Of a stretch of DNA of 64,000 bases, positions 1 to 64,000 are shown one piece after another. The stretch is from Sabulibacter ruber (GTDB taxonomy: Bacteria > Bacteroidota > Bacteroidia > Cytophagales > Hymenobacteraceae). The notes beneath the pieces are model-generated. The model worked only from the letters and a program-made list of their open reading frames with translations. It made no database searches and had not been told where the DNA came from. A program made the position numbers and the translations under genes. Positions within the stretch are counted from its first letter, which is position 1; every line of letters starts with the position of its first letter. The stretch is from assembly GCF_017355955.1 (NCBI RefSeq), contig NZ_JAFFID010000001.1:992001-1056000 (forward strand). Reading direction: 5' to 3'.

Positions 1-845
1 CGGCTAATTCTCTGTGGCTGAACAATGATTTCCAAGTACTGGCCCCATTTGTGAGTACCAACCAGAACTACTTTCAGGCCACCGTGAAGGAGCTGGATTT
101 TTCGTCTTCCGGAGCCAAGGAGGAAATCAACAATTGGGTGACCGAGAAAACCAAGGGCAAGATCAAAACCATTGTGGACCAGGTGCGGCCCGACCACCTG
201 ATGTTCCTGATCAACGCCATCTACTTTAAAGGCACCTGGACCTACCAATTTGATAAGAACCTGACCCAACCCCGGCCCTTTAAGCTGGAAGACGGCAGCA
301 CGATATCGCACCCGTTTATGAACCTGAAGAAAGGCCGTTACCTCACCTACCGCGACGCCACCAAACAGGTCATTGACCTGCCTTACGGCAACAAGCAGTA
401 CAGCATGACGCTGGTTGTGCCGGGCCAGAACCACACCGTGCAGGATATTTTACCAGAATTGTCGGTGAACAACCTGAACAAGTGGCTCTCTGAAGCCGAT
501 TCATCGTCGCTGGAACTGTACATGCCTAAATTTAAACTTGAGTTGAAGTACTCTGAGAACCTGAAAACCGCCCTGAAAAACCTGGGCATGGGCGTGGCCT
601 TCACTGACCAGGCCGATTTTAGCCGTATGATTCCTGGCGGTGGATTGAGCATTTCAGAGGTAAACCACAAAACATTTGTAGAGGTGAACGAAGAAGGCAC
701 CGAAGCCGCCGCGGCTACCTCGGTGGGTATTGTGGTCACGTCTCTGCCGCCATCCATTACGGTGGACAAACCCTTTGTTTTCCTGATCAGGGAGAAATCT
801 ACCAACGCCATCCTGTTCATCGGCAAGCTGATGCGGCCTGAGTAA
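1..845 (+). CDS. Serpin family protease inhibitor (5' end outside window)
   Basis: The reading frame is open from base 3, so this is the C-terminal part of a serpin whose start lies upstream. Serpins trap serine or cysteine proteases by inserting a cleaved reactive-centre loop into a beta sheet. The serpin hallmarks are visible: an ANSLW strand at the very start, the breach/hinge stretch EVNEEGTEAAAAT, and the C-terminal pattern KPFVFLIREKSTNAILFIGK. The small-residue hinge is the inhibitory type, so it probably still inhibits. Counting from the hinge places P1 near Thr-Ser in the loop segment VVTSLPP, which suggests small or aliphatic specificity; this is inference. Any signal peptide or lipobox would be outside the window. 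A terminator hairpin follows the stop. Confidence 0.93.
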   Translation, partial: ANSLWLNNDFQVLAPFVSTNQNYFQATVKELDFSSSGAKEEINNWVTEKTKGKIKTIVDQVRPDHLMFLINAIYFKGTWTYQFDKNLTQPRPFKLEDGSTISHPFMNLKKGRYLTYRDATKQVIDLPYGNKQYSMTLVVPGQNHTVQDILPELSVNNLNKWLSEADSSSLELYMPKFKLELKYSENLKTALKNLGMGVAFTDQADFSRMIPGGGLSISEVNHKTFVEVNEEGTEAAAATSVGIVVTSLPPSITVDKPFVFLIREKSTNAILFIGKLMRPE

Positions 846-877
846 CTCAAACCAACCTTCAACCAACCGGAAACAGA

Positions 878-925
878 AAACCCGTTTTAGGGCCATTTAC
901 TCAAAAAGGGCACTAAAACGGGTTT
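878..925 (+). terminator. Terminator after serpin gene
   Basis: Inverted repeat AAACCCGTTTTAG / CTAAAACGGGTTT followed by a T-rich run (TATTTTTT). It sits between the serpin stop and the convergent methyltransferase gene and probably serves both strands. Confidence 0.75.
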
Positions 926-955
926 ATTTTTTGGAACACCTATCAGGAAATCCGG

Positions 956-1047
956 CACTCACTCACTCACTCACTCACTCACTCACTCACTCACTCACTC
1001 ACTCACTCACTCACTCACTCACTCACTCACTCACTCACTCACTCACT
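956..1047. repeat. Tetranucleotide microsatellite (CACT)23
   Basis: Exactly 23 uninterrupted copies of CACT (AGTG on the minus strand). The minus-strand methyltransferase gene runs into it. Its last codons and TGA stop (1035-1037) are made of repeat units, because a GTGA tetramer gives a stop in any frame within a few codons. Copy-number change should therefore barely alter the protein but would change the 3' UTR length. Confidence 0.97.
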
Positions 1048-2207
1048 TTCCGGCTGCCCCGGTACAGTTCGTATTTGAACAGGCGGCACTCAATTGGGCC
1101 GTTGTAGAGCGGGATACGGCGTGAAGGTTTCAGGCCGATGTACTTGGCGGCCTCCAGATTTCCGGTAAAGATGCAGGCATCCCAGTCCTGGAAATTGGCT
1201 TTGAGCGTATCTCCGATGGTTTTGTAAAGGCCGTTGATCTCGCGCTCATCCCCGATACGCTCTCCGTAGGGAGGGTTCATGATCAGCAAACCTTTGTCGG
1301 TGGGTTTCATGGCGTCTTTAAAATCCAGTTCCTTTACGCGCACAAACTCATCCAGCTCGGCGTACTCCAGGTTCTGGAAGGTGGCTTCCACAAAATCGGG
1401 GTCAATGTCTGAGCCGTAGATCTCCACCTCGTTTTCCAGGTCTTCTTTGGCCACGGTATCCTGGTACACACGCCGGTACAGGGCGGCATCATAGTCGGGC
1501 CAACGCATGAACCCGTAATCTTTGCGGTACACGCCCGGGGCTATGTTGTGGGCCAGCATGGCCGCCTCGGTGAGGAACGTGCCGGAGCCGCACATGGGGT
1601 CATACAGCGGGGTTTTCTTGTCCCAGCCGCTCAGGAGCAGAATGCCAGCGGCCAGTACCTCGTTCAGCGGAGCCACGTTGGTCTGCTGCCGGTAGCCACG
1701 ACGATGCAGCGAATCGCCGGAGGAGTCCAGGGCCAGGGTTACGATGTTTTCGTGCATGTGCAGGTTCAGACGGACATCGGGCGTGGTCACGTCAATATTG
1801 GGACGCCGGCCGGTCTTCTCCCGGAACTGGTCTACAATGGCGTCTTTGGTCAACTGCGATACATACAGGGAGTGCTCAAACGTGGACCGCGAAACCACCG
1901 CGTTGATGGCGAAGGTATCGTTCAGGCTCATGTACAGGTCCCAGTCAATCTCGCGCACTTTCAGATACAGCTCTTTTTCATCGCGGGCCTTGAACTGAGC
2001 AAACGGCTTAAGGATGCGGATAGCGGTGCGGCAGCAGATATTGGCCTGGTACATCAGGTACTGGTTTCCGCTGAAGGTCACAGCCCGCACGCCCGGTTTC
2101 ACGTAAAGCGCCCCTAATTCCCGAAGCTCCTGGGCCAGAACTTCCTCCAACCCCGCCAGGGTGGTTGCAGTCATATTGAAATTGCCGGTTGCTTTGGTTT
2201 TGGCCAT
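1035..2207 (-). CDS. rlmL: THUMP-domain class I SAM-dependent RNA methyltransferase
   Basis: 390 residues, matching the RlmL N-half/YpsC-like family that makes N2-methylguanosine in 23S rRNA. The N-terminal ~160 residues form the THUMP RNA-binding region. A Rossmann methyltransferase follows, with the SAM-binding motif DPMCGSGTFLTEAA and the catalytic NPPYGERIG typical of exocyclic-amine N-methylases. It lacks the second RlmK methyltransferase half of E. coli RlmL, as is usual outside gammaproteobacteria. The ATG start at 2207 gives the normal MAKTK-like N terminus. The C terminus (RKVSE) is encoded at the edge of the CACT microsatellite. The gene stands alone, convergent with the serpin gene. 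Exact target base is inferred from the family. Confidence 0.88.
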   Translation of the reverse strand: MAKTKATGNFNMTATTLAGLEEVLAQELRELGALYVKPGVRAVTFSGNQYLMYQANICCRTAIRILKPFAQFKARDEKELYLKVREIDWDLYMSLNDTFAINAVVSRSTFEHSLYVSQLTKDAIVDQFREKTGRRPNIDVTTPDVRLNLHMHENIVTLALDSSGDSLHRRGYRQQTNVAPLNEVLAAGILLLSGWDKKTPLYDPMCGSGTFLTEAAMLAHNIAPGVYRKDYGFMRWPDYDAALYRRVYQDTVAKEDLENEVEIYGSDIDPDFVEATFQNLEYAELDEFVRVKELDFKDAMKPTDKGLLIMNPPYGERIGDEREINGLYKTIGDTLKANFQDWDACIFTGNLEAAKYIGLKPSRRIPLYNGPIECRLFKYELYRGSRKVSE

Positions 2208-2376
2208 AGAGGTGGAGCGTTAAATAGGATGATTTTATTTGGAGCGCAATTTCGTAAAAAAGCACCGATAAAGGCATGCCTTGAGTCTCAGGTTTCTTCT
2301 TTTAGGATTAACCCTGCTGTTTTCTGGCTTGAGATCGCAATTGAAAGCAAAAAACAGAAATCTTAGGGCCGAATGG

Positions 2377-2406
2377 TTTGCGGGAAAAAGATATTTCATA
2401 ATATTG
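2377..2406 (+). promoter_or_regulatory. Candidate Bacteroidetes promoter for the sugar transporter
   Basis: TTTG at 2377-2380, 18 nt spacer, then TAATATTG at 2399-2406, one mismatch from the TAnnTTTG -7 box. It lies 30 nt upstream of the ATG at 2436. Confidence 0.4.
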
Positions 2407-2435
2407 GTATTCTAGCGAAACCCTACCTATAAAAT

Positions 2436-3731
2436 ATGTCTAAAGTAATGTCTTCTTCTCCCTCTGGGCAGGCCACCCAAGCACCGCCTACCAATTATGC
2501 CAAGTCCATGGCCATTATTGGGGCCTTGTTCTTTGTGTTCGGGTTTGTGACCTGGCTCAATTCCGTCCTTATCCCTTACCTGAAAATTGCCTGTGAGCTC
2601 AACAACTTTGAGTCTTACCTGGTTGCGTTCGCTTTCTACATTGCCTATCTGGTGATGGGTATTCCGGCGGGTTGGCTCCTGAAACAGACAGGGTATAAAA
2701 AAGGCATGTCGGCGGGTTTGGTGATCATTGCAGTGGGGGCTTTGGTGTTTATACCGGCCGCCATAACCCGTACCTACGCCTTGTTTTTGTTAGGATTGTT
2801 TGTGCAGGGAACCGGTTTAACGGTACTGCAGGCGGCGGTAAACCCGTACATCTCCATCATTGGTCCGCCCGAAAGCGCCGCCAAACGCATCAGTATCATG
2901 GGTATCTGCAACAAAATTGCGGGTTCCGCTGCTCCCTTCGTGTTGGGTAGCATAGTTTTGGCCGGAGCCGATCAATTGGTAGCTAGCCTGGCCAACATGG
3001 ATGCCGCCCAGAAAGCCGCTGAACTGGATGCTTTGGCCTCGCGCGTGATCACTCCTTACCTGGTGATCATGGCCGTTTTGATCGCGTTGGCCATCTTCAC
3101 CTTCTTCTCCGGTCTGCCCGAAGTGGATACAGAGCAGGAAGACGAAGCTGTAGCTGCTGCCAATACTGGTAAAACCAGCGTATTCCAGTTCCCACATCTG
3201 GTGATTGGTGTGATCAGTCTTTTCCTGTACGTGGGCGTGGAAGTAATGGCCGGTGATACCGTGGTGAGCTACGCCTCCACTCAAGGAATTCCGCTGGATG
3301 AAGCGCCTCGTTTCACCACCTTCACGTTGTGGGCTATGATTGCCGGATACGTGATCGGGATTATTGCCATCCCTAAATACCTGAGCCAACAGAAAGCCCT
3401 GCAGATCTGCGCCTTTTTGGGCGTGATTTTCACATTAGCGGCCATTTTCACGGATGGTTACGTGTCTGTGCTGAGTATCTCTTTGTTGGGTCTGGCTAAC
3501 TCGCTGATGTGGCCTGCTATCTTCCCGCTGGCTATTGCTGATCTGGGCCGATTCACCAAAATGGGCTCCTCGCTGCTGATCATGGGCATCGCCGGGGGCG
3601 CCTTGCTCCCGCTGCTGTACGGCTACCTGGTGGATTTGGTGAACGCCCAGCAAGCCTACTGGATGATGGTGCCTTGCTACCTGTTTATCCTGTATTTCGC
3701 CGCGGTGGGGTACAAAATCAGAACCAGATAA
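2436..3731 (+). CDS. FucP/GluP-type sugar MFS transporter
   Basis: 431 residues with about twelve hydrophobic helices; inner-membrane proton/sugar symporter of the FucP (fucose, glucose/galactose) MFS branch. Family-typical features include the first helix block with FVFGFVTWLNSVLIPYLK, the NPYISIIGPP motif after helix 4 with its Asn, and SLMWPAIFPLAIADLGRFTKMGSS near helix 10. The sugar cannot be read from the sequence; glucose, galactose, fucose and N-acetylglucosamine are all handled by relatives, and in Bacteroidetes such genes often serve hexose uptake. It is monocistronic, with its own candidate promoter upstream and a terminator at 3777. Confidence 0.9.
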   Translation: MSKVMSSSPSGQATQAPPTNYAKSMAIIGALFFVFGFVTWLNSVLIPYLKIACELNNFESYLVAFAFYIAYLVMGIPAGWLLKQTGYKKGMSAGLVIIAVGALVFIPAAITRTYALFLLGLFVQGTGLTVLQAAVNPYISIIGPPESAAKRISIMGICNKIAGSAAPFVLGSIVLAGADQLVASLANMDAAQKAAELDALASRVITPYLVIMAVLIALAIFTFFSGLPEVDTEQEDEAVAAANTGKTSVFQFPHLVIGVISLFLYVGVEVMAGDTVVSYASTQGIPLDEAPRFTTFTLWAMIAGYVIGIIAIPKYLSQQKALQICAFLGVIFTLAAIFTDGYVSVLSISLLGLANSLMWPAIFPLAIADLGRFTKMGSSLLIMGIAGGALLPLLYGYLVDLVNAQQAYWMMVPCYLFILYFAAVGYKIRTR

Positions 3732-3776
3732 GTTATTCCGTTTAGAGCTGTTTTCCTGAAATCGGCCTCATAACAG

Positions 3777-3807
3777 AAAAGCCATCTCTCCCCGGGGTGG
3801 CTTTTTT
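3777..3807 (+). terminator. Terminator after sugar transporter
   Basis: AAAAGCCA / TGGCTTTT stem around a C/G-rich loop, ending in a six-T run. Confidence 0.8.
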
Positions 3808-3846
3808 GTTTACGATCCCTGTAACGGAATATTTTGGATAGTTGCG

Positions 3847-3854
3847 TACTTTTG
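3847..3854 (+). promoter_or_regulatory. -7 box upstream of murB
   Basis: TACTTTTG is a perfect TAnnTTTG match, 22 nt before the murB ATG. No clear -33 TTTG at the ideal distance. Confidence 0.5.
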
Positions 3855-3876
3855 CCCTGCATACCACGTACCGTAC

Positions 3877-4896
3877 ATGACCATTCAGAGAAACGCCTCC
3901 CTCTTTCCTTACAATACCTTCGGCATTGACGCGAAAGCCACCCTTCTGGCCGAGTTCACCTCGGTGGAAGAGCTGCGCGAGTTGCTACAGAACCCCGAAG
4001 TGAAAGCCTTGCCCTTGTTAATTCTGGGAGGTGGTAGCAACGTGCTGCTCACCCAGGATGTACAGGCTGCCGTGTTACTGAACCGCATCAAAGGTATTTC
4101 ACAGACGGAGGAAACCGATGGGAAACATGTGTTGGTGACTTCGGGCAGTGGTGAGACGTGGCATGAATTGGTGTTGTACACCCTGGAACATGATCTGGGC
4201 GGTATTGAGAACCTTTCCCTTATTCCGGGCACCGTGGGTGCGGCGCCTTTGCAGAACATTGGAGCGTACGGCGTGGAGTTGAAAGACACGTTCCATTCTT
4301 TGGAAGCCCTGGAGATTGCCACCGGCGAGTTAGTGTCCTTCAACCGGGAGCAGTGCGGCTTTGGTTACCGCGAGAGTGTTTTCAAACGCGAAGCGAAAGG
4401 CAAATACATCGTGACTTCGGTGACGCTGCGGCTAACCAAAGAACACACGTTCAACACTTCCTACGGCGCCATCCAGGACACCTTGGCTCAGCAGCAGGTA
4501 AAGGAATTAAGCCTGAAAGCGATCAGCGAGGCGGTGTGCCACATCCGGAGAAGCAAACTCCCCGATCCGGCTAAGATTGGCAACGCCGGTTCCTTCTTCA
4601 AGAACCCTGAGATTCCGCTGGCCCAGTTTGAGATCCTGAAAGCGCAGTATCCCGGCATCCCCGGTTACCCGGTGAGCCCCGAGACCGTCAAGGTTCCGGC
4701 GGGTTGGCTCATAGAGCAGTGCGGCTGGAAAGGCAAGGTGCTGGGCAAACACGGCGTGCACAAAGATCAGGCGCTGGTGCTGGTGAACTACGGCGGCGCC
4801 ACCGGCAACGAGGTAAAGGCACTGGCCTACGAGATCATCCAATCAGTGGAAGAGAAATTCGGGATTAGGCTCACCCCGGAGGTAAACATCATCTAA
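3877..4896 (+). CDS. murB: UDP-N-acetylenolpyruvoylglucosamine reductase MurB
   Basis: 339 residues, essentially the length of E. coli type I MurB. It reduces UDP-GlcNAc-enolpyruvate to UDP-MurNAc with NADPH and FAD, the second committed step of cytoplasmic peptidoglycan precursor synthesis. Visible motifs are the FAD-binding LILGGGSNVLLT, the core IPGTVGAAPLQNIGAYG, the type I YRESVFK segment, the catalytic-serine motif NAGSFFKNP, and the C-terminal LTPEVN with the expected Glu. The start MTIQRNASLFPYNTFGI aligns with the family. It is followed after 12 nt by a HEAT-like gene, so the two probably share a transcript from the -7 box at 3847. Confidence 0.97.
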   Translation: MTIQRNASLFPYNTFGIDAKATLLAEFTSVEELRELLQNPEVKALPLLILGGGSNVLLTQDVQAAVLLNRIKGISQTEETDGKHVLVTSGSGETWHELVLYTLEHDLGGIENLSLIPGTVGAAPLQNIGAYGVELKDTFHSLEALEIATGELVSFNREQCGFGYRESVFKREAKGKYIVTSVTLRLTKEHTFNTSYGAIQDTLAQQQVKELSLKAISEAVCHIRRSKLPDPAKIGNAGSFFKNPEIPLAQFEILKAQYPGIPGYPVSPETVKVPAGWLIEQCGWKGKVLGKHGVHKDQALVLVNYGGATGNEVKALAYEIIQSVEEKFGIRLTPEVNII

Positions 4897-4908
4897 GCCT
4901 CCCGTCAG

Positions 4909-5439
4909 ATGACTTCTGCTGAGCTGATGGTACTCCTATCCGAAGGGAAACCCAAAGGGAAAGGCTTCGCTGATGACGTGGCCCAGCACGTGCTTGAGCA
5001 GGGCGAGGATGCCTTGGCCGAGCTTTGGCCCGCGTTGTACCATTCAGATAAAATCCTCAGAGGCAGAGCGGCACACGCCGTAGAGTCCATCGCTAAAAAG
5101 CAGCCGCAGTGGTTTACTCCGTATAAAGAGGAAATCCTCCGGGAGTTGGCTAAACCTGAGCTGGACCCTGCGTTTAACTTTTACATTCCACCGCTGCTGG
5201 GACTGCTTTCCTGGACCGAAGAGGAAGTGCCACCAGTGATTGACCTCCTGCAGTACTGGTTGCAGCACCTGGACCATCAGTTTGTGAAAGCTTTCTGTTT
5301 GCAGTCTTTGACCGATATCGCGCTGCAGCACACCTGGCTTCAAAACGAGGTAGAGGAACTGGTGCATCAGCACATGGCCAAAGGCGGCAAAGCCATCAAC
5401 GCCCGAGGCAGGATGTTACTAAAACTACTACAGAAATAA
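4909..5439 (+). CDS. HEAT-repeat-like helical protein
   Basis: 176 residues, almost entirely predicted alpha-helical, with repeating pairs such as ALYHSDKILRGRAAHAVESIAK and LLQYWLQHLDHQFVKAFCLQSLTDIA that resemble HEAT/adaptin-type repeats. No signal peptide or catalytic motif is seen, so a cytoplasmic protein-binding scaffold is likely. It starts 12 nt after murB and shares the terminator at 5443, so it is co-transcribed. Linkage to murB is common among Cytophagales, but no function is known to me. Confidence 0.7.
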   Translation: MTSAELMVLLSEGKPKGKGFADDVAQHVLEQGEDALAELWPALYHSDKILRGRAAHAVESIAKKQPQWFTPYKEEILRELAKPELDPAFNFYIPPLLGLLSWTEEEVPPVIDLLQYWLQHLDHQFVKAFCLQSLTDIALQHTWLQNEVEELVHQHMAKGGKAINARGRMLLKLLQK

Positions 5440-5442
5440 AGT

Positions 5443-5473
5443 AGGCCGGAAGCAATCCCGGCCTTTCCGTTTT
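5443..5473. terminator. Terminator between convergent genes
   Basis: AGGCCGG / CCGGCCT stem with an AAGCAATC-type loop, followed by TTCCGTTTT. It ends the murB unit and may also serve the minus-strand gene that stops at 5520. Confidence 0.75.
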
Positions 5474-5519
5474 AAGCATAATTTTCGCAAAACAGGCCTA
5501 AATCTGCCGCTTGCTCATC

Positions 5520-7340
5520 TCACAGCTTTACAATTCGGTGGGTTTGCTGCGTAGTGTTGTTCTGGAGTACCAGCGTATAATTACCGGCGGGAAGATTAGC
5601 CAATGATACAACCATTCTCCTACTTGAAGCGAACTCTACCTGTTGTTCCTGCACGGTTTGCCCCAAACTATTGACCAATTTCAGAGCGTACCTTTTCTCT
5701 TTCACCTCCGGGGCCAGCTCTAGGGTCAGGGTCTCCGCGGCAGGATTAGGAAAGGCCAGTACTTTTCGGTTCCAATCCCGGTCTTCCTCAGAACTGGAAA
5801 GGGTGTTCTCGTACTTCACCAGGAACGCATCCATGTTCTGCCCTTGGGCCGATCTGGTCACCGGCATCATTCCCTCAGAGTTGAAGTTCAAGGTCCCCTG
5901 AAAGCCGCCGGCCAGGTAAACCTTGAAAGCATCGGTGAGAATGGCGGTTCCTACCTGGTCCTGAGCGTTCCCGATGGCTCTGGTCCAGACAAAACCACCG
6001 CTGCCAGGTCCGTATTTGAGCAGAAACAGGTCTCTCTGCCCGGCATTGGTCTTGATAACCGGTGATGGACTATGGCCAGGCACACCGTTATGGGAAGCGT
6101 ATAGGTTCACATCGGTGGTGGCGTCAAAATACCCCGTGACATATAAGCCAAATCGGTCCACCGCCAGGTCCGTGAGGTAATCTTTGCCGGCACCTCCCAC
6201 GCCATGGAGCCATATTGTTTTACCAGTGTTTTTGTCAACTTTGGCCAAAAACGCATCGTTTTCGCCTTTGCAGCCCAGCTCCCACATACCGTTCTGGGTA
6301 GACGGAAACTGGATGGTGAACTCAGCGGCTGTATTGGTGGAGAACCAGCCTGTCATATAGATTCCGGTGTCATCCAAGGCAAGGGCGTTCACCCAGGAGA
6401 AGGAGAAAGTGCCGCGGGTTTGCTCCAACCAGTCCAGTTCGCCGGTACCCGGATGGTAGCGCGCCCAAAAGACATTGCGGCTACCACCCTGGCTGGAAAT
6501 CACCTCGGGTCTGGTGCCGTTTAAATTGAAATCCGCTTCTCCGGAGAATACGCCGCCCACAAACAAGCCATCGTCGTTAGCGGCAATCGCACTGATGGCC
6601 TCGCCGTTCACCCCTCCTACCCCACGCCACCAGGTGGTAGAGCCGTCCTGCTCATTCAACTTCATCAGGAAACCATCGGCAGAGCCCATGCTGGTTTTCA
6701 GCAGCGCCGCTCCCCCGGCATTGAAATTCAGTTCGCCCAGAAAAGCGCCGGATACAAACAACTCTCCGTGCGACGTAGCCATCCTAACATTGTACACCCC
6801 ATTTCCCGTCTGATCTCCTGAGATTAGTTTCACCCACCTGAACTCCCCTGTTTCCAGGGCGTACTTCGCCACGAAGCCATTGGGGAAATACCCGGACTGG
6901 CCATTAACATCGGGGCCATTGATCTCCCCTGTAGATCCATTCGGGTTTACGTTCAGTTCTCCGCGAAACAGCCCCGAAACGTAAATAGCCGAGGCATTAA
7001 CCGCCAGGTCTATATCTTCCACCAGGCCGGCTCCGGTGATGGTTTTTACCCACTCTAAGCTTCCGTTGGGCGTATACTTGGAGATAAAGGCGCCTTGGGC
7101 TCCCTGGCTCTGAATAGAAGTGGTTCCCAACTGCGCGTTCCCCTGGAAAGTACCCGCCATGTACACGTTCCCCTCAGGATCTTTGGCCAGTGCCGAAGCG
7201 GCGCTGTGGCGAGGGGTGGCACCGGCGGTTCCGCTTGCCGTTTGCATCCAGAGCACGTGCGCGGAGACCTGCGAGAAAGCCTCCTTGGGCAGCAGGTAAA
7301 ACAAGCAGATCAGGAACAGAACGTAAACAGATGCCTTCAT
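5520..7340 (-). CDS. Secreted SBBP beta-propeller protein with T9SS C-terminal sorting domain
   Basis: 606 residues. An N-terminal Sec signal peptide (MKASVYVLFLICLFYLL...AFSQ) is followed by about eight repeats of ~55 residues with the SBBP pattern (LYVSGAF.G.LNFN... DGFLMKLN...G...W...), expected to fold as a beta-propeller. Residues ~530-606 form a type A type IX sorting domain: FPNPAAETLTLEL, SLGQTVQEQQV, and a terminal LPAGNYTLVLQ...RIVKL. It should therefore be exported to the cell surface or medium by the T9SS and probably anchored. The ligand is unknown. The gene is monocistronic; the 440-bp upstream gap holds a MITE-like element rather than a recognisable promoter. Confidence 0.9.
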   Translation of the reverse strand: MKASVYVLFLICLFYLLPKEAFSQVSAHVLWMQTASGTAGATPRHSAASALAKDPEGNVYMAGTFQGNAQLGTTSIQSQGAQGAFISKYTPNGSLEWVKTITGAGLVEDIDLAVNASAIYVSGLFRGELNVNPNGSTGEINGPDVNGQSGYFPNGFVAKYALETGEFRWVKLISGDQTGNGVYNVRMATSHGELFVSGAFLGELNFNAGGAALLKTSMGSADGFLMKLNEQDGSTTWWRGVGGVNGEAISAIAANDDGLFVGGVFSGEADFNLNGTRPEVISSQGGSRNVFWARYHPGTGELDWLEQTRGTFSFSWVNALALDDTGIYMTGWFSTNTAAEFTIQFPSTQNGMWELGCKGENDAFLAKVDKNTGKTIWLHGVGGAGKDYLTDLAVDRFGLYVTGYFDATTDVNLYASHNGVPGHSPSPVIKTNAGQRDLFLLKYGPGSGGFVWTRAIGNAQDQVGTAILTDAFKVYLAGGFQGTLNFNSEGMMPVTRSAQGQNMDAFLVKYENTLSSSEEDRDWNRKVLAFPNPAAETLTLELAPEVKEKRYALKLVNSLGQTVQEQQVEFASSRRMVVSLANLPAGNYTLVLQNNTTQQTHRIVKL

Positions 7341-7449
7341 ACGATTGAATCTTTGATTTAAATTAGTCTATAAATTCAAAGATCCCTATATAATCAAAAA
7401 GGTTGCATGTCAATGACATACAACCTTTCAAGGGGAGGTATTTTATATA

Positions 7450-7650
7450 TTTGCCACCTCTCCGGTTCGCCGGTGTTGTTTAGCGATTTTCGCTGTTGTT
7501 GGTGTTCGCCGTTGTTGGTGTTATCACCAACAACTACTAATCAGCTCAGTTTAAGGGGAATTTTTAGAAATGAGCCTGGAAAGTATTGTTGGTGATAACA
7601 CCAACAATGGCACAATGGCACGGAACACTAACAACGGCACAGATGGCAAA
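7450..7650. repeat. MITE-like inverted element with two GTTGGTG palindromes
   Basis: Gene-free stretch with terminal inverted repeats TTTGCCACCT (7450-7459) and AGATGGCAAA (7641-7650). It contains two 24-nt palindromes, GTTGTTGGTG-TTAT-CACCAACAAC (7511-7534) and ATTGTTGGTG-ATAA-CACCAACAAT (7585-7608). They are near reverse complements of each other, with loops TTAT and ATAA. Flanking GGTGTTCGCC/GGCACAATGGCAC segments also mirror. This looks like a non-coding mobile or repetitive element; no transposase is nearby. Confidence 0.6.
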
Positions 7651-7688
7651 GATTGCTAGGATTATGCCCAAGTAGTGGCTACATCTGA

Positions 7689-7733
7689 AAAACAGAAAGG
7701 GAGCCCAGCTTATGCTGACTCCCTTTCTGTTTC
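7689..7733 (-). terminator. Terminator after mutS2
   Basis: Fourteen-base perfect stem AAACAGAAAGGGAG / CTCCCTTTCTGTTT with T-rich tails on both strands; lies 47 nt past the mutS2 stop. Confidence 0.8.
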
Positions 7734-7779
7734 TTATCATTTCAGGCCTGTTATCTTGAAAGGTGGCCCAAAACGTACT

Positions 7780-10188
7780 TTATTTCAGTACGATGATGGA
7801 TACTCCATCGCCGCCTCGCTCTACGTGTTCATCGCTCACGCTGGCTACTTCGCGCAAGGTACGCACGTAGTCCCGGATAATCTGCTTCAGGATACCATTC
7901 CCGCGACCGTGGATGATTTTCACCTCCGGAATGCCTAGCATGATGGCATCGTCCATGAAGTTCATCACGGTGGTGAGCGCTTCTTCGGCGTACTTCCCGC
8001 GCACGTCCAGGGTATGCTGGAAGTCGGCCATGCGTTGGGTCACGTCCAAGCCTCTGGAAGGAGCCGTGGCAGTAGCCAGTTCTTTCTCCTTCTTGGCTTT
8101 CTCGCGCACCACGTTGGGGTCAGGGCGTTCCAGTTTCTCCAGCTTCACAATGGTCTTCAAGCCCCCGAAACTCACCTCCGCGGTTTTGCCTTTGATGGCC
8201 AGCAGTTCACCCACTGAGTCTTGCCCGATCAACGCTACGCGCTCACCCGGTTGCAAAGGTCCGGTTGGTACCGAGCCGTTGCGGCGCACTACCGGTTTTG
8301 GTTCCGGTGTGATTTTCTCCTTGAAGGCATCCAGTTGCTGACGGGCCGCTTTGGTTTGTTCCTTTTCGGCCTGGCTGCGTCTGATCTGCTCAATGGTCTG
8401 CTCAATCTGCTGGTTCGCGTCTTTCAAAAGCAGTTTGGCCTGGCCTTTGGCCGTCCGGATGATGTCCTGCTTGGTTTCCTCCAGGTGGTCTTTCAGGGCC
8501 GTATACTCTTCCACCGCTTTCTGCAGTTTGCGCTCGTGCTTGGCAACGGCCGCATTCTTCTTCTCGAAATCGGTTTTCTCCTGCTCCAGTTGCTCCAGCA
8601 GCTTGTCGTAGCGGATCTTCTCCTTCCCTACCAGCGTACCGGCTTTCTCAATAATGTTCTTCGGCAACCCGATTTTACGGGCGATCTCTAGCGCGAAGGA
8701 AGAACCCGGCTTCCCGATCTCCAATTGATACAACGGCTGCAACTCAGCGGGGTTATACCGCATGGCACCGTTCACAATGCCCGGCGTGCGCTCCGCGAAG
8801 TTCTTCAGGTTGGTGTAGTGGGTGGTGATCACCCCAAACACCTTTTGCTGGTGCAATTGGCTCAACACAGATTCAGCGATGGCTCCGCCCAGCACCGGCT
8901 CGGTACCGGTACCAAACTCGTCAATCAGCACCAGAGACTTCTTATCCGCGAACAGCACAAACTGCTTCATGTTCTGCAGGTGGGAGCTGTAGGTACTCAG
9001 GTCGTTCTCAATGGACTGCTCATCGCCCATGTCTAGGAAAATATCCCCGAACAAGCCGGCCTCAGAACCTTCGTCCACGGGAATCAAAAGACCGCACTGC
9101 AGCATGTACTGCAACAGACCCGCCGTTTTCATAGCCACGGATTTACCCCCGGCGTTCGGTCCCGAGATCAACAGAATGCGTTGCTCCTGGTCCAGATCCA
9201 GCGAAAGCGGAACGGCTTTTTTGCCCTGTGCCTGTAAGGTCAGGTGCAGGATGGGGTGACGGGCGTTCTTCCACTTCATGACCGGACGCTTGTGCAGTTC
9301 CGGCATAATCGCACCAATCTTGTTCGCCACTACGGCTTTGGCCCGGATGAAGTCCAGCAAAGACAGGAACTGGTACGCTTTGCGCAAGGCCGGTAAATGG
9401 TGCCGCACCTGGTTCGTAACCGCCGTCAACAAGCGAATGAGTTCGCGGTGATAGGCGTTCTCCAGGTCTTTGATGTCGTTGTTCAGCTCAAAGACGCTTT
9501 CCGGCTCCAGGTACACGGTTTGCCCCGTGGCCGATTCGTCATGGATCAGACCTTTGATGCGGCGCTTGTACTCGGCAATCACCGGAATCACCAGACGTCC
9601 GCCCCGGATGGTAGGCTCGGCATCAGCTGGCGTCCAGCCTTCGTTTTTGGCGTGCCGCATGATGCTGCTGATCTGCTTCCGCAATTGCGTTTGCTGCCCA
9701 ATCAGGTCACGCTTGATGCGCTGCAATTCCGGCGAGGCATCGTCTTTCACGTTGCCGCTGTCGTCTACCAGTTTCTCCAAAGCGGTCACCAATTGGCGGT
9801 CTACGGTTACATCCTGGGTCAGGGCTTTTAGGGCCAGGTATTGGTCCTCATCGGCCTCCACAAAAAAGCCCAGCGCCTGGCGGATGGCCCGCAAAGACAT
9901 TTTAATCTCGTACACGCCCCGCACCTCCAGGAAGGCACCTTCCAGAGCGGCGCGGTTCAGGTGCTCGGTTACGTCAAAGTAGTACTGCGACGGGAAGTCT
10001 TCGCCGGCGCGCAGGATGTTGGCAAACTCATGCGTTTGCTGCAACAGCCGCTGCACCAGGTCAAAGCGGTCCAGGAACGACACGCGCTCCACGAACTTCC
10101 GCCCCAGGGGACTTAAACAGGCTTCGGCCAGCATTTCTCTGATCTGGCTGAACCCGATTTTCTGCTCAAAATTTGATGGGTATATCAA
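7780..10188 (-). CDS. mutS2: Endonuclease/ribosome-rescue ATPase MutS2
   Basis: 802 residues, full MutS2 length. The N-terminal core/lever region (~1-320) precedes a MutS-type ABC ATPase with Walker A GPNAGGKS, signature STYSSHLQNM and Walker B LVLIDEFGTGTEP. A long coiled coil (~520-640), a KOW/SH3-like segment and a C-terminal Smr nuclease domain (LDVRGKYAEEAL...IIHGRGNGILK) follow. It lacks the mismatch-recognition domain of MutS. Family members suppress homologous recombination and, in some bacteria, split collided ribosomes. The start codon is TTG (minus-strand codon at 10186-10188), giving the family-typical MIYPSNFEQKIGF. A -7 box lies upstream at 10235. Confidence 0.95.
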   Translation of the reverse strand: MIYPSNFEQKIGFSQIREMLAEACLSPLGRKFVERVSFLDRFDLVQRLLQQTHEFANILRAGEDFPSQYYFDVTEHLNRAALEGAFLEVRGVYEIKMSLRAIRQALGFFVEADEDQYLALKALTQDVTVDRQLVTALEKLVDDSGNVKDDASPELQRIKRDLIGQQTQLRKQISSIMRHAKNEGWTPADAEPTIRGGRLVIPVIAEYKRRIKGLIHDESATGQTVYLEPESVFELNNDIKDLENAYHRELIRLLTAVTNQVRHHLPALRKAYQFLSLLDFIRAKAVVANKIGAIMPELHKRPVMKWKNARHPILHLTLQAQGKKAVPLSLDLDQEQRILLISGPNAGGKSVAMKTAGLLQYMLQCGLLIPVDEGSEAGLFGDIFLDMGDEQSIENDLSTYSSHLQNMKQFVLFADKKSLVLIDEFGTGTEPVLGGAIAESVLSQLHQQKVFGVITTHYTNLKNFAERTPGIVNGAMRYNPAELQPLYQLEIGKPGSSFALEIARKIGLPKNIIEKAGTLVGKEKIRYDKLLEQLEQEKTDFEKKNAAVAKHERKLQKAVEEYTALKDHLEETKQDIIRTAKGQAKLLLKDANQQIEQTIEQIRRSQAEKEQTKAARQQLDAFKEKITPEPKPVVRRNGSVPTGPLQPGERVALIGQDSVGELLAIKGKTAEVSFGGLKTIVKLEKLERPDPNVVREKAKKEKELATATAPSRGLDVTQRMADFQHTLDVRGKYAEEALTTVMNFMDDAIMLGIPEVKIIHGRGNGILKQIIRDYVRTLREVASVSDEHVERGGDGVSIIVLK

Positions 10189-10234
10189 GTCTTTGTTTTT
10201 TCTAGTTTTATTTTCTGTTTCTACCCCGATTCTG

Positions 10235-10242
10235 CAAAAGTA
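10235..10242 (-). promoter_or_regulatory. -7 box upstream of mutS2
   Basis: On the minus strand TACTTTTG matches TAnnTTTG, 46 nt before the TTG start. No good -33 TTTG seen. Confidence 0.45.
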
Positions 10243-10390
10243 GCTTAAATACGGGATTGGTCAGGATTATAGAACATCACGTAGCTAATCTATGTTCCTT
10301 TTGCACTTAAGATTTCTCTTAGGCGTTAATACTTAACATATATTTTAAGCTGTAGGCTTCAAGACCCTACTGCTGTTTCTAGTTATAGAG

Positions 10391-10414
10391 CTTGTTGGTG
10401 AGAACACCAACAAG
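10391..10414. repeat. GTTGGTG palindrome, third copy
   Basis: CTTGTTGGTG-AGAA-CACCAACAAG, same architecture as the two palindromes near 7.5 kb and followed by GGCGAGAAGGGCGAG. A degenerate fourth copy lies at 10482-10500. Both are in the ~500-bp gene-free gap between mutS2 and the DUF2400 gene. Confidence 0.6.
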
Positions 10415-10511
10415 GGCGAGAAGGGCGAGAGGCATATTCAAGTTTTAACATGTGTATCTACAATGCTTTCAATGATGATGAGCTTGTTAGTGGGAACACC
10501 TTCCTCTACTC

Positions 10512-10599
10512 TGTCATCCTGAAAGGATCTTGTGAGAAAACGGTAGTGAAGTTTCTCAAGGCCTTTCTAGTTCGCCCACAAGATCTTTCCAAGATGACA
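10512..10599. repeat. Long inverted repeat (TGTCATC...GATCTTGTG)
   Basis: Two 23-nt arms, 10512-10534 and 10577-10599, match at 20 of 23 positions as inverted repeats (TGTCATCCTGAAAGGATCTT and its counterpart) around a ~42-nt centre that itself contains GAGAAA/TTTCTC. Could form one long hairpin. It lies in the same gap as the GTTGGTG palindrome and encodes nothing visible. Confidence 0.7.
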
Positions 10600-10688
10600 A
10601 AACGGAGAGCAAGTTAACGAGTGTAAAGAAAAGGAAGTCTTAATACATGCTGAAGGCTACACAAGGGGAATAGATACCAGAACTACTC

Positions 10689-11468
10689 TCAGAACTTCTC
10701 TTCAATTCCAAGCCCGAACAGCGCATAGTCATACTTCACCGGATCAGCCGGGTCAAACTGCTTCAGGTTGTGAGTCAGTTCTTCGGCCATGGCCCAGTCT
10801 GACTGCGCTCGTTCAATGAGACCTAGTTTGCGGGCCACGCGTTGCACGTGCACATCGCAGGGGCAAACCAGATCGGCGGGTGACATGCGGTTCCAGATCC
10901 CGAAATCTACTCCCTGCTCGTCTTTCCTCACCATCCAGCGCAGATACATGTTGATGCGTTTACAGGCCGATTTTTTGGCTGGCGTGGAAATGTGCTTGCG
11001 GGTGCGGTGCGGTGCCTCGGGCAGAGAAAACACCAGGTTGTAGAAAAAAGACAGCCGGGACTTCTGCTCTGATAAAGGAGTCGCCGGGTAACCCAGAAAT
11101 GCTTCTTCCAGGCTCTCGTGCTGCTCGTAGAACCACCGGAAGAAATGCACCAGATAAAGCAGATCAGTATCGTTGAAAGTGCGGTGCTTGAACCCGAGAA
11201 GCTGTTTCAGGTCCTCGTCCTGGTGCTGGGTAATGAACTGGAACGGGGCATTGTCCATGCGCTGCATCAGCTCCTTACACTTGTTGATGATGGTCTTGCG
11301 TTGGCCCCAGGCTAGAATGGAGGCAAAAAACCCCGAGATCTCAATATCCTGTTTCTGGATGAACAGGTGCGGAATAGACACTGGATCATGAGGAATAAAG
11401 TCTGGCGTGTTGTAGCGGTGGTAGCGGTCTTCCAGCAGGGCTTCCAGTTGTGCGGTAGTGTAGGACAT
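10689..11468 (-). CDS. TIGR02757 family protein (DUF2400)
   Basis: 259 residues, full length for TIGR02757. Family-typical segments are present: FFASILAWGQRKTI near residue 50, the lysine/arginine-rich CKRINMYLRWMVRK block, DFGIWNRMSPADLVCPCDVHVQRVARKLGL, and the terminal KYDYALFGLGI. The middle WMVR...D.G.W..........PLD-like pattern resembles the helical fold of HhH-GPD DNA glycosylases, so a DNA-repair role is plausible but not shown. It is monocistronic. The strong hairpin at 11530 separates it from the LysM gene upstream. Confidence 0.85.
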   Translation of the reverse strand: MSYTTAQLEALLEDRYHRYNTPDFIPHDPVSIPHLFIQKQDIEISGFFASILAWGQRKTIINKCKELMQRMDNAPFQFITQHQDEDLKQLLGFKHRTFNDTDLLYLVHFFRWFYEQHESLEEAFLGYPATPLSEQKSRLSFFYNLVFSLPEAPHRTRKHISTPAKKSACKRINMYLRWMVRKDEQGVDFGIWNRMSPADLVCPCDVHVQRVARKLGLIERAQSDWAMAEELTHNLKQFDPADPVKYDYALFGLGIEEKF

Positions 11469-11529
11469 CAGGTGTGATCGGCAAAGCTATAGGTTCAGCT
11501 TTTATACGGCTTCCCCATAATAGAAAGGC

Positions 11530-11579
11530 AAAGGAGGCAAAAAACGGCACCAGCTTGGTTTCCGTTTTTTGCCTCCTTT
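11530..11579 (-). terminator. Very strong terminator after the LysM gene
   Basis: Eighteen-base perfect stem AAAGGAGGCAAAAAACGG / CCGTTTTTTGCCTCCTTT with a 14-nt loop. It separates the LysM gene (stop 11602) from the DUF2400 gene (start 11468). Confidence 0.8.
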
Positions 11580-11601
11580 GAGGAAAATACTTCAATAACG
11601 C

Positions 11602-12666
11602 TTAAGGCATGTAAGAAACCTCAACTCTGAAACGCTTGTCAGAAGCGCCAATTTGCTGGCAGGCCTTTTTAGAGAGTTTCACCACCAGTTTGTCATTGTC
11701 ACCGGTAGAAGGCAGTTTCCCGATCACGCGCACGTACACAATCTGGTCGTTCATGGGGTTTTTCACCGCCATGATAGTGCCCACCGGCGCTGATTTATGC
11801 AGCGCCAAAAACTTGTTGGCATCGGTACGGGTATCAATCTGCTCGGCCATGCCGCTCTCGTTCACCCGGGAGACGTACTCGGTGGTTTTGCCGGTCTCTT
11901 TCTCGTCCTCGGCATCGGCGGCTTTTGTGGTTGCCTCAGCTTTAACCGGGGTTTCGGTCTTCGCCGCTACCGCAGTTGATTTCTTAGTGGAAGACTCTTT
12001 GGCAGGGGTTTCAGTAGTAGAAGCTGGCGTAGCTGCCGTGGCCGGAGCCGACGATTGCTTTGGCGCGGAAACTACTTCTTCTGGCTCTGAGGAGGCAGGC
12101 GCTTTGGTAGAGGCTGTGGCCTGGGTCGGGGTTTTCGCCACTGGGCCTAATACCAGGTTCTGGCCAACCACTACGGTATTGGTAGAAAGCTTATTCCATT
12201 TCTTGAGGTCATCCACGCTTACCTTATTCTGCCGCGCAATGGAGAACAGCGTTTGGCCGGGCTGAACTTTATGCACCTTGTTTCCTTTGGCACTTCCTTC
12301 AGTGGGAAGGCTTGCTGTTGTAGCAGTGGAGGTTGAAGCAGGAGTTTCTGCCGGCGCAGCAGGTGTTGCCTTGGCTGTTGCAGTACGGGTGCTGCCCGCC
12401 GGAGTATTGATAGGAATCAATACTGTCTGACCTACTACCAGGGCTTTGTTGCCGGCTTTGTTGGCTTCTATGATCTTGTTTACCGCCACCCCATATTTGC
12501 GGGACAACGCGTAAAAGGTTTCTCCGGGAGTTACTTTGTGGGTAATATAGGTTTTCCCGTTCTGGGTTTTCACTCCGGTGGAATCGCGGGCAAACAAGGT
12601 ATCCGCGGAGGCGGCGCCGTACGAAACCATGAGACATCCCAGAACAAACACAAACTTCTTTAACAT
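11602..12666 (-). CDS. Secreted protein with two LysM domains and RlpA-like C-terminal domain
   Basis: About 354 residues. I start at the ATG at 12666 (MLKKFVFVLGCLMVSYGAASA) because it gives a clean Sec signal peptide; the TTG at 12687 adds seven charged residues ahead of it. Two LysM peptidoglycan-binding domains follow (HKVTPGETFYALSRKYGV... and HKVQPGQTLFSIARQNKV...), separated by Thr/Ala/Pro linkers. A long Ala/Lys/Thr-rich spacer leads to a C-terminal ~85-residue double-psi-beta-barrel-like domain (TRTDANKFLALHKSAPVGTIMAVKNPMN). It probably acts in the periplasm at peptidoglycan, as RlpA-like septal proteins do. Catalysis cannot be asserted. Confidence 0.85.
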   Translation of the reverse strand: MLKKFVFVLGCLMVSYGAASADTLFARDSTGVKTQNGKTYITHKVTPGETFYALSRKYGVAVNKIIEANKAGNKALVVGQTVLIPINTPAGSTRTATAKATPAAPAETPASTSTATTASLPTEGSAKGNKVHKVQPGQTLFSIARQNKVSVDDLKKWNKLSTNTVVVGQNLVLGPVAKTPTQATASTKAPASSEPEEVVSAPKQSSAPATAATPASTTETPAKESSTKKSTAVAAKTETPVKAEATTKAADAEDEKETGKTTEYVSRVNESGMAEQIDTRTDANKFLALHKSAPVGTIMAVKNPMNDQIVYVRVIGKLPSTGDNDKLVVKLSKKACQQIGASDKRFRVEVSYMP

Positions 12667-12968
12667 GGACTCTACTTCATTTTTCAATTACACAGATCTG
12701 GGGGATCATGCTACTCCAAATCAGGCCGTTACAGAAACCTGACGTGGCAATCACTCTAATTACAAAGGAAAACTCCCCCACTTACACCTGCTTCACTTGA
12801 AAGGTACTTAAATTGTTCTGTTTCCTAGCAAGGGTGAAAGTTACCAAAAAATTCATAAATCTTCCGTTTTCCTTCTTAATAACCCTGCGCTGTTTATGGG
12901 ATAAACGCCACAAACAGGTCAGAAACAGAACGAGCAGTCTGTTGGTTTTCTTTTGTGCTGGTCAGGAA

Positions 12969-13024
12969 AAGAAGCCAACTACAGGCTCGCTTCTTATTCT
13001 ATTTGACTTTGCTTAGTCAAATAG
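12969..13024 (-). terminator. Hairpins downstream of topB
   Basis: A ten-base stem CTATTTGACT / AGTCAAATAG overlaps the topB stop (12999-13024). A seven-base AAGAAGC/GCTTCTT stem (12969-12995) with a short T run on the minus strand follows. The rest of the 12667-13012 gap shows nothing further. Confidence 0.45.
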
Positions 13025-15481
13025 GTACACCACTTTGTACTCCTCGTTCAGTTTCAGGGCCGCTTCAAACTTGTTGCCGGTTTTTGGAGAGGTAAACCCT
13101 TTGATCTTGCCGGTCTTGCCTTTCAGGATTAGCGCCTTAATATGGCTCTCAGATAAACTTTTGCCGTGCAGCTCAAACGGCACCACAAACTGGCAACCTT
13201 CCCGGAAACGGCTGCAGCCGTACGCGGTCTTGCCTTTCAGCATCTGGCCTTTGCTGCATTTAGGGCAGATCAGAACCACCGGCTTTTGCTCCTTGGCCTC
13301 GGCTCTTTCCAATTGCAGCTCATGCGTAGGCGATAAACAGAAACTGGCATCAAACTTTTCGCCGGTGCCTTCCTCCACAAAACCTTTCACTACCGCTGAC
13401 TTTCCTTTCTTCAGTAGCGCCTGCACGTGCTTTTCTGTGAGCGGTTTGCCCTGGAACGTCATAGGCAGCCGGAACTGGCAACCTTCCCTGAAACGGGCAC
13501 AACCATAGGCTGAGCTTCCCTTCAGAATGTGTCCTGTGCCGCAGGACGGGCAGTTTCCCAAACCGGCAGTTGATCCACTGGTGTTTTTAGGCTCTTTTTT
13601 GGCTTTCTCCCCTTTTTTGGCGGGCTCCTTTTCTTTGGCCGGAGTTGCCGCAGTTTCGGTGGGCTGCAGGGTTACAATGCTCGTATCCTGTTTCACTTCC
13701 TGCACCATTTCCCACACCAAACCTTTAAGCTCCTGCAGGAAGTTCTCAGATTCAAACTCGCCGCCCTCAATCTGCCGAAGCTTCTTCTCCCACTGCCCCG
13801 TCATCTCCGCCGATTTAAGCGTGGGATTTCTGATGACCTGGATCAGGTCGATGCCCATTTGGGTGGGCAATATTTTCTTTTTCTCCTTCCGGATGTAGTT
13901 GCGTTTGAACAGCGTCTCAATGATGGCCGCCCGGGTGGAAGGCCGCCCAATGCCGTTTTCCTTCAGCGCCTCTTTCAGCTCCTCGTCCTCCACCTGTTTT
14001 CCGGCTGTTTCCATGGAACGGAGCAAAGTGGCCTCGGTATAATCTTTGGGCGGACTGGTGGATTTACGCTCCAGCAAAGGCTCATGTGGTCCGCGCTCGC
14101 CGGCTTCAAAATGTGGTAACACCGCCAAATCATCTTCTTTCTCCTCGCCTTCCCCCGTTGGCTTGGCCGCGGGTTTAGGCGTGTTCTGAGGTTCCTCCGG
14201 GCCGTAGACCACGCGCCAGCCGGGTTCAATGATCTGCTTTCCTTTGGCCCTGAACGCGTGCTGCGCCGCCTCGCCGTTTACTACTGTGTTGCTCACAATA
14301 CAGTCTGGGTAGAACGCAGCAATGAAGCGCTTGGCCACTATGTCAAACACCTTGGCTTCGGTGCCGTACAGCCCGCGGGCATCAGAGCCGGTAGGAATGA
14401 TGGCGTGGTGATCGGTAACCTTATTATTATTGAAGACCTTCGCTGATTTCCGGATCTTCTTGCCCAACAGTTCTTGGGTGAGGTGCTGGTAATCATGCAG
14501 ACCGCTCAGGATGTTGGGGATCTTGGGGTAAATATCATCGGGCAGGAACGTGGTATCCACGCGCGGATAGCTGACCACCTTTTTCTCATAGAGGCTCTGC
14601 ACCGTTTTCAGGGTCTCATCGGCAGACATCCCGAATTTGTTGTTGCACTCCACCTGCAAAGAGGTAAGGTCAAACAGGCGTGGGGCACTCTCGGTTCCGC
14701 GTTTGGTTTCCACGTCCTTGATCTGGAACTCAGCGGGTTTGATCTGCTCCAGAATGGCCAGGGCTTTGGCCTCGTCTTTGAACCGGCCCGAGGTGCTGCT
14801 GAACGTCACCTCGCGGTACACCGTTTTCAATTCCCAGAACGGCTCCGGTTTAAAGTTCTGGATCTCCAGGTGGCGGTGCACAATCATGGCCAGCGTAGGC
14901 GTCTGCACGCGGCCCAAAGAAAGCAACTGCCGCCCTTGGGCGTATTTCAGCGTAAACAGACGGGTGGCGTTGATGCCCAGCAACCAGTCGCCAATGGCGC
15001 GGCTCTTGCCGGCCTGGTATAGCTGGTCAAACTCCTTGCCCTCGCGCAGTTGGGCAAACCCCTGCCGGATGGCCTCTTCGGTCAGAGAAGAAATCCAGAG
15101 GCGTTTGAAGGGTTTGCGGTACTTGGCCTGGTGCAAGACCCAGCGCTGGATCACTTCTCCCTCCTGCCCGGCATCGCCGCAGTTGATCACTTCCTCGGCG
15201 GTTTCCAGCAGCTTTTGAATGACTTTGAATTGCTGCTCTACCCCCTTGTTGCTGATGAGTTTGATGTCGAAACGGTCTGGCACCAAAGGCAGATCTGGTA
15301 AGTACCAGCGCTTCCAGTGGGGATTGTAATCGTCTGGCTCGCAGAGCTGGCAGAAGTGCCCGAAGGTCCAGGTGACCTGGTACCCGTTTCCCTCAAAATA
15401 TCCATCTTTCTTGGTTTTGGCACCAATCACATGGGCAATCTCACGGGCTACACTGGGTTTTTCGGCGATGCAGAGTTTCAA
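13013..15481 (-). CDS. topB: DNA topoisomerase III (type IA)
   Basis: 822 residues. Type IA topoisomerase that passes single strands through a transient 5'-phosphotyrosine break to decatenate and resolve recombination intermediates. The N-terminal TOPRIM domain begins MKLCIAEKPSVAREIA and carries GDAGQEGE (102-109), the Bacteroidetes version of the acidic DxxxEGE site. The catalytic Tyr is Y305 in VVSYPRVDT. ENGIGRPSTRA lies in the C part of the core. Two C-terminal zinc-ribbon-like repeats each contain CPxC...YGC(A/S)RFREGCQF and a KGKxGxxKGF segment. A -7 box (15517) lies 36 nt upstream. It is likely a chromosomal copy and not plasmid-borne, given its housekeeping neighbours. Confidence 0.95.
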   Translation of the reverse strand: MKLCIAEKPSVAREIAHVIGAKTKKDGYFEGNGYQVTWTFGHFCQLCEPDDYNPHWKRWYLPDLPLVPDRFDIKLISNKGVEQQFKVIQKLLETAEEVINCGDAGQEGEVIQRWVLHQAKYRKPFKRLWISSLTEEAIRQGFAQLREGKEFDQLYQAGKSRAIGDWLLGINATRLFTLKYAQGRQLLSLGRVQTPTLAMIVHRHLEIQNFKPEPFWELKTVYREVTFSSTSGRFKDEAKALAILEQIKPAEFQIKDVETKRGTESAPRLFDLTSLQVECNNKFGMSADETLKTVQSLYEKKVVSYPRVDTTFLPDDIYPKIPNILSGLHDYQHLTQELLGKKIRKSAKVFNNNKVTDHHAIIPTGSDARGLYGTEAKVFDIVAKRFIAAFYPDCIVSNTVVNGEAAQHAFRAKGKQIIEPGWRVVYGPEEPQNTPKPAAKPTGEGEEKEDDLAVLPHFEAGERGPHEPLLERKSTSPPKDYTEATLLRSMETAGKQVEDEELKEALKENGIGRPSTRAAIIETLFKRNYIRKEKKKILPTQMGIDLIQVIRNPTLKSAEMTGQWEKKLRQIEGGEFESENFLQELKGLVWEMVQEVKQDTSIVTLQPTETAATPAKEKEPAKKGEKAKKEPKNTSGSTAGLGNCPSCGTGHILKGSSAYGCARFREGCQFRLPMTFQGKPLTEKHVQALLKKGKSAVVKGFVEEGTGEKFDASFCLSPTHELQLERAEAKEQKPVVLICPKCSKGQMLKGKTAYGCSRFREGCQFVVPFELHGKSLSESHIKALILKGKTGKIKGFTSPKTGNKFEAALKLNEEYKVVYLFD

Positions 15482-15516
15482 GGCGATTTTCTGGAAAACA
15501 GGTCAAAAACGGACTC

Positions 15517-15524
15517 CAAAGATA
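15517..15524 (-). promoter_or_regulatory. -7 box upstream of topB
   Basis: TATCTTTG on the minus strand, a perfect TAnnTTTG, 36 nt before the start codon. Confidence 0.45.
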
Positions 15525-15659
15525 CGCATTCTTTGGCTTTTGCGCTAATCAGGGCCCATTTACCACATATATCACTTTACCTATGTTATAGAAATTTCAC
15601 AGCACTCCAACGATTGCGTTTATGATTTATTTATCAATAAGTTACAATTATTACAAAGG

Positions 15660-15707
15660 CTAACATATGTTAGGTCTTTGTACGGATTTATGGATTTTAT
15701 ACCTAAC
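15660..15707 (+). promoter_or_regulatory. Dyad-symmetric candidate operator upstream of Gly/Ser/Asn-rich gene
   Basis: Perfect 14-nt palindrome CTAACATATGTTAG (15660-15673), followed by a second pairing GTTAGGT (15669-15675) / ACCTAAC (15701-15707). It lies 86-130 nt before the ATG at 15793 in an otherwise featureless 311-bp gap and could bind a dimeric regulator. Confidence 0.3.
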
Positions 15708-15792
15708 AAACCCCAAACCGCCTCGTATAAATTAAACCGGCGCCATCAGTGGCACCGAAAAATCCATCATTCACCTTAAACAAAAATTAACT

Positions 15793-17160
15793 ATGAAAAA
15801 TCGTGAGCATACAGGGTACGATGCCTTTAATTCGTACCGTTCAGGAAACGAGAATACTGGTCGTAGTGAATGGGGCAGCATGGGCAATCGTACCACAGGG
15901 TATGGTAATCAAGATTATAAATCCTTTGGCGGAAGCCACAACGCAGGTAACACCGGCGACCGTGGCGAAAACAATTTCACCAGCCAGGGCGGATCTGTAT
16001 ACAGTGGCCACCTGGGCGATAGACAAGAAAGCCACTATAGCAGCCACGGCTCCAATTACGGAGGCAACCAGTACCGTTCCGGAAACCAAAGCGACCAGAA
16101 CAGAAACAACATGAGTGGCCAGCAAGGCAACTCAAGCGGCTGGGGCGGACACTCCATGCAGGGCAACCAAGGTTCTATGCAAAACAGAGGCAATTCTGGC
16201 TATGGCATGAGCGGTAACTCTGGCTATGGAAATAGCGGCAGCTCCAACTATGGTTCTTCTATGAGCGGCTCGCGCAGCAATGACAGCATGAGCCAGGGGG
16301 GTTACGGTGCATACGCATCTGGTAACCAAAGCCGGGGCGGCTCAAACTACGGCAGCACCGGTTATGGCCAAAGCGGCTCTTCCAATACCGGCGGCTCCAG
16401 CCGTGACATAGGAACTTACGGCGGTGCCCGTACCGGTTACTCCGGATCTTCTTCCGGCCACATGTCTGGCGGAGCCATGGACAGAGGCAATGCCTACAGC
16501 AACTATGGCAATTCCAATGACTTCCGTGGTTCAGGATCTGGCTACGGCTCTAACTCCAGCAACAACTACGGTTCCAGCTATGGGAGCTCACGTGGCAATC
16601 AATCATCGGGATCTAACAACTACGGGGGATCTTTTGGCCACAGCGGGTCTTCTTATGGGGGGAATTCCGAGTCTTCTTACGGGCAGTCTTCCAGAGGCGG
16701 TTCTGGATATGGAATGAGCGGCGGTTCCAACTCCTGGGACAGCAACCGTAGCACCGGTGGCAACACCAACATGTACGGCACCAACAACCAAAGCCATGAC
16801 AGAAACCGCAGCGGAAGCAGCTGGATGAACGACAACGACAATGACAATGATCACGCTCGTTTCAGCCACGGCAACGCCATGGAAAACCGGTACTCAGATG
16901 ATTACAGCCACCCAAGAAATGACAACTGGGGCAGCAATAATTACGATGAAGACCGGTACCGCAGAAACCGCAGCAATGACAACGATGACAACAACGGAGG
17001 CGAAGGTTTCTTTGAAAGAATAGGCCACGGTATACGTGATGCCTGGAACAGCATTGCCGGTGATGACAATGACCGCGATGACTATGACAACAACCGCAGA
17101 GGTTCTGCCGGTGGCCCTCCTTACAACTACGGCTCCGGCTCTAACACAGCTGGTTGGTAA
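15793..17160 (+). CDS. Gly/Ser/Asn/Tyr-rich intrinsically disordered protein
   Basis: 455 residues with no signal peptide. Roughly residues 20-390 are low complexity, dominated by Gly, Ser, Asn, Tyr, Gln and Arg with recurrent SGYG, NYGSS, SNYG and SGSS units, closely resembling prion-like phase-separating domains. Residues ~345-455 turn Asp/Asn/Arg-rich (DNDNDNDHA, NDNDDNNGGEG) and contain a short predicted amphipathic helix, GFFERIGHGIRDAWNSIAG, before GGPPYNYGSG. The codons are clean and single-frame, and a strong terminator follows, so this is a real gene. I recognise no family. Possible roles are stress or desiccation protection, or condensate formation. Transcription may be controlled by the dyad at 15660. 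Confidence 0.8.
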   Translation: MKNREHTGYDAFNSYRSGNENTGRSEWGSMGNRTTGYGNQDYKSFGGSHNAGNTGDRGENNFTSQGGSVYSGHLGDRQESHYSSHGSNYGGNQYRSGNQSDQNRNNMSGQQGNSSGWGGHSMQGNQGSMQNRGNSGYGMSGNSGYGNSGSSNYGSSMSGSRSNDSMSQGGYGAYASGNQSRGGSNYGSTGYGQSGSSNTGGSSRDIGTYGGARTGYSGSSSGHMSGGAMDRGNAYSNYGNSNDFRGSGSGYGSNSSNNYGSSYGSSRGNQSSGSNNYGGSFGHSGSSYGGNSESSYGQSSRGGSGYGMSGGSNSWDSNRSTGGNTNMYGTNNQSHDRNRSGSSWMNDNDNDNDHARFSHGNAMENRYSDDYSHPRNDNWGSNNYDEDRYRRNRSNDNDDNNGGEGFFERIGHGIRDAWNSIAGDDNDRDDYDNNRRGSAGGPPYNYGSGSNTAGW

Positions 17161-17182
17161 TTGGTCCTTCCTGGAGTAAAAC

Positions 17183-17212
17183 AGAAAGCCCCACCATTTG
17201 GTGGGGCTTTCT
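17183..17212. terminator. Bidirectional terminator
   Basis: Thirteen-base perfect stem AGAAAGCCCCACC / GGTGGGGCTTTCT with ATTT loop between convergent genes. Confidence 0.88.
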
Positions 17213-17242
17213 CATTACAACTAAACTAATTTATAGGAAGGA

Positions 17243-18805
17243 TTAATGCATGCCTACAGTAGCCACAGACGGAATATCTTTCAGGGTTACCCGGATATCT
17301 TTCTCGTGGGCGACGGATTTGAAGTTCTGAATGGCTTCCAGCACATCATAGTCAATGAAGGTAGAGTGCGAGCCATCAATGATCACATCACTGTTCTCTG
17401 GCAGGTGGTCTAAGGTAAGGGCCACGCTGGCTTTGTTCAGGAAAGACACGTTCTCGCTCAGTTTGATATGGATCTTCTCCTGGCCATTGTGGCTCTCACG
17501 CTTGAAGAAGTAAGGCGACTTGTAATTGGCTTTCAGGATGTAGAAGATACCTACCACCAGACCAATTGAGATACCTTTCAGCAAGTCTGTGAACAGGATG
17601 GCCAGAATGGTGATGATGAACGGCAGGAACTGGTTCATACCAAGTTTCCACTGAGTTTTGTAAAGCACAGGTTTGGTAAGTTTGAAACCTACCATCAGCA
17701 ACACGGCAGCCAGGGCGGCCAATGGCACCAAACGCAGAACATCCGTCAGGAACAGGATACTCATCAACAGGAACACCCCGTGGAAGAAGCTGGAGAGTTT
17801 AGATTCACCGCCGGCGTTTACGTTAGCAGAGCTACGCACAATTACCGCCGTGAGTGGAATACCACCAATAAGACCGCTTACCAGGTTACCAACACCCTGC
17901 GCTTTCAACTCACGGTTAGTTGGGGTACGGCGCTTGTGTGGGTCTAGCTTGTCTACCGCCTCAACGCTAAGCAAGCTTTCCAGGCTGGCAACAATGGCCA
18001 GGGTTAAACCAATCACCCATACCTGTGAATTGGTGATAGCAGACCAGTCTGGGAAACGCAATTCGTTCAGCAAAGAGGCCGGACCTGAGATTTCAGGCAA
18101 TTGCACCAGGTGTGTATCGGCAATGGTAAGCGCTGGAAGAGAAGACTTGAACACCAGGTTCAGGGTAATAGAAACGATTACAGCGATCAAAGCTCCTGGA
18201 ATGAGCTTGAAAATAGAAATACGCTGCATAAACGGACGCTCCCACAAAATGAGAATTGCCAGAGACACCAGCCCTACAATCAAAGAACCCACCTGCAAGC
18301 GGTTGCTGAAGGCGTAAGTGATCTCTGAGAAGGTGTTACGGCCATCGGTCTGGAAGAAGTCAAGGTCGCCCAGGAAATCATTGTCAGCCCCCAGGAAGTG
18401 AGGAATCTGCTTAAGGATGAGGATAAGACCAATTGCGGCCAGCATTCCTTTGATTACCGAGGATGGGAAGTACAGCCCAATGATACCGGCCTTCAGAAAG
18501 CCCAGAATAACCTGGAACACCCCGCACAACACCACGGCCAGCAAAAAGACCTCAAAGCTTCCTAATGTCTGGATACCGTTCAATACAATCACGGTAAGAC
18601 CCGCAGCCGGACCGCTCACGCTTAGTTGGGAGCCGCTTACCCAGGAAACCACTAAACCGCCTGTTACCCCAGCAATCAACCCGGCAAACAAAGGTGCTCC
18701 GGAAGCCAGGGAAATACCAAGGCAAAGGGGCAGTGCCACCAGGAAAACTACCAGACCTGCAGACAAGTCCTTGCCGACAGTGTCAAATAATCCTCTTTCT
18801 TTCAT
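17243..18805 (-). CDS. SulP family inorganic anion transporter with STAS domain
   Basis: About 520 residues from the ATG at 18805 (MKERGLFDTVGKDLSAGL), where family alignments normally begin; an upstream in-frame start at 18877 would add 24 basic residues with no family counterpart. The membrane core has ~12-14 segments with SulP motifs such as VFLVALPLCLGISLASGAP, TNRELKAQGVGNLVSGLIGGIPLTAVIVRSSANVNAGG and AALAAVLLMVGFKL. The C-terminal cytoplasmic STAS domain runs from about LSENVSFLNKASVALTL to the end and has the IDGSHSTFIDYD loop. Substrate could be sulfate or bicarbonate. No carbonic anhydrase or sulfur gene is next to it, so context does not decide. Confidence 0.9.
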   Translation of the reverse strand: MKERGLFDTVGKDLSAGLVVFLVALPLCLGISLASGAPLFAGLIAGVTGGLVVSWVSGSQLSVSGPAAGLTVIVLNGIQTLGSFEVFLLAVVLCGVFQVILGFLKAGIIGLYFPSSVIKGMLAAIGLILILKQIPHFLGADNDFLGDLDFFQTDGRNTFSEITYAFSNRLQVGSLIVGLVSLAILILWERPFMQRISIFKLIPGALIAVIVSITLNLVFKSSLPALTIADTHLVQLPEISGPASLLNELRFPDWSAITNSQVWVIGLTLAIVASLESLLSVEAVDKLDPHKRRTPTNRELKAQGVGNLVSGLIGGIPLTAVIVRSSANVNAGGESKLSSFFHGVFLLMSILFLTDVLRLVPLAALAAVLLMVGFKLTKPVLYKTQWKLGMNQFLPFIITILAILFTDLLKGISIGLVVGIFYILKANYKSPYFFKRESHNGQEKIHIKLSENVSFLNKASVALTLDHLPENSDVIIDGSHSTFIDYDVLEAIQNFKSVAHEKDIRVTLKDIPSVATVGMH

Positions 18806-18999
18806 ACGATAGTGTCTTTTGCAATACTTTGCCAAAATGGCAACAGTACTTCTCTTGCTTAAAAGTTTATGATGCAAAAGTCCCTATCAGGTATTAAGAC
18901 CGAATTAAAACCAAATTAAAATGTGATTAAAACACCTTAAAAACAGATAAAAATTTGCCGATGTCAGAATGGGCTTCCTCTAACGTAATATAATAAGAA

Positions 19000-19047
19000 A
19001 ACCCTGTTTTAAGGCTCCTTTACAGGAATCAGCCTCAAAACAGGGTT
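19000..19047 (-). terminator. Terminator after the two-component system
   Basis: Stem AACCCTGTTTT / AAAACAGGGTT, extended by AGGCT/AGCCT, with TTTTCTTATT on the minus-strand exit side. Confidence 0.8.
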
Positions 19048-19085
19048 GTACCCTTCTTCTTAAAAGAAATTAAAATGAAGTTAGC

Positions 19086-20471
19086 TTAGAGCTTATACGT
19101 GCCGTAAAGCTTAGGAAGCTTAATGGTTACCTCGGTTCCTTTGTTTAACTGGGAATCCACAGAAATGGAGCCGCGGTGCAGCTGGATGATCTTCTCGGCG
19201 AGTGGCAAGCCAATGCCGTGGCCGGAAATATCGCGTACGTTGTCTGCCCGGAAGAACGGCACAAACACCTTGCGTACGTCTTCGGGCGCCATGCCTATGC
19301 CCCGGTCAGAGATGCGTAGTACCAGCGTGAGAGGCTGCACTTCAATGGTGGTAGAGATGACAGGTGATACCCCGGAGAACTTGGCGGCGTTTTCCAGCAC
19401 GTTCACCGTGGCAATGAGCAGCAGCGCCTCGTTGCCACGGATCAGAAGCTCATTCTCGTCATCGGGCATGTCCAGGAACTCCACGTCTACCTTCATGTGG
19501 GGCTGGCGCTTGCTGGCTTCGCCGCAGGCTTGCCACACCAGCTCGTCTAACCGCAGATCGGTCATCTGGATTTTAGAGGAATCTGTGCTGGCCTGTACCA
19601 TCTGCAGCAACCCGTTGGAGAGCTGAGCCAGCAGTTTGGCATCCTCCAGAATGGATTGCAGCACCCGTTCATACTCTTCGGGCTGACGTTTGTTCATTAG
19701 CGCCACCTGCAGCTCCCCTATCATGGCGGTCAATGGGGTGCGTAACTCATGCGAGGCGTTGGAAACGAACGTCTTCTGAGCTTCAAAGGCAGTCTCCAGC
19801 CGGTCTAACAGGTTGTTGAAGGTTTTGGCTAAATGGGCCACCTCATCTTCGCCATCAGCCTGGGTGAGGCGCCGGTGCAGGTCAGAGGCATTCACGTTCT
19901 CTACCTCAGAAACTACCCGCAAGAACGGGCTTAAGGCCGCCCTGGAGAAGGCCATACCCGCAATGACCACCGTAAGCAGGGCAATGACAAAACCAGTGAT
20001 GAGGAGCGTACGCAGGTGCTGTAACTTGTTGAGGTTGTACAAGTCAACGGAAGAAGCCAGCACAAAGAAAATCTGGTTGCGGTGCAGGTACCGGATGCCC
20101 ACCATTTGCCGGTCTCCCTGCTCCATGCGCACCTCCCCTTCCTTCTCCAACTTTTCCAGGAATTTGGAAGAAACATTCAGGTTGCCTTCTCCTTCAGAGA
20201 AGACCACTTTGTGGTGCTGGTCATACACTTTTACCACTTCGCGCGGCAACATCTGGAAATACAACCGCTGATCCAGGGCGTGCTGCTGCTGGCTAACGGA
20301 ATCGGCATCCAATACGTAATGCGCCGTGGCGAAGGCCCGGTTCAGGATACGCCCGTAAAAATCGTTTTTGCGGTAGAGCGAGCTGAAATAGTAAACCGAA
20401 ATGGAGAAGAAGAGCAGAATGGCCGTGAAAATTCCGGTGAACTGCAGCGTAAGTCTGGTCTTGATTTTCAT
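19086..20471 (-). CDS. Sensor histidine kinase
   Basis: 461 residues, inner-membrane sensor. Transmembrane segments lie at ~11-31 and ~155-175 and flank a periplasmic sensor of ~120 residues. A HAMP linker follows, then a HisKA domain with the phospho-acceptor H241 in SNASHELRTPLTAMIGE, and an HATPase_c domain with N box (TVNVLENAAKFS), DRGIGM and GHGIGLPLAEKII. Its start overlaps the response-regulator stop by 4 nt, so translation is probably coupled and the regulator is its partner. The signal is unknown; architecture resembles CusS/ArlS-like envelope or metal sensors. Confidence 0.93.
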   Translation of the reverse strand: MKIKTRLTLQFTGIFTAILLFFSISVYYFSSLYRKNDFYGRILNRAFATAHYVLDADSVSQQQHALDQRLYFQMLPREVVKVYDQHHKVVFSEGEGNLNVSSKFLEKLEKEGEVRMEQGDRQMVGIRYLHRNQIFFVLASSVDLYNLNKLQHLRTLLITGFVIALLTVVIAGMAFSRAALSPFLRVVSEVENVNASDLHRRLTQADGEDEVAHLAKTFNNLLDRLETAFEAQKTFVSNASHELRTPLTAMIGELQVALMNKRQPEEYERVLQSILEDAKLLAQLSNGLLQMVQASTDSSKIQMTDLRLDELVWQACGEASKRQPHMKVDVEFLDMPDDENELLIRGNEALLLIATVNVLENAAKFSGVSPVISTTIEVQPLTLVLRISDRGIGMAPEDVRKVFVPFFRADNVRDISGHGIGLPLAEKIIQLHRGSISVDSQLNKGTEVTIKLPKLYGTYKL

Positions 20472-21151
20472 TTCTCTTCCATCTCCTTCAACACGTACCC
20501 CATGCCCACCAGTGTATGGATGAGCTTAGGCGAAAAGTCTTTGTCTATTTTTTTGCGCAGGAAATTGATGTACACGTCTATCACGTTGCTGCCGGTGTCA
20601 AAAGAGGTTTCCCAGACCTGCTCAATGATGTCTACCCTGGAAACCACCCGCTCTTTGTTGCGCAGCAGGTACTGCAGCAAGGCAAACTCCCGGGCGGTAA
20701 GTGAGATTGGCACCCCGTTGCGGTGCACTGTTTTCCTTTGCACGTCCAGTTCCAGGTCGGCAATCCTAAGCACCTCAGTGCCCATACTTTCCTGAGAGCG
20801 CCGGGTCAGCGCCCGGATGCGGGCCAGCAGCTCCTGAAACTCAAAGGGCTTAACCAGGTAATCATCGGCGCCGGAGTCCAGGCCTAGGATCTTGTCATCG
20901 GTACTGCCCAGGGCGGTGAGCATGAGAATAGGCACCAAAATGTTCTGCTGCCGGATCAATTTGCAAACCTCCACCCCGTTCATACGCGGCAGAATGACAT
21001 CCAGAATCACCAGCGCGTACTCGTTTTCCATGGCCAGTTTGGCGCCGTAGAACCCGTCATACGCCTGCTCCACCTCATACATCTGCTCCTCCAGCCCTTT
21101 CTTGATAAAAGCGCTAACCTTAGGTTCATCCTCAATGAGCAGTATTTTCAT
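20468..21151 (-). CDS. OmpR-family response regulator
   Basis: 227 residues from the ATG at 21151 (MKILLIEDEPKVSAFIKKGL), the canonical receiver start; the longer in-frame start at 21181 is unlikely. The receiver domain has acidic E7/D8, the phospho-acceptor D51 in LVILDVILPRMNG, and K100-region VKPFEFQELLARIRA. The C-terminal winged-helix Trans_reg_C domain has LTAREFALLQYLLRNKERVVSR...VYINFLRKKID. It overlaps its kinase gene by 4 nt and is first in the pair, with a -7 box 28 nt upstream. Targets are not evident. Confidence 0.95.
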   Translation of the reverse strand: MKILLIEDEPKVSAFIKKGLEEQMYEVEQAYDGFYGAKLAMENEYALVILDVILPRMNGVEVCKLIRQQNILVPILMLTALGSTDDKILGLDSGADDYLVKPFEFQELLARIRALTRRSQESMGTEVLRIADLELDVQRKTVHRNGVPISLTAREFALLQYLLRNKERVVSRVDIIEQVWETSFDTGSNVIDVYINFLRKKIDKDFSPKLIHTLVGMGYVLKEMEEK

Positions 21152-21178
21152 GGTTCCTCGGTTCAAAATGCAGGTTTG

Positions 21179-21186
21179 CAAAAATA
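21179..21186 (-). promoter_or_regulatory. -7 box upstream of the response regulator
   Basis: TATTTTTG on the minus strand matches TAnnTTTG, 27 nt before the chosen ATG at 21151. It overlaps the longer alternative start (21181), which argues for the shorter one. Confidence 0.45.
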
Positions 21187-21331
21187 GAGAGAATTTGCCT
21201 CAGACGCAGAAGCTTCTCTTTGTTGGCGGATTGTATTCAAGTGATATGCTTTGCAATAACGTGATTTTAGGCTGATTTCCTGAAAACAGCAGCAAAACAC
21301 CTTAGCAGTTTACTAAAAGGGATAACTCAAA

Positions 21332-22414
21332 TCAAGCGCTCACCTTTCTGGGTTTGGAAGCCCTCCAGATAAATCCGTCCAGAATGTAGTGCGTTATCTG
21401 GGGCAGGGCCAGCAAAGGCACCAAAATAGAAAGGATCAAGTGATCATTCACCTGCGGCAGCAGTTGAAAAGAGGAAAATACCTGCGGATGTTCGCGCCAC
21501 ACCAGGGCATCCCACAAACCTTCTTCCAGGTAGGCCAATACCACCACCAAGCCAATAAAGAAGCCAACCCCTACCATGCCCATGGAGAGTTTCTCCAGCC
21601 AGGAAGGTGAAACCAGTTGTTCTACCCGGTTTTTGGGCTGTTTTCTGGAAATCCAGATTAAAGCAAGATACGGAATGCCGTGGGAAACTACGTTGAACGT
21701 GGTAAAGATCAAATCTCCGTTGTAGTGCACTATGCCGATGTACCAGGCCAGAAAAGTGCCGGTAATAACCAGATTCCGGGGAAGGTTAAACCTGTTGCAT
21801 TTCCAGAACACCCACGCTTCTTTCAGCAGATACACCAGGAACAAGGCGACATTCAGGTAAGCCACCCAGGGCGCCGCGGTCGGAAAGGAAAGCGGGAGAA
21901 AATCATGGTCTACAAACCAGTTGAAGTTGCGGCTACCCTCCAGGTGCCAATACAGCAAAGGCAAAAGGGTAGCGGCGTATACACAGGAAGTATCAAACTG
22001 GTGCTCCCCTCTGGGCCTCTGCTCCTGCCGCGAGTACAACCGCATAAAGCCGTACTGCTGCCGCACAAAATGGTATACCGCTAGATACGCCAGTACCCGC
22101 CAGAAAATACCTTCTCCCAAAGAATACAGCAAAATGCCTACTGCCCAGGCCCCCAACGGTACCCAGAGCAAAAGCTGGCGTTTTTGGTTTAAGGTTTCTT
22201 TCTCAAAATAGGTCCTGAACAGCGTACTGTACACGTGGCCCACGTCAATGAGCAGAATCAACAGCACCCAGGCCGGCACGGGCAGGCTTTTCACGTGCTG
22301 CTGAAAGAAACCGGGGAACAGCATAATGGCCAGCAGGCAGAGAAACGGCGGCGACAGGATAAATAACCCGTCTACCCAGGGAGAACGAAGCCACGGCTGT
22401 TTTAGGTGGTTCAT
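21332..22414 (-). CDS. Multi-pass membrane protein of the polyamine/DUF4178 cassette
   Basis: 360 residues with about eight or nine hydrophobic segments, beginning WVDGLFILSPPFLCLLAIMLFPGFF. Conserved-looking polar positions inside or next to helices include DVGHVYSTLFRTYF, YLAVYHFVRQQYGFMRLYSR, VHYNGDLIFTTFNVVSHGIPYL and a terminal ITHYILDGFIW. The repeated His residues next to helices suggest metal or haem binding, or a membrane-embedded hydroxylase/acyl-transfer role, but I do not recognise the family. It is the last gene of a seven-gene minus-strand unit, beginning 3 nt after the amine oxidase stop, so it is very likely part of the same pathway. Confidence 0.75.
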   Translation of the reverse strand: MNHLKQPWLRSPWVDGLFILSPPFLCLLAIMLFPGFFQQHVKSLPVPAWVLLILLIDVGHVYSTLFRTYFEKETLNQKRQLLLWVPLGAWAVGILLYSLGEGIFWRVLAYLAVYHFVRQQYGFMRLYSRQEQRPRGEHQFDTSCVYAATLLPLLYWHLEGSRNFNWFVDHDFLPLSFPTAAPWVAYLNVALFLVYLLKEAWVFWKCNRFNLPRNLVITGTFLAWYIGIVHYNGDLIFTTFNVVSHGIPYLALIWISRKQPKNRVEQLVSPSWLEKLSMGMVGVGFFIGLVVVLAYLEEGLWDALVWREHPQVFSSFQLLPQVNDHLILSILVPLLALPQITHYILDGFIWRASKPRKVSA

Positions 22415-22417
22415 GGG

Positions 22418-24046
22418 TTATGCCGTTAAAATCTGTTGGGCTGCCTTGATGCCTTGGTAAAAGGCTTCCTCAAAGATGGAGATACCGCTCAGGTCTGAGT
22501 GGGCGAACACAATCTTGCCGTCCAGGGGCGCAGCGGCTTTTTGCCGGTCTTCGCCCCAGATAAAACCGGGCGTGGGTTTGATCATGCCGTGTCCCCACAC
22601 CCAAACATCTACCTGCTCCACTTCCCGCCGGATGCCAGGATGCGCCTTCTCCAGTTCCTGCAACACTGTTTCAACCCAGTCTTCCCGCTTTTTGGTGAAA
22701 ACCGCTTGCCTTGCAGCAGGTGAATCATCGGGAATGGGATAGTAAAAGGTAATGACCCGTTTTTCGGGGAAGCCCTGCACGCTTTGCTGTTGCGCGTTCA
22801 CGTAGCCCAACGAACGGCTGCCGTAAATGACATTGTCCCAGCTTAGAGGCGTTCCTTTGCCGTTGGGCAATTGGTTTAAGGTGAGGTTGGCAACCACCCA
22901 GGGCGCATAAGAGAACTTCTTTTCGGTGGGTTTTCCGGCTGTTTTTGAGATTTTGGCTAATAAACGCTCCCGCACAAATTGCGGAGCCGCCAGTACGCAT
23001 TTCTTTGCCACAATACGGGTGGCCTGGTTATTGGCAAGGTTGAGATAGTCCACCTGTACGTTTCCGGCCTGGAATTCCAGATTGTACACCAAAGCACCGG
23101 TTCTGATGTCGGGGCCGGCTTGTTCCCGCAGCCGCTCGGCGAGCCAGTGATTACCCTGAGGCCAGGTGAGCACCCGGTGAGCATCTGAATTGGCGGCCTG
23201 GGCTTTGCGGGCGGCAAAATAGTGGATGCCGGCCCAGGCCGAGGTCTGTTCCAGCGTTGCGCCGAAATCATCCAGGCAGTAATACTCCACGTACCAGCGC
23301 AGGTATTCAGAAGTAAGGTTCTGTTGGTGCAGCCACTCCTGCATGGTGATCTTGTCTAATTGCCGGAACCGCTCATCTTTAGAGGATCTGTCCAGCGGAA
23401 TGTCAAACGCAAACCTACCATCCTGGCCTTTGGCTTGCTTCATTTCTTCCATCAAAGCCAGAAAACGGTCAATCTGCTGTAGATCCGGTTGAGGCACGCT
23501 CCAGTTGGGCACCAGACCTTCCTGCCAGTAGCCATTGATGAACAGCCTTTCCTCGGGGTCAAAGCACAGGTGGTACTCATTGTACAGCGGCAATCCGGCG
23601 GCATCATACCCCGTGATCACCCTGGCTTCTTCCAGGAACTGCAACAGCTCTATGTTGGAATTATTAGGCAAAGGCAGGTAATGCGCCCCCCAAGGATAAG
23701 CAGAAACGGCGTTCTCCCCGGACTGGCTATTGCCCCCGGTTCTATCTTCCAGCTCCAACAGGCAAACCTTAGCCTCGGAATGCTTTGCCAGCCAGCGGGC
23801 CGCCGATAAACCGGAAACCCCACCGCCAATGACCACCACGTCCACCTCCTCGGTTTGAGTAGGCACTATATTGATGCCCGTTCTCAGCAAATGGCCCGCT
23901 TTGAAGGAAGGTCCGAACAACCTTCCGGTAATTTGCTTTTTCTCCTCTACTCCGCAACCTGGCAATGAAACTCCCCCCAAGGCCAAGCCACCCAGGGCCA
24001 GGGCACTTTGCTTAAGGAACCTTCTCCTCTCCTCCTGCTCTGCCAT
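22418..24046 (-). CDS. Tat-exported FAD-dependent amine oxidase, probable lipoprotein
   Basis: 542 residues. The N terminus has a twin-arginine signal (ERRRFLKQSALALGG) running into LPGC (residues 28-31), a lipobox, so the folded FAD protein is probably exported and lipid-anchored. The FAD Rossmann motif VVVIGGGVSGLSAARWLA and LLELEDRTGGN start near residue 70. The C-terminal flavin-contact segment is GKIVFAHSDLSGISIFEEAFYQGIKAA. It belongs to the flavin amine oxidase/protoporphyrinogen oxidase superfamily, whose members oxidise polyamines or other primary and secondary amines. It abuts the spermidine-synthase-like gene with no gap, which makes a polyamine-type substrate likely; this is inference. 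Confidence 0.85.
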   Translation of the reverse strand: MAEQEERRRFLKQSALALGGLALGGVSLPGCGVEEKKQITGRLFGPSFKAGHLLRTGINIVPTQTEEVDVVVIGGGVSGLSAARWLAKHSEAKVCLLELEDRTGGNSQSGENAVSAYPWGAHYLPLPNNSNIELLQFLEEARVITGYDAAGLPLYNEYHLCFDPEERLFINGYWQEGLVPNWSVPQPDLQQIDRFLALMEEMKQAKGQDGRFAFDIPLDRSSKDERFRQLDKITMQEWLHQQNLTSEYLRWYVEYYCLDDFGATLEQTSAWAGIHYFAARKAQAANSDAHRVLTWPQGNHWLAERLREQAGPDIRTGALVYNLEFQAGNVQVDYLNLANNQATRIVAKKCVLAAPQFVRERLLAKISKTAGKPTEKKFSYAPWVVANLTLNQLPNGKGTPLSWDNVIYGSRSLGYVNAQQQSVQGFPEKRVITFYYPIPDDSPAARQAVFTKKREDWVETVLQELEKAHPGIRREVEQVDVWVWGHGMIKPTPGFIWGEDRQKAAAPLDGKIVFAHSDLSGISIFEEAFYQGIKAAQQILTA

Positions 24047-25558
24047 TTAGTTCAGATAGCTGGCCCATTCGTCCTCAAAATAGCGGACAAGGGCCTGGTT
24101 GTTTAACTTGTTGATTTCGGTCTGGCGGGCGGGCATGTCTTTGGGGAACACCCGCATCTGTTCAAAGGTAGGCTTATCTAAGTAGCGTAACTGCGCCAGA
24201 AACTGGCCGTTTACCTGAAACTTCTCCTGCGGCGAGGCCAACACAAAACCCCAGTCGCCGAAGGAAGGCACGTGCGCGTGGTAGGGCAACGTAGTGAACC
24301 CGCAGCTGGCCAGGGTATTCACCACACACCAATAGGCGTTGGGCGCCACAAACGGCGAAGTAGCCTGAATTACGGCCGCCCCGCCCGGCGTAATAGCCTC
24401 GCGCAGCACTTTATAAAAGGTATTGGAATACAGCTTCCCGATAGCATAGTTGGCCGGATCTGGGAAATCGATCACAACAAAGTCAAACTGCTCCTGGTTG
24501 TTTTTCAGCCACTGAAAAGCATCGGTGTTGATGACCTGTACTTTCTTAGACAACAGTGCCTGCTGATTGAGATTCTTCAACACTTCATGGCTGGAGAACA
24601 GTTTGGTCACCGCCTGGTCCAGGTCTACCAGCACCACTTTTTCAACCGAAGGGTAACGCAGAATCTCCCGCACGGCCAGACCATCGCCGCCGCCCAGAAC
24701 CAGCACCTTTTTGGGATTTCGTACCGAATTCAGCCCGGGATGCACCAAGGCCTCGTGGTAGCGGTACTCATCAGCGCTGCTGAACTGCAGGTTTCCGTTC
24801 AGAAACAGCCGGAACTCGCGGTCATTCTTAGTGAGCACGATCTTCTGGTAAGGCGATTGCACCGAGTAAATGATCTTGTCTGCGTAAGAAAGGCTCTCAG
24901 TGAAGGCCAGGATCCGGTCGCTGAGCACAAAGCCTGCCACCAGCGCCAGGATGGAGATGGCACAGGAAGCCCGCAGAAAATAGATCCACCTGATTTCCTT
25001 GCTGAAATAGAAACACAGCCACAAGGCCACCCCAGCGTTCAGCAACCCGAAGAAAAAGGAAGTGCGCAACAGGCCCAGATGCGGCACCAGCAGCAAAGGG
25101 AAAATCACCGAAGCCAACAAAGCCCCGATGTAGTCAAAGGTAAAGACTTTGGAAACCAGCTCTTTGAACTCAAACCGGTCTTCCAGGATGCGCATGATCA
25201 GGGGAATCTCCAGCCCCACCAGAATACCGGTGAGGGACACCAGCATGTACAAGACAATCTGGAAGGAGGCCACCCGGTCAAACAGCAGAAACAGCAACGT
25301 GGAACTGAAACCGCCTACCAACGCCACCAGCACCTCTACCTGGATAAACCAGGCAATCAGGTTCTTGTTGAAGTACCGGGAGAGATAACTCCCGATGCCC
25401 ATGGAAAACAGGTAGACCCCGATAATGGTAGAGAACTGGGTGACGGAATCTCCCAGCAGATAACTGGCCAACGTACCCGCTACCAACTCATACACCAACC
25501 CGCATGTTGCCACTACAAAAACAGAAAAGAGCAGCAACACCTGTACGTTTACTCGCAT
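24047..25558 (-). CDS. Membrane-embedded spermidine synthase-like protein
   Basis: 503 residues in two halves. Residues 1-~215 hold about seven transmembrane helices (FVVATCGLVYELVAGTLASYLLGDSVTQFS is typical of this long SpeE-like class). Residues ~225-460 form an aminopropyltransferase/methyltransferase Rossmann domain with VLVLGGGDGLAVREIL, the acidic VVLVDLD and the active-site FVVIDFPDPANYAIGKLYS. Known SpeE enzymes move aminopropyl from decarboxylated SAM to putrescine. In membrane-fused versions the acceptor is not established and could be a lipid- or protein-linked amine. It sits between DUF350 and the amine oxidase. Confidence 0.87.
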   Translation of the reverse strand: MRVNVQVLLLFSVFVVATCGLVYELVAGTLASYLLGDSVTQFSTIIGVYLFSMGIGSYLSRYFNKNLIAWFIQVEVLVALVGGFSSTLLFLLFDRVASFQIVLYMLVSLTGILVGLEIPLIMRILEDRFEFKELVSKVFTFDYIGALLASVIFPLLLVPHLGLLRTSFFFGLLNAGVALWLCFYFSKEIRWIYFLRASCAISILALVAGFVLSDRILAFTESLSYADKIIYSVQSPYQKIVLTKNDREFRLFLNGNLQFSSADEYRYHEALVHPGLNSVRNPKKVLVLGGGDGLAVREILRYPSVEKVVLVDLDQAVTKLFSSHEVLKNLNQQALLSKKVQVINTDAFQWLKNNQEQFDFVVIDFPDPANYAIGKLYSNTFYKVLREAITPGGAAVIQATSPFVAPNAYWCVVNTLASCGFTTLPYHAHVPSFGDWGFVLASPQEKFQVNGQFLAQLRYLDKPTFEQMRVFPKDMPARQTEINKLNNQALVRYFEDEWASYLN

Positions 25559-25570
25559 GAAAATCTCTTT

Positions 25571-25789
25571 TTACCCGTGAACGGATGCCCCTATAATTAT
25601 GGCAATGGCGATGATAAATGCCGCGAAAATGACAGCCAGAGCCATGTTCTGTTTCTCCAGAATCTCCTTCCAGAGGTTTTCAGGCGTGATTTTCTCCAGC
25701 AGCCAGAAAGTGAAAAACAGGATAGCAATGCCAATGAACGAGTACAGCAAAGAGGCCGTCACCAGCTTGTAATTGATGAGTGATTCCAT
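25571..25789 (-). CDS. DUF350 two-helix membrane protein
   Basis: 72 residues with two hydrophobic helices (SLLYSFIGIAILFFTFWLLEKITP and NMALAVIFAAFIIAIAIIIGASVHG). The pattern of a first helix ending in D/EKITP, then a polar EILEKQN loop and a second helix ending G-A-x-x-H/G, is that of DUF350 (YjfL-like), normally seen as two or more two-helix units; this is a single unit. DUF350 genes are known to neighbour membrane spermidine-synthase-like and DUF4178 genes. It lies 12 nt before the SpeE-like start and 5 nt after the small ORF at 25795. Channel or assembly role is speculative. Confidence 0.82.
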   Translation of the reverse strand: MESLINYKLVTASLLYSFIGIAILFFTFWLLEKITPENLWKEILEKQNMALAVIFAAFIIAIAIIIGASVHG

Positions 25790-25794
25790 AGTTT

Positions 25795-25968
25795 TTATTT
25801 GTGGTAAAAGGTATGTCTTCTATAGCTGCCGGAGGATCTGCTGCCCCCGGTCTCTGATTCTTCTTTTTCGTCTCCCAGGAACCGGGTACCAGTAAGCCCG
25901 GCGTAGGTAAAATAGCCAAGCACCAGCACCAGGTAACCTAAAAAGATATGTTTGATGTATTTACTCAT
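25795..25968 (-). CDS. 57-residue single-pass membrane protein
   Basis: A small ORF read directly from the minus strand: ATG at 25968, TAA at 25795-25797. It has a basic start (MSKYIKH), one hydrophobic helix (~8-25, IFLGYLVLVLGYFTYAGL), an acidic DEKEESE stretch and a Gly/Ser/Tyr/Arg tail ending SYRRHTFYHK. It sits 9 nt after the larger DUF4178 gene and 5 nt before DUF350, so its spacing is that of a true operon gene; without it the unit would have an unexplained 188-nt gap. I do not recognise a named family. The N-in/C-out topology suggested by the charges would place the Ser/Tyr tail outside the membrane. Confidence 0.72.
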   Translation of the reverse strand: MSKYIKHIFLGYLVLVLGYFTYAGLTGTRFLGDEKEESETGGSRSSGSYRRHTFYHK

Positions 25969-25977
25969 GTGCGTGTG

Positions 25978-27300
25978 TTATTCAGAGGCATAAGGAGAGT
26001 AATCGCTGTTCATCCAACGGCTCTTTTCAAAGGAATAGTGGCGCATGGCTTGAACAATAGGCACAGCCGCCAGCAAGAGCAGCGTAATCCAGAAATTAGA
26101 CCAGATGGGCACATCCTGCACCATTTTCAGGTCAAAGGTCTCGGGCAGGGTGGTGCCGTACGCCATGGTCTCCCGGGAAGGCTGCAGGTACACCTGGTAG
26201 GTTCCGTGCGGAATGGAGGAAAGGATCTGGTTTGTCCGGCTGTCGCCCTCGGTCCAATGCTCACCGTCCTCGTACCCGTGGTAGTACTCCACTCCCAGCT
26301 CCACATAGTATTCGCGACCGGTTTTCACGTTCAGCAAGGAAATACCGGTGGCAAACCAGGTATTGGTTACCGGCGCACTGAGAAACACCTGCAGGTTGGT
26401 GGAACCCAGGAAGGATGACCCTATTTCCACGGTGGGCCCGGGAACCGGCACAAGGGATACTCTTCCGGCCTCCTCAGTTACGGTAAAGGTTTTATCCAGC
26501 AGGACTTTGTTTTGGTGGAAAATGGTCAATACCACCTGTATCAACAGCAGCAGGGCGGCCGCAATGCCTGCTATCTTAGACACAAAGTCTAGCGAGAAGT
26601 TCTGGGAGAATGGCTCCACGGCCCCTACGTCTATTTTGTAGGGCATGGGGGCGGCAATAGAAAACGTCTCCTGCACCGTTTCAGGCTCCATATGCTCGCC
26701 CAGCATCCAGGTTTGCTCTACTTTGTTCACGCTCAGGGTGAGCATGTAAGGAGGCGAGACATACTCTATGTATTCACTGTTATCTTTCGTGATTTCCCAG
26801 AAGAACTCGCCCTGGGCATACAATACCTGCGAGCGGTACTTGTTGTACAGTTTGAAATCTGAGCCATTATAATGCAGCGAGGCAGTGTTTCGCTTGGCCC
26901 CGTTGGAGATATCACTGATGAACCGGAAGAACGTCCAGTGCCCGTCATACTCAGACAGGAAGGCATACCCGTGCACCGGGTTGAAAAGCACATACTCACG
27001 CCAACGGTACTTGTAATTTTGCTCTTTATAGACCAGAAACCCAACTACTTTGTACAGGATACCTTTGATCCGGCCCTCGGTCCCGATAGGAATAAGAGGC
27101 TCCTGCTTTTCCTTGTCTATGGCCTGGATCTGCACCAATCCCCTTTCCTGCACCTCTGAGAGGCGCGAGCACACAGCACAGGCTACGGTTTTGGCCTGCG
27201 CATACGTGTACAACTGAATGGGTTTCCTGCAGTTGGGGCACAGCGCTTCCAAAGGCAGCGCAGGCAGCTTGCCTTTCTCCTTCACTTCAAAGCCATTCAT
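25978..27300 (-). CDS. DUF4178 protein with zinc ribbon and transmembrane segments
   Basis: 440 residues. The N terminus carries a zinc-ribbon (CPNCRKPIQLYTYAQ...CAVCSRL, ~20-45). A DUF4178 domain follows at ~70-205 (GTEGRIKGILYKVVGFLVYKEQ...YRWREYVLFNP..GYAFLSEYDGHWTFFR). Beyond ~240 there are two separated membrane helices (~248-268 and ~408-426) enclosing a ~130-residue extracytoplasmic beta-rich domain with GREYYVELGVEYYHGYEDGEHWTEG. Its start overlaps the stop of the smaller DUF4178 gene by 14 nt. DUF4178 is a small beta domain of unknown biochemistry, known from clusters with DUF350 and spermidine-synthase-like genes. Confidence 0.85.
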   Translation of the reverse strand: MNGFEVKEKGKLPALPLEALCPNCRKPIQLYTYAQAKTVACAVCSRLSEVQERGLVQIQAIDKEKQEPLIPIGTEGRIKGILYKVVGFLVYKEQNYKYRWREYVLFNPVHGYAFLSEYDGHWTFFRFISDISNGAKRNTASLHYNGSDFKLYNKYRSQVLYAQGEFFWEITKDNSEYIEYVSPPYMLTLSVNKVEQTWMLGEHMEPETVQETFSIAAPMPYKIDVGAVEPFSQNFSLDFVSKIAGIAAALLLLIQVVLTIFHQNKVLLDKTFTVTEEAGRVSLVPVPGPTVEIGSSFLGSTNLQVFLSAPVTNTWFATGISLLNVKTGREYYVELGVEYYHGYEDGEHWTEGDSRTNQILSSIPHGTYQVYLQPSRETMAYGTTLPETFDLKMVQDVPIWSNFWITLLLLAAVPIVQAMRHYSFEKSRWMNSDYSPYASE

Positions 27301-27934
27301 GGTGCACGCGGGTATTTTGAAGTGTCAGGTCCTGTAATTCCACGTACTTGCCCAGGTAGGCATGGGGCGTTCCGCTGCCGGTGGTGTGCAGAAGGCCCAT
27401 CTGGCCATTGGTGCTGAATAACTCAATAGACGTAAAGTTTTTCTCCAGCAGGCCTTGCTCCGGCACCTCTCCTTCCCAGTAAATTTCTTTCACTTTATCA
27501 ATGACTTCTATCTCAAGCGATATTTTGGAAATGCTGAGGGTCTCTCCTGCCGCACGACCGGTAAGCGGCAACAGACTTGTGTAGGTGCCCTCCTGAAACA
27601 GGCTGTAATTACCGGCCCAGTCGCCCAGCCAACCGGTTTTGCCGTTTTTGTATAAGATGAACCAGTGGTTGCGGTAGCCTTCGGTGAAGAAGTACTGGAT
27701 GCGACCAATCACCTCAAAGGCCTGGTTTGTGTAAACCCCCGTTGTTCCAACCTGTAAGATGGTGAGCTCCTCTCTCACCGGTTCGGCTTTCTGGATTGGC
27801 GCCCCTTCCACACTTATTCTCCGGGCTATGGAAAGACAGGTGGGGCACACCTGCGCCAGGCTTATATCGGTTTTGAAGACCAAAGGAGCACTACAGGAAG
27901 GGCAAGGAAACGGGGTGCCCACGGGTGTCATCAT
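27287..27934 (-). CDS. Short DUF4178 protein with zinc ribbon
   Basis: 215 residues and soluble-looking. It begins with a zinc-ribbon (CPSCSAPLVFKTDISLAQVCPTC, ~10-35) and continues with a DUF4178 domain (GTTGVYTNQAFEVIGRIQYFF..YRNHWFILYKNGKTGWLGDWAGNYSLFQEG). It is the paralogue of the downstream 440-residue protein without its membrane part and is the first gene of the seven-gene unit. The ATG at 27934 lies ahead of a 720-bp divergent intergenic region that must hold the operon promoter, though I see no convincing -7 box on this strand. Confidence 0.83.
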   Translation of the reverse strand: MMTPVGTPFPCPSCSAPLVFKTDISLAQVCPTCLSIARRISVEGAPIQKAEPVREELTILQVGTTGVYTNQAFEVIGRIQYFFTEGYRNHWFILYKNGKTGWLGDWAGNYSLFQEGTYTSLLPLTGRAAGETLSISKISLEIEVIDKVKEIYWEGEVPEQGLLEKNFTSIELFSTNGQMGLLHTTGSGTPHAYLGKYVELQDLTLQNTRVHHEWL

Positions 27935-28343
27935 AAATACGGTATAGGGTCAACCGATGATGGTAGACAGACACCTCGGCTGTTTTTGAATTGATTTTCT
28001 AAAAATAGAACTAAAATGTGAAAAAAAGCACAAACCTCACCATGAAAAGAAAAACCCCGAAGGGCTTCATTCCGTAATTACTTCCTTCCTTATTCCAGAC
28101 TATCCTCCATTTCCTCTGCGTTCGTGCATCCCCGTTAAAGCCTATTCAGACCTTGACATTTCATAAGTTTCTCGTTTATAGGCTATTTCACATAATTCAG
28201 CCTGAAAATATGGCTTTGATGGGTTTGCAATAAACGCAGATCGAAGTTCTGACTGGTTAGTGATATCAAGCTCAATTTTCAAGACCATTCGCCCCTAGTG
28301 AATATTTTTTCAGGAAACCTATTGCAGATCTAATCAGTACAAC

Positions 28344-28351
28344 TAACTTTG
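28344..28351 (+). promoter_or_regulatory. -7 box for the XrtN unit
   Basis: TAACTTTG, a perfect TAnnTTTG, with ATTG (3 of 4 to the -33 TTTG) 19 nt upstream at 28321-28324. This would give a ~300-nt 5' UTR before the ATG at 28657. Confidence 0.45.
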
Positions 28352-28368
28352 AAACGCAAAGTACTTTA
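28345..28368 (+). repeat. 24-bp direct repeat, copy 1 (promoter-proximal)
   Basis: Identical over 24 nt to 28660-28683. The repeat contains a dyad ACTTTG-AAACG-CAAAGT, so it could be an operator. This copy overlaps the -7 box. Confidence 0.8.
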
Positions 28369-28656
28369 AACACTCACCTCCGAGACCTGAAGATTGAAGA
28401 GAATTTGGGGTAAATGGTTCTGAGGCGGAAAGATTAGACAAAGATCAAGGCACCCATTAATACCTGAACAGCAGCTGGCGAGTTATCAGCTCAGGTTAAT
28501 AGATACAAAAATCTTATAAAAGAAAACAACAGATGAACCAAAAGCCCTCTACCGAATACTTTGACTCTGAAATGGGAAAACAAGCCTTGAAACAGCACTC
28601 ACACCCTCTATTCATTTTATAAACTACCCCCAATCTTTAACCAAAAAATTTTATCC

Positions 28657-31200
28657 ATGAACTTTGAAACGCAAAGTACTTTAGACAAAACCACAGTTGA
28701 GCCATTGTCTCTACGCCTGCCTGGTAAGCCGCTCCTGCTCATGGGCCTGGGCTGCATTATCATTTCTTATGGTATTTTCCTGCTCCAGGAGTGGCAGCTC
28801 TGGAAGACCGGGGATGACTTTGGCGGAACGTTCCTTTTCAACTATCTCCTTGCCGGTGGGTACTTCTTTATTCTTTTCTTCAGAAAACTTTTCCGGTTCA
28901 AAGCTCCGTCCCAGAGTTTAGACCAGCTTATGTTGTTTCTGGTGTTGGGCCTGATCAGTGACTTCGCCCTGAACAAGGAGATGCGCCTCTTCACGCCTTC
29001 GGTGGATTGGTTTACGGGCTGGCTTGTAGTCACCTCGGTGGCCATGATCTGCTACTCATTCCGGTTCCTGCTCCCCAGAGCCCTACAAATGGTCATGGTA
29101 TTTCTGCTGGGTTCCGGCGTGGTACTGTTCAGTTACTTTGCGCTGTATCTTGCCCCGTTTTACCTGGTAGGTCTGATGGGTGCCCTGGCCCTGGGACTGG
29201 GACTGCACATCTTTGTTCCCTTGTGCGCCGCAATTGCCCTGGTAGTGGCGGGCAAACGGATGGGACAGGCAGACCCGACCATGAACCGGTCTTTCCTGGC
29301 GGGCATTCTGGTGACTCTGCTGTTCACGTTGGTTTACCTGAGTTTGTGGCAATCTGGGTTGGAAAAAGTAAACCGGGTGATGAACTCCTATGAACTGCAG
29401 GACAAAAAAGAACTGCCCCGGTGGGTGGTCTTAAGCCAGCAGGTGCCCTCCACCCCCATCTTTGAGCGCATTGTGCAATCAGACCTGGTGTACCAGACCG
29501 CCGATGACTCCTTCAATCCATTCAGCATGCCAGATCGGCGGTTCGAGGACCAGCAACGCCATGATCCATTAGTGGTGGTGGCTACCCGGCTTTTCCGGAA
29601 ACCCGATCTATCCCTGGAAGAGCGCATTAAAATTATGGAAAGCAGGTTCAACGCCCGCCACCTGGCACAGGAACGGCTTTGGTCTGGCCAGCATCTCTCC
29701 ACCAGTAACGTCATTACGCAGGCCCAGCTGTTCCCGCAGTACCGGATGAGTTACACAGAGAAAATCCTGACGGTTTACAACAATAACCCCACGAACTGGG
29801 GCGAGGAAGAAGCCATTTTCACTTTCCACTTGCCCGAGGGCAGCGTGGTTACCTCGCTCTCCCTCTGGATCAACGGGAAAGAAGAGAAAGGCTATCTCAC
29901 CACCCAAAGCAAAGCCGACAGTGCGTACACCACCGTGGTAGGGGTAGAAGTAAGAGACCCCTCTGTGGTGCACTGGCAGGAAGGCAACACGGTAAGCGTA
30001 CGCGTATTCCCGTGCACCCCGCGCGAGTCCCGGCAATTCAAGATTGGCGTCACCTCTCCCCTGCGCCTGGAGAACGGGCAGTTGGTGTACGAGAACATTT
30101 ACTTTGACGGACCTTCGGCCAAAAACGCAGCAGAAACCACCGTCCTCCGCATGGAAGACCCAACCCTCACACCAAGCCTGCCCACAGATTTTAAGCTGAC
30201 TTCCGCAGGCCGATATGAAAGCTACGGGAGTTACAATCCCGACTGGAAGGTGAAGGTCCCCGCACCCGCGCTCAGTACCGCAGGCTTTCATTTTGACGGA
30301 CACTCCTACCAACTACAGGAGTTCAAGCCCACTTACGCAGCCTTCAAACCTAGTCGCGTGTACCTGGATTTGAACAAATCCTGGACCGAGGGAGAATTCA
30401 CTTCTGTCTGGAATTCCATGCAAGGCACCAAAGTCTATGCCTATCAGAATGGGATGATCAAACTCACCCAGAAAAACCACCTGGAGGTGTTCCGCCAGTT
30501 GCAACAACTGAACTATTCCCTTTTCCCGCTGCACCAGGTGAAAGAACCAGAACAGGCCCTGCTCATCAGCAAAGGCACCAGCAACTCTCCTAACCTGAGC
30601 GATCTGAAGGAAAGCGCTTTTGCCGAAGATTTCCGGAAAACGGCCCCAAAACAAACGCCCATCCGGTTTTTCCAGGTTGGCCAGGAGTCTTCACCGTACA
30701 TCAAAACTTTGAAGGAACTGAGTCTGCTGCAATACGAGGAAGGCACCCTGGAAGACCTGCTCCAGAGGCTGCAGACAAAACAGTTTAAGCAGACAATCAA
30801 AGACCCAGAGGCGGTAGTCCTAGCCAGTTCCAGGGTAAAAATCACCAAAATTGCTACCACAGATTCTTCCCAGGCCGGACCAGACCACCTCATGCGTTTG
30901 TTTGCCTACAACCATTTGCTACAACAGATTGGCCCTAACTATTTCCAGAAAGATTACCTGGAAGAAAACCTGATCAACGAAGCTGCCCAGGCCAATGTGG
31001 TGAGTCCGCTTTCCAGCCTTATCGTGCTGGAAACCCAGAACGATTATGACCGGTTTGGCATTGAGGAAAGCAAAAACAGCCTGGGCAATGCCAGCGTGAA
31101 ATCCTCGGGGGCGGTGCCGGAGCCGCATGAATGGGCCCTCATCTTTATTGTGATTCTGGTGGTTTCAATCTCGGTTTTAAAACCTCGGTTGTTGTCATGA
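28657..31200 (+). CDS. XrtN-system VIT domain protein (exosortase substrate)
   Basis: 847 residues. The N-terminal ~220 residues form about six or seven transmembrane helices. A VIT (inter-alpha-trypsin) domain is centred near residues 340-480 (NWGEEEAIFTFHLPEGSVVTSLSLWINGKEEKGYL, AYTTVVGVEVRDPSVVHW). A long extracytoplasmic region follows. The C terminus has the exosortase sorting signal VPEPHEW (820-826), then a hydrophobic helix and a basic end (LKPRLLS). This matches the one known dedicated target of exosortase N in Bacteroidetes. Its stop overlaps the exosortase ATG (ATGA), so the two are translationally coupled. Physiological role is unknown. Confidence 0.9.
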   Translation: MNFETQSTLDKTTVEPLSLRLPGKPLLLMGLGCIIISYGIFLLQEWQLWKTGDDFGGTFLFNYLLAGGYFFILFFRKLFRFKAPSQSLDQLMLFLVLGLISDFALNKEMRLFTPSVDWFTGWLVVTSVAMICYSFRFLLPRALQMVMVFLLGSGVVLFSYFALYLAPFYLVGLMGALALGLGLHIFVPLCAAIALVVAGKRMGQADPTMNRSFLAGILVTLLFTLVYLSLWQSGLEKVNRVMNSYELQDKKELPRWVVLSQQVPSTPIFERIVQSDLVYQTADDSFNPFSMPDRRFEDQQRHDPLVVVATRLFRKPDLSLEERIKIMESRFNARHLAQERLWSGQHLSTSNVITQAQLFPQYRMSYTEKILTVYNNNPTNWGEEEAIFTFHLPEGSVVTSLSLWINGKEEKGYLTTQSKADSAYTTVVGVEVRDPSVVHWQEGNTVSVRVFPCTPRESRQFKIGVTSPLRLENGQLVYENIYFDGPSAKNAAETTVLRMEDPTLTPSLPTDFKLTSAGRYESYGSYNPDWKVKVPAPALSTAGFHFDGHSYQLQEFKPTYAAFKPSRVYLDLNKSWTEGEFTSVWNSMQGTKVYAYQNGMIKLTQKNHLEVFRQLQQLNYSLFPLHQVKEPEQALLISKGTSNSPNLSDLKESAFAEDFRKTAPKQTPIRFFQVGQESSPYIKTLKELSLLQYEEGTLEDLLQRLQTKQFKQTIKDPEAVVLASSRVKITKIATTDSSQAGPDHLMRLFAYNHLLQQIGPNYFQKDYLEENLINEAAQANVVSPLSSLIVLETQNDYDRFGIEESKNSLGNASVKSSGAVPEPHEWALIFIVILVVSISVLKPRLLS
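28660..28683 (+). repeat. 24-bp direct repeat, copy 2 (in the first codons of the VIT gene)
   Basis: Starts three bases after the A of the ATG and encodes residues 2-9 of the VIT protein; 315 bp downstream of copy 1. Confidence 0.8.
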
Positions 31201-32579
31201 GAGGTTTAATGGCCCTAAATTCCCAGACAGTACCACCCCAGCGCCTTATTCTGGCGCTGGGGCTAGGTACGGGCTATCTGGTGGTAGCTGGTTTATTCCT
31301 GCGCCAGTACCTTTTATGGAACCCGCAGTGGCTCCTGGGAATAGCGCTTCTCCCCTTCATCACCCTACCAACCGAGCGTAAATTTTCACCTTTGCTGCTG
31401 GTGTCCATTGCGGTTTTGCTGGGTCTTTCGGCTTTCTCCCAAATCACTACCATCTACTTCCTGGGTTTTCTGCTGGTACTATGGCTGGTGATACAAACGG
31501 TTCTGGGCAGATCCGGCATTTACCCGCTCCTGATGTTAACGGTGGCCTCGCCTATCTTCAGCTACGTGGCCGATGTCCTGAGTTTCCCGCTTCGGTTACA
31601 GCTCACCAAAGCCGCAGCAGCAATCTTAGACCTTGGACATTCTACCGTGGATGTAGCGGGCAACATCATTCTGCTGAATGGGGAGGAGTTCTCCGTTGAC
31701 CCGGCCTGCGCGGGGTTGAACATGCTGGCGTTCTCGTTAATGATAGCCGTTTTCCTGCTCGCGCACCTGCACAAAACCAGTCAGAAGCCCTGGCCTTACT
31801 GGCTGCTCTTTGCCTTTCTGTTGCTCATGCTGGGGCTTAACCTGATCTGCAATCTCCTCCGGATCTTGGTGTTGGTCCTGCTCCGTATTGGCCCAGAGGA
31901 CCGCATGCATGATGCCGTGGGGCTCCTGTGCCTTATTGTGTACGCCATTCTCCCCTTCTTTTTCCTGGCCAGGAAAGTAAACCAAGGCCGAAAAAGTACA
32001 TCCAGGCCAACCGCTGCTGGCACCAGAGAAGCATTTTCTGGCAAAGCGGTGGTGCTGCAAGTTAGCCTTTTGCTTTGCGTGGCCGCCGCAGGGTACCAGG
32101 TGCAGCACAACCGGCCCTTACCGCAAGCTGCGGCTCCGCTTCAGGTGCCGGGCTTCAAAAAGGAAGTCCTGCTAGATGGCGTGCACAAGTTCACCAACGG
32201 GCAGGCTTTGCTTTACATGAAACCCATCCGGGCTTTTTACTCCACTGAGCATCACCCCATGATTTGCTGGGAAGGCAGTGGTTATCTCTTCAAGAACATC
32301 GCGCCTGGTATGGTTGCTGGCAACCTGGTATACACCGGCACTTTAACAAAGGGAAAAGACCTCCTGTTTACTGCCTGGTGGATGGACAACGGGCAACACC
32401 AAACCATTGAGCAAACAGATTGGCGCTGGCGCATGGCGAAGGGAGAACCGGCTTTTCACCTGGTAAATGTCACGGCCGCTTCAGAAGAAGAGCTCCACCG
32501 GCAAGTTCAACAACTTTTAGGCCCACCAAGCAAGGGAAAGGAACAAGCAAAACGATATTCTTTTCTCACCTTTCCTTAA
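31197..32579 (+). CDS. xrtN: Exosortase N
   Basis: About 460 residues from the ATG at 31197, which overlaps the upstream TGA. The start at 31131 would only add 22 residues read out of frame from the VIT gene. Eight-odd membrane helices carry the exosortase triad: Cys171 in VDPACAGLNML, Arg222 in CNLLRILVLV and His238 in EDRMHDAVG. Exosortases are membrane cysteine transpeptidases that cut at PEP-CTERM-type signals. A C-terminal ~150-residue periplasmic domain (PMICWEGSGYLFKNI...LFTAWWMDNG) is the exosortase-N extension. The substrate gene is directly upstream. Terminator at 32583. Confidence 0.92.
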   Translation: MRGLMALNSQTVPPQRLILALGLGTGYLVVAGLFLRQYLLWNPQWLLGIALLPFITLPTERKFSPLLLVSIAVLLGLSAFSQITTIYFLGFLLVLWLVIQTVLGRSGIYPLLMLTVASPIFSYVADVLSFPLRLQLTKAAAAILDLGHSTVDVAGNIILLNGEEFSVDPACAGLNMLAFSLMIAVFLLAHLHKTSQKPWPYWLLFAFLLLMLGLNLICNLLRILVLVLLRIGPEDRMHDAVGLLCLIVYAILPFFFLARKVNQGRKSTSRPTAAGTREAFSGKAVVLQVSLLLCVAAAGYQVQHNRPLPQAAAPLQVPGFKKEVLLDGVHKFTNGQALLYMKPIRAFYSTEHHPMICWEGSGYLFKNIAPGMVAGNLVYTGTLTKGKDLLFTAWWMDNGQHQTIEQTDWRWRMAKGEPAFHLVNVTAASEEELHRQVQQLLGPPSKGKEQAKRYSFLTFP

Positions 32580-32582
32580 AGG

Positions 32583-32638
32583 AGAAGCCTCTGTTTCAGG
32601 GCTGTTTTTGTTAAAACAAACCCAGAACAGAGGCTTCT
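32583..32638. terminator. Bidirectional terminator between xrtN and the MFS gene
   Basis: AGAAGCCTCTGTT / AACAGAGGCTTCT stem with an inner TTGTTAAAACAA dyad and T run. Confidence 0.85.
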
Positions 32639-32656
32639 TTAAATCTTAGAAAACTG

Positions 32657-33883
32657 TTACAGCTCCTGAGCAGTTCCGGCCAGAACGGCGTTCCGGTAAC
32701 TGGCGGCGCTGCCTTGACCTAAGAAGTAAATCAGGATGCCCACTACGGTACAGGTAGTCATAACTCCCACCATGGGCAAAGCCGTTCCATTGTGCAGCAA
32801 ACTTACCGCCCCGGAAACCAAGGCCCCGATTCCCATCCGGAAGCTCCCCCCCAGTGCCGAGGCGCTCCCCGCAAACTTTGAGAAAGGAGCCAGAGACAGC
32901 GCCGAGGCGTTTGGCGCAGTAAGCCCCTGGCCTAACAGAAACAGGAACAGGACAATGATCAGGCCTAGCTTATCGTACCAGCCGGCATACACTCCCAGCA
33001 CCATCAGGGCACCGATCACCGTTTGGTACACCAGGCCCATCTTGATGATCTGCTCGCTCTTGAGCTTACGCAAAAGCAGGTGGTTGAACTGCGGTGAACC
33101 AATCATGGCCACAGACAAGATAGCGAAAATCCAGCCGTATTCCTGCTCACTCACTTTATAGATGTTCATGAACACATCCGGCGAGCCCGAGATATAGCCA
33201 AAAGGGGCCGCCGAGGCGATCCCGCCCACCAGGGTGTACACCAGGAACTGAGGATTCCGGAGCACGGTAAAGAAGTTGCCCAACACCGCCTTGGGCCTGA
33301 GCGACATGGTAGGATCGGGTTGCTTGCCCTCCGGTAGGGCGAAGAAGATGCCCACCAGAATCAGGAAGGTAATTACCGCCAGCACAATGAACACTGAGTG
33401 CCACCCAAACGCAGCCGTTACATAACCACCCACCGTTGGGGCAATCATAGGCGAAACGGCAATCACCAGAATCAGCCAGGAGAAAACTTTGGCGGTCTCA
33501 GAGATCGGGAACAAATCGCGCACCAGGGCCTGACCGGCCACCATCCCGGCGCAACCGCCAATGGCCTGCAGGAACCGCATCAGAATGAGGGTATCAGCTG
33601 AATTTGCGAAGGCACACCCAATGGAGGCCGCAATGTACACGCCCAAACCGGCATACAGCGGGTACTTCCGCCCGAACCGGTCCAGCAAAGGGCCGTAGAG
33701 CAGCTGCCCCACCGAGATACCGATCAGGTAAGCCGTAAGGGAAAGTTGTACTTTGGAGATGGTGGTATTGAGGTCCTCGGCAATAGCCGGAAACCCCGGC
33801 AAGTACATGTCAATGGAAAAGGGGCTGATAGTGGAGAGGGAGCCCAGTATCAGGATAATGATAAAGTATTGTTTACGCGTCAT
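32657..33883 (-). CDS. Bcr/CflA family multidrug MFS exporter
   Basis: 408 residues with twelve predicted helices; DHA1-type proton antiporter. Typical Bcr/CflA features are the N-terminal SLSTISPFSIDMYLPGFPAIA, motif A LYGPLLDRFGRKYPLYAGL between helices 2 and 3, and FLQAIGGCAGMVAGQALVRDL at helix 4. Relatives export bicyclomycin, chloramphenicol or sulfonamides; the substrate here is not predictable. It is monocistronic and convergent with xrtN. The ATG at 33883 gives the standard start. Confidence 0.92.
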   Translation of the reverse strand: MTRKQYFIIILILGSLSTISPFSIDMYLPGFPAIAEDLNTTISKVQLSLTAYLIGISVGQLLYGPLLDRFGRKYPLYAGLGVYIAASIGCAFANSADTLILMRFLQAIGGCAGMVAGQALVRDLFPISETAKVFSWLILVIAVSPMIAPTVGGYVTAAFGWHSVFIVLAVITFLILVGIFFALPEGKQPDPTMSLRPKAVLGNFFTVLRNPQFLVYTLVGGIASAAPFGYISGSPDVFMNIYKVSEQEYGWIFAILSVAMIGSPQFNHLLLRKLKSEQIIKMGLVYQTVIGALMVLGVYAGWYDKLGLIIVLFLFLLGQGLTAPNASALSLAPFSKFAGSASALGGSFRMGIGALVSGAVSLLHNGTALPMVGVMTTCTVVGILIYFLGQGSAASYRNAVLAGTAQEL

Positions 33884-34016
33884 AGTGGTAAGCCAAAGAG
33901 GGCAAAGGTACGGTTCTAGCGGGCAAACTCCCGGAAAAATGGCTTTACCCTAGTACCCTCTGTGAAACTAGCTCCTTCTTACGCGATTGAACCTGAGGTG
34001 ATCAAGTGTTTTTATA

Positions 34017-34034
34017 CTGTTTTCAGGAAAACAG
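34017..34034. repeat. Perfect CTGTTTTC dyad
   Basis: CTGTTTTC-AG-GAAAACAG in the 280-bp gap between the MFS and phosphorylase genes; one instance of a motif recurring in many gaps of the window. Confidence 0.6.
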
Positions 34035-34095
34035 ACCTGAAACCCCAGATTAGCTCCCAACACCCTGATTCCTGCACTTTTTACCATAAAACAAA

Positions 34096-34137
34096 ATCAG
34101 CCGGAAAAGATGGGTTCAAGCATCTCCTTCGGCTGAT
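34096..34137 (-). terminator. Terminator after the phosphorylase gene
   Basis: ATCAGCCG / CGGCTGAT stem, extended by GATG/CATC, just past the stop at 34163; the minus-strand exit is T-rich (TTTTGTTTTATGG). Confidence 0.7.
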
Positions 34138-34162
34138 CTTTGTTATTTTAAGGGATGGACTC

Positions 34163-35821
34163 CTACTTTCCTTCCTTGTAAAGCAGATGATAGTACTCAT
34201 CGGCCATGCGCTCAGAGCCAAAATAGGCCACTACATCGCGCATGCTTTGCTTCATGATGCTGACCCATTTCTCGCGGTTCTGGTAATACGTTGGGATCAC
34301 CTCGGTCTCCAGGATGTGCATCATGTTGGTGTAGTCCTGCTGGTCCTGCTCATAGTCTGGCAGCGTGGTATCCACAATAGGGAACAAATAGCTGTTCTCC
34401 CCGTGCTTGCCGAACTCCGGAATCCAGCCGTCCTGCACCGAGAAGTTAATGGCTCCGTTCATGGCCGCCGTCATCCCGCTGGTACCGGAAGCCTCCCGGG
34501 GCCGGCGAGGCGTATTCAGCCAGATATCGGCACCCTGTTTCAGCTTCGCCGAAAGGTCTAATTCATACCCGGTGAGCACCGCCACATTCTTCTTCTGGTG
34601 CGAGACATCAATCAGTTTGTTGAAGATGTTGATGGCCCCAAAATCAAACGGATACGGTTTACCAGCCCAGATCACCTGCACGGGCTGCCCCTCCTGGTTG
34701 ATGAGTTCAAAGAAGCGGTGCAGGTCATACAGAAGCAGATCGGCGCGTTTGTAGGCGGCAAACCGGCGGGCCCAGACAATGGTGAGTACCTCGGGGTTGA
34801 AGAGTTTGCCCGTTTGGTCAGCCACAATGTCAAACAGGGGCTTTTTCATCTCTCTCTTCAACGCCAGCAGTTTATCGTTATCCTCCGCGTCCAGGGCTTG
34901 GCGCAGACTTGTGTTCTGCCAATAGGTGATGTTCTGCGCGTTGGTGATGGATCTGATCTCCGCAATGCCTTCGTTGCCGTACCACATGTCGCGGGAAACC
35001 TCGCCGTGCAGTTTAGACACGCCGTTGGCAATCTTGGACAGGCGCAGTGCCACCAGGGTATAGTTGAGTGATGGACCATAAGTGCCCGAGATATGCCTCG
35101 CCTCCTCTACCGGCAAGGCCCCGAAAAATGACATCTTGGCCAGCAGGTCTACATCGTGCTCCTCGTTCCCGGCTTTTTCCGGGGTGTGGGTAGTGAACAC
35201 CATGCGCTTTTTCACCTCGTGCAGATCGCGGTACTTATCAAAAAGGTGGAACACCAGCGGCAAGGCATGGGCCTCGTTCATGTGGTAAATGGCCGATCCG
35301 CCCAGGGTCTCCACCACTTTGGCGCCGCCAATCCCCAGCACAATGCTCTGGGCAATGCGGGTGGGCAGTTCCGGGTCATACAACCGGTGGGTAATAGTAC
35401 GGCTCAGGTAATCGTTCTCGGGGATATCGGTGGTGAGGAAATACATGGGCACCGTTCCGAAGGTCTCTGCCGGTAACACCAGGGCTTTCACCCAAACCGG
35501 ATTGTTGTGGATGTTGACCTGCACCATAATGCCGGTGTCTTCCAGAAAGGTGTAATACTTCTTCTGAAACTGAACGCCCATCAACTGGTCATCCGTCCGG
35601 ACCTGGTCATAGTAGCCGTAGCGCCACAAGATTCCAATGCCAATCATGTTCTGCCGCAGCTCATAGGCACTGCGCATGTGCGATCCGGCCAGGTACCCTA
35701 AACCACCAGAATAAATTTTAAGGGCCTGGTGAATCCCAAATTCCATGCTGAAATAAGCAACCCGTTCACTGTATTTCTCATTAATGGTATACGGATGATA
35801 CCATTTGCTGTAGTTCCCCAT
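34163..35821 (-). CDS. glgP: Alpha-glucan phosphorylase family protein (short GT35 form)
   Basis: 552 residues, the normal length of the short Bacteroidetes GT35 form. It begins WYHPYTINEKYSERVAYFSMEFGIHQALKIYSGGLGYLAGSH. Conserved blocks include NEAHALPLVF, MVFTTHTPEKAGNEEHD, VWARRFAAYKRADLLLYD, QVIWAGKPYP and PREASGTSGMTAAMNGAINF. Classical phosphorylases release glucose-1-phosphate from glycogen or maltodextrin using PLP bound to a Lys in the last block (GxGxMKxxxNG). Here that position is Thr451. The loss may be typical of this subfamily, in which case the activity could be a different glucan transfer. It is monocistronic. Confidence 0.85.
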   Translation of the reverse strand: MGNYSKWYHPYTINEKYSERVAYFSMEFGIHQALKIYSGGLGYLAGSHMRSAYELRQNMIGIGILWRYGYYDQVRTDDQLMGVQFQKKYYTFLEDTGIMVQVNIHNNPVWVKALVLPAETFGTVPMYFLTTDIPENDYLSRTITHRLYDPELPTRIAQSIVLGIGGAKVVETLGGSAIYHMNEAHALPLVFHLFDKYRDLHEVKKRMVFTTHTPEKAGNEEHDVDLLAKMSFFGALPVEEARHISGTYGPSLNYTLVALRLSKIANGVSKLHGEVSRDMWYGNEGIAEIRSITNAQNITYWQNTSLRQALDAEDNDKLLALKREMKKPLFDIVADQTGKLFNPEVLTIVWARRFAAYKRADLLLYDLHRFFELINQEGQPVQVIWAGKPYPFDFGAINIFNKLIDVSHQKKNVAVLTGYELDLSAKLKQGADIWLNTPRRPREASGTSGMTAAMNGAINFSVQDGWIPEFGKHGENSYLFPIVDTTLPDYEQDQQDYTNMMHILETEVIPTYYQNREKWVSIMKQSMRDVVAYFGSERMADEYYHLLYKEGK

Positions 35822-36373
35822 AAAGAATTGGTTTTACCAATTGAATGAAAGTTTAATTTCAGTGCTCCTCCTTCACATTTAGCCAAGACAATCATCCTGG
35901 TCTCTTCTGGCTGAGAGCGAGCAAAACGTATTAATACTAAGGATATTCTCTCTCACAAACAAGTACAAAAAGGAATAATTTTTATAACAGAAACAAGGCT
36001 ATATTTATCTTAAACCAGAATATATAGGATATTACATGTCTGCCAAGCAAGGTAAGAAGGTGGATTTTCGGGCTGTTTTCCTTGAAACTTGCTTAAACGA
36101 AAGAGTCTATTCTACCTTCATTTTCTCTCCGGAAGCAAGTGCCTTTTTGCTTGCATCAGCATTTTGGATGACAGGAATCAAATACTACCATGGTCCTAAA
36201 AGAGCGATGAGCCAAAACGTCTCCCTGTGGCAGGGATACAGGTTAGTATTAAATTAAAAGGTAGTGTTTTGGAGCCATTTATCTGAAAACAGCCCCAAAA
36301 CACTACCATATTCGGTGAGTTACTTAATATTCTAAAAAGTGCTACCCAGCAGCAGCAACTGACTGCCTGCTAC
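35822..36373. other. Intergenic region, 552 bp
   Basis: AT-rich leader region of the phosphorylase gene. A 73-codon plus-strand ORF at 36036-36257 is not credible. It contains GGGCTGTTTTCCTTGAAA (36069-36086) and the terminator at 36260. Confidence 0.6.
36260..36307 (-). terminator. Terminator after the cupin gene
   Basis: Thirteen-base stem GGTAGTGTTTTGG / CCAAAACACTACC with the inner CTGTTTTC/GAAAACAG-type half-site, then TTTTAATTT on the minus strand. Confidence 0.8.
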
Positions 36374-36877
36374 TCAACGGCCAAAATCATCCTGCACGCG
36401 CACGATGTCGTCTTCGTTAGACGGATTGGTAGCATCGGTGTGCTGCCAGATTTCGGCCAGCACGCCCCAATTATCCAGGCCTACCAGGCGGTGGCGCTCA
36501 GATTGTTTCAGGGTAATCAGAGCTCCGGGTTCAAGTCTCTGCAGTTCGCCTTCCTCATCGGTGGGACTAGTCACTACCCCCACTCTTCCCTTTACAACTT
36601 TCCAGATTTCGGCTCTGCGGTGGTGGTACTGCCACGAAAGGCGTTTATCAGGTGCTACCACAAGGATTTTAGGGCTCAGTTTACCGGAGATTCTCAGATC
36701 GTCCACCGAAATCCCGTCAAAGTAGGTATCAGCAAATTGCTGGGCCTGGTTTTCATCAATCACAAAAAAACCGCCCCAAGGTCGGGTCTGGTCCTGGCTG
36801 GCGATGTTAAACCCTCTGGCAGTAAGTTCCTGCTCTATCTCCTGAAATAGCGCTTGTTTCTGGTTGTCTGTTGACAT
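36374..36877 (-). CDS. Cupin domain protein, type II mannose-6-phosphate isomerase-like
   Basis: 167 residues. After a ~20-residue helical start comes the type II PMI signature RPWGGFFVIDE, then the cupin core: KILVVAPDKRLSWQYHHRRAEIWKVVKGRVGVV with the metal-binding His-His...Glu, EPGALITLKQSERHRL, and LAEIWQHTDATNPSNEDDIVRVQDDFGR. This is the standalone form of the C-terminal isomerase half of ManC, which interconverts mannose-6-P and fructose-6-P; a related sugar or epimer substrate is possible. The ATG at 36877 is the only plausible start. No sugar-nucleotide genes are adjacent. Confidence 0.85.
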   Translation of the reverse strand: MSTDNQKQALFQEIEQELTARGFNIASQDQTRPWGGFFVIDENQAQQFADTYFDGISVDDLRISGKLSPKILVVAPDKRLSWQYHHRRAEIWKVVKGRVGVVTSPTDEEGELQRLEPGALITLKQSERHRLVGLDNWGVLAEIWQHTDATNPSNEDDIVRVQDDFGR

Positions 36878-37293
36878 AGTGGTTCATTTGTAGATACAGA
36901 GGCTAATTTACAAGTGAATGCCAGAATACCTACAAGAAATTGTAACTACTCCATAAAACAAGCAAAGGTTCTTACTATTGATATCTCAGCATAAGTTAAC
37001 CAAACCACATTCTTTCAGGCAGGCAGGGCTCCAGCATGGACTTGTGAGGTAAAATATGGTATGTAGAGGGTGGTAGGTAAATGGACTTTTCTCTTAAAAA
37101 GCAGCGGCACCTGTTCTATGCTTAGGCTCCAAAAATCATCCTAAGATATAACATCTGAAATCTAAGAATACGGGTTTGAAGATAAGCATCAAGGACCGGT
37201 ATCTATGCCAGTATCCAAAATTTCGGGATAGAACCGTAATGTCTTGATAAGTTCTTTTTAGGTTACCCCTGCTTGACACTCCTTTACTCTTAT
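36878..37293. other. Intergenic region, 416 bp
   Basis: No gene, strong hairpin or clear promoter box seen on either strand. Confidence 0.6.
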
Positions 37294-37878
37294 TTATTCA
37301 ACATCTTTCACCACTAAAGTACCCGATAAAGAATCATGAAGACCACTTTTACTAAACAGGAATGATAAGTGTTCAAAAGGGATCAATCTGCATAATGTTC
37401 TTATAATGACTGTGGTGAGGGTTAGTGGTTCCCCAGTAGTACTCACTACACTTGTTCTGGTTAGAACTTTGCCAATTGTCTTTTGATATAGGTATTCTAA
37501 AACTATATAATAAAAGAAGTAAGTAAATGCCAAAGAAAAATAACCAATAAACTTCTCTTCTGAGGAATACTCTTCCGTTGTATAATCCGGCATGTAAAAT
37601 AGGTTTATAATAACTGTAACAACCATTGATAAAAAGTAGAACGCCAGATGATCAATAAAAAAATTAACCAATCTAAGAACTGATCTTGCCCTTATCCCTT
37701 GCAAAGAGTTTTCCATTTCAAGTTCCTCTACCTTCTCTGTATCACCATTTCTTTTATAAATCTCCAGTCTAGCAGCCTCCACTGCTAAGGGCTCATAAGA
37801 ATCACGGTGAACCGTTACCATTTCAACCAACTGCTCGTCTGTCAGTGCTGTTACTTCTTCTGAGTATTTATTATTCAT
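37294..37878 (-). CDS. RDD family membrane protein
   Basis: 194 residues. The first ~65 form a soluble, acidic helical segment (DEQLVEMVTVHRDSYEPLAVEAARLEIYKRN), which looks like a short tetrahelical or substrate-binding module. An RDD core follows with RLVNFFIDHLAFYFLSMVV (R-D in helix 1) and TIGKVLTRTSVVS near helix 3, three or four membrane segments in all. RDD proteins are loosely linked to ion transport; function unknown. It is AT-rich compared with the housekeeping genes. It lies downstream of the T6SS locus and could be an effector-associated gene, but there is no direct evidence. Confidence 0.78.
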   Translation of the reverse strand: MNNKYSEEVTALTDEQLVEMVTVHRDSYEPLAVEAARLEIYKRNGDTEKVEELEMENSLQGIRARSVLRLVNFFIDHLAFYFLSMVVTVIINLFYMPDYTTEEYSSEEKFIGYFSLAFTYFFYYIVLEYLYQKTIGKVLTRTSVVSTTGEPLTLTTVIIRTLCRLIPFEHLSFLFSKSGLHDSLSGTLVVKDVE

Positions 37879-38271
37879 GGCTGAAAGATTAATTATATAT
37901 ATATAATATTATTTTTACACAATCACTTACCTGCCAGTTTTAAACACTAAGCCAGCACCTTTCTTCTCCAATTGATTAATTCAATATCTGCTTAAATAAT
38001 TATCCAATAAGCACTTTTATAGCAAATTACAACAAGTACAGCATGTCATAATTAAACAACATTCCAATAAAGAATATATTAAATCAAATTCATAAGCAAT
38101 CAGTAACTTATTGCAAGTCATTAAAAAAACCAAATTAATACTAATCAACAAGTAAATAAAATTTTATTCGCTATATTTATACAAACAAGAAGATGTTAAA
38201 TTTAGCACAATTTCTACTCAACAATATTTTAAATTAATTTCAATTAATACATTCTGTTCCTGTTTACCTGA
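37879..38271. other. AT-rich intergenic region, 393 bp
   Basis: Very AT-rich (TATATATATAATATT near 37893); no gene or strong terminator recognised. Its base composition, like the flanking small genes, suggests acquired DNA. Confidence 0.6.
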
Positions 38272-38760
38272 TTAAACGAAACCTCTTATTACATTATGTG
38301 CCACTTTTTGCAAGACAGGGTCTCCTATATAAATATCTTGATATCTATGATAAAGCCTTCTTATATACACTGTTCTTTCATCACTTCTTAGTGGTTTACC
38401 TCCATTTTTATTAAGTCCATCTAATGTTCCCTTACTCCTCAAAAGGCTGTTTAACACTTTATGCTCTTCTTTTGAGTGTATTAATACTGTTGGCCATTCT
38501 TTGTTATACAGATTATTGAATTTATCTGGTGGAACCAAAGGAGCAAGATGGTTACCTTCTACTACATGGTGCCAATCCCAATCACCTTTATTTTCTATCA
38601 TTCCTCCTTCAGCAAGCCTGCTAAAAATGGTATGCTTCTTTGACACAGCGTTATTGTAAGTAGAAAAATAACGGTACCCCCTTTTATGGTGGTTGGCGAC
38701 ATAGATACCAGGTATACCTTCAAATGGATCCCAGCTAATTCCTAGTAGATAGTTTTCCAT
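38272..38760 (-). CDS. Candidate HNH/His-Me-finger nuclease effector at T6SS end
   Basis: 162 residues, AT-rich. The centre reads GDWDWHHVVEGNHLAPL, then WPTVLIHSKEEHKVLNSLLRSKGTLD. A paired HH...E motif followed ~30 residues later by a His-rich IHSKEEH segment is the layout of HNH/Endo VII-type toxin tips. The C terminus (RLYHRYQDIYIGDPVLQKVAHNVI) matches the tail I associate with that toxin group. There is no PAAR, Rhs or signal sequence, so it would be a cargo effector carried by Hcp or VgrG, or an orphan toxin tip. It lies 128 bp past the ClpV gene on the same strand. No small immunity gene is obvious beside it. Confidence 0.55.
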   Translation of the reverse strand: MENYLLGISWDPFEGIPGIYVANHHKRGYRYFSTYNNAVSKKHTIFSRLAEGGMIENKGDWDWHHVVEGNHLAPLVPPDKFNNLYNKEWPTVLIHSKEEHKVLNSLLRSKGTLDGLNKNGGKPLRSDERTVYIRRLYHRYQDIYIGDPVLQKVAHNVIRGFV

Positions 38761-38888
38761 AGAAGCAATAGTTTTAAAGATGCAGTAAATGCATATTGAA
38801 CTTTCTTCCTATTTACCATCCCTGCTCCCCAACATACTCTAGTTCATGGTAGCGTTTGTTGCCCATGTTCTTTCCAATTAATTGAAAT

Positions 38889-41405
38889 TCAAACTTCTCT
38901 AAGCAGCTCACTTTCTGCTAGTTGCATACCACCAGACGTAATTTCCCACCGAAAATCCTGTAATTCACTATTCCAATCGAGGTAGATAGTATCCCCTTTC
39001 TGAACCTCGCCTGCTATTATTTTATTGGATACCGCATTGCCCAACCGCCTCCTGATGGTTTCTTTAAGGGGCCTTGCGCCGTAAACAGGCGAGAAACCCG
39101 TATTGACTAAGTCATCTTTTGCAGCGGGCGAAAGCACTAATTCAATTCCTTGGCGGCGCAAAATCTTTGAGAAATTAGCCAGATGAATTTCCAGAATTTG
39201 TGGGGCTACGGCTTTGGAAATTGGGGCAAAAGGAATAATGTCCATGCTGCGGCCTAGCATTTCGGGACGGAACCGGCCAGTTTGCTGGATCAGCTCTTTC
39301 AGGCTTTCCTCTGTTGGAACGCTGCCTTTCTCAAATTCAGCTGTGATTTTATCAGCTCCTACGTTGGAGGTAAAAATGACCACGGCATTGGTGAAGTCGC
39401 CCTTTTTGTCTAGTTTATCGTGTACGGCGCCTTCGTCCAGAATTTGCAAAAACACGTCATAAACGCTTTGGTGGGCTTTCTCTATCTCATCAAATAGCAC
39501 CACAGAATAAGGTCGTTGCCGGATTTTATTTACTAGCAAACCACCTTCCTTGTAGCCCACATATCCCGGAGGTGAGCCGTACAGCAAGGCAGCCGAATGT
39601 TCTTCCTTGAACTCGGACATATCAAACCGTACCAATGCCTTTTCATCGTTGTAAAGGGATTCTGCGATGGTTTTGGCCAGTTCGGTTTTACCGGTACCAG
39701 TGGGTCCTAAAAAGAAAAACACCGCTGCAGGTTTATTGGGTTCTTTGATACCGGCCCTTGATCTCCGCAACGCATCTGACACAGTGCTCAAGGCATGGTC
39801 CTGCCCTACTATCCGCTTCCGGAAGATAGCTTCCAGGTTCCGCAGCTTATCCTGCTCGGTGCTCTGGATTTTACCCATCGGGATGCCCGTCAGGTAGGCT
39901 ACCATGGCCGTTACGTCTTCTTTCTCCACTTGGGTTTTGTAGGTGCTGCTCCAGTCGCGGAGTTTGGCTAACTTTTGGGGCCAGTCCGTTTCCGGGGTGT
40001 TTTCCTGATTTAGCTCATCATCCAGGCGGCTGACCAGAATATTACTCAAGCGGTTGCGGACCCGCTGCTCAAACTCTTTGGTTTTCTGGTTCCTTTTCTG
40101 CTCATCCGTTTCCAGCACCAGGGCTGCCCACTCAGTTTCCAAATCATCTAGCTCAGCCGCCGAGGTATCGTTCATGACCTTCACTGCCGACATGGTATAG
40201 TCAATCACTTCTATGGCCGAGGCGGGCAGGTTCTTACCAGCCAGGTAGCGTTTGGCCAGGAACACAGCATCAGGAATGGCTTCTGGGGAGAGTTGCAGGT
40301 TATGGTGGGTTTCAAACCGAGGCACGATGCCCTGCAGCATTTCAATGGCGAGGGATTCATCTGGCTCGTCTACCTGCAACAAGGTGAACCGGCGCCTAAA
40401 AGCTTCATCTGATTCAATGAATTTGCGGTATTCGGTCTGGGTGGTGGCACCAATCACTGTCAATTCACCCCGGGCAAGTTCAGGCTTGAGCAGGTTGACC
40501 GCACCGGAGCCTACCGAACCGTTTTCATCCAGCAGAGCGTGGATCTCGTCAATAAACAGAATGGCTTTGCCGCTGTATTCTTTGATGGCTTTGAGCACCT
40601 CTTTCAGACGTTGTTCCACTTCGCCTTTGTAAGCGCCAGCTACCAGCCTGCCATTTACGTCCAGTTCAAAAATAGTAGCATCTTTCAGGTTTGCTGGTAC
40701 TTTGCCGATTAATATGTTTAAGGCCAATCCGCCAACTATGGCTGTTTTCCCAACCCCCGGCTCGCCGGTAATCAGCACGTTGGGTGACAGGCGTTTGCCC
40801 AATATCTCTACCAGTTGCTTCAGTTCTTTGTCGCGGCCCAGCACCGGGTCTATTTTGCCCTGCCGGGCACGGGCGGTGATATCCTCGCAATACTTATCCA
40901 GTGCACGAGCCATGGAGCGGGCAGAACCGTTTTTGGCTTCGCCGTTTGTAGCTAATGCAGCAGACACCTCGTTCTGGGCACTTTTACCCTCGCCAAATTC
41001 GCTCAGACTGATGGGGAAACGCTTCAATTGCTCAGCGGTGAAGGCTACTTCCGGGGTGCAAATTGCCTGTAAAAGATGGAGGGGAGTAATTTGCGGCTCA
41101 AAGTTTTTGCTCCGGATTTTATCGGCTTCTTTGAAGGTGGCTTTGGCCTGGTCGTCTGCGGATGGGTTTTCTACGGTGCGGGTAGATTTGGGGTAATGCT
41201 CTATGCGGAACTCGGCCCAGTTCCGGAGTTTGAATATGTCTTTCCCTAATCCCTCTAAGAAATGCTGGACACCCATGTCTTCCTGCAGTATTCCCCACAG
41301 CAAATGACCACCCGAAAATTTTCCTTGGGCATATTCCCGAGCTTTCTGTTGCGCCACTCCCACGGCATCAATTAACGGTGGGGAAAGCAGGAATTCAGTA
41401 TTCAT
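38889..41405 (-). CDS. tssH: T6SS AAA+ disaggregase TssH (ClpV)
   Basis: 838 residues, ClpB/ClpV architecture. The N-terminal double-Clp-N domain is ~1-150. The first AAA+ module has Walker A GEPGVGKT and Walker B ILFIDEIHALL. A middle coiled-coil region (~400-510) precedes the second AAA+ module with Walker A GPTGTGKTELAKT and VLFDEIEKAH, then a C-terminal small domain. ClpV disassembles the contracted TssB-TssC sheath after firing so that it can be reused. Housekeeping ClpB is ruled out by the context and the shortened middle domain. It begins 11 nt after the unknown 156-residue gene and ends the T6SS core operon. Confidence 0.9.
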   Translation of the reverse strand: MNTEFLLSPPLIDAVGVAQQKAREYAQGKFSGGHLLWGILQEDMGVQHFLEGLGKDIFKLRNWAEFRIEHYPKSTRTVENPSADDQAKATFKEADKIRSKNFEPQITPLHLLQAICTPEVAFTAEQLKRFPISLSEFGEGKSAQNEVSAALATNGEAKNGSARSMARALDKYCEDITARARQGKIDPVLGRDKELKQLVEILGKRLSPNVLITGEPGVGKTAIVGGLALNILIGKVPANLKDATIFELDVNGRLVAGAYKGEVEQRLKEVLKAIKEYSGKAILFIDEIHALLDENGSVGSGAVNLLKPELARGELTVIGATTQTEYRKFIESDEAFRRRFTLLQVDEPDESLAIEMLQGIVPRFETHHNLQLSPEAIPDAVFLAKRYLAGKNLPASAIEVIDYTMSAVKVMNDTSAAELDDLETEWAALVLETDEQKRNQKTKEFEQRVRNRLSNILVSRLDDELNQENTPETDWPQKLAKLRDWSSTYKTQVEKEDVTAMVAYLTGIPMGKIQSTEQDKLRNLEAIFRKRIVGQDHALSTVSDALRRSRAGIKEPNKPAAVFFFLGPTGTGKTELAKTIAESLYNDEKALVRFDMSEFKEEHSAALLYGSPPGYVGYKEGGLLVNKIRQRPYSVVLFDEIEKAHQSVYDVFLQILDEGAVHDKLDKKGDFTNAVVIFTSNVGADKITAEFEKGSVPTEESLKELIQQTGRFRPEMLGRSMDIIPFAPISKAVAPQILEIHLANFSKILRRQGIELVLSPAAKDDLVNTGFSPVYGARPLKETIRRRLGNAVSNKIIAGEVQKGDTIYLDWNSELQDFRWEITSGGMQLAESELLREV

Positions 41406-41416
41406 TTCACATAGAT

Positions 41417-41887
41417 TTAGCGGACGGTTACGTGTTGATTAGGTTCTACAAAAGCCGCCACGCGGCAACGGAGAGGAACGGTAAGTTCCCACTGTGGCAC
41501 ACCGCTGCCAGATGGATAGGTTTCCCGGTCTGAATGAGGCGTAACTGGAATTATTTTTACCAGGCTATCTGGTCCTGATTGCTGCCAACTGGAAAGGACA
41601 ATCTGTCTGAGCTTCTTTGTTTCAGAAGTGCCCGGGAACATGGCGTTGGCCTTTTGCAGATCATATTTCCCTTCTGTTTTGAACCGATCAGCTGGAATTT
41701 GGCTGTAGGCTAACAGGTTGAAATCGTTTATACCGGGCAGTTCGCTGGCTTGCACCACATAGGCACCTTTGGCCAACCGGCCAGTACGGTAACCCAGCCG
41801 TCGTTCCACTTCGGATAAGCTTTGGCCGGCTATATACTTGAGCTGCGTGAAGCAGCCTTTTGGGTGAATAGTTTCTCCTACGTGCAT
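41417..41887 (-). CDS. Unrecognised protein between immunity gene and tssH
   Basis: 156 residues, no signal peptide or membrane segment. It has a LysM-like look at the start (MHVGETIHPKGCFTQLKYIAGQSLSEVERRLG) and then ASELPGINDFNLLAYSQIPADRFK. The second half (QIVLSSWQQSGPDSLVKIIPVTPHSD) ends in a beta-rich VPQWELTVPLRCRVAAFVEPNQHVTVR. I recognise no family. It is GC-richer than the Rhs tip and immunity genes, and only 11 nt separate it from tssH, so it belongs to the core T6SS operon and not to the exchangeable toxin cassette. Could be a baseplate accessory or effector adaptor. Confidence 0.6.
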   Translation of the reverse strand: MHVGETIHPKGCFTQLKYIAGQSLSEVERRLGYRTGRLAKGAYVVQASELPGINDFNLLAYSQIPADRFKTEGKYDLQKANAMFPGTSETKKLRQIVLSSWQQSGPDSLVKIIPVTPHSDRETYPSGSGVPQWELTVPLRCRVAAFVEPNQHVTVR

Positions 41888-42014
41888 GGTGATAAGGAAT
41901 AAAAGATTTTATTTATGCTTCTTAAGTAAAATTCATAACATGAGTTTATGCTGTTGAAGTACAAGAGCAGACTTGCTCTTGTTTAACTTGAATATATTCA
42001 AAATGAGAGTCTGA

Positions 42015-42272
42015 CTAACTTTTTTGAATAATTATTGGGGATGAACCTTCCTCCAAGGAGTTGTAATCATCTAAATGAATGTGATAGCCAGCTGGAATGG
42101 TATCCTGCGCTATATTCATAAAATGATTCGCCATAGAAATTAATCCCTCTTTGTTTGCTTTAAAAAAGATTGTATCTTTTTCCACTTTGATTTCAATTTC
42201 GAATCCTTTTACCCATTTATATTTAAAACCTTCATTTGGGTCATATTCTGGAACTTCAAGTTTTATTTCCAT
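42015..42272 (-). CDS. Probable Imm32-like immunity protein for the Rhs toxin
   Basis: 85 residues, AT-rich, cytoplasmic. The sequence FKANKEGLISMANHFMNIAQDTIPAGYHIHLDDYNSLEEGS matches the pattern I know for the Imm32 family (EGL...LA..L..LA....P.G.H.HLD). It lies 7 nt after the stop of the Rhs toxin gene on the same strand, the standard place for a cognate immunity gene. It should neutralise the Rhs C-terminal domain by direct binding. Family assignment is from memory of the motif. Confidence 0.7.
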   Translation of the reverse strand: MEIKLEVPEYDPNEGFKYKWVKGFEIEIKVEKDTIFFKANKEGLISMANHFMNIAQDTIPAGYHIHLDDYNSLEEGSSPIIIQKS

Positions 42273-42279
42273 TGATTTT

Positions 42280-45200
42280 TTAATCTGTTAAGAAAATATG
42301 TAAATTCTTATCTACAATCATTTTGCCGGGCTTATCCACATTAGGTATTAAGGTCTCAAAATTTACATGCCGTCCCCCACCATGCTTACCCAAAATATCA
42401 TTATCTCCCATTCTAAAAACCCTTGTTCCATCTTCTGAAACAAATCGTCCACTACCTGGAACAACCTCTTTATATCCCTTGCCTAAAAATTGTTTACCTA
42501 AATTTAATGCTTCATCAGTTGAAACTTTCATTCCGTCTTTAAGGCCTAAGCTTGAAATAAGGTCGTCATTGTTCGTAATCTCTCCTTTACAAGAGGATAA
42601 TCCAAAAGGATCAAACTCTATTATTGGATTTTGAACATACTTATATAATTGGAGGCCTCCTATCAATCCAATTGGATCTTGACTAATATAGGTGCCTTCC
42701 ATATAATCATAGTACCTGAACCTATTATAATAAAGTCCAATTTCTACATCTTCATACTGCCCAGGATAACGGAATGGGCAATCTTCAATTTTGCCTCTAA
42801 AGCATTTGCTATATCCGTAACTATTTAATCCAACTGACCAAACAGTTTCACCAGATAGTTTATGCATGCTAATTGGTGTACCAAGATGATCTGATACAAT
42901 GCTTAAATTTTCATTTTCAGAGATTTTTGCTAAAAGTCCAAAAGATCCTGGCTCGAACAACCAAGTAACAAGTTCTTTAACTTTACCTTCACAATCAATC
43001 CTGACTTCTGTACTTTCATGTAATAAAGTATTACAATCCCAATACCAATGCAAAGTTCGACCTTTAAATTCTTTTGCAAGACGCCTTCCTAAAGCATCAT
43101 AACTAAATGAAACTATTTCTCCATCTGGGCGCACAACACGCTTTAGCATACCGGATGCATTCCATTCGTATTGCCATTCTTTACCGCCACTTTCGAGTTT
43201 ACGAATCAGATTACCATTGGCATCATATTGAAAGTATGTTGAACCAGATCGCAGCAGTTGTCCAGCAGGACCATATTTTCGATCCGTGCGGTCCTTTTTG
43301 CGGAATAGGTTACCAACAGCATCCGGCATACGAAAAAGAGTGGAGCCATCTGGGTTCTCCGACCATGCTAGATTGCCAAATTCATCATGGATGAAACGGG
43401 TAAGACCGCGCTGGCTATCTTGTATCTGCTGGAGGCGAACGTTTACTCCCCATTGGTAGGTGCGTGTGCGCTGCACCTGGCCCCCGCCTGTAAAAGTTTC
43501 CTGTTTTGTAGGGCGTCCAAGTCGGTCGCGGCTCCATCGACTGCGTAAGCCCCCTGAGAATTCCCGTTCCAGTTCTAATCCCAAATCATCACGCTGAAAG
43601 CGTACTTGGAAATCGCCAGTGCTTACTTGGTTTACATCACCCATCACGTTACGGGTAAATGTGAAGTCAGCGCCTAAGGAACTACGTACTGCCGTTCGCA
43701 TACACAAAGAGTCGTAAACCGATTCTACGGTTATATCGCCCTGCCTCTCCCTTACTACTTGCCCCAGCAAGTCGCGCTCCAATTTCACCGTACTGTTCTC
43801 ATTCGTAGCCTCTATTAGCTCACCATCATCGCGGTAAGCAAAAGATTCAAATGAGCCGTCAGAATGTTTTATCTGCAGTACTCTGTCGCACGCGTCATGT
43901 GTATACTGGGTGAACAGGCCACCAGGGCGTTGCACTTCGGTAACCCGGCCCGCCGCATCACGCAGGTATACCCGCCGGATGCCATCAAAACCTTGCTCTT
44001 CCACAACATTGCCATTAGCATCCAAAGCAAATCGGTAGGCATAGCCGTGTTCATTTACAATTCCGGTTAGTTGTTCTTCAGTATCGTACCTGAACTCCAC
44101 GCGGGTACCGGCCTGTACACGGGCTTTCAGGCGATCCATGCCCCCGTACTCAAACCGTACATCGTAATGCAAGTCCTTCGCCCGAATTACATTACCTTCG
44201 TTATCATACCGGAGCCGCCGGATATTGCCGTCGGGTTCCCGTGTTTCAGTTACCCAACCTTTCAGGTTATATTTACGAACCTGGGTATTGCCTTTTGGGT
44301 CGGTAGTTTCCAAACAGCGGCCCAAGACATCGTACGAACACCAGGAAGCTTGCCCATTGTGCGTAATCAACATCTTTAGGTTATGTTGGTCTTCGTACAC
44401 GAGTAAGGTTTTGCCACCCACCGGATTTATTATTTCACTCATCAATCCGCCTTGGTAAGCATAATGGGTGGTATGCCCCAATGGATTAATTCTTTGCAGC
44501 AGGTTACCTTTTTCATCGTACTGCCATTGCCAAACGCCGCCTACCGGGTCAATAGCTTTTACAGGTAAGTCTAAGGCATTGTACTCCAGATGTGTAGTGG
44601 CTCCATTTGGGTCGAGGGTAAGGGTTTGGTTACCACGCTCGTCATAAGCGTAAGTTGGCCCGAAGCCCAAGGGGTTCTTCTCGGTGAGTAGTTCGTTGTA
44701 TTCGTTATAGGCAGTAAGCGTTGTGCCACCGTTTGGGTCAATGGTTTTGCGTACCAGACCACCTTCATGGTAGTAGGTTGTTTTATGCCCTAAGGAGTTT
44801 TCTACTATCGTATATCCATTGAAGAAGTTTAACTTATGGTTGTAAATGTTCCCATCGCCCCAAGTGTGGAAACATTTAGCTCTAAAATCACAGCCATCAT
44901 ACTCGTAATAAAAACTTAAGCCGTTCCGGTTAGTGGCACGGGTGAGTAAGTGGTCTTGATACGCGTAATTGAAGCTATGTTCCAGAGCATCGGTAGCTTT
45001 TACCAGATTTCCAATTTCGTCATATTGATAAGATTGGATTGGGAAAGTTTCCCCCTCTTTATCCGGATGTGGAGCTTCAATCTTTACAATTTGGCCTTGT
45101 TCATTTAATGAAAATACTAATTCTCTGCCTGCACTATCAATAACCCGGGATAACGTGTTTCCTTTTGCGTACTCAAACCGGATACTAAAGCCATTGGGGT

Positions 45201-46251
45201 CCTCAATCTTATCTAAATAATGTACTCTTGATGTAGTATCTCCTTTTTCTTCTTTTTGAAAATAATAGGTAAGCCGTTGGTTATCCCTTAAAAACAAATT
45301 AGCGCCCTCATTGATAATCCAAACCTTCTCCTTTCTGTTAAAAAAGCTTTGTCCCGGTTCAGGAATTGGAAATGCCGTAAGCCTTCCTTCAGGTAGACGG
45401 GCTATGACAATACCTTCTGATGCTTCCACAAACAGCATCATATCATAGTTATGAAACCAACCCTGTCCTAAGGGCCCTTGGTATTCTGTATCTGAAAACC
45501 AAAATCTTTCCCATTTAAAAGGAATTGGACCTGGAAGTTCAAAGTCAACGATACTGTTAACAACACAACCATTTACCACATTGACGGGCTCCCCTGTTAA
45601 AGTACAAATGGCACTTCTTAGTCTTGCTTTACTACCTGGTGAAAGCGGCATTTTATTTACAATGGCTTTCATCTTTTCAGATAAAGCTGCCATAGCTTTT
45701 GTGCCTTTCTTTAAGGTTTTAAACTTCTGGAAAGCTTTTCCTAAAGCGGCAAAACCTGCCTTCATGCCTACAGCAACCATAGAAATGGTAGGTGGTCCAC
45801 CTACCAATATTGGTCTCCCCATAGGAATGGGTAACACTCTGGAAGTGGGAAGCATGAGCGTTTTAGCACCCTTTTTCTTCCTTCTTGGCGGGCCAATCAT
45901 ACCAATATCATGGCAGGAAAGTACTGGGTGAGCTAAGTGCGTGAAGGGTTCATCTTCGGCTAGAACGGTGGCGCTGCCCATGAACATTTCGCCCTCGTTT
46001 CCAGGCGGTTTTATGAAACTACCGCCTATAGGAAAATGCACGGGTATATCCTTTGCCGCGGTACCCGCCTGAGCACGAGGTATTCCGTTTACCAGAATGG
46101 TAGCCCCCAGCACAGGAATGAAATCCATGGGGTCAAACACAATGCCTATGAAGGGATGCGGGATGGGCAAAGGCGGTACTGGCCCGGGCGGCTGGATGAT
46201 GTGCAGGTCCACCCCCATCACAATGTCAAACTGTTTGGCGGCCGGATTCAT
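42280..46251 (-). CDS. PAAR-Rhs polymorphic toxin, T6SS effector
   Basis: 1323 residues. The N-terminal ~140 residues are a PAAR-like tip (DIVMGVDLHIIQPPG...ILVNGIPRAQAGTAAKD...FTHLAHPVLSCHD), which caps VgrG. An Rhs entry segment (GEPVNVVNGCVVNSIVDF) is near 220, YD repeats run to about 1130, and the Rhs core end has DHLGTPISMHKLSGETVWS and DPIGLIGGLQLYKYVQNP. The cage ends at DPFGL (1214-1218). The last 105 residues (1219-1323) are the toxin, with RVFRMGDNDILGKHGGGRHVNFE resembling the Ntox17-type tip. GC content drops towards the tip and immunity gene, a sign of tip exchange. The start overlaps the TPR gene by 4 nt. Confidence 0.9.
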   Translation of the reverse strand: MNPAAKQFDIVMGVDLHIIQPPGPVPPLPIPHPFIGIVFDPMDFIPVLGATILVNGIPRAQAGTAAKDIPVHFPIGGSFIKPPGNEGEMFMGSATVLAEDEPFTHLAHPVLSCHDIGMIGPPRRKKKGAKTLMLPTSRVLPIPMGRPILVGGPPTISMVAVGMKAGFAALGKAFQKFKTLKKGTKAMAALSEKMKAIVNKMPLSPGSKARLRSAICTLTGEPVNVVNGCVVNSIVDFELPGPIPFKWERFWFSDTEYQGPLGQGWFHNYDMMLFVEASEGIVIARLPEGRLTAFPIPEPGQSFFNRKEKVWIINEGANLFLRDNQRLTYYFQKEEKGDTTSRVHYLDKIEDPNGFSIRFEYAKGNTLSRVIDSAGRELVFSLNEQGQIVKIEAPHPDKEGETFPIQSYQYDEIGNLVKATDALEHSFNYAYQDHLLTRATNRNGLSFYYEYDGCDFRAKCFHTWGDGNIYNHKLNFFNGYTIVENSLGHKTTYYHEGGLVRKTIDPNGGTTLTAYNEYNELLTEKNPLGFGPTYAYDERGNQTLTLDPNGATTHLEYNALDLPVKAIDPVGGVWQWQYDEKGNLLQRINPLGHTTHYAYQGGLMSEIINPVGGKTLLVYEDQHNLKMLITHNGQASWCSYDVLGRCLETTDPKGNTQVRKYNLKGWVTETREPDGNIRRLRYDNEGNVIRAKDLHYDVRFEYGGMDRLKARVQAGTRVEFRYDTEEQLTGIVNEHGYAYRFALDANGNVVEEQGFDGIRRVYLRDAAGRVTEVQRPGGLFTQYTHDACDRVLQIKHSDGSFESFAYRDDGELIEATNENSTVKLERDLLGQVVRERQGDITVESVYDSLCMRTAVRSSLGADFTFTRNVMGDVNQVSTGDFQVRFQRDDLGLELEREFSGGLRSRWSRDRLGRPTKQETFTGGGQVQRTRTYQWGVNVRLQQIQDSQRGLTRFIHDEFGNLAWSENPDGSTLFRMPDAVGNLFRKKDRTDRKYGPAGQLLRSGSTYFQYDANGNLIRKLESGGKEWQYEWNASGMLKRVVRPDGEIVSFSYDALGRRLAKEFKGRTLHWYWDCNTLLHESTEVRIDCEGKVKELVTWLFEPGSFGLLAKISENENLSIVSDHLGTPISMHKLSGETVWSVGLNSYGYSKCFRGKIEDCPFRYPGQYEDVEIGLYYNRFRYYDYMEGTYISQDPIGLIGGLQLYKYVQNPIIEFDPFGLSSCKGEITNNDDLISSLGLKDGMKVSTDEALNLGKQFLGKGYKEVVPGSGRFVSEDGTRVFRMGDNDILGKHGGGRHVNFETLIPNVDKPGKMIVDKNLHIFLTD

Positions 46252-47555
46252 ACCACGTGAACTTTAGAGGTGGGCACCTTGCTTTGCCAGTTTGGACCGG
46301 CCAAGGCATTCAGTTTCTCTTCCAGAGCCAGGTATTGGGTTTTGTAACCCATCTGGTACGCCAAATCCAACAAGGCTTTGCCCAAGTAAGGCAAGGTGGA
46401 ATTCAACCTGATGTTTTCCTCCAGCAGTTCTGCCGCAGCCAAAGCCTCTTTCTCCGCTTTAAAAGCTTCCTCCCATAAGCTGCATTTCTCCAGACAATAG
46501 CCCTGCATCCGTTTTGCCTCCATTTTCTGGAAATGGTCGCCTAATTGGCTGGCCAGATCGGCAGCCAGTGCATATGTTTTGGCAGCAGTCGGGAATTCCT
46601 TTTGGCCTATCAGTACCGACCCTTTGTTGAAAAGGGACTGTACTGCCAGGATCAGGCCAACAGGATCTCCGGCTGCATGGGCCTTTTTGGCCAATGTGTA
46701 CCCCAACTCGTACCGCTGCAGGGCCTTGGGGAATTGGTTAAGTCCAATGTAAGCGGTAGCTACCAAACTGTGCACCGCCACCTCCATGGTTACCCAGCCC
46801 TGTTCACGAGCAAGTAGTAAGGGAACAGTTTCCAGACGTTGTACTTCTGAAAGGTTCTTATTTGCAGCAGCTTGGGAGAGTTCCAGAAAAGCTTTCCGGA
46901 ATTTCACACCCGGATCGGCAGGGTTACCTACGGAAGCAAGTTGGCGCATAGCTTCCGGCATATCCAAGTTTAACACAGAGGTAATCACTTGATCCGGAAA
47001 TTTCTCTGCCACCTTCGTTAACAGTTCCTCATGCTGGTATTCTATGATCAAAATCCGAAGATTGACAGGCATAGGGTTCTCCAGCAGTTCAGTTACCCAC
47101 TTGTTCAATTTGCGGGAAGCAGAAACAGGGAAAAGTACCGGTACCACCAGTTCTGCCCCAGGCACTTGTGCAGCTAACTGCTCTAACAGCTTTAGGAAAT
47201 AGCCGGCTTTTCTTTCCTGTTCTTCATCTGCTTGATTTGTTTCCCAGGAAATAGTAATTCCTTCTTTCGCTAACTCTTCCTGATCTGCTTTTACTAGTTG
47301 GTGAAGTTCCTGCACCAGCTGATTCGTGTATTCTTCGGGCTGCACGAACTCTGAATAAAAAGGCAGGAAAAAGTCTGGGCAAGGGTTCTCCTCCTGATAA
47401 GAAGTCTCCAGGAAAGCCTCCACCATCTTTTTTTCATCTGAGCGAATCAGCCAACGGCAAACCAGGGCATCAGGGAGCTCCCTAAACTGCTCCCACAGCT
47501 CCTCCATTTTCCTAATCCGGTCAGTGATGGGGTTAGAAGATTCAGATGAATTCAT
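46248..47555 (-). CDS. TPR-containing protein, probable Rhs effector chaperone
   Basis: 435 residues from the ATG at 47555 (MNSSESSNPITDRIRKMEELW); an upstream TTG start at 47582 is possible but weaker. The first ~230 residues are mixed alpha/beta with ELVVPVLFPVSASRKLNKWV. The rest is helical, with tetratricopeptide-like pairs such as AVHSLVATAYIGLNQFPKALQRYELGYTLA and GSVLIGQKEFPTAAKTYALAADLA. It is directly coupled to the Rhs gene (4-nt overlap), where effector-loading chaperones/adaptors usually sit. The assignment as chaperone is from context, not from a recognised family. Confidence 0.72.
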   Translation of the reverse strand: MNSSESSNPITDRIRKMEELWEQFRELPDALVCRWLIRSDEKKMVEAFLETSYQEENPCPDFFLPFYSEFVQPEEYTNQLVQELHQLVKADQEELAKEGITISWETNQADEEQERKAGYFLKLLEQLAAQVPGAELVVPVLFPVSASRKLNKWVTELLENPMPVNLRILIIEYQHEELLTKVAEKFPDQVITSVLNLDMPEAMRQLASVGNPADPGVKFRKAFLELSQAAANKNLSEVQRLETVPLLLAREQGWVTMEVAVHSLVATAYIGLNQFPKALQRYELGYTLAKKAHAAGDPVGLILAVQSLFNKGSVLIGQKEFPTAAKTYALAADLASQLGDHFQKMEAKRMQGYCLEKCSLWEEAFKAEKEALAAAELLEENIRLNSTLPYLGKALLDLAYQMGYKTQYLALEEKLNALAGPNWQSKVPTSKVHVV

Positions 47556-47668
47556 TTCACATAAGGTGAACGTTTCAGGCAATCATCATTCCGGTCAGAT
47601 ATGCTTCACAGGTGAAATCAGTAAACTGGCGTTATTATGCTATGGCATTCACATTAGTCTGGATAGGC

Positions 47669-48517
47669 TTACTCTCCACCCAGCATGCCCAACATATTAT
47701 TATTTGAGTTCCTGATTCCTGCTAAATGCGACTTCAAGAACTTGACTCGTTCCAATATTTTATTTTTCATTCTCAGGTTGTTATCGCCCCTCCTTTGAAT
47801 ACCATTGCAGTCTTCTTCAATACCGGTAAGCACCACAGAAATCTGGTCAAGGTTCTCCTCCAGGGCCATGGCATTTTCTCTTATTTGCTGTAATTCTGCG
47901 CTGCTGCTGCCAGACCTGGAGGCAAGCTGGGCCTCCAGGCGCTCAATGGTCCTTTCTGCTCTATTAAGATCTCTTTCCAGCATGGCTACCTGGGCGGAAC
48001 TACCACCTCCGCCTCCGCCGCCTCCACCCCCACTTGCCCCTGCACCAGCACCGCCCATTCCGGGAGATGCGTTTCTGGCTACCTCTTCCCTCACCTTACC
48101 TCTGAATTCATCGCTGATGCGGTTGTAGCTTTTGTAATTAGCCTCCAGGAAAGAGAGGATGTCATGGTTGGCCCGGTACAAGGCAGTGTCTGTGTAGTAC
48201 AGCTTTTTCATGCGGTCTACTCCCTGCTCAAAACTGAACCGCATTTGGTCATATTTCAATTGATCAATAGGCTCATAGGCAAAGGCCGGTTTCAGCTTTT
48301 GGGTTTCGTTTAAGGTGACCGCCAACTGGGAAAGTTCAGCCAGCGCCTGGTCCCGCTTCCTGAGCTGTTCTACCAGTTGTTCGTTTTCCTTTTGCTCCAC
48401 CTTTCCCATTTCCAGGCCATTAATCAGAATGAGAACTGGAATTGCCACTGATAAAATGTAAAGACCAGCGAAACGCCATTTTGCATTTGCTCTCTCCTTG
48501 CGGTTAACAACTTGCAT
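47669..48517 (-). CDS. tssO: T6SS-iii membrane component TssO
   Basis: 282 residues. A cytoplasmic basic start (NRKERANAKWRFAG) leads into one transmembrane helix (~16-34), then a long periplasmic region of coiled coils (EQKENEQLVEQLRKRDQALAELSQ and VAMLERDLNRAERTIERLEAQL). Between them is a flexible Gly/Ala segment with ten consecutive Gly (163-172). This fits TssO, one of the Bacteroidetes-specific proteins that replace the TssJLM membrane complex. Gene order (downstream of tssK and tssN) agrees. The poly-Gly hinge is unusual. Confidence 0.8.
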   Translation of the reverse strand: MQVVNRKERANAKWRFAGLYILSVAIPVLILINGLEMGKVEQKENEQLVEQLRKRDQALAELSQLAVTLNETQKLKPAFAYEPIDQLKYDQMRFSFEQGVDRMKKLYYTDTALYRANHDILSFLEANYKSYNRISDEFRGKVREEVARNASPGMGGAGAGASGGGGGGGGGGSSAQVAMLERDLNRAERTIERLEAQLASRSGSSSAELQQIRENAMALEENLDQISVVLTGIEEDCNGIQRRGDNNLRMKNKILERVKFLKSHLAGIRNSNNNMLGMLGGE

Positions 48518-48592
48518 GTTGATGACTATTTATTTGATGGATTGTTCAAATGGTGGTTTTTAGCCTCTTTTTGAGAAATTGAGGCAAAAGGA

Positions 48593-49756
48593 TCAGAATA
48601 TCCGTTCTGCTTTTCTGGGTTCAACAGGCGGTGGTGGGGTCTCTTTCACGGGGGCTTCCACTACAACCGATGCCGGTTGACGTTGTATGGGAGCGAACTG
48701 GTTGTGATCATACAGGTCAAAAGTGCGGTTGTTGTAATTGTACTTGCTTACCTCTGACAGAAATAAATCAAGCCGGTCCAGAAAGTGCATGACTTTATCA
48801 AAAGAGGCTAAAATAGCTGCGTGTTGGGGTTCCGTCCTCTCCAGGTGGGTGGCTGATTCTAGGACCTCGGGCTTGTATTGGTTGATGATCTCCGCCCTGA
48901 ACGGCCTATCTAACTGGAAACGGATAGAGCGGGCCAGGTCCTTGAAATACACCACCGTGAACAGCGGGGCATACAGCGGCAACACATACCGGTAGTAACT
49001 AAGGGAAGACACAATGGGAGCCACCATCTTTTCTGTCAGTCCCATGGCTTCGTCGGCTAATTCATTCCGGGACTCCACCCCCACCCGGTTCACCAGATTA
49101 GAATAGTGTTGCAGCAAACCGTTCAGGAGTTCTTCCCCGTTGGCATGGAGGCGGAGCAAACCGGCAAAGGCACTGAGCGTAGTGCAGGGTGGAATGTACT
49201 TAGCAGAAGAAGTTAGTATGTCAACCCTTCCCTCCCGCACTTCCAGTTCGCTAATCTTCAGGAAGTTCTCCTGCACCAGGGCAAACGCATCATGGGGTTT
49301 TACTGCCAGTTCGTATTTTGGGGAGACCGCCACATGCCGGGGCGGATTATTTTGCGCAAACTCGCCGGCGCCTACTCTGACCGCAGGGTCTACGTGGAGG
49401 TAAACATCGTACCGGCCTGGCTCCAGCACGGAAAAGGCAACAGAGGGTAGCTGCGCCGGAAACTTCCTGCGCTCATGGTTGGCTTCTGTGATCTCAACGC
49501 GCTGTCCGGCTGGGGTCAAGGCACGACATTCCTTTAAAATCAGCACGTTGTTCACGTAATCGTAAACCAGTTTAGGGTAATTGTCAATTTCGGGGTGATT
49601 GGTGGGCAGCAAGCCGTAGGCATAGTCATTCAACCTTGCAGCCTGCGCGTCCCGCACGGCATCTACGGCGGCGTTCTCCAGGGAGATAAAATCATGGCTG
49701 GAGATTTTCATCCCGTTTACCCAGTTGACAGGAAAACTTTTGATATCTGGAAGCAT
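48593..49756 (-). CDS. tssK: T6SS baseplate protein TssK
   Basis: 387 residues. TssK trimers connect the baseplate to the membrane complex. The N-terminal MLPDIKSFPVNWVNGMKISSHDFISLENA is the iii-type version of the usual VxWxEGMxLxPQHF start. The shoulder and C-terminal domains follow, with YHxDPAVRVGAGEF and a helical stalk (NELADEAMGLTEKMVAPIVSSLSYYRY). The C-terminal ~25 residues are Pro-rich (PPPPVEPRKAERIF). It sits between tssN and tssO on the same strand. Confidence 0.85.
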   Translation of the reverse strand: MLPDIKSFPVNWVNGMKISSHDFISLENAAVDAVRDAQAARLNDYAYGLLPTNHPEIDNYPKLVYDYVNNVLILKECRALTPAGQRVEITEANHERRKFPAQLPSVAFSVLEPGRYDVYLHVDPAVRVGAGEFAQNNPPRHVAVSPKYELAVKPHDAFALVQENFLKISELEVREGRVDILTSSAKYIPPCTTLSAFAGLLRLHANGEELLNGLLQHYSNLVNRVGVESRNELADEAMGLTEKMVAPIVSSLSYYRYVLPLYAPLFTVVYFKDLARSIRFQLDRPFRAEIINQYKPEVLESATHLERTEPQHAAILASFDKVMHFLDRLDLFLSEVSKYNYNNRTFDLYDHNQFAPIQRQPASVVVEAPVKETPPPPVEPRKAERIF

Positions 49757-49838
49757 GGTTGAATGGAGTAAAGGCTTGTTCTGATAATTGACTAAATGCC
49801 CAAATGCAATTCCTTCGCCCTGCCGGGCTCCCGTTGTT

Positions 49839-50735
49839 CTATTCCACCATCATTCGTTTGGCCACAATAAAATCTCCGTTTCTCAGGTGATTGTTGGCAA
49901 TGGATTCATTGGGGTCCAGGTAAGGGTTCTGGCGCCACCACGTGCGGGGTTTCCAGAGGAGAAAAGGCACGTAAAAAAGCCACCAAAACTTAGGCCCTTC
50001 CTCTTCATAGCCTAGCTCCTGCACCGGCACGCTAGGGTTCTTTTTATGGTATTCCCGAAGGGCCAGGCGGTAAATCATCCTGAGTTCCTGGTCACGGGGA
50101 ATGACAATGCTGAAACGGGCTTTCTTACTGAACCATCTGCCTTCGTTCTGCAGCGAATCTGCCACCTGAAACCCCACAGACACCATATTTTCCCGCTTCC
50201 ATTGGGTTTCATCAAACGGAAAAACTTCATAGAACCATTTCTTGTCAAAGTCTTTTTCAGGAATCTGCCGGAGAAAATCATAGGCTTTGGTGAGGAGAAA
50301 TGGCAAAGGAAAAATCAGCAGAAAACCCCACATGGAGGCGGCCACGTCCCATTTTTTAAGGAGAAAACCAAAGCACATCAGGCAAATCAGGGACATTACG
50401 GAGGCAAGCGAGAAAGTGAATCCCGCCTCCTTCAGAAAAGAATCTTTGCTCCAGTTGTCTGCATCACGCCGGGCCCACAACAAACTGTAAAGCTTTTCCA
50501 GGTGGAAGTACCCGGCTATCAGGAAAATCACCAGGCCGATGACAAAGATGTAGAAGATGGGCAGTTGGGCCATCTCGTAAAGCAGCCACATAATAGCTCC
50601 TGTCATTAAAGATACAAAGGCAAACACCCCGGCATACACCCATGTTTTTTTATCCAGTTTCCCATCATTCAAGAGAAAAAGGACCAACGAAACGGCCAAC
50701 ACCAGAATCACGGAGAGAATGAACAGCAGCAGCAT
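49839..50735 (-). CDS. tssN: T6SS-iii membrane component TssN
   Basis: 298 residues. Six hydrophobic helices in the first ~160 residues (MLLLFILSVILVLAVSLVLF; VYAGVFAFVSLMTGAIMWLL; FYIFVIGLVIFLIAGYF; and a later group) are followed by a cytoplasmic C-terminal domain with FDETQWKRENMVSVGFQVADSLQ and PRTWWRQNPYLDPNESIANNHLRNGD. This matches TssN, a Bacteroidetes-only T6SS membrane protein. It starts 3 nt after tssG stops. It probably substitutes, with TssO, for TssL/TssM. Confidence 0.85.
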   Translation of the reverse strand: MLLLFILSVILVLAVSLVLFLLNDGKLDKKTWVYAGVFAFVSLMTGAIMWLLYEMAQLPIFYIFVIGLVIFLIAGYFHLEKLYSLLWARRDADNWSKDSFLKEAGFTFSLASVMSLICLMCFGFLLKKWDVAASMWGFLLIFPLPFLLTKAYDFLRQIPEKDFDKKWFYEVFPFDETQWKRENMVSVGFQVADSLQNEGRWFSKKARFSIVIPRDQELRMIYRLALREYHKKNPSVPVQELGYEEEGPKFWWLFYVPFLLWKPRTWWRQNPYLDPNESIANNHLRNGDFIVAKRMMVE

Positions 50736-50738
50736 AGG

Positions 50739-51665
50739 TCAGTTGATTTTAGTGGTATATCCCAGGATGTTCAGGTTGGCATCATCAGAGTCCTCTAATA
50801 AGAAGGACCAGGCAGAACCGGCTATTTCCAGGGTAAAATCCACGGTTTCGCCGGCCGGGAGCAAATAAGGCAGCAGGTGCTCCTCCAAAAGCACTCTCTG
50901 CTGGCCTCCAGGAAGCCATTGCTCCACTTCTTCCGGTAGCACATCGGCAACGGTGAGGTGCAGTGCCCTGATGCCGTCTGTAAATGAATCTCCCAGCAGA
51001 AAATCCTCCCCCAGCAGACCTTCTCCAAGAGGAGTTTGCAAATGAGCCGGAATTGGGATGCCCAGGTTTCTGGCTGGCGTTATGGCTATGTTTTTCTGAA
51101 AAAAAGCGGAAAGCAACGATTCTGTTTCTGCCCCTTTTCCTACAAAACGGCTGATAAACGGCAGCACCAGGGCCAGCATCTGCCCCTGACTTTCCGCTAC
51201 ACCTTTCAGGTCATCCAGCCCGTATATTCTTGCCAGGCAGGAGGCAAGGTCCATTGAACTATTGCGCTCTGCTTTTTCTAGTTCCACCCGGGTTTGATAC
51301 AGTACTTCCTCAAAAGGCAGGAAGAACCTTCTTGCCGATTGTTCCTGAAGCGCCAGGTGCTGGGCTCTTTCTACTTCGTCTTCATAGGTCTCTTCGGGCC
51401 GGAAGAAAAGCATCTCAGGAAGGGTATCAAAAAGGCTCTCGCGGTTAATGTCCAGGTAAACCAGCTCTTTTCCTTTGCCATTGAAAACGGAGCCAGTCAC
51501 GTTCAGCACTTCTCTTCCGCCTCTCCTGTTGACATGCCCCAACGGACGGACTAATATTTGGTCTGTTTCTTCTAATTCTTCCTGCGTCTCTAACAGGCTG
51601 CATGCCAATGCCTCCACATTCATGTCAAAGGGCAGGTGCGCCAGAAGGTTCTTGAGGTTATGCAT
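50739..51665 (-). CDS. tssG: T6SS baseplate wedge protein TssG
   Basis: 308 residues. TssG joins TssE-TssF2-TssG wedges around the VgrG spike. Family-like features are the start NLLAHLPFDMNVEALACSLL, the ...RRFFLPFEEVLYQTRVELEKAE helix, and a beta-rich C terminus with GEGLLGEDFLLGDSFTDGIRALHLTVADVLPEEVEQWLPGG. It overlaps tssF by 8 nt, and tssN follows 3 nt later. Confidence 0.85.
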   Translation of the reverse strand: MHNLKNLLAHLPFDMNVEALACSLLETQEELEETDQILVRPLGHVNRRGGREVLNVTGSVFNGKGKELVYLDINRESLFDTLPEMLFFRPEETYEDEVERAQHLALQEQSARRFFLPFEEVLYQTRVELEKAERNSSMDLASCLARIYGLDDLKGVAESQGQMLALVLPFISRFVGKGAETESLLSAFFQKNIAITPARNLGIPIPAHLQTPLGEGLLGEDFLLGDSFTDGIRALHLTVADVLPEEVEQWLPGGQQRVLLEEHLLPYLLPAGETVDFTLEIAGSAWSFLLEDSDDANLNILGYTTKIN

Positions 51666-53517
51666 GGCCGTTAAGGGTTAAGGTGACGGCATACGGAATC
51701 ACACCACTTGATTTTTGGTTGAGCAGGTACTCCAACTCTCGGCAGGCTCCTTCCCAGGTATGGTCCTCAGGATTATCTACCTGAAGAAGCACCTCAGAGA
51801 CTCTGTTGATGCCCCCTTGCGGAGTGGGATCAACCCTGAAACCAGGCTTTACCTCCACCTGCCGCAATTTCTCGCCTACATAGTGGTGGCAGAAGTACTC
51901 CACATCTTTGGAAGTCACTAACTGCTCTTTTTTAAGCAAGTTGTGGCGTAAAAGGGCATAATACTCGGTTTCATTGGGCATGTCCTTTCCTCCTGTCAGA
52001 GGCGTAATGAGCGTGGTTCCTTCTTTCCGGATGCTGGGGTCTGGTGGGTCACAAATCAGGCCCTTGGGAACGGGAATTCGGTTCGCTTTGGCCCCGTCGG
52101 TGGTCCAATAGGAAATCCGGGCCCGGATGCCGCCTTTCAGGTTCTCTCCAGGGTGCAGGAAGAAGTAAATATTGTTTTCGGGGTTAAGTTCCTGGGGCTC
52201 GTCCCGGAGAATTTTCTCCCCGATGAGCAAATGCAGCTCTTCAATAGAGATTTTGTCCCCAATTCTTTCCAGCACTTCCCGGTAGCGGTGTTCCTCCCGG
52301 AAAAGACCGAGCAAATACGACAGCCTGCTCCAGGCGTTGTAGTTGTCTGTTCTTCCCACCCCTCCGTACCGCACGCTGTAGGCTGGGGTGCGACTGCCTT
52401 TGAACTTACTGAAGGGCAGTAAGGGAATTACCTCCCGGTTCTGCAGATTCTCCACCTGGTGCACGCCTAAGAACTGTTTTTCAGGGGTAATGCATAAAAC
52501 ATCCACCACGGGGCGGTTCAGAAAGGTATCGGCATCGTCTTTCACGTGCAGCTGGCGGTTCACTATCGGCAAGATGTTGGTGGCACACCGGAAATTCTTC
52601 TCAAATTCAAACACCCTAACCGGATACGGCAACTGAATCTCCAGCCAGAAGATGTTGTCTTCTACCGGTGAAAGTGCCTGCGCCTGCTCTTCAAGGGTTG
52701 GGGTATCTGTGTGGTTCTCGCGCAGCCAGGAGACTACCACCTCGCTTATGTTCCGCTTCAGAAGCGCATTTTCAATGTACTCCTGGGTGGTGAAGAAATA
52801 GCTTTGGTAGGTGTCTGCTATCTGTTGGAGCGGCTGGAAACCCATATCGTACTGCCGTTCCAGCGGTCCTTTACCTTGCCGGAATCCTCTGGTTTTCTTC
52901 ACCGGCTGGCCGTTTATCTTCCAGCTTCCCTCGGCCACGGCATTCAGGAACAAAAGCTGGTTGTTCTGGCCCAGCAGGTTGAAGTAAAACAGGATATTGT
53001 CAAAAGAGATAATGGGTTTGGGCGCCTCAAAGCCCAGCAGAATCTTGGAGACGTGGGTGTACTGGCCGCTGGGCTTTTCTTTCCCGGCTTTGTATTCAAA
53101 GATTAGCCCGTCTGAGCCAACTACTTTCAGTTCACTGTTAAGGAGATGGCAGTTGAAGGCGGGAGTAAAGTAAAAGGTGCCTGCCTCGGTATCGCAGCGG
53201 AACTGGGTGGTTTCAGAGAGATAGGCGGAACTGCCGGTGGGCGTCACTGAGGCCAGTCCCCGCGCGGGAGAGGCCAAGTGAGCTTCGTCGGGCAGAATCA
53301 GCTCGGCCAATTTCTTCACTACCCTGCGCTCTGAGGAATCAAGGGCATCAAAGATATTCTTCACTTCAGAGGCACAGGCACCCACCAGCAGGTGAACCAG
53401 AGGATCAAAATCACGGCCGTTGTAATCCCATTCCTCTCCTAGGCGGGCATAAAGGTTCTCTTTTGCCCACTCCAGCATGTCCTGCTTAATGTCTTCAGCT
53501 GCCCTGGTATTTTTCAT
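51658..53517 (-). CDS. tssF: T6SS baseplate wedge protein TssF
   Basis: 619 residues, full TssF length. Visible marks are an N-terminal RLGEEWDYNGRDFDPLVHLLVGACASEVKNIFDALDSSERRVVKKLAELILPDEAHLASPARGLASVTPTG, matching the family's D..V.RLLE..A.L.A....... P....P.....A pattern, and a C-terminal PxGGINRVSEVLLQV. TssF forms most of the T6SS baseplate wedge. It overlaps tssE by 4 nt and tssG by 8 nt. Confidence 0.9.
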   Translation of the reverse strand: MKNTRAAEDIKQDMLEWAKENLYARLGEEWDYNGRDFDPLVHLLVGACASEVKNIFDALDSSERRVVKKLAELILPDEAHLASPARGLASVTPTGSSAYLSETTQFRCDTEAGTFYFTPAFNCHLLNSELKVVGSDGLIFEYKAGKEKPSGQYTHVSKILLGFEAPKPIISFDNILFYFNLLGQNNQLLFLNAVAEGSWKINGQPVKKTRGFRQGKGPLERQYDMGFQPLQQIADTYQSYFFTTQEYIENALLKRNISEVVVSWLRENHTDTPTLEEQAQALSPVEDNIFWLEIQLPYPVRVFEFEKNFRCATNILPIVNRQLHVKDDADTFLNRPVVDVLCITPEKQFLGVHQVENLQNREVIPLLPFSKFKGSRTPAYSVRYGGVGRTDNYNAWSRLSYLLGLFREEHRYREVLERIGDKISIEELHLLIGEKILRDEPQELNPENNIYFFLHPGENLKGGIRARISYWTTDGAKANRIPVPKGLICDPPDPSIRKEGTTLITPLTGGKDMPNETEYYALLRHNLLKKEQLVTSKDVEYFCHHYVGEKLRQVEVKPGFRVDPTPQGGINRVSEVLLQVDNPEDHTWEGACRELEYLLNQKSSGVIPYAVTLTLNGHA

Positions 53518-53945
53518 TTCAGGTAGATGGATTCCAGATGTTGAAAAGAATCTCGTCCGTTGATCACGCCCAGCACATTTACGTCAAAGGTGATGCGCCC
53601 TCCTCTTTGGCCTTGCTCCAGTTCCTCGGGCTTGGTCAGTTTCACCTTAACTTCTATGTCCTGCAGGTCTAGCCGGGGTTCATATTTTCTGAGGAGCAAC
53701 CTAAGGTTTGTCAAAAGGCACTCCTTCAATTCATTCTCCAGCTTCTTCTCCCCTTTCCGTTTGTCTGGCAACCGGTAGTGGTGTTTATTGAGCCAACTGC
53801 CAAAAAGAGGCGCAAAACGGAATTTGCCCGGCATGGTCTGCAGCATCAGCCTGAGATGCTGCCGCACAGATTCCTCTGCATCGGTTTTTCGGAAAGCTTT
53901 TCCGGCCGCTCCTGAGGGTTCAAAAGGAAGAGAATAAAATGCCAT
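53514..53945 (-). CDS. tssE: T6SS baseplate protein TssE (gp25-like)
   Basis: 143 residues. gp25-like lysozyme-fold protein without hydrolase activity that nucleates sheath polymerisation on the baseplate. It contains the conserved helix ESVRQHLRLMLQTMPGKFRFAPLFGSWLNKHHY, and a C-terminal YEPRLDLQDIEVKVKL with the typical EPR motif. It sits between vgrG (34 nt upstream of it) and tssF (4-nt overlap). Confidence 0.9.
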   Translation of the reverse strand: MAFYSLPFEPSGAAGKAFRKTDAEESVRQHLRLMLQTMPGKFRFAPLFGSWLNKHHYRLPDKRKGEKKLENELKECLLTNLRLLLRKYEPRLDLQDIEVKVKLTKPEELEQGQRGGRITFDVNVLGVINGRDSFQHLESIYLK

Positions 53946-53979
53946 GCCTTGTTTGCTTTCAACGGGTTGGTCAATTTTC

Positions 53980-55740
53980 TCAATTCAGCTTGATCATACC
54001 GCCGGTGATGTTCGTGGCAATAGCCCCGTCCATGTTCATCGTCGCTCCTTTAATGGTGTTGGTGGAAGAAGCATCTATGGTAATGGTGGGCGAATTGGCC
54101 TTGAAATCTTTATCAGCAGTGGACTCAATGGAGGGAGCTTTCAGACTGATTTTACTGTCGGCCTGCAAAACAATCTCCTTCGCGTGAATAGTAATGGTGC
54201 CCGGGGAGCTTATATTAAGGTCATTCCCTTTACTTTCAACGGTAATCTGTTCCTGTGCAGTAATGGTCAGTTTACCCGTAGAAGCCGTTACCTCTACATC
54301 TTTGGGGCCGGTGATGCCAAAGCTTTCCTTCCCTTGCTCGTCGTTCATCAGGATGGTGTTTCCGCCACGGGTCTTGAGGGCTTTCAGGTGGTTGCCGCTG
54401 TTGTGGTTTTCTGGTTTGGCTTCTGCGTTGTACAGTCCTGTGAGGGCGTAAGGCCGGTCTGGGTTGTTATGCTCAAAAGCGACTACTACCTGGTCTCCAA
54501 TCTCGGGGATTACGTAAAACCCTTTATCCTTACCAGAATAGGGCGAGGCTACCCGAATCCAGGGTGATTTCTGGTCGGTGCCGCGCTGCCAGAGGAACTG
54601 AACCCTGATTCGTCCCAAAGCATCGGGGTCGTTGGTTTCCACCACATCGGCCAACTGCATCTCGCAGAATGGTGGCTCTAGGGAACTGTTGAGTGGTGGT
54701 ATCTCCACTTCGGCGGGTACCGCTTCAAAGGTGTTGATGTAGTTATCGCCCTCGCTTCCGAAAGAGTGTTCCAGATGGGTGATGATAAACGTTCCATAAT
54801 CCTCTGTGTTACCCACCAGCTCACTTCTTTCGTCCAGTAATTGAATATAGCTCCCCACCTTCAAAGCCGGCTCAGTGGAAGATCCGCTCAGGATTACCAT
54901 CTCAGAAACCTGCGCCTGCTCTCGCAGAATCTTCAGTTGCTCCAAATCCTGATCACTCAAAGACTGGTGGATGGGCATGAGCATGGTGTGGCTGTACAGA
55001 TCGTTCCGGGATTTGTCAAAGGCTATTTTGGTGAAATCGTTGAGCTTGCCGTTATAGGCGGCTTCTTTGCTCAGGTACTTATGCTTCTTGTAATCATAGC
55101 CGGCTAACTTGAAATTCACCGGAGAGGCCTTGATGGCCAGATCAAAGTGCAGCAGGTTTTTATCCTGGTACAGCTTTACCGTATTGTCATTCTGCTGGGG
55201 CGGTTTAGAGGTAAAGAAAATCTCTTCGCCGTCAAAGAAAAACCACTCTCCGTAGCTGGTAGCCATGCGAGCCAGAAACTGGAACGTGCTTTCTTTGTAT
55301 TGTACTACATATTTGATTTTCTCCTTTGCTTTGGGGGAGATGTGCACATTCTTGAACTTATCTGAATATTGATTGATGAGGGTATCAGCAATCTGTTTCA
55401 AGGTCTGTTCATAAAACGAGATGGTATTAGGCCCTTCGTCCATTACCACTGTAGGGCTGCCCCCGGTAATGACCAGCTCGTTTTCTTGCCGCCGAACCCG
55501 GTTCAGGGAAACGCCCGTTACTACTCCTCTGCACTTATTCCCCTGGAGGGAGATCTCAACTGGTTTACCGAACAGATCTTTGGCTGTTTTACTCAGAATA
55601 CCTTTGAACTTGTCCAGAATATCTGTGAGCAGAATCCTTATCTCAAAAGAATGGTGCCATCCAAGCTCCTGCCGGATGTGAATGGTAGAATACCTTTGCG
55701 TAAAGTCCTCGCCGCCTATATTTACCCTGGCTTTTTCCAT
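53980..55740 (-). CDS. tssI: T6SS spike protein TssI (VgrG)
   Basis: 586 residues from the ATG at 55740 (MEKARVNIGGEDFTQRYSTIHI); the GTG at 55773 would add a His-rich leader. gp27-like modules cover ~1-370 with SFYEQTLKQIADTLINQYSDKF and ESTFQFLARMATSYGEWFFFDG. An OB-fold gp5 module has ADVVETNDPDALGRIRVQFLWQ, WIRVASPYSGKDKGFYVIPEIGDQVVVAFEHNNPDRPY, followed by a beta-helix of T/I/S repeats to the end (NMDGAIATNITGGMIKLN). No C-terminal effector extension is present, so toxins must arrive through PAAR or adaptor proteins. It lies 600 bp from hcp. Confidence 0.92.
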   Translation of the reverse strand: MEKARVNIGGEDFTQRYSTIHIRQELGWHHSFEIRILLTDILDKFKGILSKTAKDLFGKPVEISLQGNKCRGVVTGVSLNRVRRQENELVITGGSPTVVMDEGPNTISFYEQTLKQIADTLINQYSDKFKNVHISPKAKEKIKYVVQYKESTFQFLARMATSYGEWFFFDGEEIFFTSKPPQQNDNTVKLYQDKNLLHFDLAIKASPVNFKLAGYDYKKHKYLSKEAAYNGKLNDFTKIAFDKSRNDLYSHTMLMPIHQSLSDQDLEQLKILREQAQVSEMVILSGSSTEPALKVGSYIQLLDERSELVGNTEDYGTFIITHLEHSFGSEGDNYINTFEAVPAEVEIPPLNSSLEPPFCEMQLADVVETNDPDALGRIRVQFLWQRGTDQKSPWIRVASPYSGKDKGFYVIPEIGDQVVVAFEHNNPDRPYALTGLYNAEAKPENHNSGNHLKALKTRGGNTILMNDEQGKESFGITGPKDVEVTASTGKLTITAQEQITVESKGNDLNISSPGTITIHAKEIVLQADSKISLKAPSIESTADKDFKANSPTITIDASSTNTIKGATMNMDGAIATNITGGMIKLN

Positions 55741-56353
55741 GTTATGCAAATGATGGTGGGAGAAGATATTCACTCCCTTCTGCGTTCACTGGGTACCCTG
55801 TTCAATTCAATTTTCCTATTTGTCAAAGGGCAGGGAGAGTTGTTTGTTATTTCTGTGAACCGGAATCCTGGCCGCAACCTCCCCCCTCTTTTCCCGAATT
55901 CTGTTACCTTTAGCGCTTACTTCCTCCTTATTATGAAAGTCATGGAGAGTTCTTTCTTTCCAGGTCTTTTTGCTATTAAGATGGATTGAGCAGTAAGCGA
56001 CTACTCTAATAGAAACTTTCCTAGCCAAAAATTTCTATAAGCAGCCGCCTTTCAGTCCAGAGCCGGTGTACTCCAACCACCTTAATAAGGCTTAACTTAG
56101 CTTGGACATACCTTCAGTTCACTTTATAGGCTTGTCTTAAATTCAATAAAAAACCTTTGTCCATCATTGGACTACCCATGCGTAAGCCATCGGGTTGTTT
56201 TTGCCCTGATTTATGTAAATCTGCCTATAAACAAACTTCTGTTTTGGAAAGCAGAGCATTGCCTCCCCTCAAGATCCTACGGCAGGGTCGCCTTGGCAGG
56301 AAAGCCCTGCCGTAGGATACCAGAAGAGAATTCAATTAAATGCTGGCTGGTCT
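55741..56353. other. Intergenic region between hcp and vgrG, 613 bp
   Basis: No gene supported; the small ORFs at 55816-56028 (minus) and 56167-56379 (plus) have no coding features. A strong hairpin at 56274-56318 follows the hcp stop. It is the only long gap inside the T6SS core and splits tssB-C-D from tssI onward. Confidence 0.65.
56274..56318 (-). terminator. Strong hairpin downstream of hcp (attenuator or REP-like)
   Basis: Fourteen-base perfect stem ATCCTACGGCAGGG / CCCTGCCGTAGGAT with a 17-nt loop that contains a further GCC..GGC pairing. There is no T run on the minus strand, so it may stabilise the hcp transcript or attenuate read-through and not act as a classical terminator. Confidence 0.55.
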
Positions 56354-56761
56354 TTAAGAATGGCTTTCAGGCCAGATGAAGTCAAATTTTGCGTTTTCCA
56401 CCTCAATGGTTTCCGCCGAGATGGTGAACGTTTCTACCGTGTTGGAACTGGGTTTTTCCAGGTCAAAGGTTTCCTCGTACTCAATAATGTATGCGTTCTT
56501 AAATTTGATTGTTTTTAAGGCTTGTTTCTTTTGCTCGTCCTGATAGATGACAATTTCCCCATCCTTGCCTTTGTCCGGATCGCCCAACCAGGTAATAGCC
56601 GAGGCTTTATCATAGATGGAATCTTTGGTGACTGTTATTTCACCTTTGCGGATACGGGTAGCAGGTTTTCCATTGTCCTCTGTGTGGCGGTGAAAATGGT
56701 AACGAAGGTATTTCAAATCGCTTTTTTTACCATCAATGGTCATTAATGCATTGTTAGCCAT
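56354..56761 (-). CDS. tssD: T6SS tube protein TssD (Hcp)
   Basis: 135 residues, normal size for the Bacteroidetes TssD. It begins MANNALMTIDGKKSDLKYLRYHFHRHTEDNGKP, continues with a beta-barrel pattern (ASAITWLGDP..GEIVIYQDE) and ends FTISAETIEVENAKFDFIWP. Hexameric rings of TssD build the inner tube and can carry small effectors. It starts 37 nt after tssC and is followed by a strong hairpin, in line with high expression of the tube subunit. Confidence 0.93.
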   Translation of the reverse strand: MANNALMTIDGKKSDLKYLRYHFHRHTEDNGKPATRIRKGEITVTKDSIYDKASAITWLGDPDKGKDGEIVIYQDEQKKQALKTIKFKNAYIIEYEETFDLEKPSSNTVETFTISAETIEVENAKFDFIWPESHS

Positions 56762-56798
56762 ACAATTTGATTTTTATAGAGTGAAATAACAGATTGGA

Positions 56799-58109
56799 TT
56801 AATCTTCAATGGAGGATTCCGTAGCATTTTTGGAGACACCTATTTTATAGACGAACGTGCGGGTTGCCCACAGGGGAGTAATCTTGAAGTCAATGTCAAA
56901 CCGGTCTGGCTGATCGCGGTTACGGGCGAAATTGGTTACCTGCCCTTTCTCAATGATTTTGTTTTCGGCCAGGTCGTCCAGGAATTTCACCAGGCGCTTG
57001 TGCACTACGTTGGCCTTGTCGCGGTCCAGCAGTTCAAAGGTATATTTCCCCAGAAAGTGCTTCAGGGACTTATCAATCCAGTCAATGGTGCGGACCACGG
57101 CATAGTGTTTCAGCTCTAAGTTGGCGCCGTTGAATAGAGAAGTAGCTTCCCAGGGGCTGTCCTGCTGGTAGAAATCGGCCATGGGGTTAATGCCCAATTT
57201 AGAAAGCATACCCACCTCTATTTGGTTAGGCCTGAACCGGATGCCCGAGCTGTTTTTCACCTCCCCAAACTGAACCCCCGCGGCAGGCTGTGAGATCTTG
57301 GTGGCGTACAATTTACCGGCAATGGCCATGGCTACCGACCCGAACACGCCATCTTTCTCGGGCAGGTCTGGGTATTTCTCCCGCATCCTGATCCAGTTCC
57401 CGAACAAGACGGCATGGCTCCAGTACTTCTGTGGCCCCCCAATCTTCTCCCCTTCTGAACTGCTGCGGTACTTCACCATGGACTCCACGCTGGGGAAGTC
57501 TTTGTAGTCGGTCAGGAAAAGGACCTTGTTTTCGTCAGCAATGGTGGCATAGGTCTGGATGAGTTTTTCGCCCAGAAAATCAGGAATGACCATGAGCGAA
57601 TACACTTTGTCCTGATCAATGCGCAGGTGCGGATCTGAAAGGATTTCTTTCACCTTGGTGGTCACCGATTCATCATCTGGATCTTTCACCAGCTCCCGGT
57701 CCACGTTCAGGATAGTGACGTTCTTCAGGTTGTTGGGGCCGGCATTTTTGTAGAACAGGTCCAGCTCACGGTACGATTTTTCCAGAGGACGCGTCTTTTC
57801 CACAATGGTGGCCAGATTCTTTTTCCGCAGTTTCATGAACCTGCTGATCTTCTCATCGGCTTTGGCCTGCACTTCGGTGGCATCAGAACTGCTTTCCACC
57901 AAATCAATCAGATCGGCTACTAAGGCTTTGAGTTCACGCCGTTTCTCTTTAAAGGCTCCCTCCTCCAGGAACATGCTCCGGGTGTCTTCATCGGCTTCAG
58001 GCGCGAAATACTGAAGATCATCGTCAATGGTCTTGAAAAGCGCGCTGTATCCGGTTCTGATTACCTTGAGATCCTGTTTCCGTCTGTCATCCAGTACCTG
58101 TTTCTCCAT
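56799..58109 (-). CDS. tssC: T6SS sheath protein TssC
   Basis: 436 residues. Large sheath subunit, pairing with TssB. Typical stretches are KVYSLMVIPDFLGEKLIQTYATIADENKVLFLTDYKDFPSVESM, YWSHAVLFGNWIRMREKYPDLPEKDGVFGSVAMAIAGKLY and a C-terminal RFDIDFKITPLWATRTFVYKIG. Shorter than proteobacterial TssC (about 490-500), as is usual in subtype iii. It begins 29 nt after tssB. Confidence 0.92.
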   Translation of the reverse strand: MEKQVLDDRRKQDLKVIRTGYSALFKTIDDDLQYFAPEADEDTRSMFLEEGAFKEKRRELKALVADLIDLVESSSDATEVQAKADEKISRFMKLRKKNLATIVEKTRPLEKSYRELDLFYKNAGPNNLKNVTILNVDRELVKDPDDESVTTKVKEILSDPHLRIDQDKVYSLMVIPDFLGEKLIQTYATIADENKVLFLTDYKDFPSVESMVKYRSSSEGEKIGGPQKYWSHAVLFGNWIRMREKYPDLPEKDGVFGSVAMAIAGKLYATKISQPAAGVQFGEVKNSSGIRFRPNQIEVGMLSKLGINPMADFYQQDSPWEATSLFNGANLELKHYAVVRTIDWIDKSLKHFLGKYTFELLDRDKANVVHKRLVKFLDDLAENKIIEKGQVTNFARNRDQPDRFDIDFKITPLWATRTFVYKIGVSKNATESSIED

Positions 58110-58138
58110 TACTTTTCTGATTTTAGGTCTAAACTAGG

Positions 58139-58609
58139 TTAAGCCGATTCCAATTCTTCCTGAATGCTTCGCAGAATATCCAGGAAAGCGGCCTTTTTTT
58201 CGGGGTCTTTGATAATTTCCTGCAGCCGTTTGCTTCTTTCCAACTCGGCTTTGATCCGCTGAAACCTGTCTTCCTGGGCTCTCTGCTTCTGTAGAATTGG
58301 AATGCGCTTCTCTAAATCATCTGGCCTGAAAGATTTAAGATTGGTGTAGGAGATTTTAATTTCCTGGGTAGGCTCCTCTTCGTCACCGGTTTCAAGTTCC
58401 ACTTCCACGCTAGGCTTAGCAAAATCAAAGACTTTGCTAAGCGAAACAGTAGCTTCTTCAGGCAGAACCTCTGGATCATAGGGTCCTTCTGAATGCAAAC
58501 TGGTCAGTACCAAGGTTCTGTTGGTATTGATCTTAGTGAAACTCTGTTCTACCTCAATGGCTTGGATACCAATGGGCCCAGGTATATCCATGTCTAACTC
58601 TTCTGGCAT
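58139..58609 (-). CDS. tssB: T6SS sheath protein TssB
   Basis: 156 residues. The small sheath subunit: PEEATVSLSKVFDFAKPSVEVEL, then QEIKISYTNLKSFRPDDLEKRIPILQKQR, the canonical TssB core (x-F-x-P-D-x-L/V-x-x-I-P-x-L). Its helical C terminus (LQEIIKDPEKKAAFLDILRSI) is the conserved KxLxxALxxxL-like end. It is the first gene of the T6SS locus; about 530 bp upstream is gene-free and must hold the promoter. Confidence 0.92.
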   Translation of the reverse strand: MPEELDMDIPGPIGIQAIEVEQSFTKINTNRTLVLTSLHSEGPYDPEVLPEEATVSLSKVFDFAKPSVEVELETGDEEEPTQEIKISYTNLKSFRPDDLEKRIPILQKQRAQEDRFQRIKAELERSKRLQEIIKDPEKKAAFLDILRSIQEELESA

Positions 58610-59141
58610 AATCCAACCTGTTATATTGTTTAACGAATAGCTAGTAGACAGCCTTTTTGATAGGCTACACGGGATAAGACACCAACTTCATACCCCAAGT
58701 CCTTCAGGTAAAGCCTGGGTCCGTTGATTTTTTGTACTGAATGAAATTTCGTATTCAGTTGTGCCAGCAAAGAGAAGAGGGTAAATCAGCACTAGGCCAA
58801 TTGCAGAGGGGTCGATCCGGTAAACAACACACCGTGCCTGGAGAGCTTAGACTAGGATGTAAGGTGAAGAGTTCTTAGGTATCTATTGAATCCTTAAAAG
58901 TTATAGGGAACCTTCCTCTTACCTGTTTTTCAATATTTAAAATTAAAATTATAATACTTTAAATATATTGTCAATAGGTATTAACATAATTTTGAAAATT
59001 ATATTCATCTTTTTTCCTCCCAATAACTTTAAGGTATTCAGCATGTTTAATAATGGAGAAAACTTTAACCCGATACTGATCCTTTTTAGGTTAGCATCCA
59101 GGTCAACCGCCTTGATATGCTCTGATATAAGTTTAAGTTGA
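58610..59141. other. Intergenic region, 532 bp
   Basis: Leader region of the T6SS locus and left edge of the phage-like remnant. No consensus promoter box found. An 87-codon minus-strand ORF at 58949-59212 overlaps the phage pseudogene in antisense and is not credible. Confidence 0.55.
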
Positions 59142-59604
59142 GACGAGGAAGTTGCTAGGAACCGAGTAGTAAGTGGCACAGGGTCAAGTGGTGTACTTTC
59201 CGGATTTACCACGCTAGGCCAATCTGCGAATCAAGCATCAAACCAGTTCGCGGACAGAGCAGCAGCCTATCAAGAATAAAATCGCTATAAGTTGGACGGG
59301 GTTCTTCGGCAAGATGCAGCATATCGCGCTATCAACCTTACTAGTTTCAATAAGGAGCGAGCAGCCCTTCGCCAGTCAACCGTCCAAAACATCTTCGGCG
59401 GTATCTCCACCATCGGTTCTGTGGCAGCCTACGCAGCAGGTGGGGGGTGACACTGGCAAGGAAACAGGTAAAAGCGCCTATGCTGTAGGGCAGGACACCT
59501 TAGCCCACTACCAAGCAGGCGGCATGTATAATCCGGAACAGTCTATGCCGGTAGGTTTGGGCAATTGGAGCCGTTTTTTTACTACTAATGGCCGTTGGTG
59601 GTAA
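59142..59604 (+). pseudogene. Decayed phage virion/tail-type gene
   Basis: Reading in one frame from 59142 gives DEEVARNRVVSGTGSSG, then QSANQASNQFADRAAAYQE, a TAA stop at 59277-59279, then NRYKLDGVLRQDAAYRAINL, and on to STIGSVAAYAAGGG, ending at TGA 59448-59450. The sequence continues in the +1 frame as DTGKETGKSAYAVGQDT...NWSRFFTTNGRWW to a stop at 59602-59604. So one gene is broken by a nonsense change (probably CAA to TAA) and a frameshift in a six-G tract (59442-59447). The Ala/Gln/Ser-rich make-up resembles phage internal or tail proteins. The 5' end is missing. Confidence 0.65.
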
Positions 59605-59618
59605 ACTTATTTAGGTTT

Positions 59619-59664
59619 AAAGGCGCGTGAGGGTGAGTGAATGCACTAACCAATACGCGCCTTT
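59619..59664 (+). terminator. Terminator after phage pseudogene
   Basis: AAAGGCGCGT / ACGCGCCTTT stem with TTTTTC exit; followed by a second CCCCTC/GGGG hairpin. Confidence 0.75.
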
Positions 59665-59707
59665 TTCATTTCCCCTCAGGGGGTGTTCCCCTTTTAAAAC
59701 AACAGAC

Positions 59708-60100
59708 ATGCAGAAACAACAGGTTATAAGCGATATAGAAGGCCTCCTTTGCCTCTATGGGGCATCCGTCAGCGTTGGCCGCGAACGTGGCCTGAGTGCC
59801 CATCAGACGCGCGTTTTGCTGGCGATCTACTACCTGCAAGAGATCCGGTTGAGGGGTGTGACCAGGAAGCTAACTGCAAGGCATACCTATTTATGGCTTT
59901 CAACCGTGAAGAACGCGGTCAGGTACTTTGTTGAGCGGGGATACATAAAGCCAATCACCGCCCCGAAATACTACCTACAGTTTACCGAGGTGGGATTGTC
60001 AATCTTGGCAGGCCTAATTCGGGATGCTGACAGGCAAAAGCGGATACTTCTAGATGGACCGGCTCCGATAAACAAGCCAAAGCCAAGGCCTAATATTTGA
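59708..60100 (+). CDS. Small winged-helix-like protein of the mobile remnant
   Basis: 130 residues from the ATG at 59708 (MQKQQVISDIEGLL). Helix-helix-wing pattern: SAHQTRVLLAIYYLQEIRLRGVTRKLTARHTYLWLSTVKNAVRYFVERGYIKPITAPKYYLQFTEVGLSILAGL. It resembles a MarR-type DNA-binding fold, with the wing in KYYLQFTEVG. Its C-terminal ~95 residues have a paralogue at 62450-62734. It is intact and is preceded by a terminator. It is likely a phage or conjugative-element regulator; the target is unknown. Confidence 0.65.
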   Translation: MQKQQVISDIEGLLCLYGASVSVGRERGLSAHQTRVLLAIYYLQEIRLRGVTRKLTARHTYLWLSTVKNAVRYFVERGYIKPITAPKYYLQFTEVGLSILAGLIRDADRQKRILLDGPAPINKPKPRPNI

Positions 60101-60112
60101 TGTGTGTTCCAA

Positions 60113-60733
60113 TTACCCGTTTTTGGTATGTCTAGATTCAGAGGCCTTAAAAATGTATTGATTCCAAGTCGTATGCTTCCCTTTATGATGTAGCCAAAAG
60201 AATAGTATTACAAAAGGGATTAGTAGGAGTGCACCGGAAAGGAACCAGAACCAGATGCTGTAACCTAGAAGTTGATGAGCTATGGAAGAGGTGAAAAATA
60301 CAGAGCCATAGAAGAAGCACCAGACGGATGGCTGAAATAAACGCTTCCAGGCAGCTATCATCCCATTGAATAGAAGGTATTCGTATTTCCCCGAGGCATC
60401 AGTAGCATCCTTTTGAGCCCTTACGAATTGATCAGCAATCACTAATTCTGAATTATCAGGATCAGGCTCTCTTTCACCTTTCCAGTGGTTGAGAGGCATA
60501 AGGAGCGAATCGTAGGCATACATGGTAGCAATTGAAAAGGCAATTGCTGCTAGAACTAAACAAAACCCTACTGAATATAAGGCTTTATTAAACCAATCCA
60601 AGCCGTCATCAGTGTAATTTGCTACCCGCATAGCAATGAGCCCGCTGGAAACAGACATAAAACCAGCGAAGAACTTGGCTACCTCCATCTTTGATTTAAT
60701 CTTTTCTCTTAGTTGCTCTATTTCGGTGGGCAT
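60113..60733 (-). CDS. Four-helix membrane protein, unknown
   Basis: 206 residues with four hydrophobic segments (~20-38, ~50-72, ~135-155, ~160-182), a basic N terminus (EQLREKIKSKMEVAKFF) and a cytoplasmic-looking mid loop with DPDNSELVIADQFVRAQKDATDASGKYEYLLFNGMIAAWKRLF. I do not recognise the family. Size and layout are reminiscent of small membrane proteins carried as defence or effector partners on mobile elements, but there is no motif to prove it. It is convergent with the winged-helix gene (12-nt gap) and AT-rich, like the next gene, with which it shares strand and position between the two winged-helix paralogues. Confidence 0.6.
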   Translation of the reverse strand: MPTEIEQLREKIKSKMEVAKFFAGFMSVSSGLIAMRVANYTDDGLDWFNKALYSVGFCLVLAAIAFSIATMYAYDSLLMPLNHWKGEREPDPDNSELVIADQFVRAQKDATDASGKYEYLLFNGMIAAWKRLFQPSVWCFFYGSVFFTSSIAHQLLGYSIWFWFLSGALLLIPFVILFFWLHHKGKHTTWNQYIFKASESRHTKNG

Positions 60734-61108
60734 ATGCGTTTATCAATTATGGGTACAATGAAAACGATAAAGAGAATGGCTAATACTAAAGGTTTTATGC
60801 AATTGATTATTAATGTTTCTCAATTAATTTAGCTCTATTTGCATATTTTATCCTAATAAGAATAGCCTTTAAAATGCAGTCCTTTTAGACGCGATTTCAG
60901 CCCTTATGAGCCTCTGTTATGCTTTTGTTTGGCTTGGGATAACGCGCATTATACTAGGGGTTAGGTATTAATGTAGGTGTGGAATTGGCAGCACTCCTGT
61001 TGATTAGAAATATATTGATACTGCGATATTCCTTAGCTTGATTCATATAGTCCTGCCATACTTGCATAAATACTCATGATGTGCATTCGTGTCATGAGCA
61101 TGAGAATT
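60734..61108. other. Intergenic region, 375 bp
   Basis: AT-rich, no gene, repeat or clear promoter element found. Confidence 0.55.
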
Positions 61109-62398
61109 TCATTTAGGGTAAATTTTTGCAATAAACACTTTGTCAATATTTGATAATACAGTATTTAAACCACTACCCACTCCATCAAGCGTTAGTTCTG
61201 AAGGTATTTGAAACATCATTACCGACTTCAAATCACATTCCTTTTTGATGGGATAATCTGATGAAGACCACTTTCTAAAAAATGTATCGTCTATTCTCTC
61301 CGTCGTAAGCCCCTGCTGTTGGCAGTACTGATAGACTTTATCTTTATTCCATTTGATGGCACAATTTGGGTTATTCTGCTCTTGCTGAAGCCCCAATGTG
61401 AAGCCAAATTCTCTTAAAATCACATTTCGTTCGAAATCTTCTATCTCAGTTTTATCTTTCACAGAACCCAATGACATTGTTGGGCTGTTCTTAGGTATTG
61501 CTAATGAAGCAGTGCCTAGATATGACCAATTTAAATCTTTCTGTTGAAAAGTTATTCTTACATCGGAGTTGTCTCTATTGTTTATAAACTGAAACTTTAA
61601 ATTGGCATAATCTGTCCATTGCTGTGCTATTTGCCTTGCTTTGCTTCTTTGGGTTGGAGTGCCATCTAGAAAGAATACCTTGATTACTGCACCACTTTTC
61701 CAAAGCTTCGACGAAATAGAGCCAGTACTAGTCCTGAATCTTCCTGGGTTCTGTTCTTTCTCTTCATTAAGTGCTTGTTCCTGACTTGGCGTTAGTCTTT
61801 TTATGGTAGCTAGAACAACAATAGCTGTGTCTTTTGCTAAATTGATTTGACTTAAAGCTTTATTGGCTTTCCGTAAAGCGATGGATGATTGAGTATGTAA
61901 AGAGTTGATTTCTGCGGTGGCGTTATCTTTGATAAACTTTATTGATCTTACTAAAGAATCGTTACGTTGTTTTATGTTATTTCTAGTTTTATCTATCTCT
62001 GATAGTGCGGCTAAAGAATTGAATTGAGCCTCCTTTACACTGTCTCGTATGGAATATATAATCTTTTGTAGTGAGTCAATCCTCGAAATTGCACCAGCCA
62101 TTTTTTCATTACCAATTTTTAAATTGCTATTTGCCTCGTTAACATCTTTTACAGTGTCTTTTAAATCCACACCGTACAAAACAATCCCTACTGTGATAAA
62201 AATTGCCAAAATAGATAATGCAAACTTTCCAAATCTTATTAAGTCCTTATCTAAGACATACGTAATGTTCTTGTTATCTGATTCAGCAACTTTTGTCTCT
62301 GTTTCGGGATTTATTTGCAGCAACATTGATTTACAATGCTTGCACTTTATTGCATCATCTTGTATAGTTTCTCTACAGAAAGGACATGATTTTAACAT
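61109..62398 (-). CDS. Zinc ribbon-TM-coiled coil protein with degenerate astacin/matrixin-like domain
   Basis: 429 residues. The N terminus has a zinc ribbon (CPFCRETIQDDAIKCKHC, ~5-22), a transmembrane helix (~54-74), and a long coiled coil (~80-215). The C-terminal ~200 residues match a ZnMc metallopeptidase fold: WKSGAVIKVFFLDGT, QQWTDYANLKFQFI, DVRITF, WSYLGTASLAI, a helix at 327-341 and a Met-turn-like SVMMF (Met394). In active enzymes the helix reads HExxHxxGxxHE; here it is REFGFTLGLQQEQ, with Arg329, Phe333 and Gln339 replacing all three zinc ligands, while Glu330 and Gly336 remain. It should not bind catalytic zinc, so it is a pseudoprotease, perhaps a sensor or binding domain. AT-rich, inside a mobile remnant. 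Confidence 0.7.
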   Translation of the reverse strand: MLKSCPFCRETIQDDAIKCKHCKSMLLQINPETETKVAESDNKNITYVLDKDLIRFGKFALSILAIFITVGIVLYGVDLKDTVKDVNEANSNLKIGNEKMAGAISRIDSLQKIIYSIRDSVKEAQFNSLAALSEIDKTRNNIKQRNDSLVRSIKFIKDNATAEINSLHTQSSIALRKANKALSQINLAKDTAIVVLATIKRLTPSQEQALNEEKEQNPGRFRTSTGSISSKLWKSGAVIKVFFLDGTPTQRSKARQIAQQWTDYANLKFQFINNRDNSDVRITFQQKDLNWSYLGTASLAIPKNSPTMSLGSVKDKTEIEDFERNVILREFGFTLGLQQEQNNPNCAIKWNKDKVYQYCQQQGLTTERIDDTFFRKWSSSDYPIKKECDLKSVMMFQIPSELTLDGVGSGLNTVLSNIDKVFIAKIYPK

Positions 62399-62449
62399 AA
62401 AAGTATAATTAAAAGAAGAACTACAGAATACAGAGCTAAGTCAACATGA

Positions 62450-62734
62450 CGCACAACTATTCAATACCTCCATCACATGCATACTAAAGGGGGACGCCGT
62501 AACCTGGTAGCCAACCGCACCTACCTGTGGCATTCATCGATCACAAATGCGGTAAACATGTTCGTGGAGATGGCTTACCTCAAACCGGTAATGGCTCCCC
62601 GCTATTTTCTGCACTTCACAGAAAAAGGATTGGCCGTTGTGGCAGAGCTGGAGTGCAACTTCGCCAAGAATGCCAGGCTGCTGCTGAATGGCCCGGCTCC
62701 GTTGAACATGCCTGCTAAACGATCACAGAGCTAA
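62450..62734 (+). pseudogene. 5'-truncated paralogue of the winged-helix gene
   Basis: From 62450 the frame reads TIQYLHHMHTKGGRRNLVANRTYLW...NAVNMFVEMAYLKPVMAPRYFLHFTEKGLAVVAEL...LLLNGPAPLNMP. It aligns end to end with AIYYLQEIRLRG-VTRKLTARHTYLW...GPAPINKP of the protein at 59708-60100. Homology stops at an in-frame TGA (62447-62449), so about the first 35-50 residues are missing. An internal ATG (62477) could give an 85-residue product, but it would lack the first helices. Confidence 0.7.
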
Positions 62735-62737
62735 GCC

Positions 62738-62974
62738 ATGGCAGCAAGGAAAGGTAAACCCAGGATCAATTACCAGGTTCCCTACTAGAAGAAGGAGTGC
62801 CCATGCCTGTTCTTCCGGCTCAGCATCATCATGAAGGACGGGAGAACCCTTAACGGTATAAGGACAGCGCCCGACCGGCAGACCTTCCACAATGCGGTGG
62901 AAGAATAGATACACAGGTGGGAGCAGTACCCCAACGTTTCGGGGTGGCACTATAGACTGGTCAACATGGATTAG
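62738..62974 (+). pseudogene. Small mobile-element ORF with two in-frame amber codons
   Basis: Begins 3 nt after the truncated winged-helix paralogue. The frame reads MAARKGKPRINYQVPY, TAG (62786), KKECPCLFFRLSIIMKDGRT...FHNAVEE, TAG (62906), IHRWEQYPNVSGWHYRLVNMD, TAG stop. Each internal stop would be CAG (Gln) after a single C-to-T change. The segments look like a continuous protein, so this is either a decayed gene or one read with amber suppression; decay is more likely given its neighbours. Confidence 0.6.
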
Positions 62975-62981
62975 GTTCAAT

Positions 62982-63440
62982 CTACTTCCGTTTCCCTCTG
63001 AGTTCTTCAAACATGTTTTGCAGGTCACTAACCCTGCCTCTTAGCTCCTTTATTGTCTCCTCCTGCTTCTCTATTATCATCTTCAGATATTGGTTTTCTA
63101 TGGCTGCTTCATTATTAGGTCTTTTGTAGGTGTCCTGCCCTCCAATATTCACCTGCCTCGTCCCGCTACGTTGGATATAGCTGCTATACCCTCCCGGCCA
63201 TCTTATCTCTGCCGGATTACGGCCTCCCATCTTGCCCGTACCTGCAACTAACCAATCCAAATTTACACCAAGTTCGTCATGTAGACTTTTAAAGAAACTT
63301 CCCTTGGGGTTTTCGGTCAACCCTTTCTCAATATCCGAAATACCGGTGTTGGAAAGCCCTGTCAGGCGAGCTAAATCACTGTTTTTCAGACCAAAGGCCT
63401 CTTTAATTTACTGAATTCTTTTAGGAAGTGTTGAAGTCAA
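62982..63440 (-). pseudogene. XRE-type repressor with premature stop near its N terminus
   Basis: From a possible TTG start (63440) the frame reads TSTLPKRIQ, TAA (63408-63410), IKEAFGLKNSDLARLTGLSNTGISDIEKG, then FFKSLHDELGVNLDWLVAGTGKM, the classic helix-turn-helix of XRE/cI-like repressors. A C-terminal coiled-coil tail (YLKMIIEKQEETIKELRGRVSDLQNMFEELR) follows. The TAA would be CAA (Gln) or GAA (Glu) in the intact gene. Internal restart at 63320 would delete most of the helix-turn-helix, so the repressor is probably inactive. Typical of an abandoned prophage or integrative element. Confidence 0.65.
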
Positions 63441-63613
63441 GGTGAGTTTCTATGTTTGTGATATATAAACTATAATATTACAGACAAACCTTTAAGAATA
63501 ACATATTTGGCGTAAACAGCCTTAATTAAAATATAGATTAATTAAAATATAGGTATTAAGGGCCTCGGGAATAATGTCTGCTGGCTAAAGCACTTCTTGG
63601 CAAGGCTGAGTAT

Positions 63614-64000
63614 TCAAAGTTTATTGAATGTAAGGGTTGTGATCATGCTATGCGCTATTTTCTGCCCTCCATCATCCGGGTAGGCATGCCCACTGTTTTC
63701 ATCAATATTCTTAACCACCAGACTCTTGTTGTTGACTGATAGAATCTCATACGACTTAGTGAAATCGGGGCTATATACTATTTTGAGAAACTGTTTGCCA
63801 TCTTCCCCTGTTAATTTGTAGTGCCATGTTTCGTCAGGGTATATATACCAACTATCACTCATGTTTATTGAGTCTTCCAATTCAATCTCCCATATATCGT
63901 ATGGCATACTCCTGCCTATATAAACAAGCTCTTTGAGTTTAACCCATTCCCTATCGAAGAACTCCATTTTGTGCTCATGCAACACCCAAGTACCAACCAT
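63614..64000 (-). CDS. Lipocalin-like domain protein (5' end outside window)
   Basis: The frame is open to the edge of the window, so the N terminus (probably a signal peptide or lipobox) is missing; the Met at base 64000 need not be the start. The visible 128 residues begin VGTWVLHEHKMEFFDREWVKL and contain SWYIYPDETWHYKL, FLKIVYSPDFTKSYEILSVNNKSLVVKNI. The GxW start, evenly spaced beta strands and aromatic positions are those of the lipocalin-like/DUF4488-type beta-barrel proteins common in Bacteroidetes. Ligand unknown. AT-rich. Confidence 0.55.
   Translation of the reverse strand: MVGTWVLHEHKMEFFDREWVKLKELVYIGRSMPYDIWEIELEDSINMSDSWYIYPDETWHYKLTGEDGKQFLKIVYSPDFTKSYEILSVNNKSLVVKNIDENSGHAYPDDGGQKIAHSMITTLTFNKL

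Follow-up and report, generated by a model that had tools for sequence, protein, structure and literature searches.

The gene discussed here occupies positions 15793−17160 of the forward strand of the window (the whole 64,000-nucleotide stretch of DNA that was analyzed, G000:C111:992001−1056000) and encodes a 455 aa protein, from an ATG start to a stop codon at 17158−17160. It is flanked by two reverse-strand genes assigned by Pfam, a topB-like type IA DNA topoisomerase (13013−15481) and a sulfate permease family protein (SulP, 17243−18877). The product contains 21.3% Gly, 19.6% Ser, 14.5% Asn, 7.5% Tyr, and 3.7% Gln, with 7% Arg, almost no Lys, and no Cys. The residues G, S, N, Q, and Y make up 67% of the chain, versus at most 35% in the 36 other window ORFs of at least 200 aa, and the sequence entropy is 3.42 bits, versus a minimum of 3.9 among the same ORFs. 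The charge is low and balanced (FCR 0.16, NCPR −0.013), with an acidic tail (−0.1). Low complexity, disorder, polarity, and aromatic stickers were all found, and the designation prion-like, Gly/Ser/Asn/Tyr-rich, given in a preliminary description of this DNA, is borne out.

The protein can be divided into five segments. Residues 1−40 (15793−15912) form a conserved N-terminal motif, M[RK]NxExxGYDxFN[ST]YRSGxENxxRxxWG, recognized in the ortholog alignment. It is followed by a low-complexity core (residues 41−344, 15913−16824) made of NYGS, SYGG, and GYGS repeats, with an aromatic residue about every 10 positions, and by a linker rich in Asp, Asn, and Arg (residues 345−401, 16825−16995). Next come an amphipathic helix (residues 406−421, 17008−17055), the equivalent of the SWFGD unit discussed below, and a conserved C-terminus, PPYNYGSGSNTAGW (17116−17157), which reads PPYSYGSSSRRDYEW in the SWFGD relatives. 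An Asp/Asn tail had been noted before, and residues 346−455 indeed hold 17.3% Asp and 19.1% Asn.

Disorder was assessed by the charge-hydropathy rule, which classifies the protein as disordered, and by an AlphaFold2 model built from nine sequences. The mean pLDDT of the model is 38.5, its single element is helix 406−421, and outside the helix pLDDT remains below 50 save for a short flanking stretch. The amphipathic 18-mer GFFERIGHGIRDAWNSIA has a moment of 0.607, a value that only 0.3% of shuffled sequences attain. The protein has no hydrophobic segment, the maximum Kyte−Doolittle mean over 19 residues being −0.17, and therefore neither a membrane helix nor a classical signal peptide, the latter as the preliminary description had stated; lacking also a hydrophobic N-terminus, it is likely to act in the cytoplasm. 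It matched nothing in NCBIfam, Pfam, PHROGs, PDB sequences, or plasmids.

A search of 59 genomes returned matches in 21, including all 16 Rufibacter genomes, each with a full-length ortholog. These orthologs are 423−522 aa long and can be aligned end to end; the length of the core varies, with indels of repeat units, and the composition is held in all 16, a check that the preliminary description had proposed. The pN/pS values, which are difference proportions without multiple-hit correction at a pS of about 0.6−0.7 and hence rough and biased upward, are 0.20 for residues 1−40, 0.33 in the core, and 0.29 in the Asp/Asn linker; the helix, at 0.16, is the most constrained segment, and the end again gives 0.33. 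Across the 16 orthologs 113 positions are invariant. At core columns that are aromatic in the window protein, the class F/Y/W is kept in 92% (Tyr identity alone, 86%), ahead of the identity at Gly (84%), Arg (81%), Ser (76%), and Asn (57%) positions. Furthermore, the aromatic residues are spaced more evenly than in 500 shuffles in every ortholog (z from −2.2 to −3.4), although this regularity could stem in part from short tandem repeats such as NYGS, which lie outside the shuffle model. The proposed sticker-and-spacer makeup is supported, no other class of core residue being as well conserved as the aromatics, and the gene is, judging from these patterns, a maintained one.

The relatives of this protein were found through its C-terminus and its locus. 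Of the 204 genomes of the family, 55 match the C-terminal profile A1: 16 Rufibacter, two of genus g2 (one being Adhaeribacter soli), seven of genus g4, and 30 of genus g3; one further g4 genome, 78% complete, gave no match. In g3 the A1 matches coincide with several loci (e.g., G181:C9, G185:C28, and G017:C1) of proteins carrying the SWFGD domain, NCBIfam NF033157, and this model scores above its curated cutoff of 35 bits in 50 of the 204 genomes, all of them g3 and none Rufibacter. It found nothing at E ≤ 1 anywhere in the window genome and matched neither the window protein nor its isolated helix. The best g2 or g4 relative scanned whole, L021 of g4, reaches E 0.0014 and 18.4 bits, below the cutoff, and 4 of 22 helix segments match weakly at E ≤ 1 (best E 2.4 × 10−4). 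The Rufibacter helix reads DAWNSIAGDD, without a literal SWFGD core. The corresponding helix profile, A3, was run against 395 genomes of the phylum and matched four at E ≤ 0.01, namely the window genome and three weak matches, two of them in short frames; with matches so few and weak, we take it that the helix can be detected within the family alone.

The gene lies between topB and sulP in all 10 Rufibacter stretches, in both Adhaeribacter/g2 genomes, in five of five g3 SWFGD stretches, and in three of four g4 stretches, the fourth showing sulP only; the g3 loci have topB turned around with respect to the gene, and in Rufibacter topB is divergent, not codirectional. All eight g3 SWFGD proteins that were read (L183−L190) begin with MRSYxNxGxNP[YF] and end with GPPYSYGSSSRRDYEW. 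Six of them have two SWFGD copies, and in the other two, L185 and L188, the first unit is of the g4 kind (WDRMTDDDDN and WDRATNDNDN). The g2 and g4 relatives read are shorter than the Rufibacter protein (284−313 aa), and most carry the helix twice, once in a form similar to NFFERAGDRIQDTWNRWTDDDD and then in one similar to GFFDRMGNKISQAWNNFTGDDEERRYQER. Because locus and termini are common to these genes, we conclude that the Rufibacter gene is the positional ortholog of an SWFGD protein, its unit having drifted below recognition; the locus and the flanking motifs indicate common descent. Since it fails the NF033157 cutoff, it is called here SWFGD-lineage and not a member by model. The short helix noted in the preliminary description is predicted here too and is the conserved element of the family rather than an incidental trait. 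Nor is the protein an isolated oddity, given its SWFGD-domain orthologs.

No Pfam domain was detected in five relatives or companions, so that neither BON nor another known folded domain was found in these, and a g3 SWFGD protein gave no plasmid match. Three g3 proteins, L184, L186, and L189, carry tandem (SNYGSGS)n blocks between their two SWFGD units, which suggests that the low-complexity core grows by repeat expansion. A second g3 family (L055 and L057−L060) has a similar helix close to the N-terminus (MARDY...GFFNRIGEKISHAWERIAGDEDD), with an SGYG-rich core after it; it was at the topB−sulP locus in none of three stretches. This family shows that such a helix and cores of this kind came together on more than one occasion or underwent rearrangement.

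Upstream of the gene, alignment and genome scans revealed a promoter-like element, AAC-N16-CGTATA, on the forward strand at 15705−15729. AAC plus CGT is the usual form of ECF-sigma promoters. CGTAT is invariant among the 16 Rufibacter sequences, where it lies about 90 nt ahead of the start codon, and AAC stands at 16 bp spacing from it in 15 of them (L028 reads AAT). Genes of g2 and most of those of g4 have the AAC/CGTAT form between −84 and −94, with CGTAC in L017 and L019, and all eight g3 SWFGD genes have AAC-N16/17-CGTAAA at −90 to −116.

The upstream dyad of the preliminary description could be either of two features. The palindrome CTAACATATGTTAG, at about 15661−15674, was rejected as a regulatory site, as it occurs in the window genome only among the 16 aligned upstream regions. 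A short hairpin in the 5′UTR (GGCGCC/GGCACC, 15739−15756, forward strand) does recur; its 6 bp stem (arms 15739−15744 and 15751−15756) shows weak covariation, with a double compensatory change in one of six pairs when 12 of the 16 sequences were compared. The 5′UTR also contains a block, TTCACCTT (15770−15777, forward strand), invariant in all 16 Rufibacter genomes and nearly kept in Adhaeribacter. An Rfam scan of positions 12000−22000 gave no match. Downstream, at 17183−17212 (forward strand), a 14 bp perfect stem was predicted as an intrinsic terminator, in agreement with the earlier view of a monocistronic gene with its own terminator; by eye, a similar stem follows all 16 Rufibacter genes, and it may serve both converging genes.

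The promoter element is not confined to this gene. The pattern AAC-N14-CYCGTAT was scanned in five Rufibacter genomes and all 38 matches were examined: 19 are intergenic and have a gene starting no more than 200 nt away, 15 are coding, and four are intergenic without a start. With the spacing changed to N18, 43 matches were obtained, of which 30 were examined, and these comprise two intergenic before a gene, 24 coding, and four intergenic without a start. The excess before genes (19/38 versus 2/30) has a Fisher p of 8.7 × 10−5, and p is 6.3 × 10−4 when the four founder matches are removed (15/34). The raw count is not enriched, with eight matches versus 36 for the reversed pattern in the window genome, and the meaning of the motif therefore rests on intergenic placement and spacing. 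A tighter pattern, TAACC-N14-TCGTATA, gave 14 matches in six genomes, versus three when reversed and three at N18, and none of the 14 lies inside an ORF of at least 60 aa. They precede the window gene (two), a second low-complexity gene (four), DUF892 genes (three), FAD-NAD(P)-binding genes (three), a distant gene (one), and no gene (one); since the pattern was drawn from the window gene and the second low-complexity gene, the independent evidence is six of eight.

Genes downstream of the motif include, by Pfam, DUF892 proteins, which we take to be of the YciE/YciF type, Pyrid_ox_like, an FMN_red flavoprotein, an S51 peptidase, PRC+DUF2382, DUF3050, and DUF4142, and also several genes unrelated to stress, among them a PAS histidine kinase and a hydrolase; most of the regulon matches come from single genomes. 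The loci concerned are L069−L076, L089−L118, and L169−L182. Five matches (L095, L106, L107, L117, and L173) have no gene start within the cutoff; the one in L106, which seems to overlap a start codon, is probably due to chance, and L173 is its near copy. Several genes thus have in common AAC and CGT elements about 16 bp apart, the usual ECF form, and the genes preceded by AAC-N16-CGTATA make up a putative stress regulon of the ECF type in Rufibacter, its sigma class being suggested by this form.

The second low-complexity protein (MKDNQKEQ...) is 716 aa long in the window genome, where its gene lies on G000:C111 from about 2142072 (L163:526−2673). All 16 Rufibacter genomes have a homolog, and the search of 23 other genomes gave none. 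The promoter element precedes all 13 copies whose start was located; the script missed three starts, and one of these, in G009, shows the element in the tight-pattern scan. Like the window protein, it is rich in Tyr, Gly, and Ser, has the same promoter element, and occurs throughout Rufibacter. It differs in its locus, its Ser/Thr/Lys-rich N-terminal part, and its RGG-like repeats, which accompany GGYGS repeats, and no SWFGD-like helix was seen in it.

Our preferred reading, held with about even confidence, is that the SWFGD-lineage protein of Rufibacter is a cytoplasmic, disordered, hydrophilin-like protein of a stress regulon, which serves as a self-associating scaffold and docks through its amphipathic helix. 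In stressed cells, a sigma factor of group IV (ECF-type) would read AAC-N16-CGTATA, and the window protein would be made together with the second tyrosine-rich protein and the DUF892-type proteins. Through some thirty Tyr/Phe/Trp stickers set at even intervals along its Gly/Ser/Asn chain, it could then self-associate into condensates or a hydrated gel, which the helix may anchor to a membrane or to a protein client. Such a condensed phase would shield the contents of the cell from damage by drying, oxidation, or radiation. As a conserved gene that seems to be turned on along with stress-defense genes and that derives from a little-studied bacterial family, it is a promising candidate for encoding a bacterial former of protective droplets or gels. 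A more far-reaching version, which we regard as speculative and rather unlikely, is a Rufibacter general-stress regulon under an undescribed Bacteroidota ECF-type promoter with a pair of co-condensing tyrosine-sticker proteins. In it, the window protein would be anchored to the membrane or a client by a relic SWFGD helix, and its RGG-like partner would bind nucleic acid; the two would constitute a stress-granule-like protective phase that evolved by expansion of the disordered part of an SWFGD protein.

Other explanations have been considered. The helix might be a short linear motif docking on a partner that the disordered chain clusters, as in pyrenoids, with protection as a secondary effect. 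PYCO1 and EPYC1, described as linkers with sticker motifs in passages of PMC10288592, offer a precedent, and the strongest constraint (pN/pS 0.16, a rough value) falls on the helix, which varies in position and occurs in one copy in Rufibacter and mostly two in g2, g4, and g3. However, a single helix means low valence in Rufibacter, and no partner gene is tied to the window gene, whose neighbors are housekeeping genes, and this option seems doubtful. A nucleic-acid or nucleoid-associated protein, whose Arg/Tyr-rich disorder would bind and protect DNA or RNA under stress, would be in keeping with the Arg content, the RGG-like repeats of the second protein, and a topB neighbor kept across four genera. 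It is quite unlikely in view of the near-zero net charge and acidic tail, of the inverted topB in g3, which leaves no operon link, and of the absence of any known domain in the searches of NCBIfam, Pfam, and PDB sequences. Some matrix proteins are rich in Gly, Ser, and Tyr, as is the window protein, and Rufibacter lives in soil and on surfaces, so that we also weighed a role at the surface or in the matrix, as an adhesive or biofilm component that leaves the cell without a classical signal; it is improbable, as the N-terminus is not hydrophobic, the conserved termini are unlike the export signals familiar to us, and the promoter element is common to cytoplasmic-type stress proteins. Neutral growth through slippage of the repeats, with function confined to the termini, would suit the variable length and the repeat-unit indels, but the constrained core (rough pN/pS 0.33), the invariant positions, the aromatic class conservation, and the composition held in 16 of 16 genomes make it highly improbable.

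The topB−sulP locus gives SWFGD proteins a testable setting, with a conserved promoter element and candidate coregulated stress genes, and the element may open up a stress regulon in Bacteroidota. The literature searched contained no experimentally known function for SWFGD proteins and no relevant paper under that name. Among the matches listed for Rufibacter stress and for Bacteroidetes general stress or ECF factors, none describes the window protein or the regulon, and those listed for Bacteroidetes/Bacteroidota include no similar prion-like or disordered stress protein. If the core does condense, Rufibacter would be a tractable bacterium for asking whether the spacing of stickers is under selection for survival of stress.

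Among known systems, hydrophilins such as YciG of E. coli and Salmonella have in common with the window protein a high Gly content, a low GRAVY, disorder, and a stress-type gene set with DUF892 proteins. The criteria cited in passages of PMC4190154 are Gly above 6%, GRAVY below −1, and mean hydrophilicity above 1, with the hydrophilins retrieved there placed between −0.3 and 1 on the last measure. The window protein has 21.3% Gly (18.5−23.4% over the 16 orthologs), a GRAVY of −1.54 (−1.43 to −1.61), and a mean hydrophilicity of 0.21, not above 1, on the Hopp−Woods scale, which was assumed. Unlike YciG, to which it has no sequence relation, it is strongly aromatic and 455 instead of about 60 aa long. 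Eukaryotic prion-like domains of the FUS/hnRNPA1 type have similar Tyr-centered SYG/NYG repeats, low charge, and even aromatic spacing; the window protein is bacterial, lacks an RNA-binding domain, and has an amphipathic helix, and the likeness is one of sequence character, with no homology shown. A further comparison is with the g3 SWFGD proteins, which have the same locus and terminal motifs, an AAC-N16/17-CGTA element upstream, and Gly/Ser/Tyr/Asn-rich disorder around amphipathic units. The Rufibacter protein differs from them in its single unit, below the family cutoff, with WNSIAGDD replacing SWFGDDEAERRRR, and in a core expanded to about 300 residues. Together these proteins form a natural series, from two canonical units in g3, through two diverged units in g4 and Adhaeribacter, to one unit with a long sticker-rich core in Rufibacter.

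Follow-up and report, generated by a model that had tools for sequence, protein, structure and literature searches.

Can a gene whose product has lost every zinc-holding residue of a protease be kept for some other purpose, or is it a copy in decay? This question is raised by a locus in a 64,000-nucleotide stretch of the genome of the soil-type bacterium Sabulibacter ruber, referred to here as the window, for which an earlier note made from the sequence had proposed a membrane-anchored pseudometalloprotease under selection for a non-catalytic role.

Reading frame and domain layout

We found that the gene (61109..62398, minus strand, as are all of its parts given below) encodes a protein of 429 aa, here P0001, in an uninterrupted ORF from ATG to stop, with no stop or frameshift in its 429 codons. 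The intact ORF claimed earlier is therefore confirmed, and the strand, which the earlier note did not give, is minus. The proposed front end of zinc ribbon, transmembrane (TM) helix and coiled coil is also present. The N-terminal zinc ribbon (residues 5-22, 62333..62386) carries the CxxC...CxxC pairs CPFC...CKHC, with weak Zn_ribbon/DZR and clearer PHROG matches, and is followed by a single TM helix at about residues 56-77 (62168..62233; hydropathy peak at 59-77, model helix at 52-74) and by a long helix at residues 79-199 (61802..62164), which is modelled as one continuous helix and is a probable coiled coil. Positively charged residues ahead of the TM helix suggest an N-in/C-out topology. 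Residues 228-429 (61112..61717) form an astacin domain (M12A, myroilysin-like) devoid of His, as seen by phmmer, fold match and His count. It contains the former zinc-binding helix REFGFTLGLQQEQ (residues 329-341, 61376..61414), aligned to 58 intact HExxHxxGxxHE motifs, and the aligned Met-turn SVMMF (residues 392-396, 61211..61225; SIMHY in astacins), in which the Met is retained and the Tyr ligand is gone. A scan for promoters and terminators returned no more than were found in shuffles, and an Rfam search gave no match.

Family and fold

Next, we investigated the family to which the domain belongs. In a phmmer search against PDB, the bacterial astacin myroilysin (M12A) matched residues 228-429 with E=1e-39. 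Pfam gave sub-threshold matches only, among which a Filament match was rejected as ribbon and coiled-coil similarity, and a partial NCBIfam match to NF050131 (beta-glucuronidase AbsR1 by name; E=4e-17) fell far short of the cut-off for that family. An AlphaFold2 model, for which the input was an alignment of P0001 with 12 homologous proteins from viral contigs, had a mean pLDDT of 76 overall; within the domain, most blocks of ten residues exceeded 88. The best Foldseek match of the modelled domain was myroilysin 5zjk (TM 0.93 by target length, rmsd 1.6 A), with animal astacins, matrixins and serralysins ranked after it. The ZnMc-type fold is thus borne out in the model, and the earlier reading of a ZnMc-like domain of M10/M12 type, right as to fold class, can be sharpened to M12A, myroilysin-like; both fold and sequence similarity place P0001 in the M12A astacin family by descent.

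Compared with myroilysin and other bacterial M12A astacins (5zjk, 5czw, 5gwd), P0001 has the common fold, about 36% identity across the whole domain, and the same Met in the Met-turn, as well as both Glu residues (general base and family-specific), but lacks all four zinc ligands. Furthermore, bacterial M12A astacins carry a signal peptide and a pro-segment, whereas P0001 is tethered and has an N-terminal zinc ribbon and coiled coil.

Active site residues

We aligned 60 astacin-type domains, which came from two viral contigs and from the genomes that were searched. In P0001 the motif HExxHxxGxxHE reads REFGFTLGLQQE and SIMHY reads SVMMF; alignment to the remaining 59 domains places R329, F333 and Q339 at the positions of the three ligand His, and F396 at that of the ligand Tyr. 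The earlier description of the helix and of SVMMF, with all zinc ligands replaced, agrees with these four substitutions (R, F, Q, F). SVMMF does stand in place of SIMHY, but the residue of SIMHY that binds zinc is the Tyr and not the His (PMC9848320), so that the Met-turn reading holds for the replacement and fails for its His as a ligand. Not every catalytic residue is gone, since P0001 retains E330, the general base, and E340, which is specific to the family.

The HExxHxxGxxHE motif is intact in 58 of the 60 aligned domains, with S in place of G in L038 and L041, and these 58 also have the Tyr of the Met-turn wherever that stretch could be aligned; the exceptions are P0001 and one relative from a genome of the same family, G110. 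The three His and the Glu are likewise retained in 10 other distinct domains from viral contigs (L077 with an extra residue ahead of the third His) and in 10 further plasmid domains. Ligand loss as in P0001 is thus unique among the 60 aligned domains and the added phage-contig and plasmid domains, and among the sequences searched no clade with R/F/Q substitutions turned up, P0001 being the sole such sequence. The domain of P0001 has 0 His, against 3-12 in the others, and contains Cys 346, 359 and 388, whereas the median relative has none; these cysteines would be compatible with a periplasmic disulphide.

P0001 accordingly has neither the HExxHxxGxxHE site nor the SIMHY with Tyr ligand of an M12A peptidase. 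Zinc binding, and hence metallopeptidase catalysis, is predicted from the sequence to have been lost. With the fold retained in the model, the catalytic residues lost apart from the general base Glu, and the gene intact, P0001 is what is called a pseudopeptidase. The reading as a membrane-anchored pseudometalloprotease is sustained by ligand loss, intact frame, the fold in a confident model, and the TM helix. That P0001 is still an enzyme, by way of another metal site or of a metal-free mechanism in which E330 and E340 take part, is hardly credible. It would account for both retained glutamates and for the three new cysteines, but none of the ligands is replaced by His, Asp or Cys at the site, and metzincin catalysis requires a zinc-bound water.

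Conservation pattern and neutral simulation

We then examined whether the changes resemble those of a gene no longer under selection. P0001 retains 13 of the 16 other columns that are conserved in at least 90% of active domains or, with the catalytic Glu included, 14 of 17, as against 0 of the 4 ligand columns (one-sided exact p=0.006). The retained fraction of 0.81 is at the low end for active relatives, only 2 of the 58 being lower, and a profile built from active relatives still gives the domain a score of 217 bits. The near-invariant residues also changed are G289L, N309S and W364L, which could be early relaxation. The ligand codons, among them AGA for R329 and TTC for F333, are together at least 7 base changes away from His and Tyr codons by codon count.

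In a neutral simulation, five active homologues were mutated until all four ligand codons had changed (1500 runs, with independent sites, one ti/tv value, and all ligand loss placed after selection ended). By then, the medians stood at 0.81 substitutions per site and 8 stops within the domain, with 24% of the conserved columns preserved, and 0 of the 1500 runs combined zero stops with at least 81% of conserved columns, as P0001 does. Simple decay of the gene is therefore unlikely on sequence grounds, since neutrality would have left about 8 stops where P0001 has 0, and 24% of conserved columns where it has 81%. Ligand loss under selection followed by recent relaxation may be an alternative order of events.

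That an astacin gene came in by horizontal transfer, lost its function and is now decaying, its frame surviving by chance, is accordingly an unlikely account of the locus. This account draws on the position in a low-GC island that carries a resolvase and broken genes, on the three other near-invariant residues changed, and on a search of the genus (15 other genomes) that gave no full-length relative. Against it stand the simulation, the at least 7 base changes at ligand codons without a stop or frameshift in 429 codons, and the profile score still reached by the domain. The earlier note had taken homologues with intact histidines as a sign that this copy is merely decaying; such homologues are indeed the rule (58 of 60), but the pattern observed in P0001 does not fit the simulated decay. 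Its proposal of selection for a non-catalytic role keeps indirect backing from the intact frame and from a pattern of change that misfits simple decay in both simulation and conserved columns.

Genomic setting

The gene lies between a type VI secretion system (T6SS) cluster and a conserved block starting near 68400. The putative T6SS cluster spans about 38889-58609 of the window, with genes named from sequence and gene order (TssB at 58139-58609, TssC at 56799, Hcp-like at 56354, VgrG at 53980 and ClpV at 38889). An Rhs-type protein is also encoded in this cluster, at 42280-46251. In the conserved block, a site-2-protease-like gene is present in 16 of 16 genomes of the genus, and the edge of the block was aligned in four of them. 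GC content between the cluster and the block is mostly 0.34-0.45, with excursions, versus 0.52-0.57 beyond, and the low-GC stretch holds a resolvase at 65542-66204 and broken genes; it looks like an acquired accessory region. The plus-strand gene 62477-62734 is a truncated relative of 59627-60100 (plus strand; 48% identical over 82 aa), so that the earlier description of a remnant full of broken genes holds for at least one broken neighbour. These two related genes flank the two minus-strand membrane-protein genes, possibly through a duplication with an insertion between its copies. The second membrane protein (60113..60733, minus strand; 206 aa, multi-pass by ORF and hydropathy) is encoded 375 bp downstream of the P0001 gene and has no homologue in 203 other genomes of the family. 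The DNA of the cassette found no match in plasmids.

Could P0001 be an accessory part of the neighbouring T6SS cluster, for example an adaptor or immunity protein? Its gene shares a strand with TssB and has its end 2.5 kb from it, and neither of the two occurs in the 15 further genomes of the genus that were searched. However, the intervening DNA contains broken genes and a shift in base composition, P0001 has no Tss family match, and its G110 relative is encoded in a hydrolase array, in the parts of which that were read no T6SS gene was recognised. We consider such a role very improbable.

A relative with the same layout

The nearest full-length relative, at 36% full-length identity, is the G110 protein (L049:1881-3026, minus strand), which has the same layout of zinc ribbon, TM helix, coiled coil and astacin domain. 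The front ends of the two proteins are 38% identical over 119 aa (E=2e-25). P0001 has lost its ligands, whereas in the G110 protein the zinc ligands are kept, the general base is Asp (HDFGHALGLIHE) and the Met-turn is SIMMY; in the 60-domain alignment its motif appears as HDFGHALGLIHEF, an HDxxH form (HDFGH). With ligands lost in one and HDFGH in the other, both known proteins with this layout deviate from the catalytic consensus and the other 58 domains do not, a two-for-two deviation with p=1/1770 if it were unrelated to layout, in a test chosen after the data had been seen. Common descent of the layout is suggested by front-end similarity rather than by the domain tree, in which the P0001 and G110 sequences are long branches near a node without resolution.

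In a search that covered 395 genomes from the class and 204 from the family, we found no third protein with this front end, the one match besides P0001 and G110 being a weak zinc-ribbon match. Close homologues of P0001 were likewise not found in genome contigs, viral contigs, plasmids or phages, where matches were at domain or zinc-ribbon level only.

The G110 gene is situated in a hydrolase array (L049, G110:C116, 1-18000) with three astacin-type proteins, one of which has the P0001 layout, and with intact astacins among them, together with trypsin-like, subtilisin-like, PLD and nuclease proteins, a GDSL lipase, an amidase-like protein and a DNA/RNA endonuclease fused to a glyoxalase domain. 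Separately, astacin-type proteases in which no signal peptide is obvious are encoded on the phage-like viral contigs L053, L077, L078, L080 and L081, in some cases close to virion-like genes. An astacin family is also conserved in Hymenobacter-family genomes (L006-L009, two of them plasmid records); its N-terminal region is unusual, and its members are annotated as hypothetical proteins.

Conflict systems and decoys

Intact astacin genes occur in conflict-type settings in Bradyrhizobium (L112), Thiodictyon (L118), Paenibacillus (L122) and L086. These settings hint at a role for bacterial M12A domains in conflict systems. P0001 itself could be an effector or decoy of such an immune-type system, its inactive domain acting as a dominant-negative or bait module, although we judge this improbable. 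Related domains adjoin caspase and trypsin-like genes, a TIR gene, or genes of S8 and trypsin type, and in one case there is a fusion to EAD1; inactive zincin-like metalloprotease effectors are reported from iSTAND2 systems (PMC8195603), and inactive effectors have been argued to work as decoys (PMC7159879). P0001, however, differs by its TM helix and likely periplasmic position, and among the neighbours examined we recognised no EAD, MoxR, vWA, STAND, caspase or TIR gene, and thus none of the partners that characterise iSTAND2 or MoxR-vWA systems. A PADLOC match to LmuB (E=7e-6, residues 3-212) falls on the ribbon and coiled coil, was rejected as similarity of these parts, and is uninformative here. 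A decoy or inhibitor of the cell's own active astacin is also unlikely, because the genome has no other recognisable astacin.

Proposed role and comparison with known systems

Overall, the P0001 gene is intact and probably selected, and its product is best explained as a membrane-tethered pseudopeptidase that most likely binds a ligand in the periplasm, as receptor or scaffold. This explanation draws on the sequence, the ligand loss, its rarity and the poor fit to decay that was observed, with the fold taken from a model. As every zinc-holding residue is lost, P0001 most likely binds rather than cuts. The N-terminal zinc ribbon would sit in the cytoplasm and the single TM helix would span the inner membrane, with the long coiled coil reaching into the periplasm and oligomerising the protein; the dead astacin domain would then bind a protein or peptide via its former substrate cleft or its surface, so that the whole may serve as a receptor or scaffold anchored in the membrane.

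The pseudopeptidases of animals have been thoroughly studied, while those of bacteria are mostly mentioned in passing. P0001 offers a clean, testable case of a protease fold reused for binding, in which all ligands are replaced, the fold is kept and the protein is tethered, and the G110 relative, with zinc ligands kept and general base altered, is its natural comparison. We found no source that names a membrane-tethered pseudoastacin layout; dead proteases of this kind are familiar from animals, and bacterial ones have also been recorded.

Among known systems, the iSTAND2 zincin-like effectors (e.g. WP_077000516.1, PMC8195603) are, like P0001, bacterial and have catalytically dead zincin domains; they belong to MoxR-vWA/iSTAND2 gene sets, none of which was recognised among the neighbours of the P0001 gene that were examined, and the two were compared by description only. 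Animal ADAM pseudopeptidases such as ADAM2, ADAM11, ADAM22 and ADAM23 (M12B) are, like P0001, single-pass proteins with the Met-turn kept and the ligands replaced (PMC11266112, Table 2), and indicate that a tethered metzincin can lose its ligands yet retain a binding role (PMC11266112). Given these two precedents, a dead bacterial zincin is not a new category. In contrast to the ADAMs, P0001 matches M12A rather than M12B, has the opposite chain order relative to the membrane, lacks the disintegrin and Cys-rich domains of that family (Pfam), and has no evolutionary tie to it beyond the metzincin clan. Only tentatively would we go further, to a periplasmic receptor or scaffold pseudoastacin that relays binding to its cytoplasmic zinc ribbon, belongs to a small lineage, with two proteins seen, in which this layout was accompanied by an active site repeatedly lost or altered, and may be a bacterial counterpart of the ADAM pseudopeptidases.
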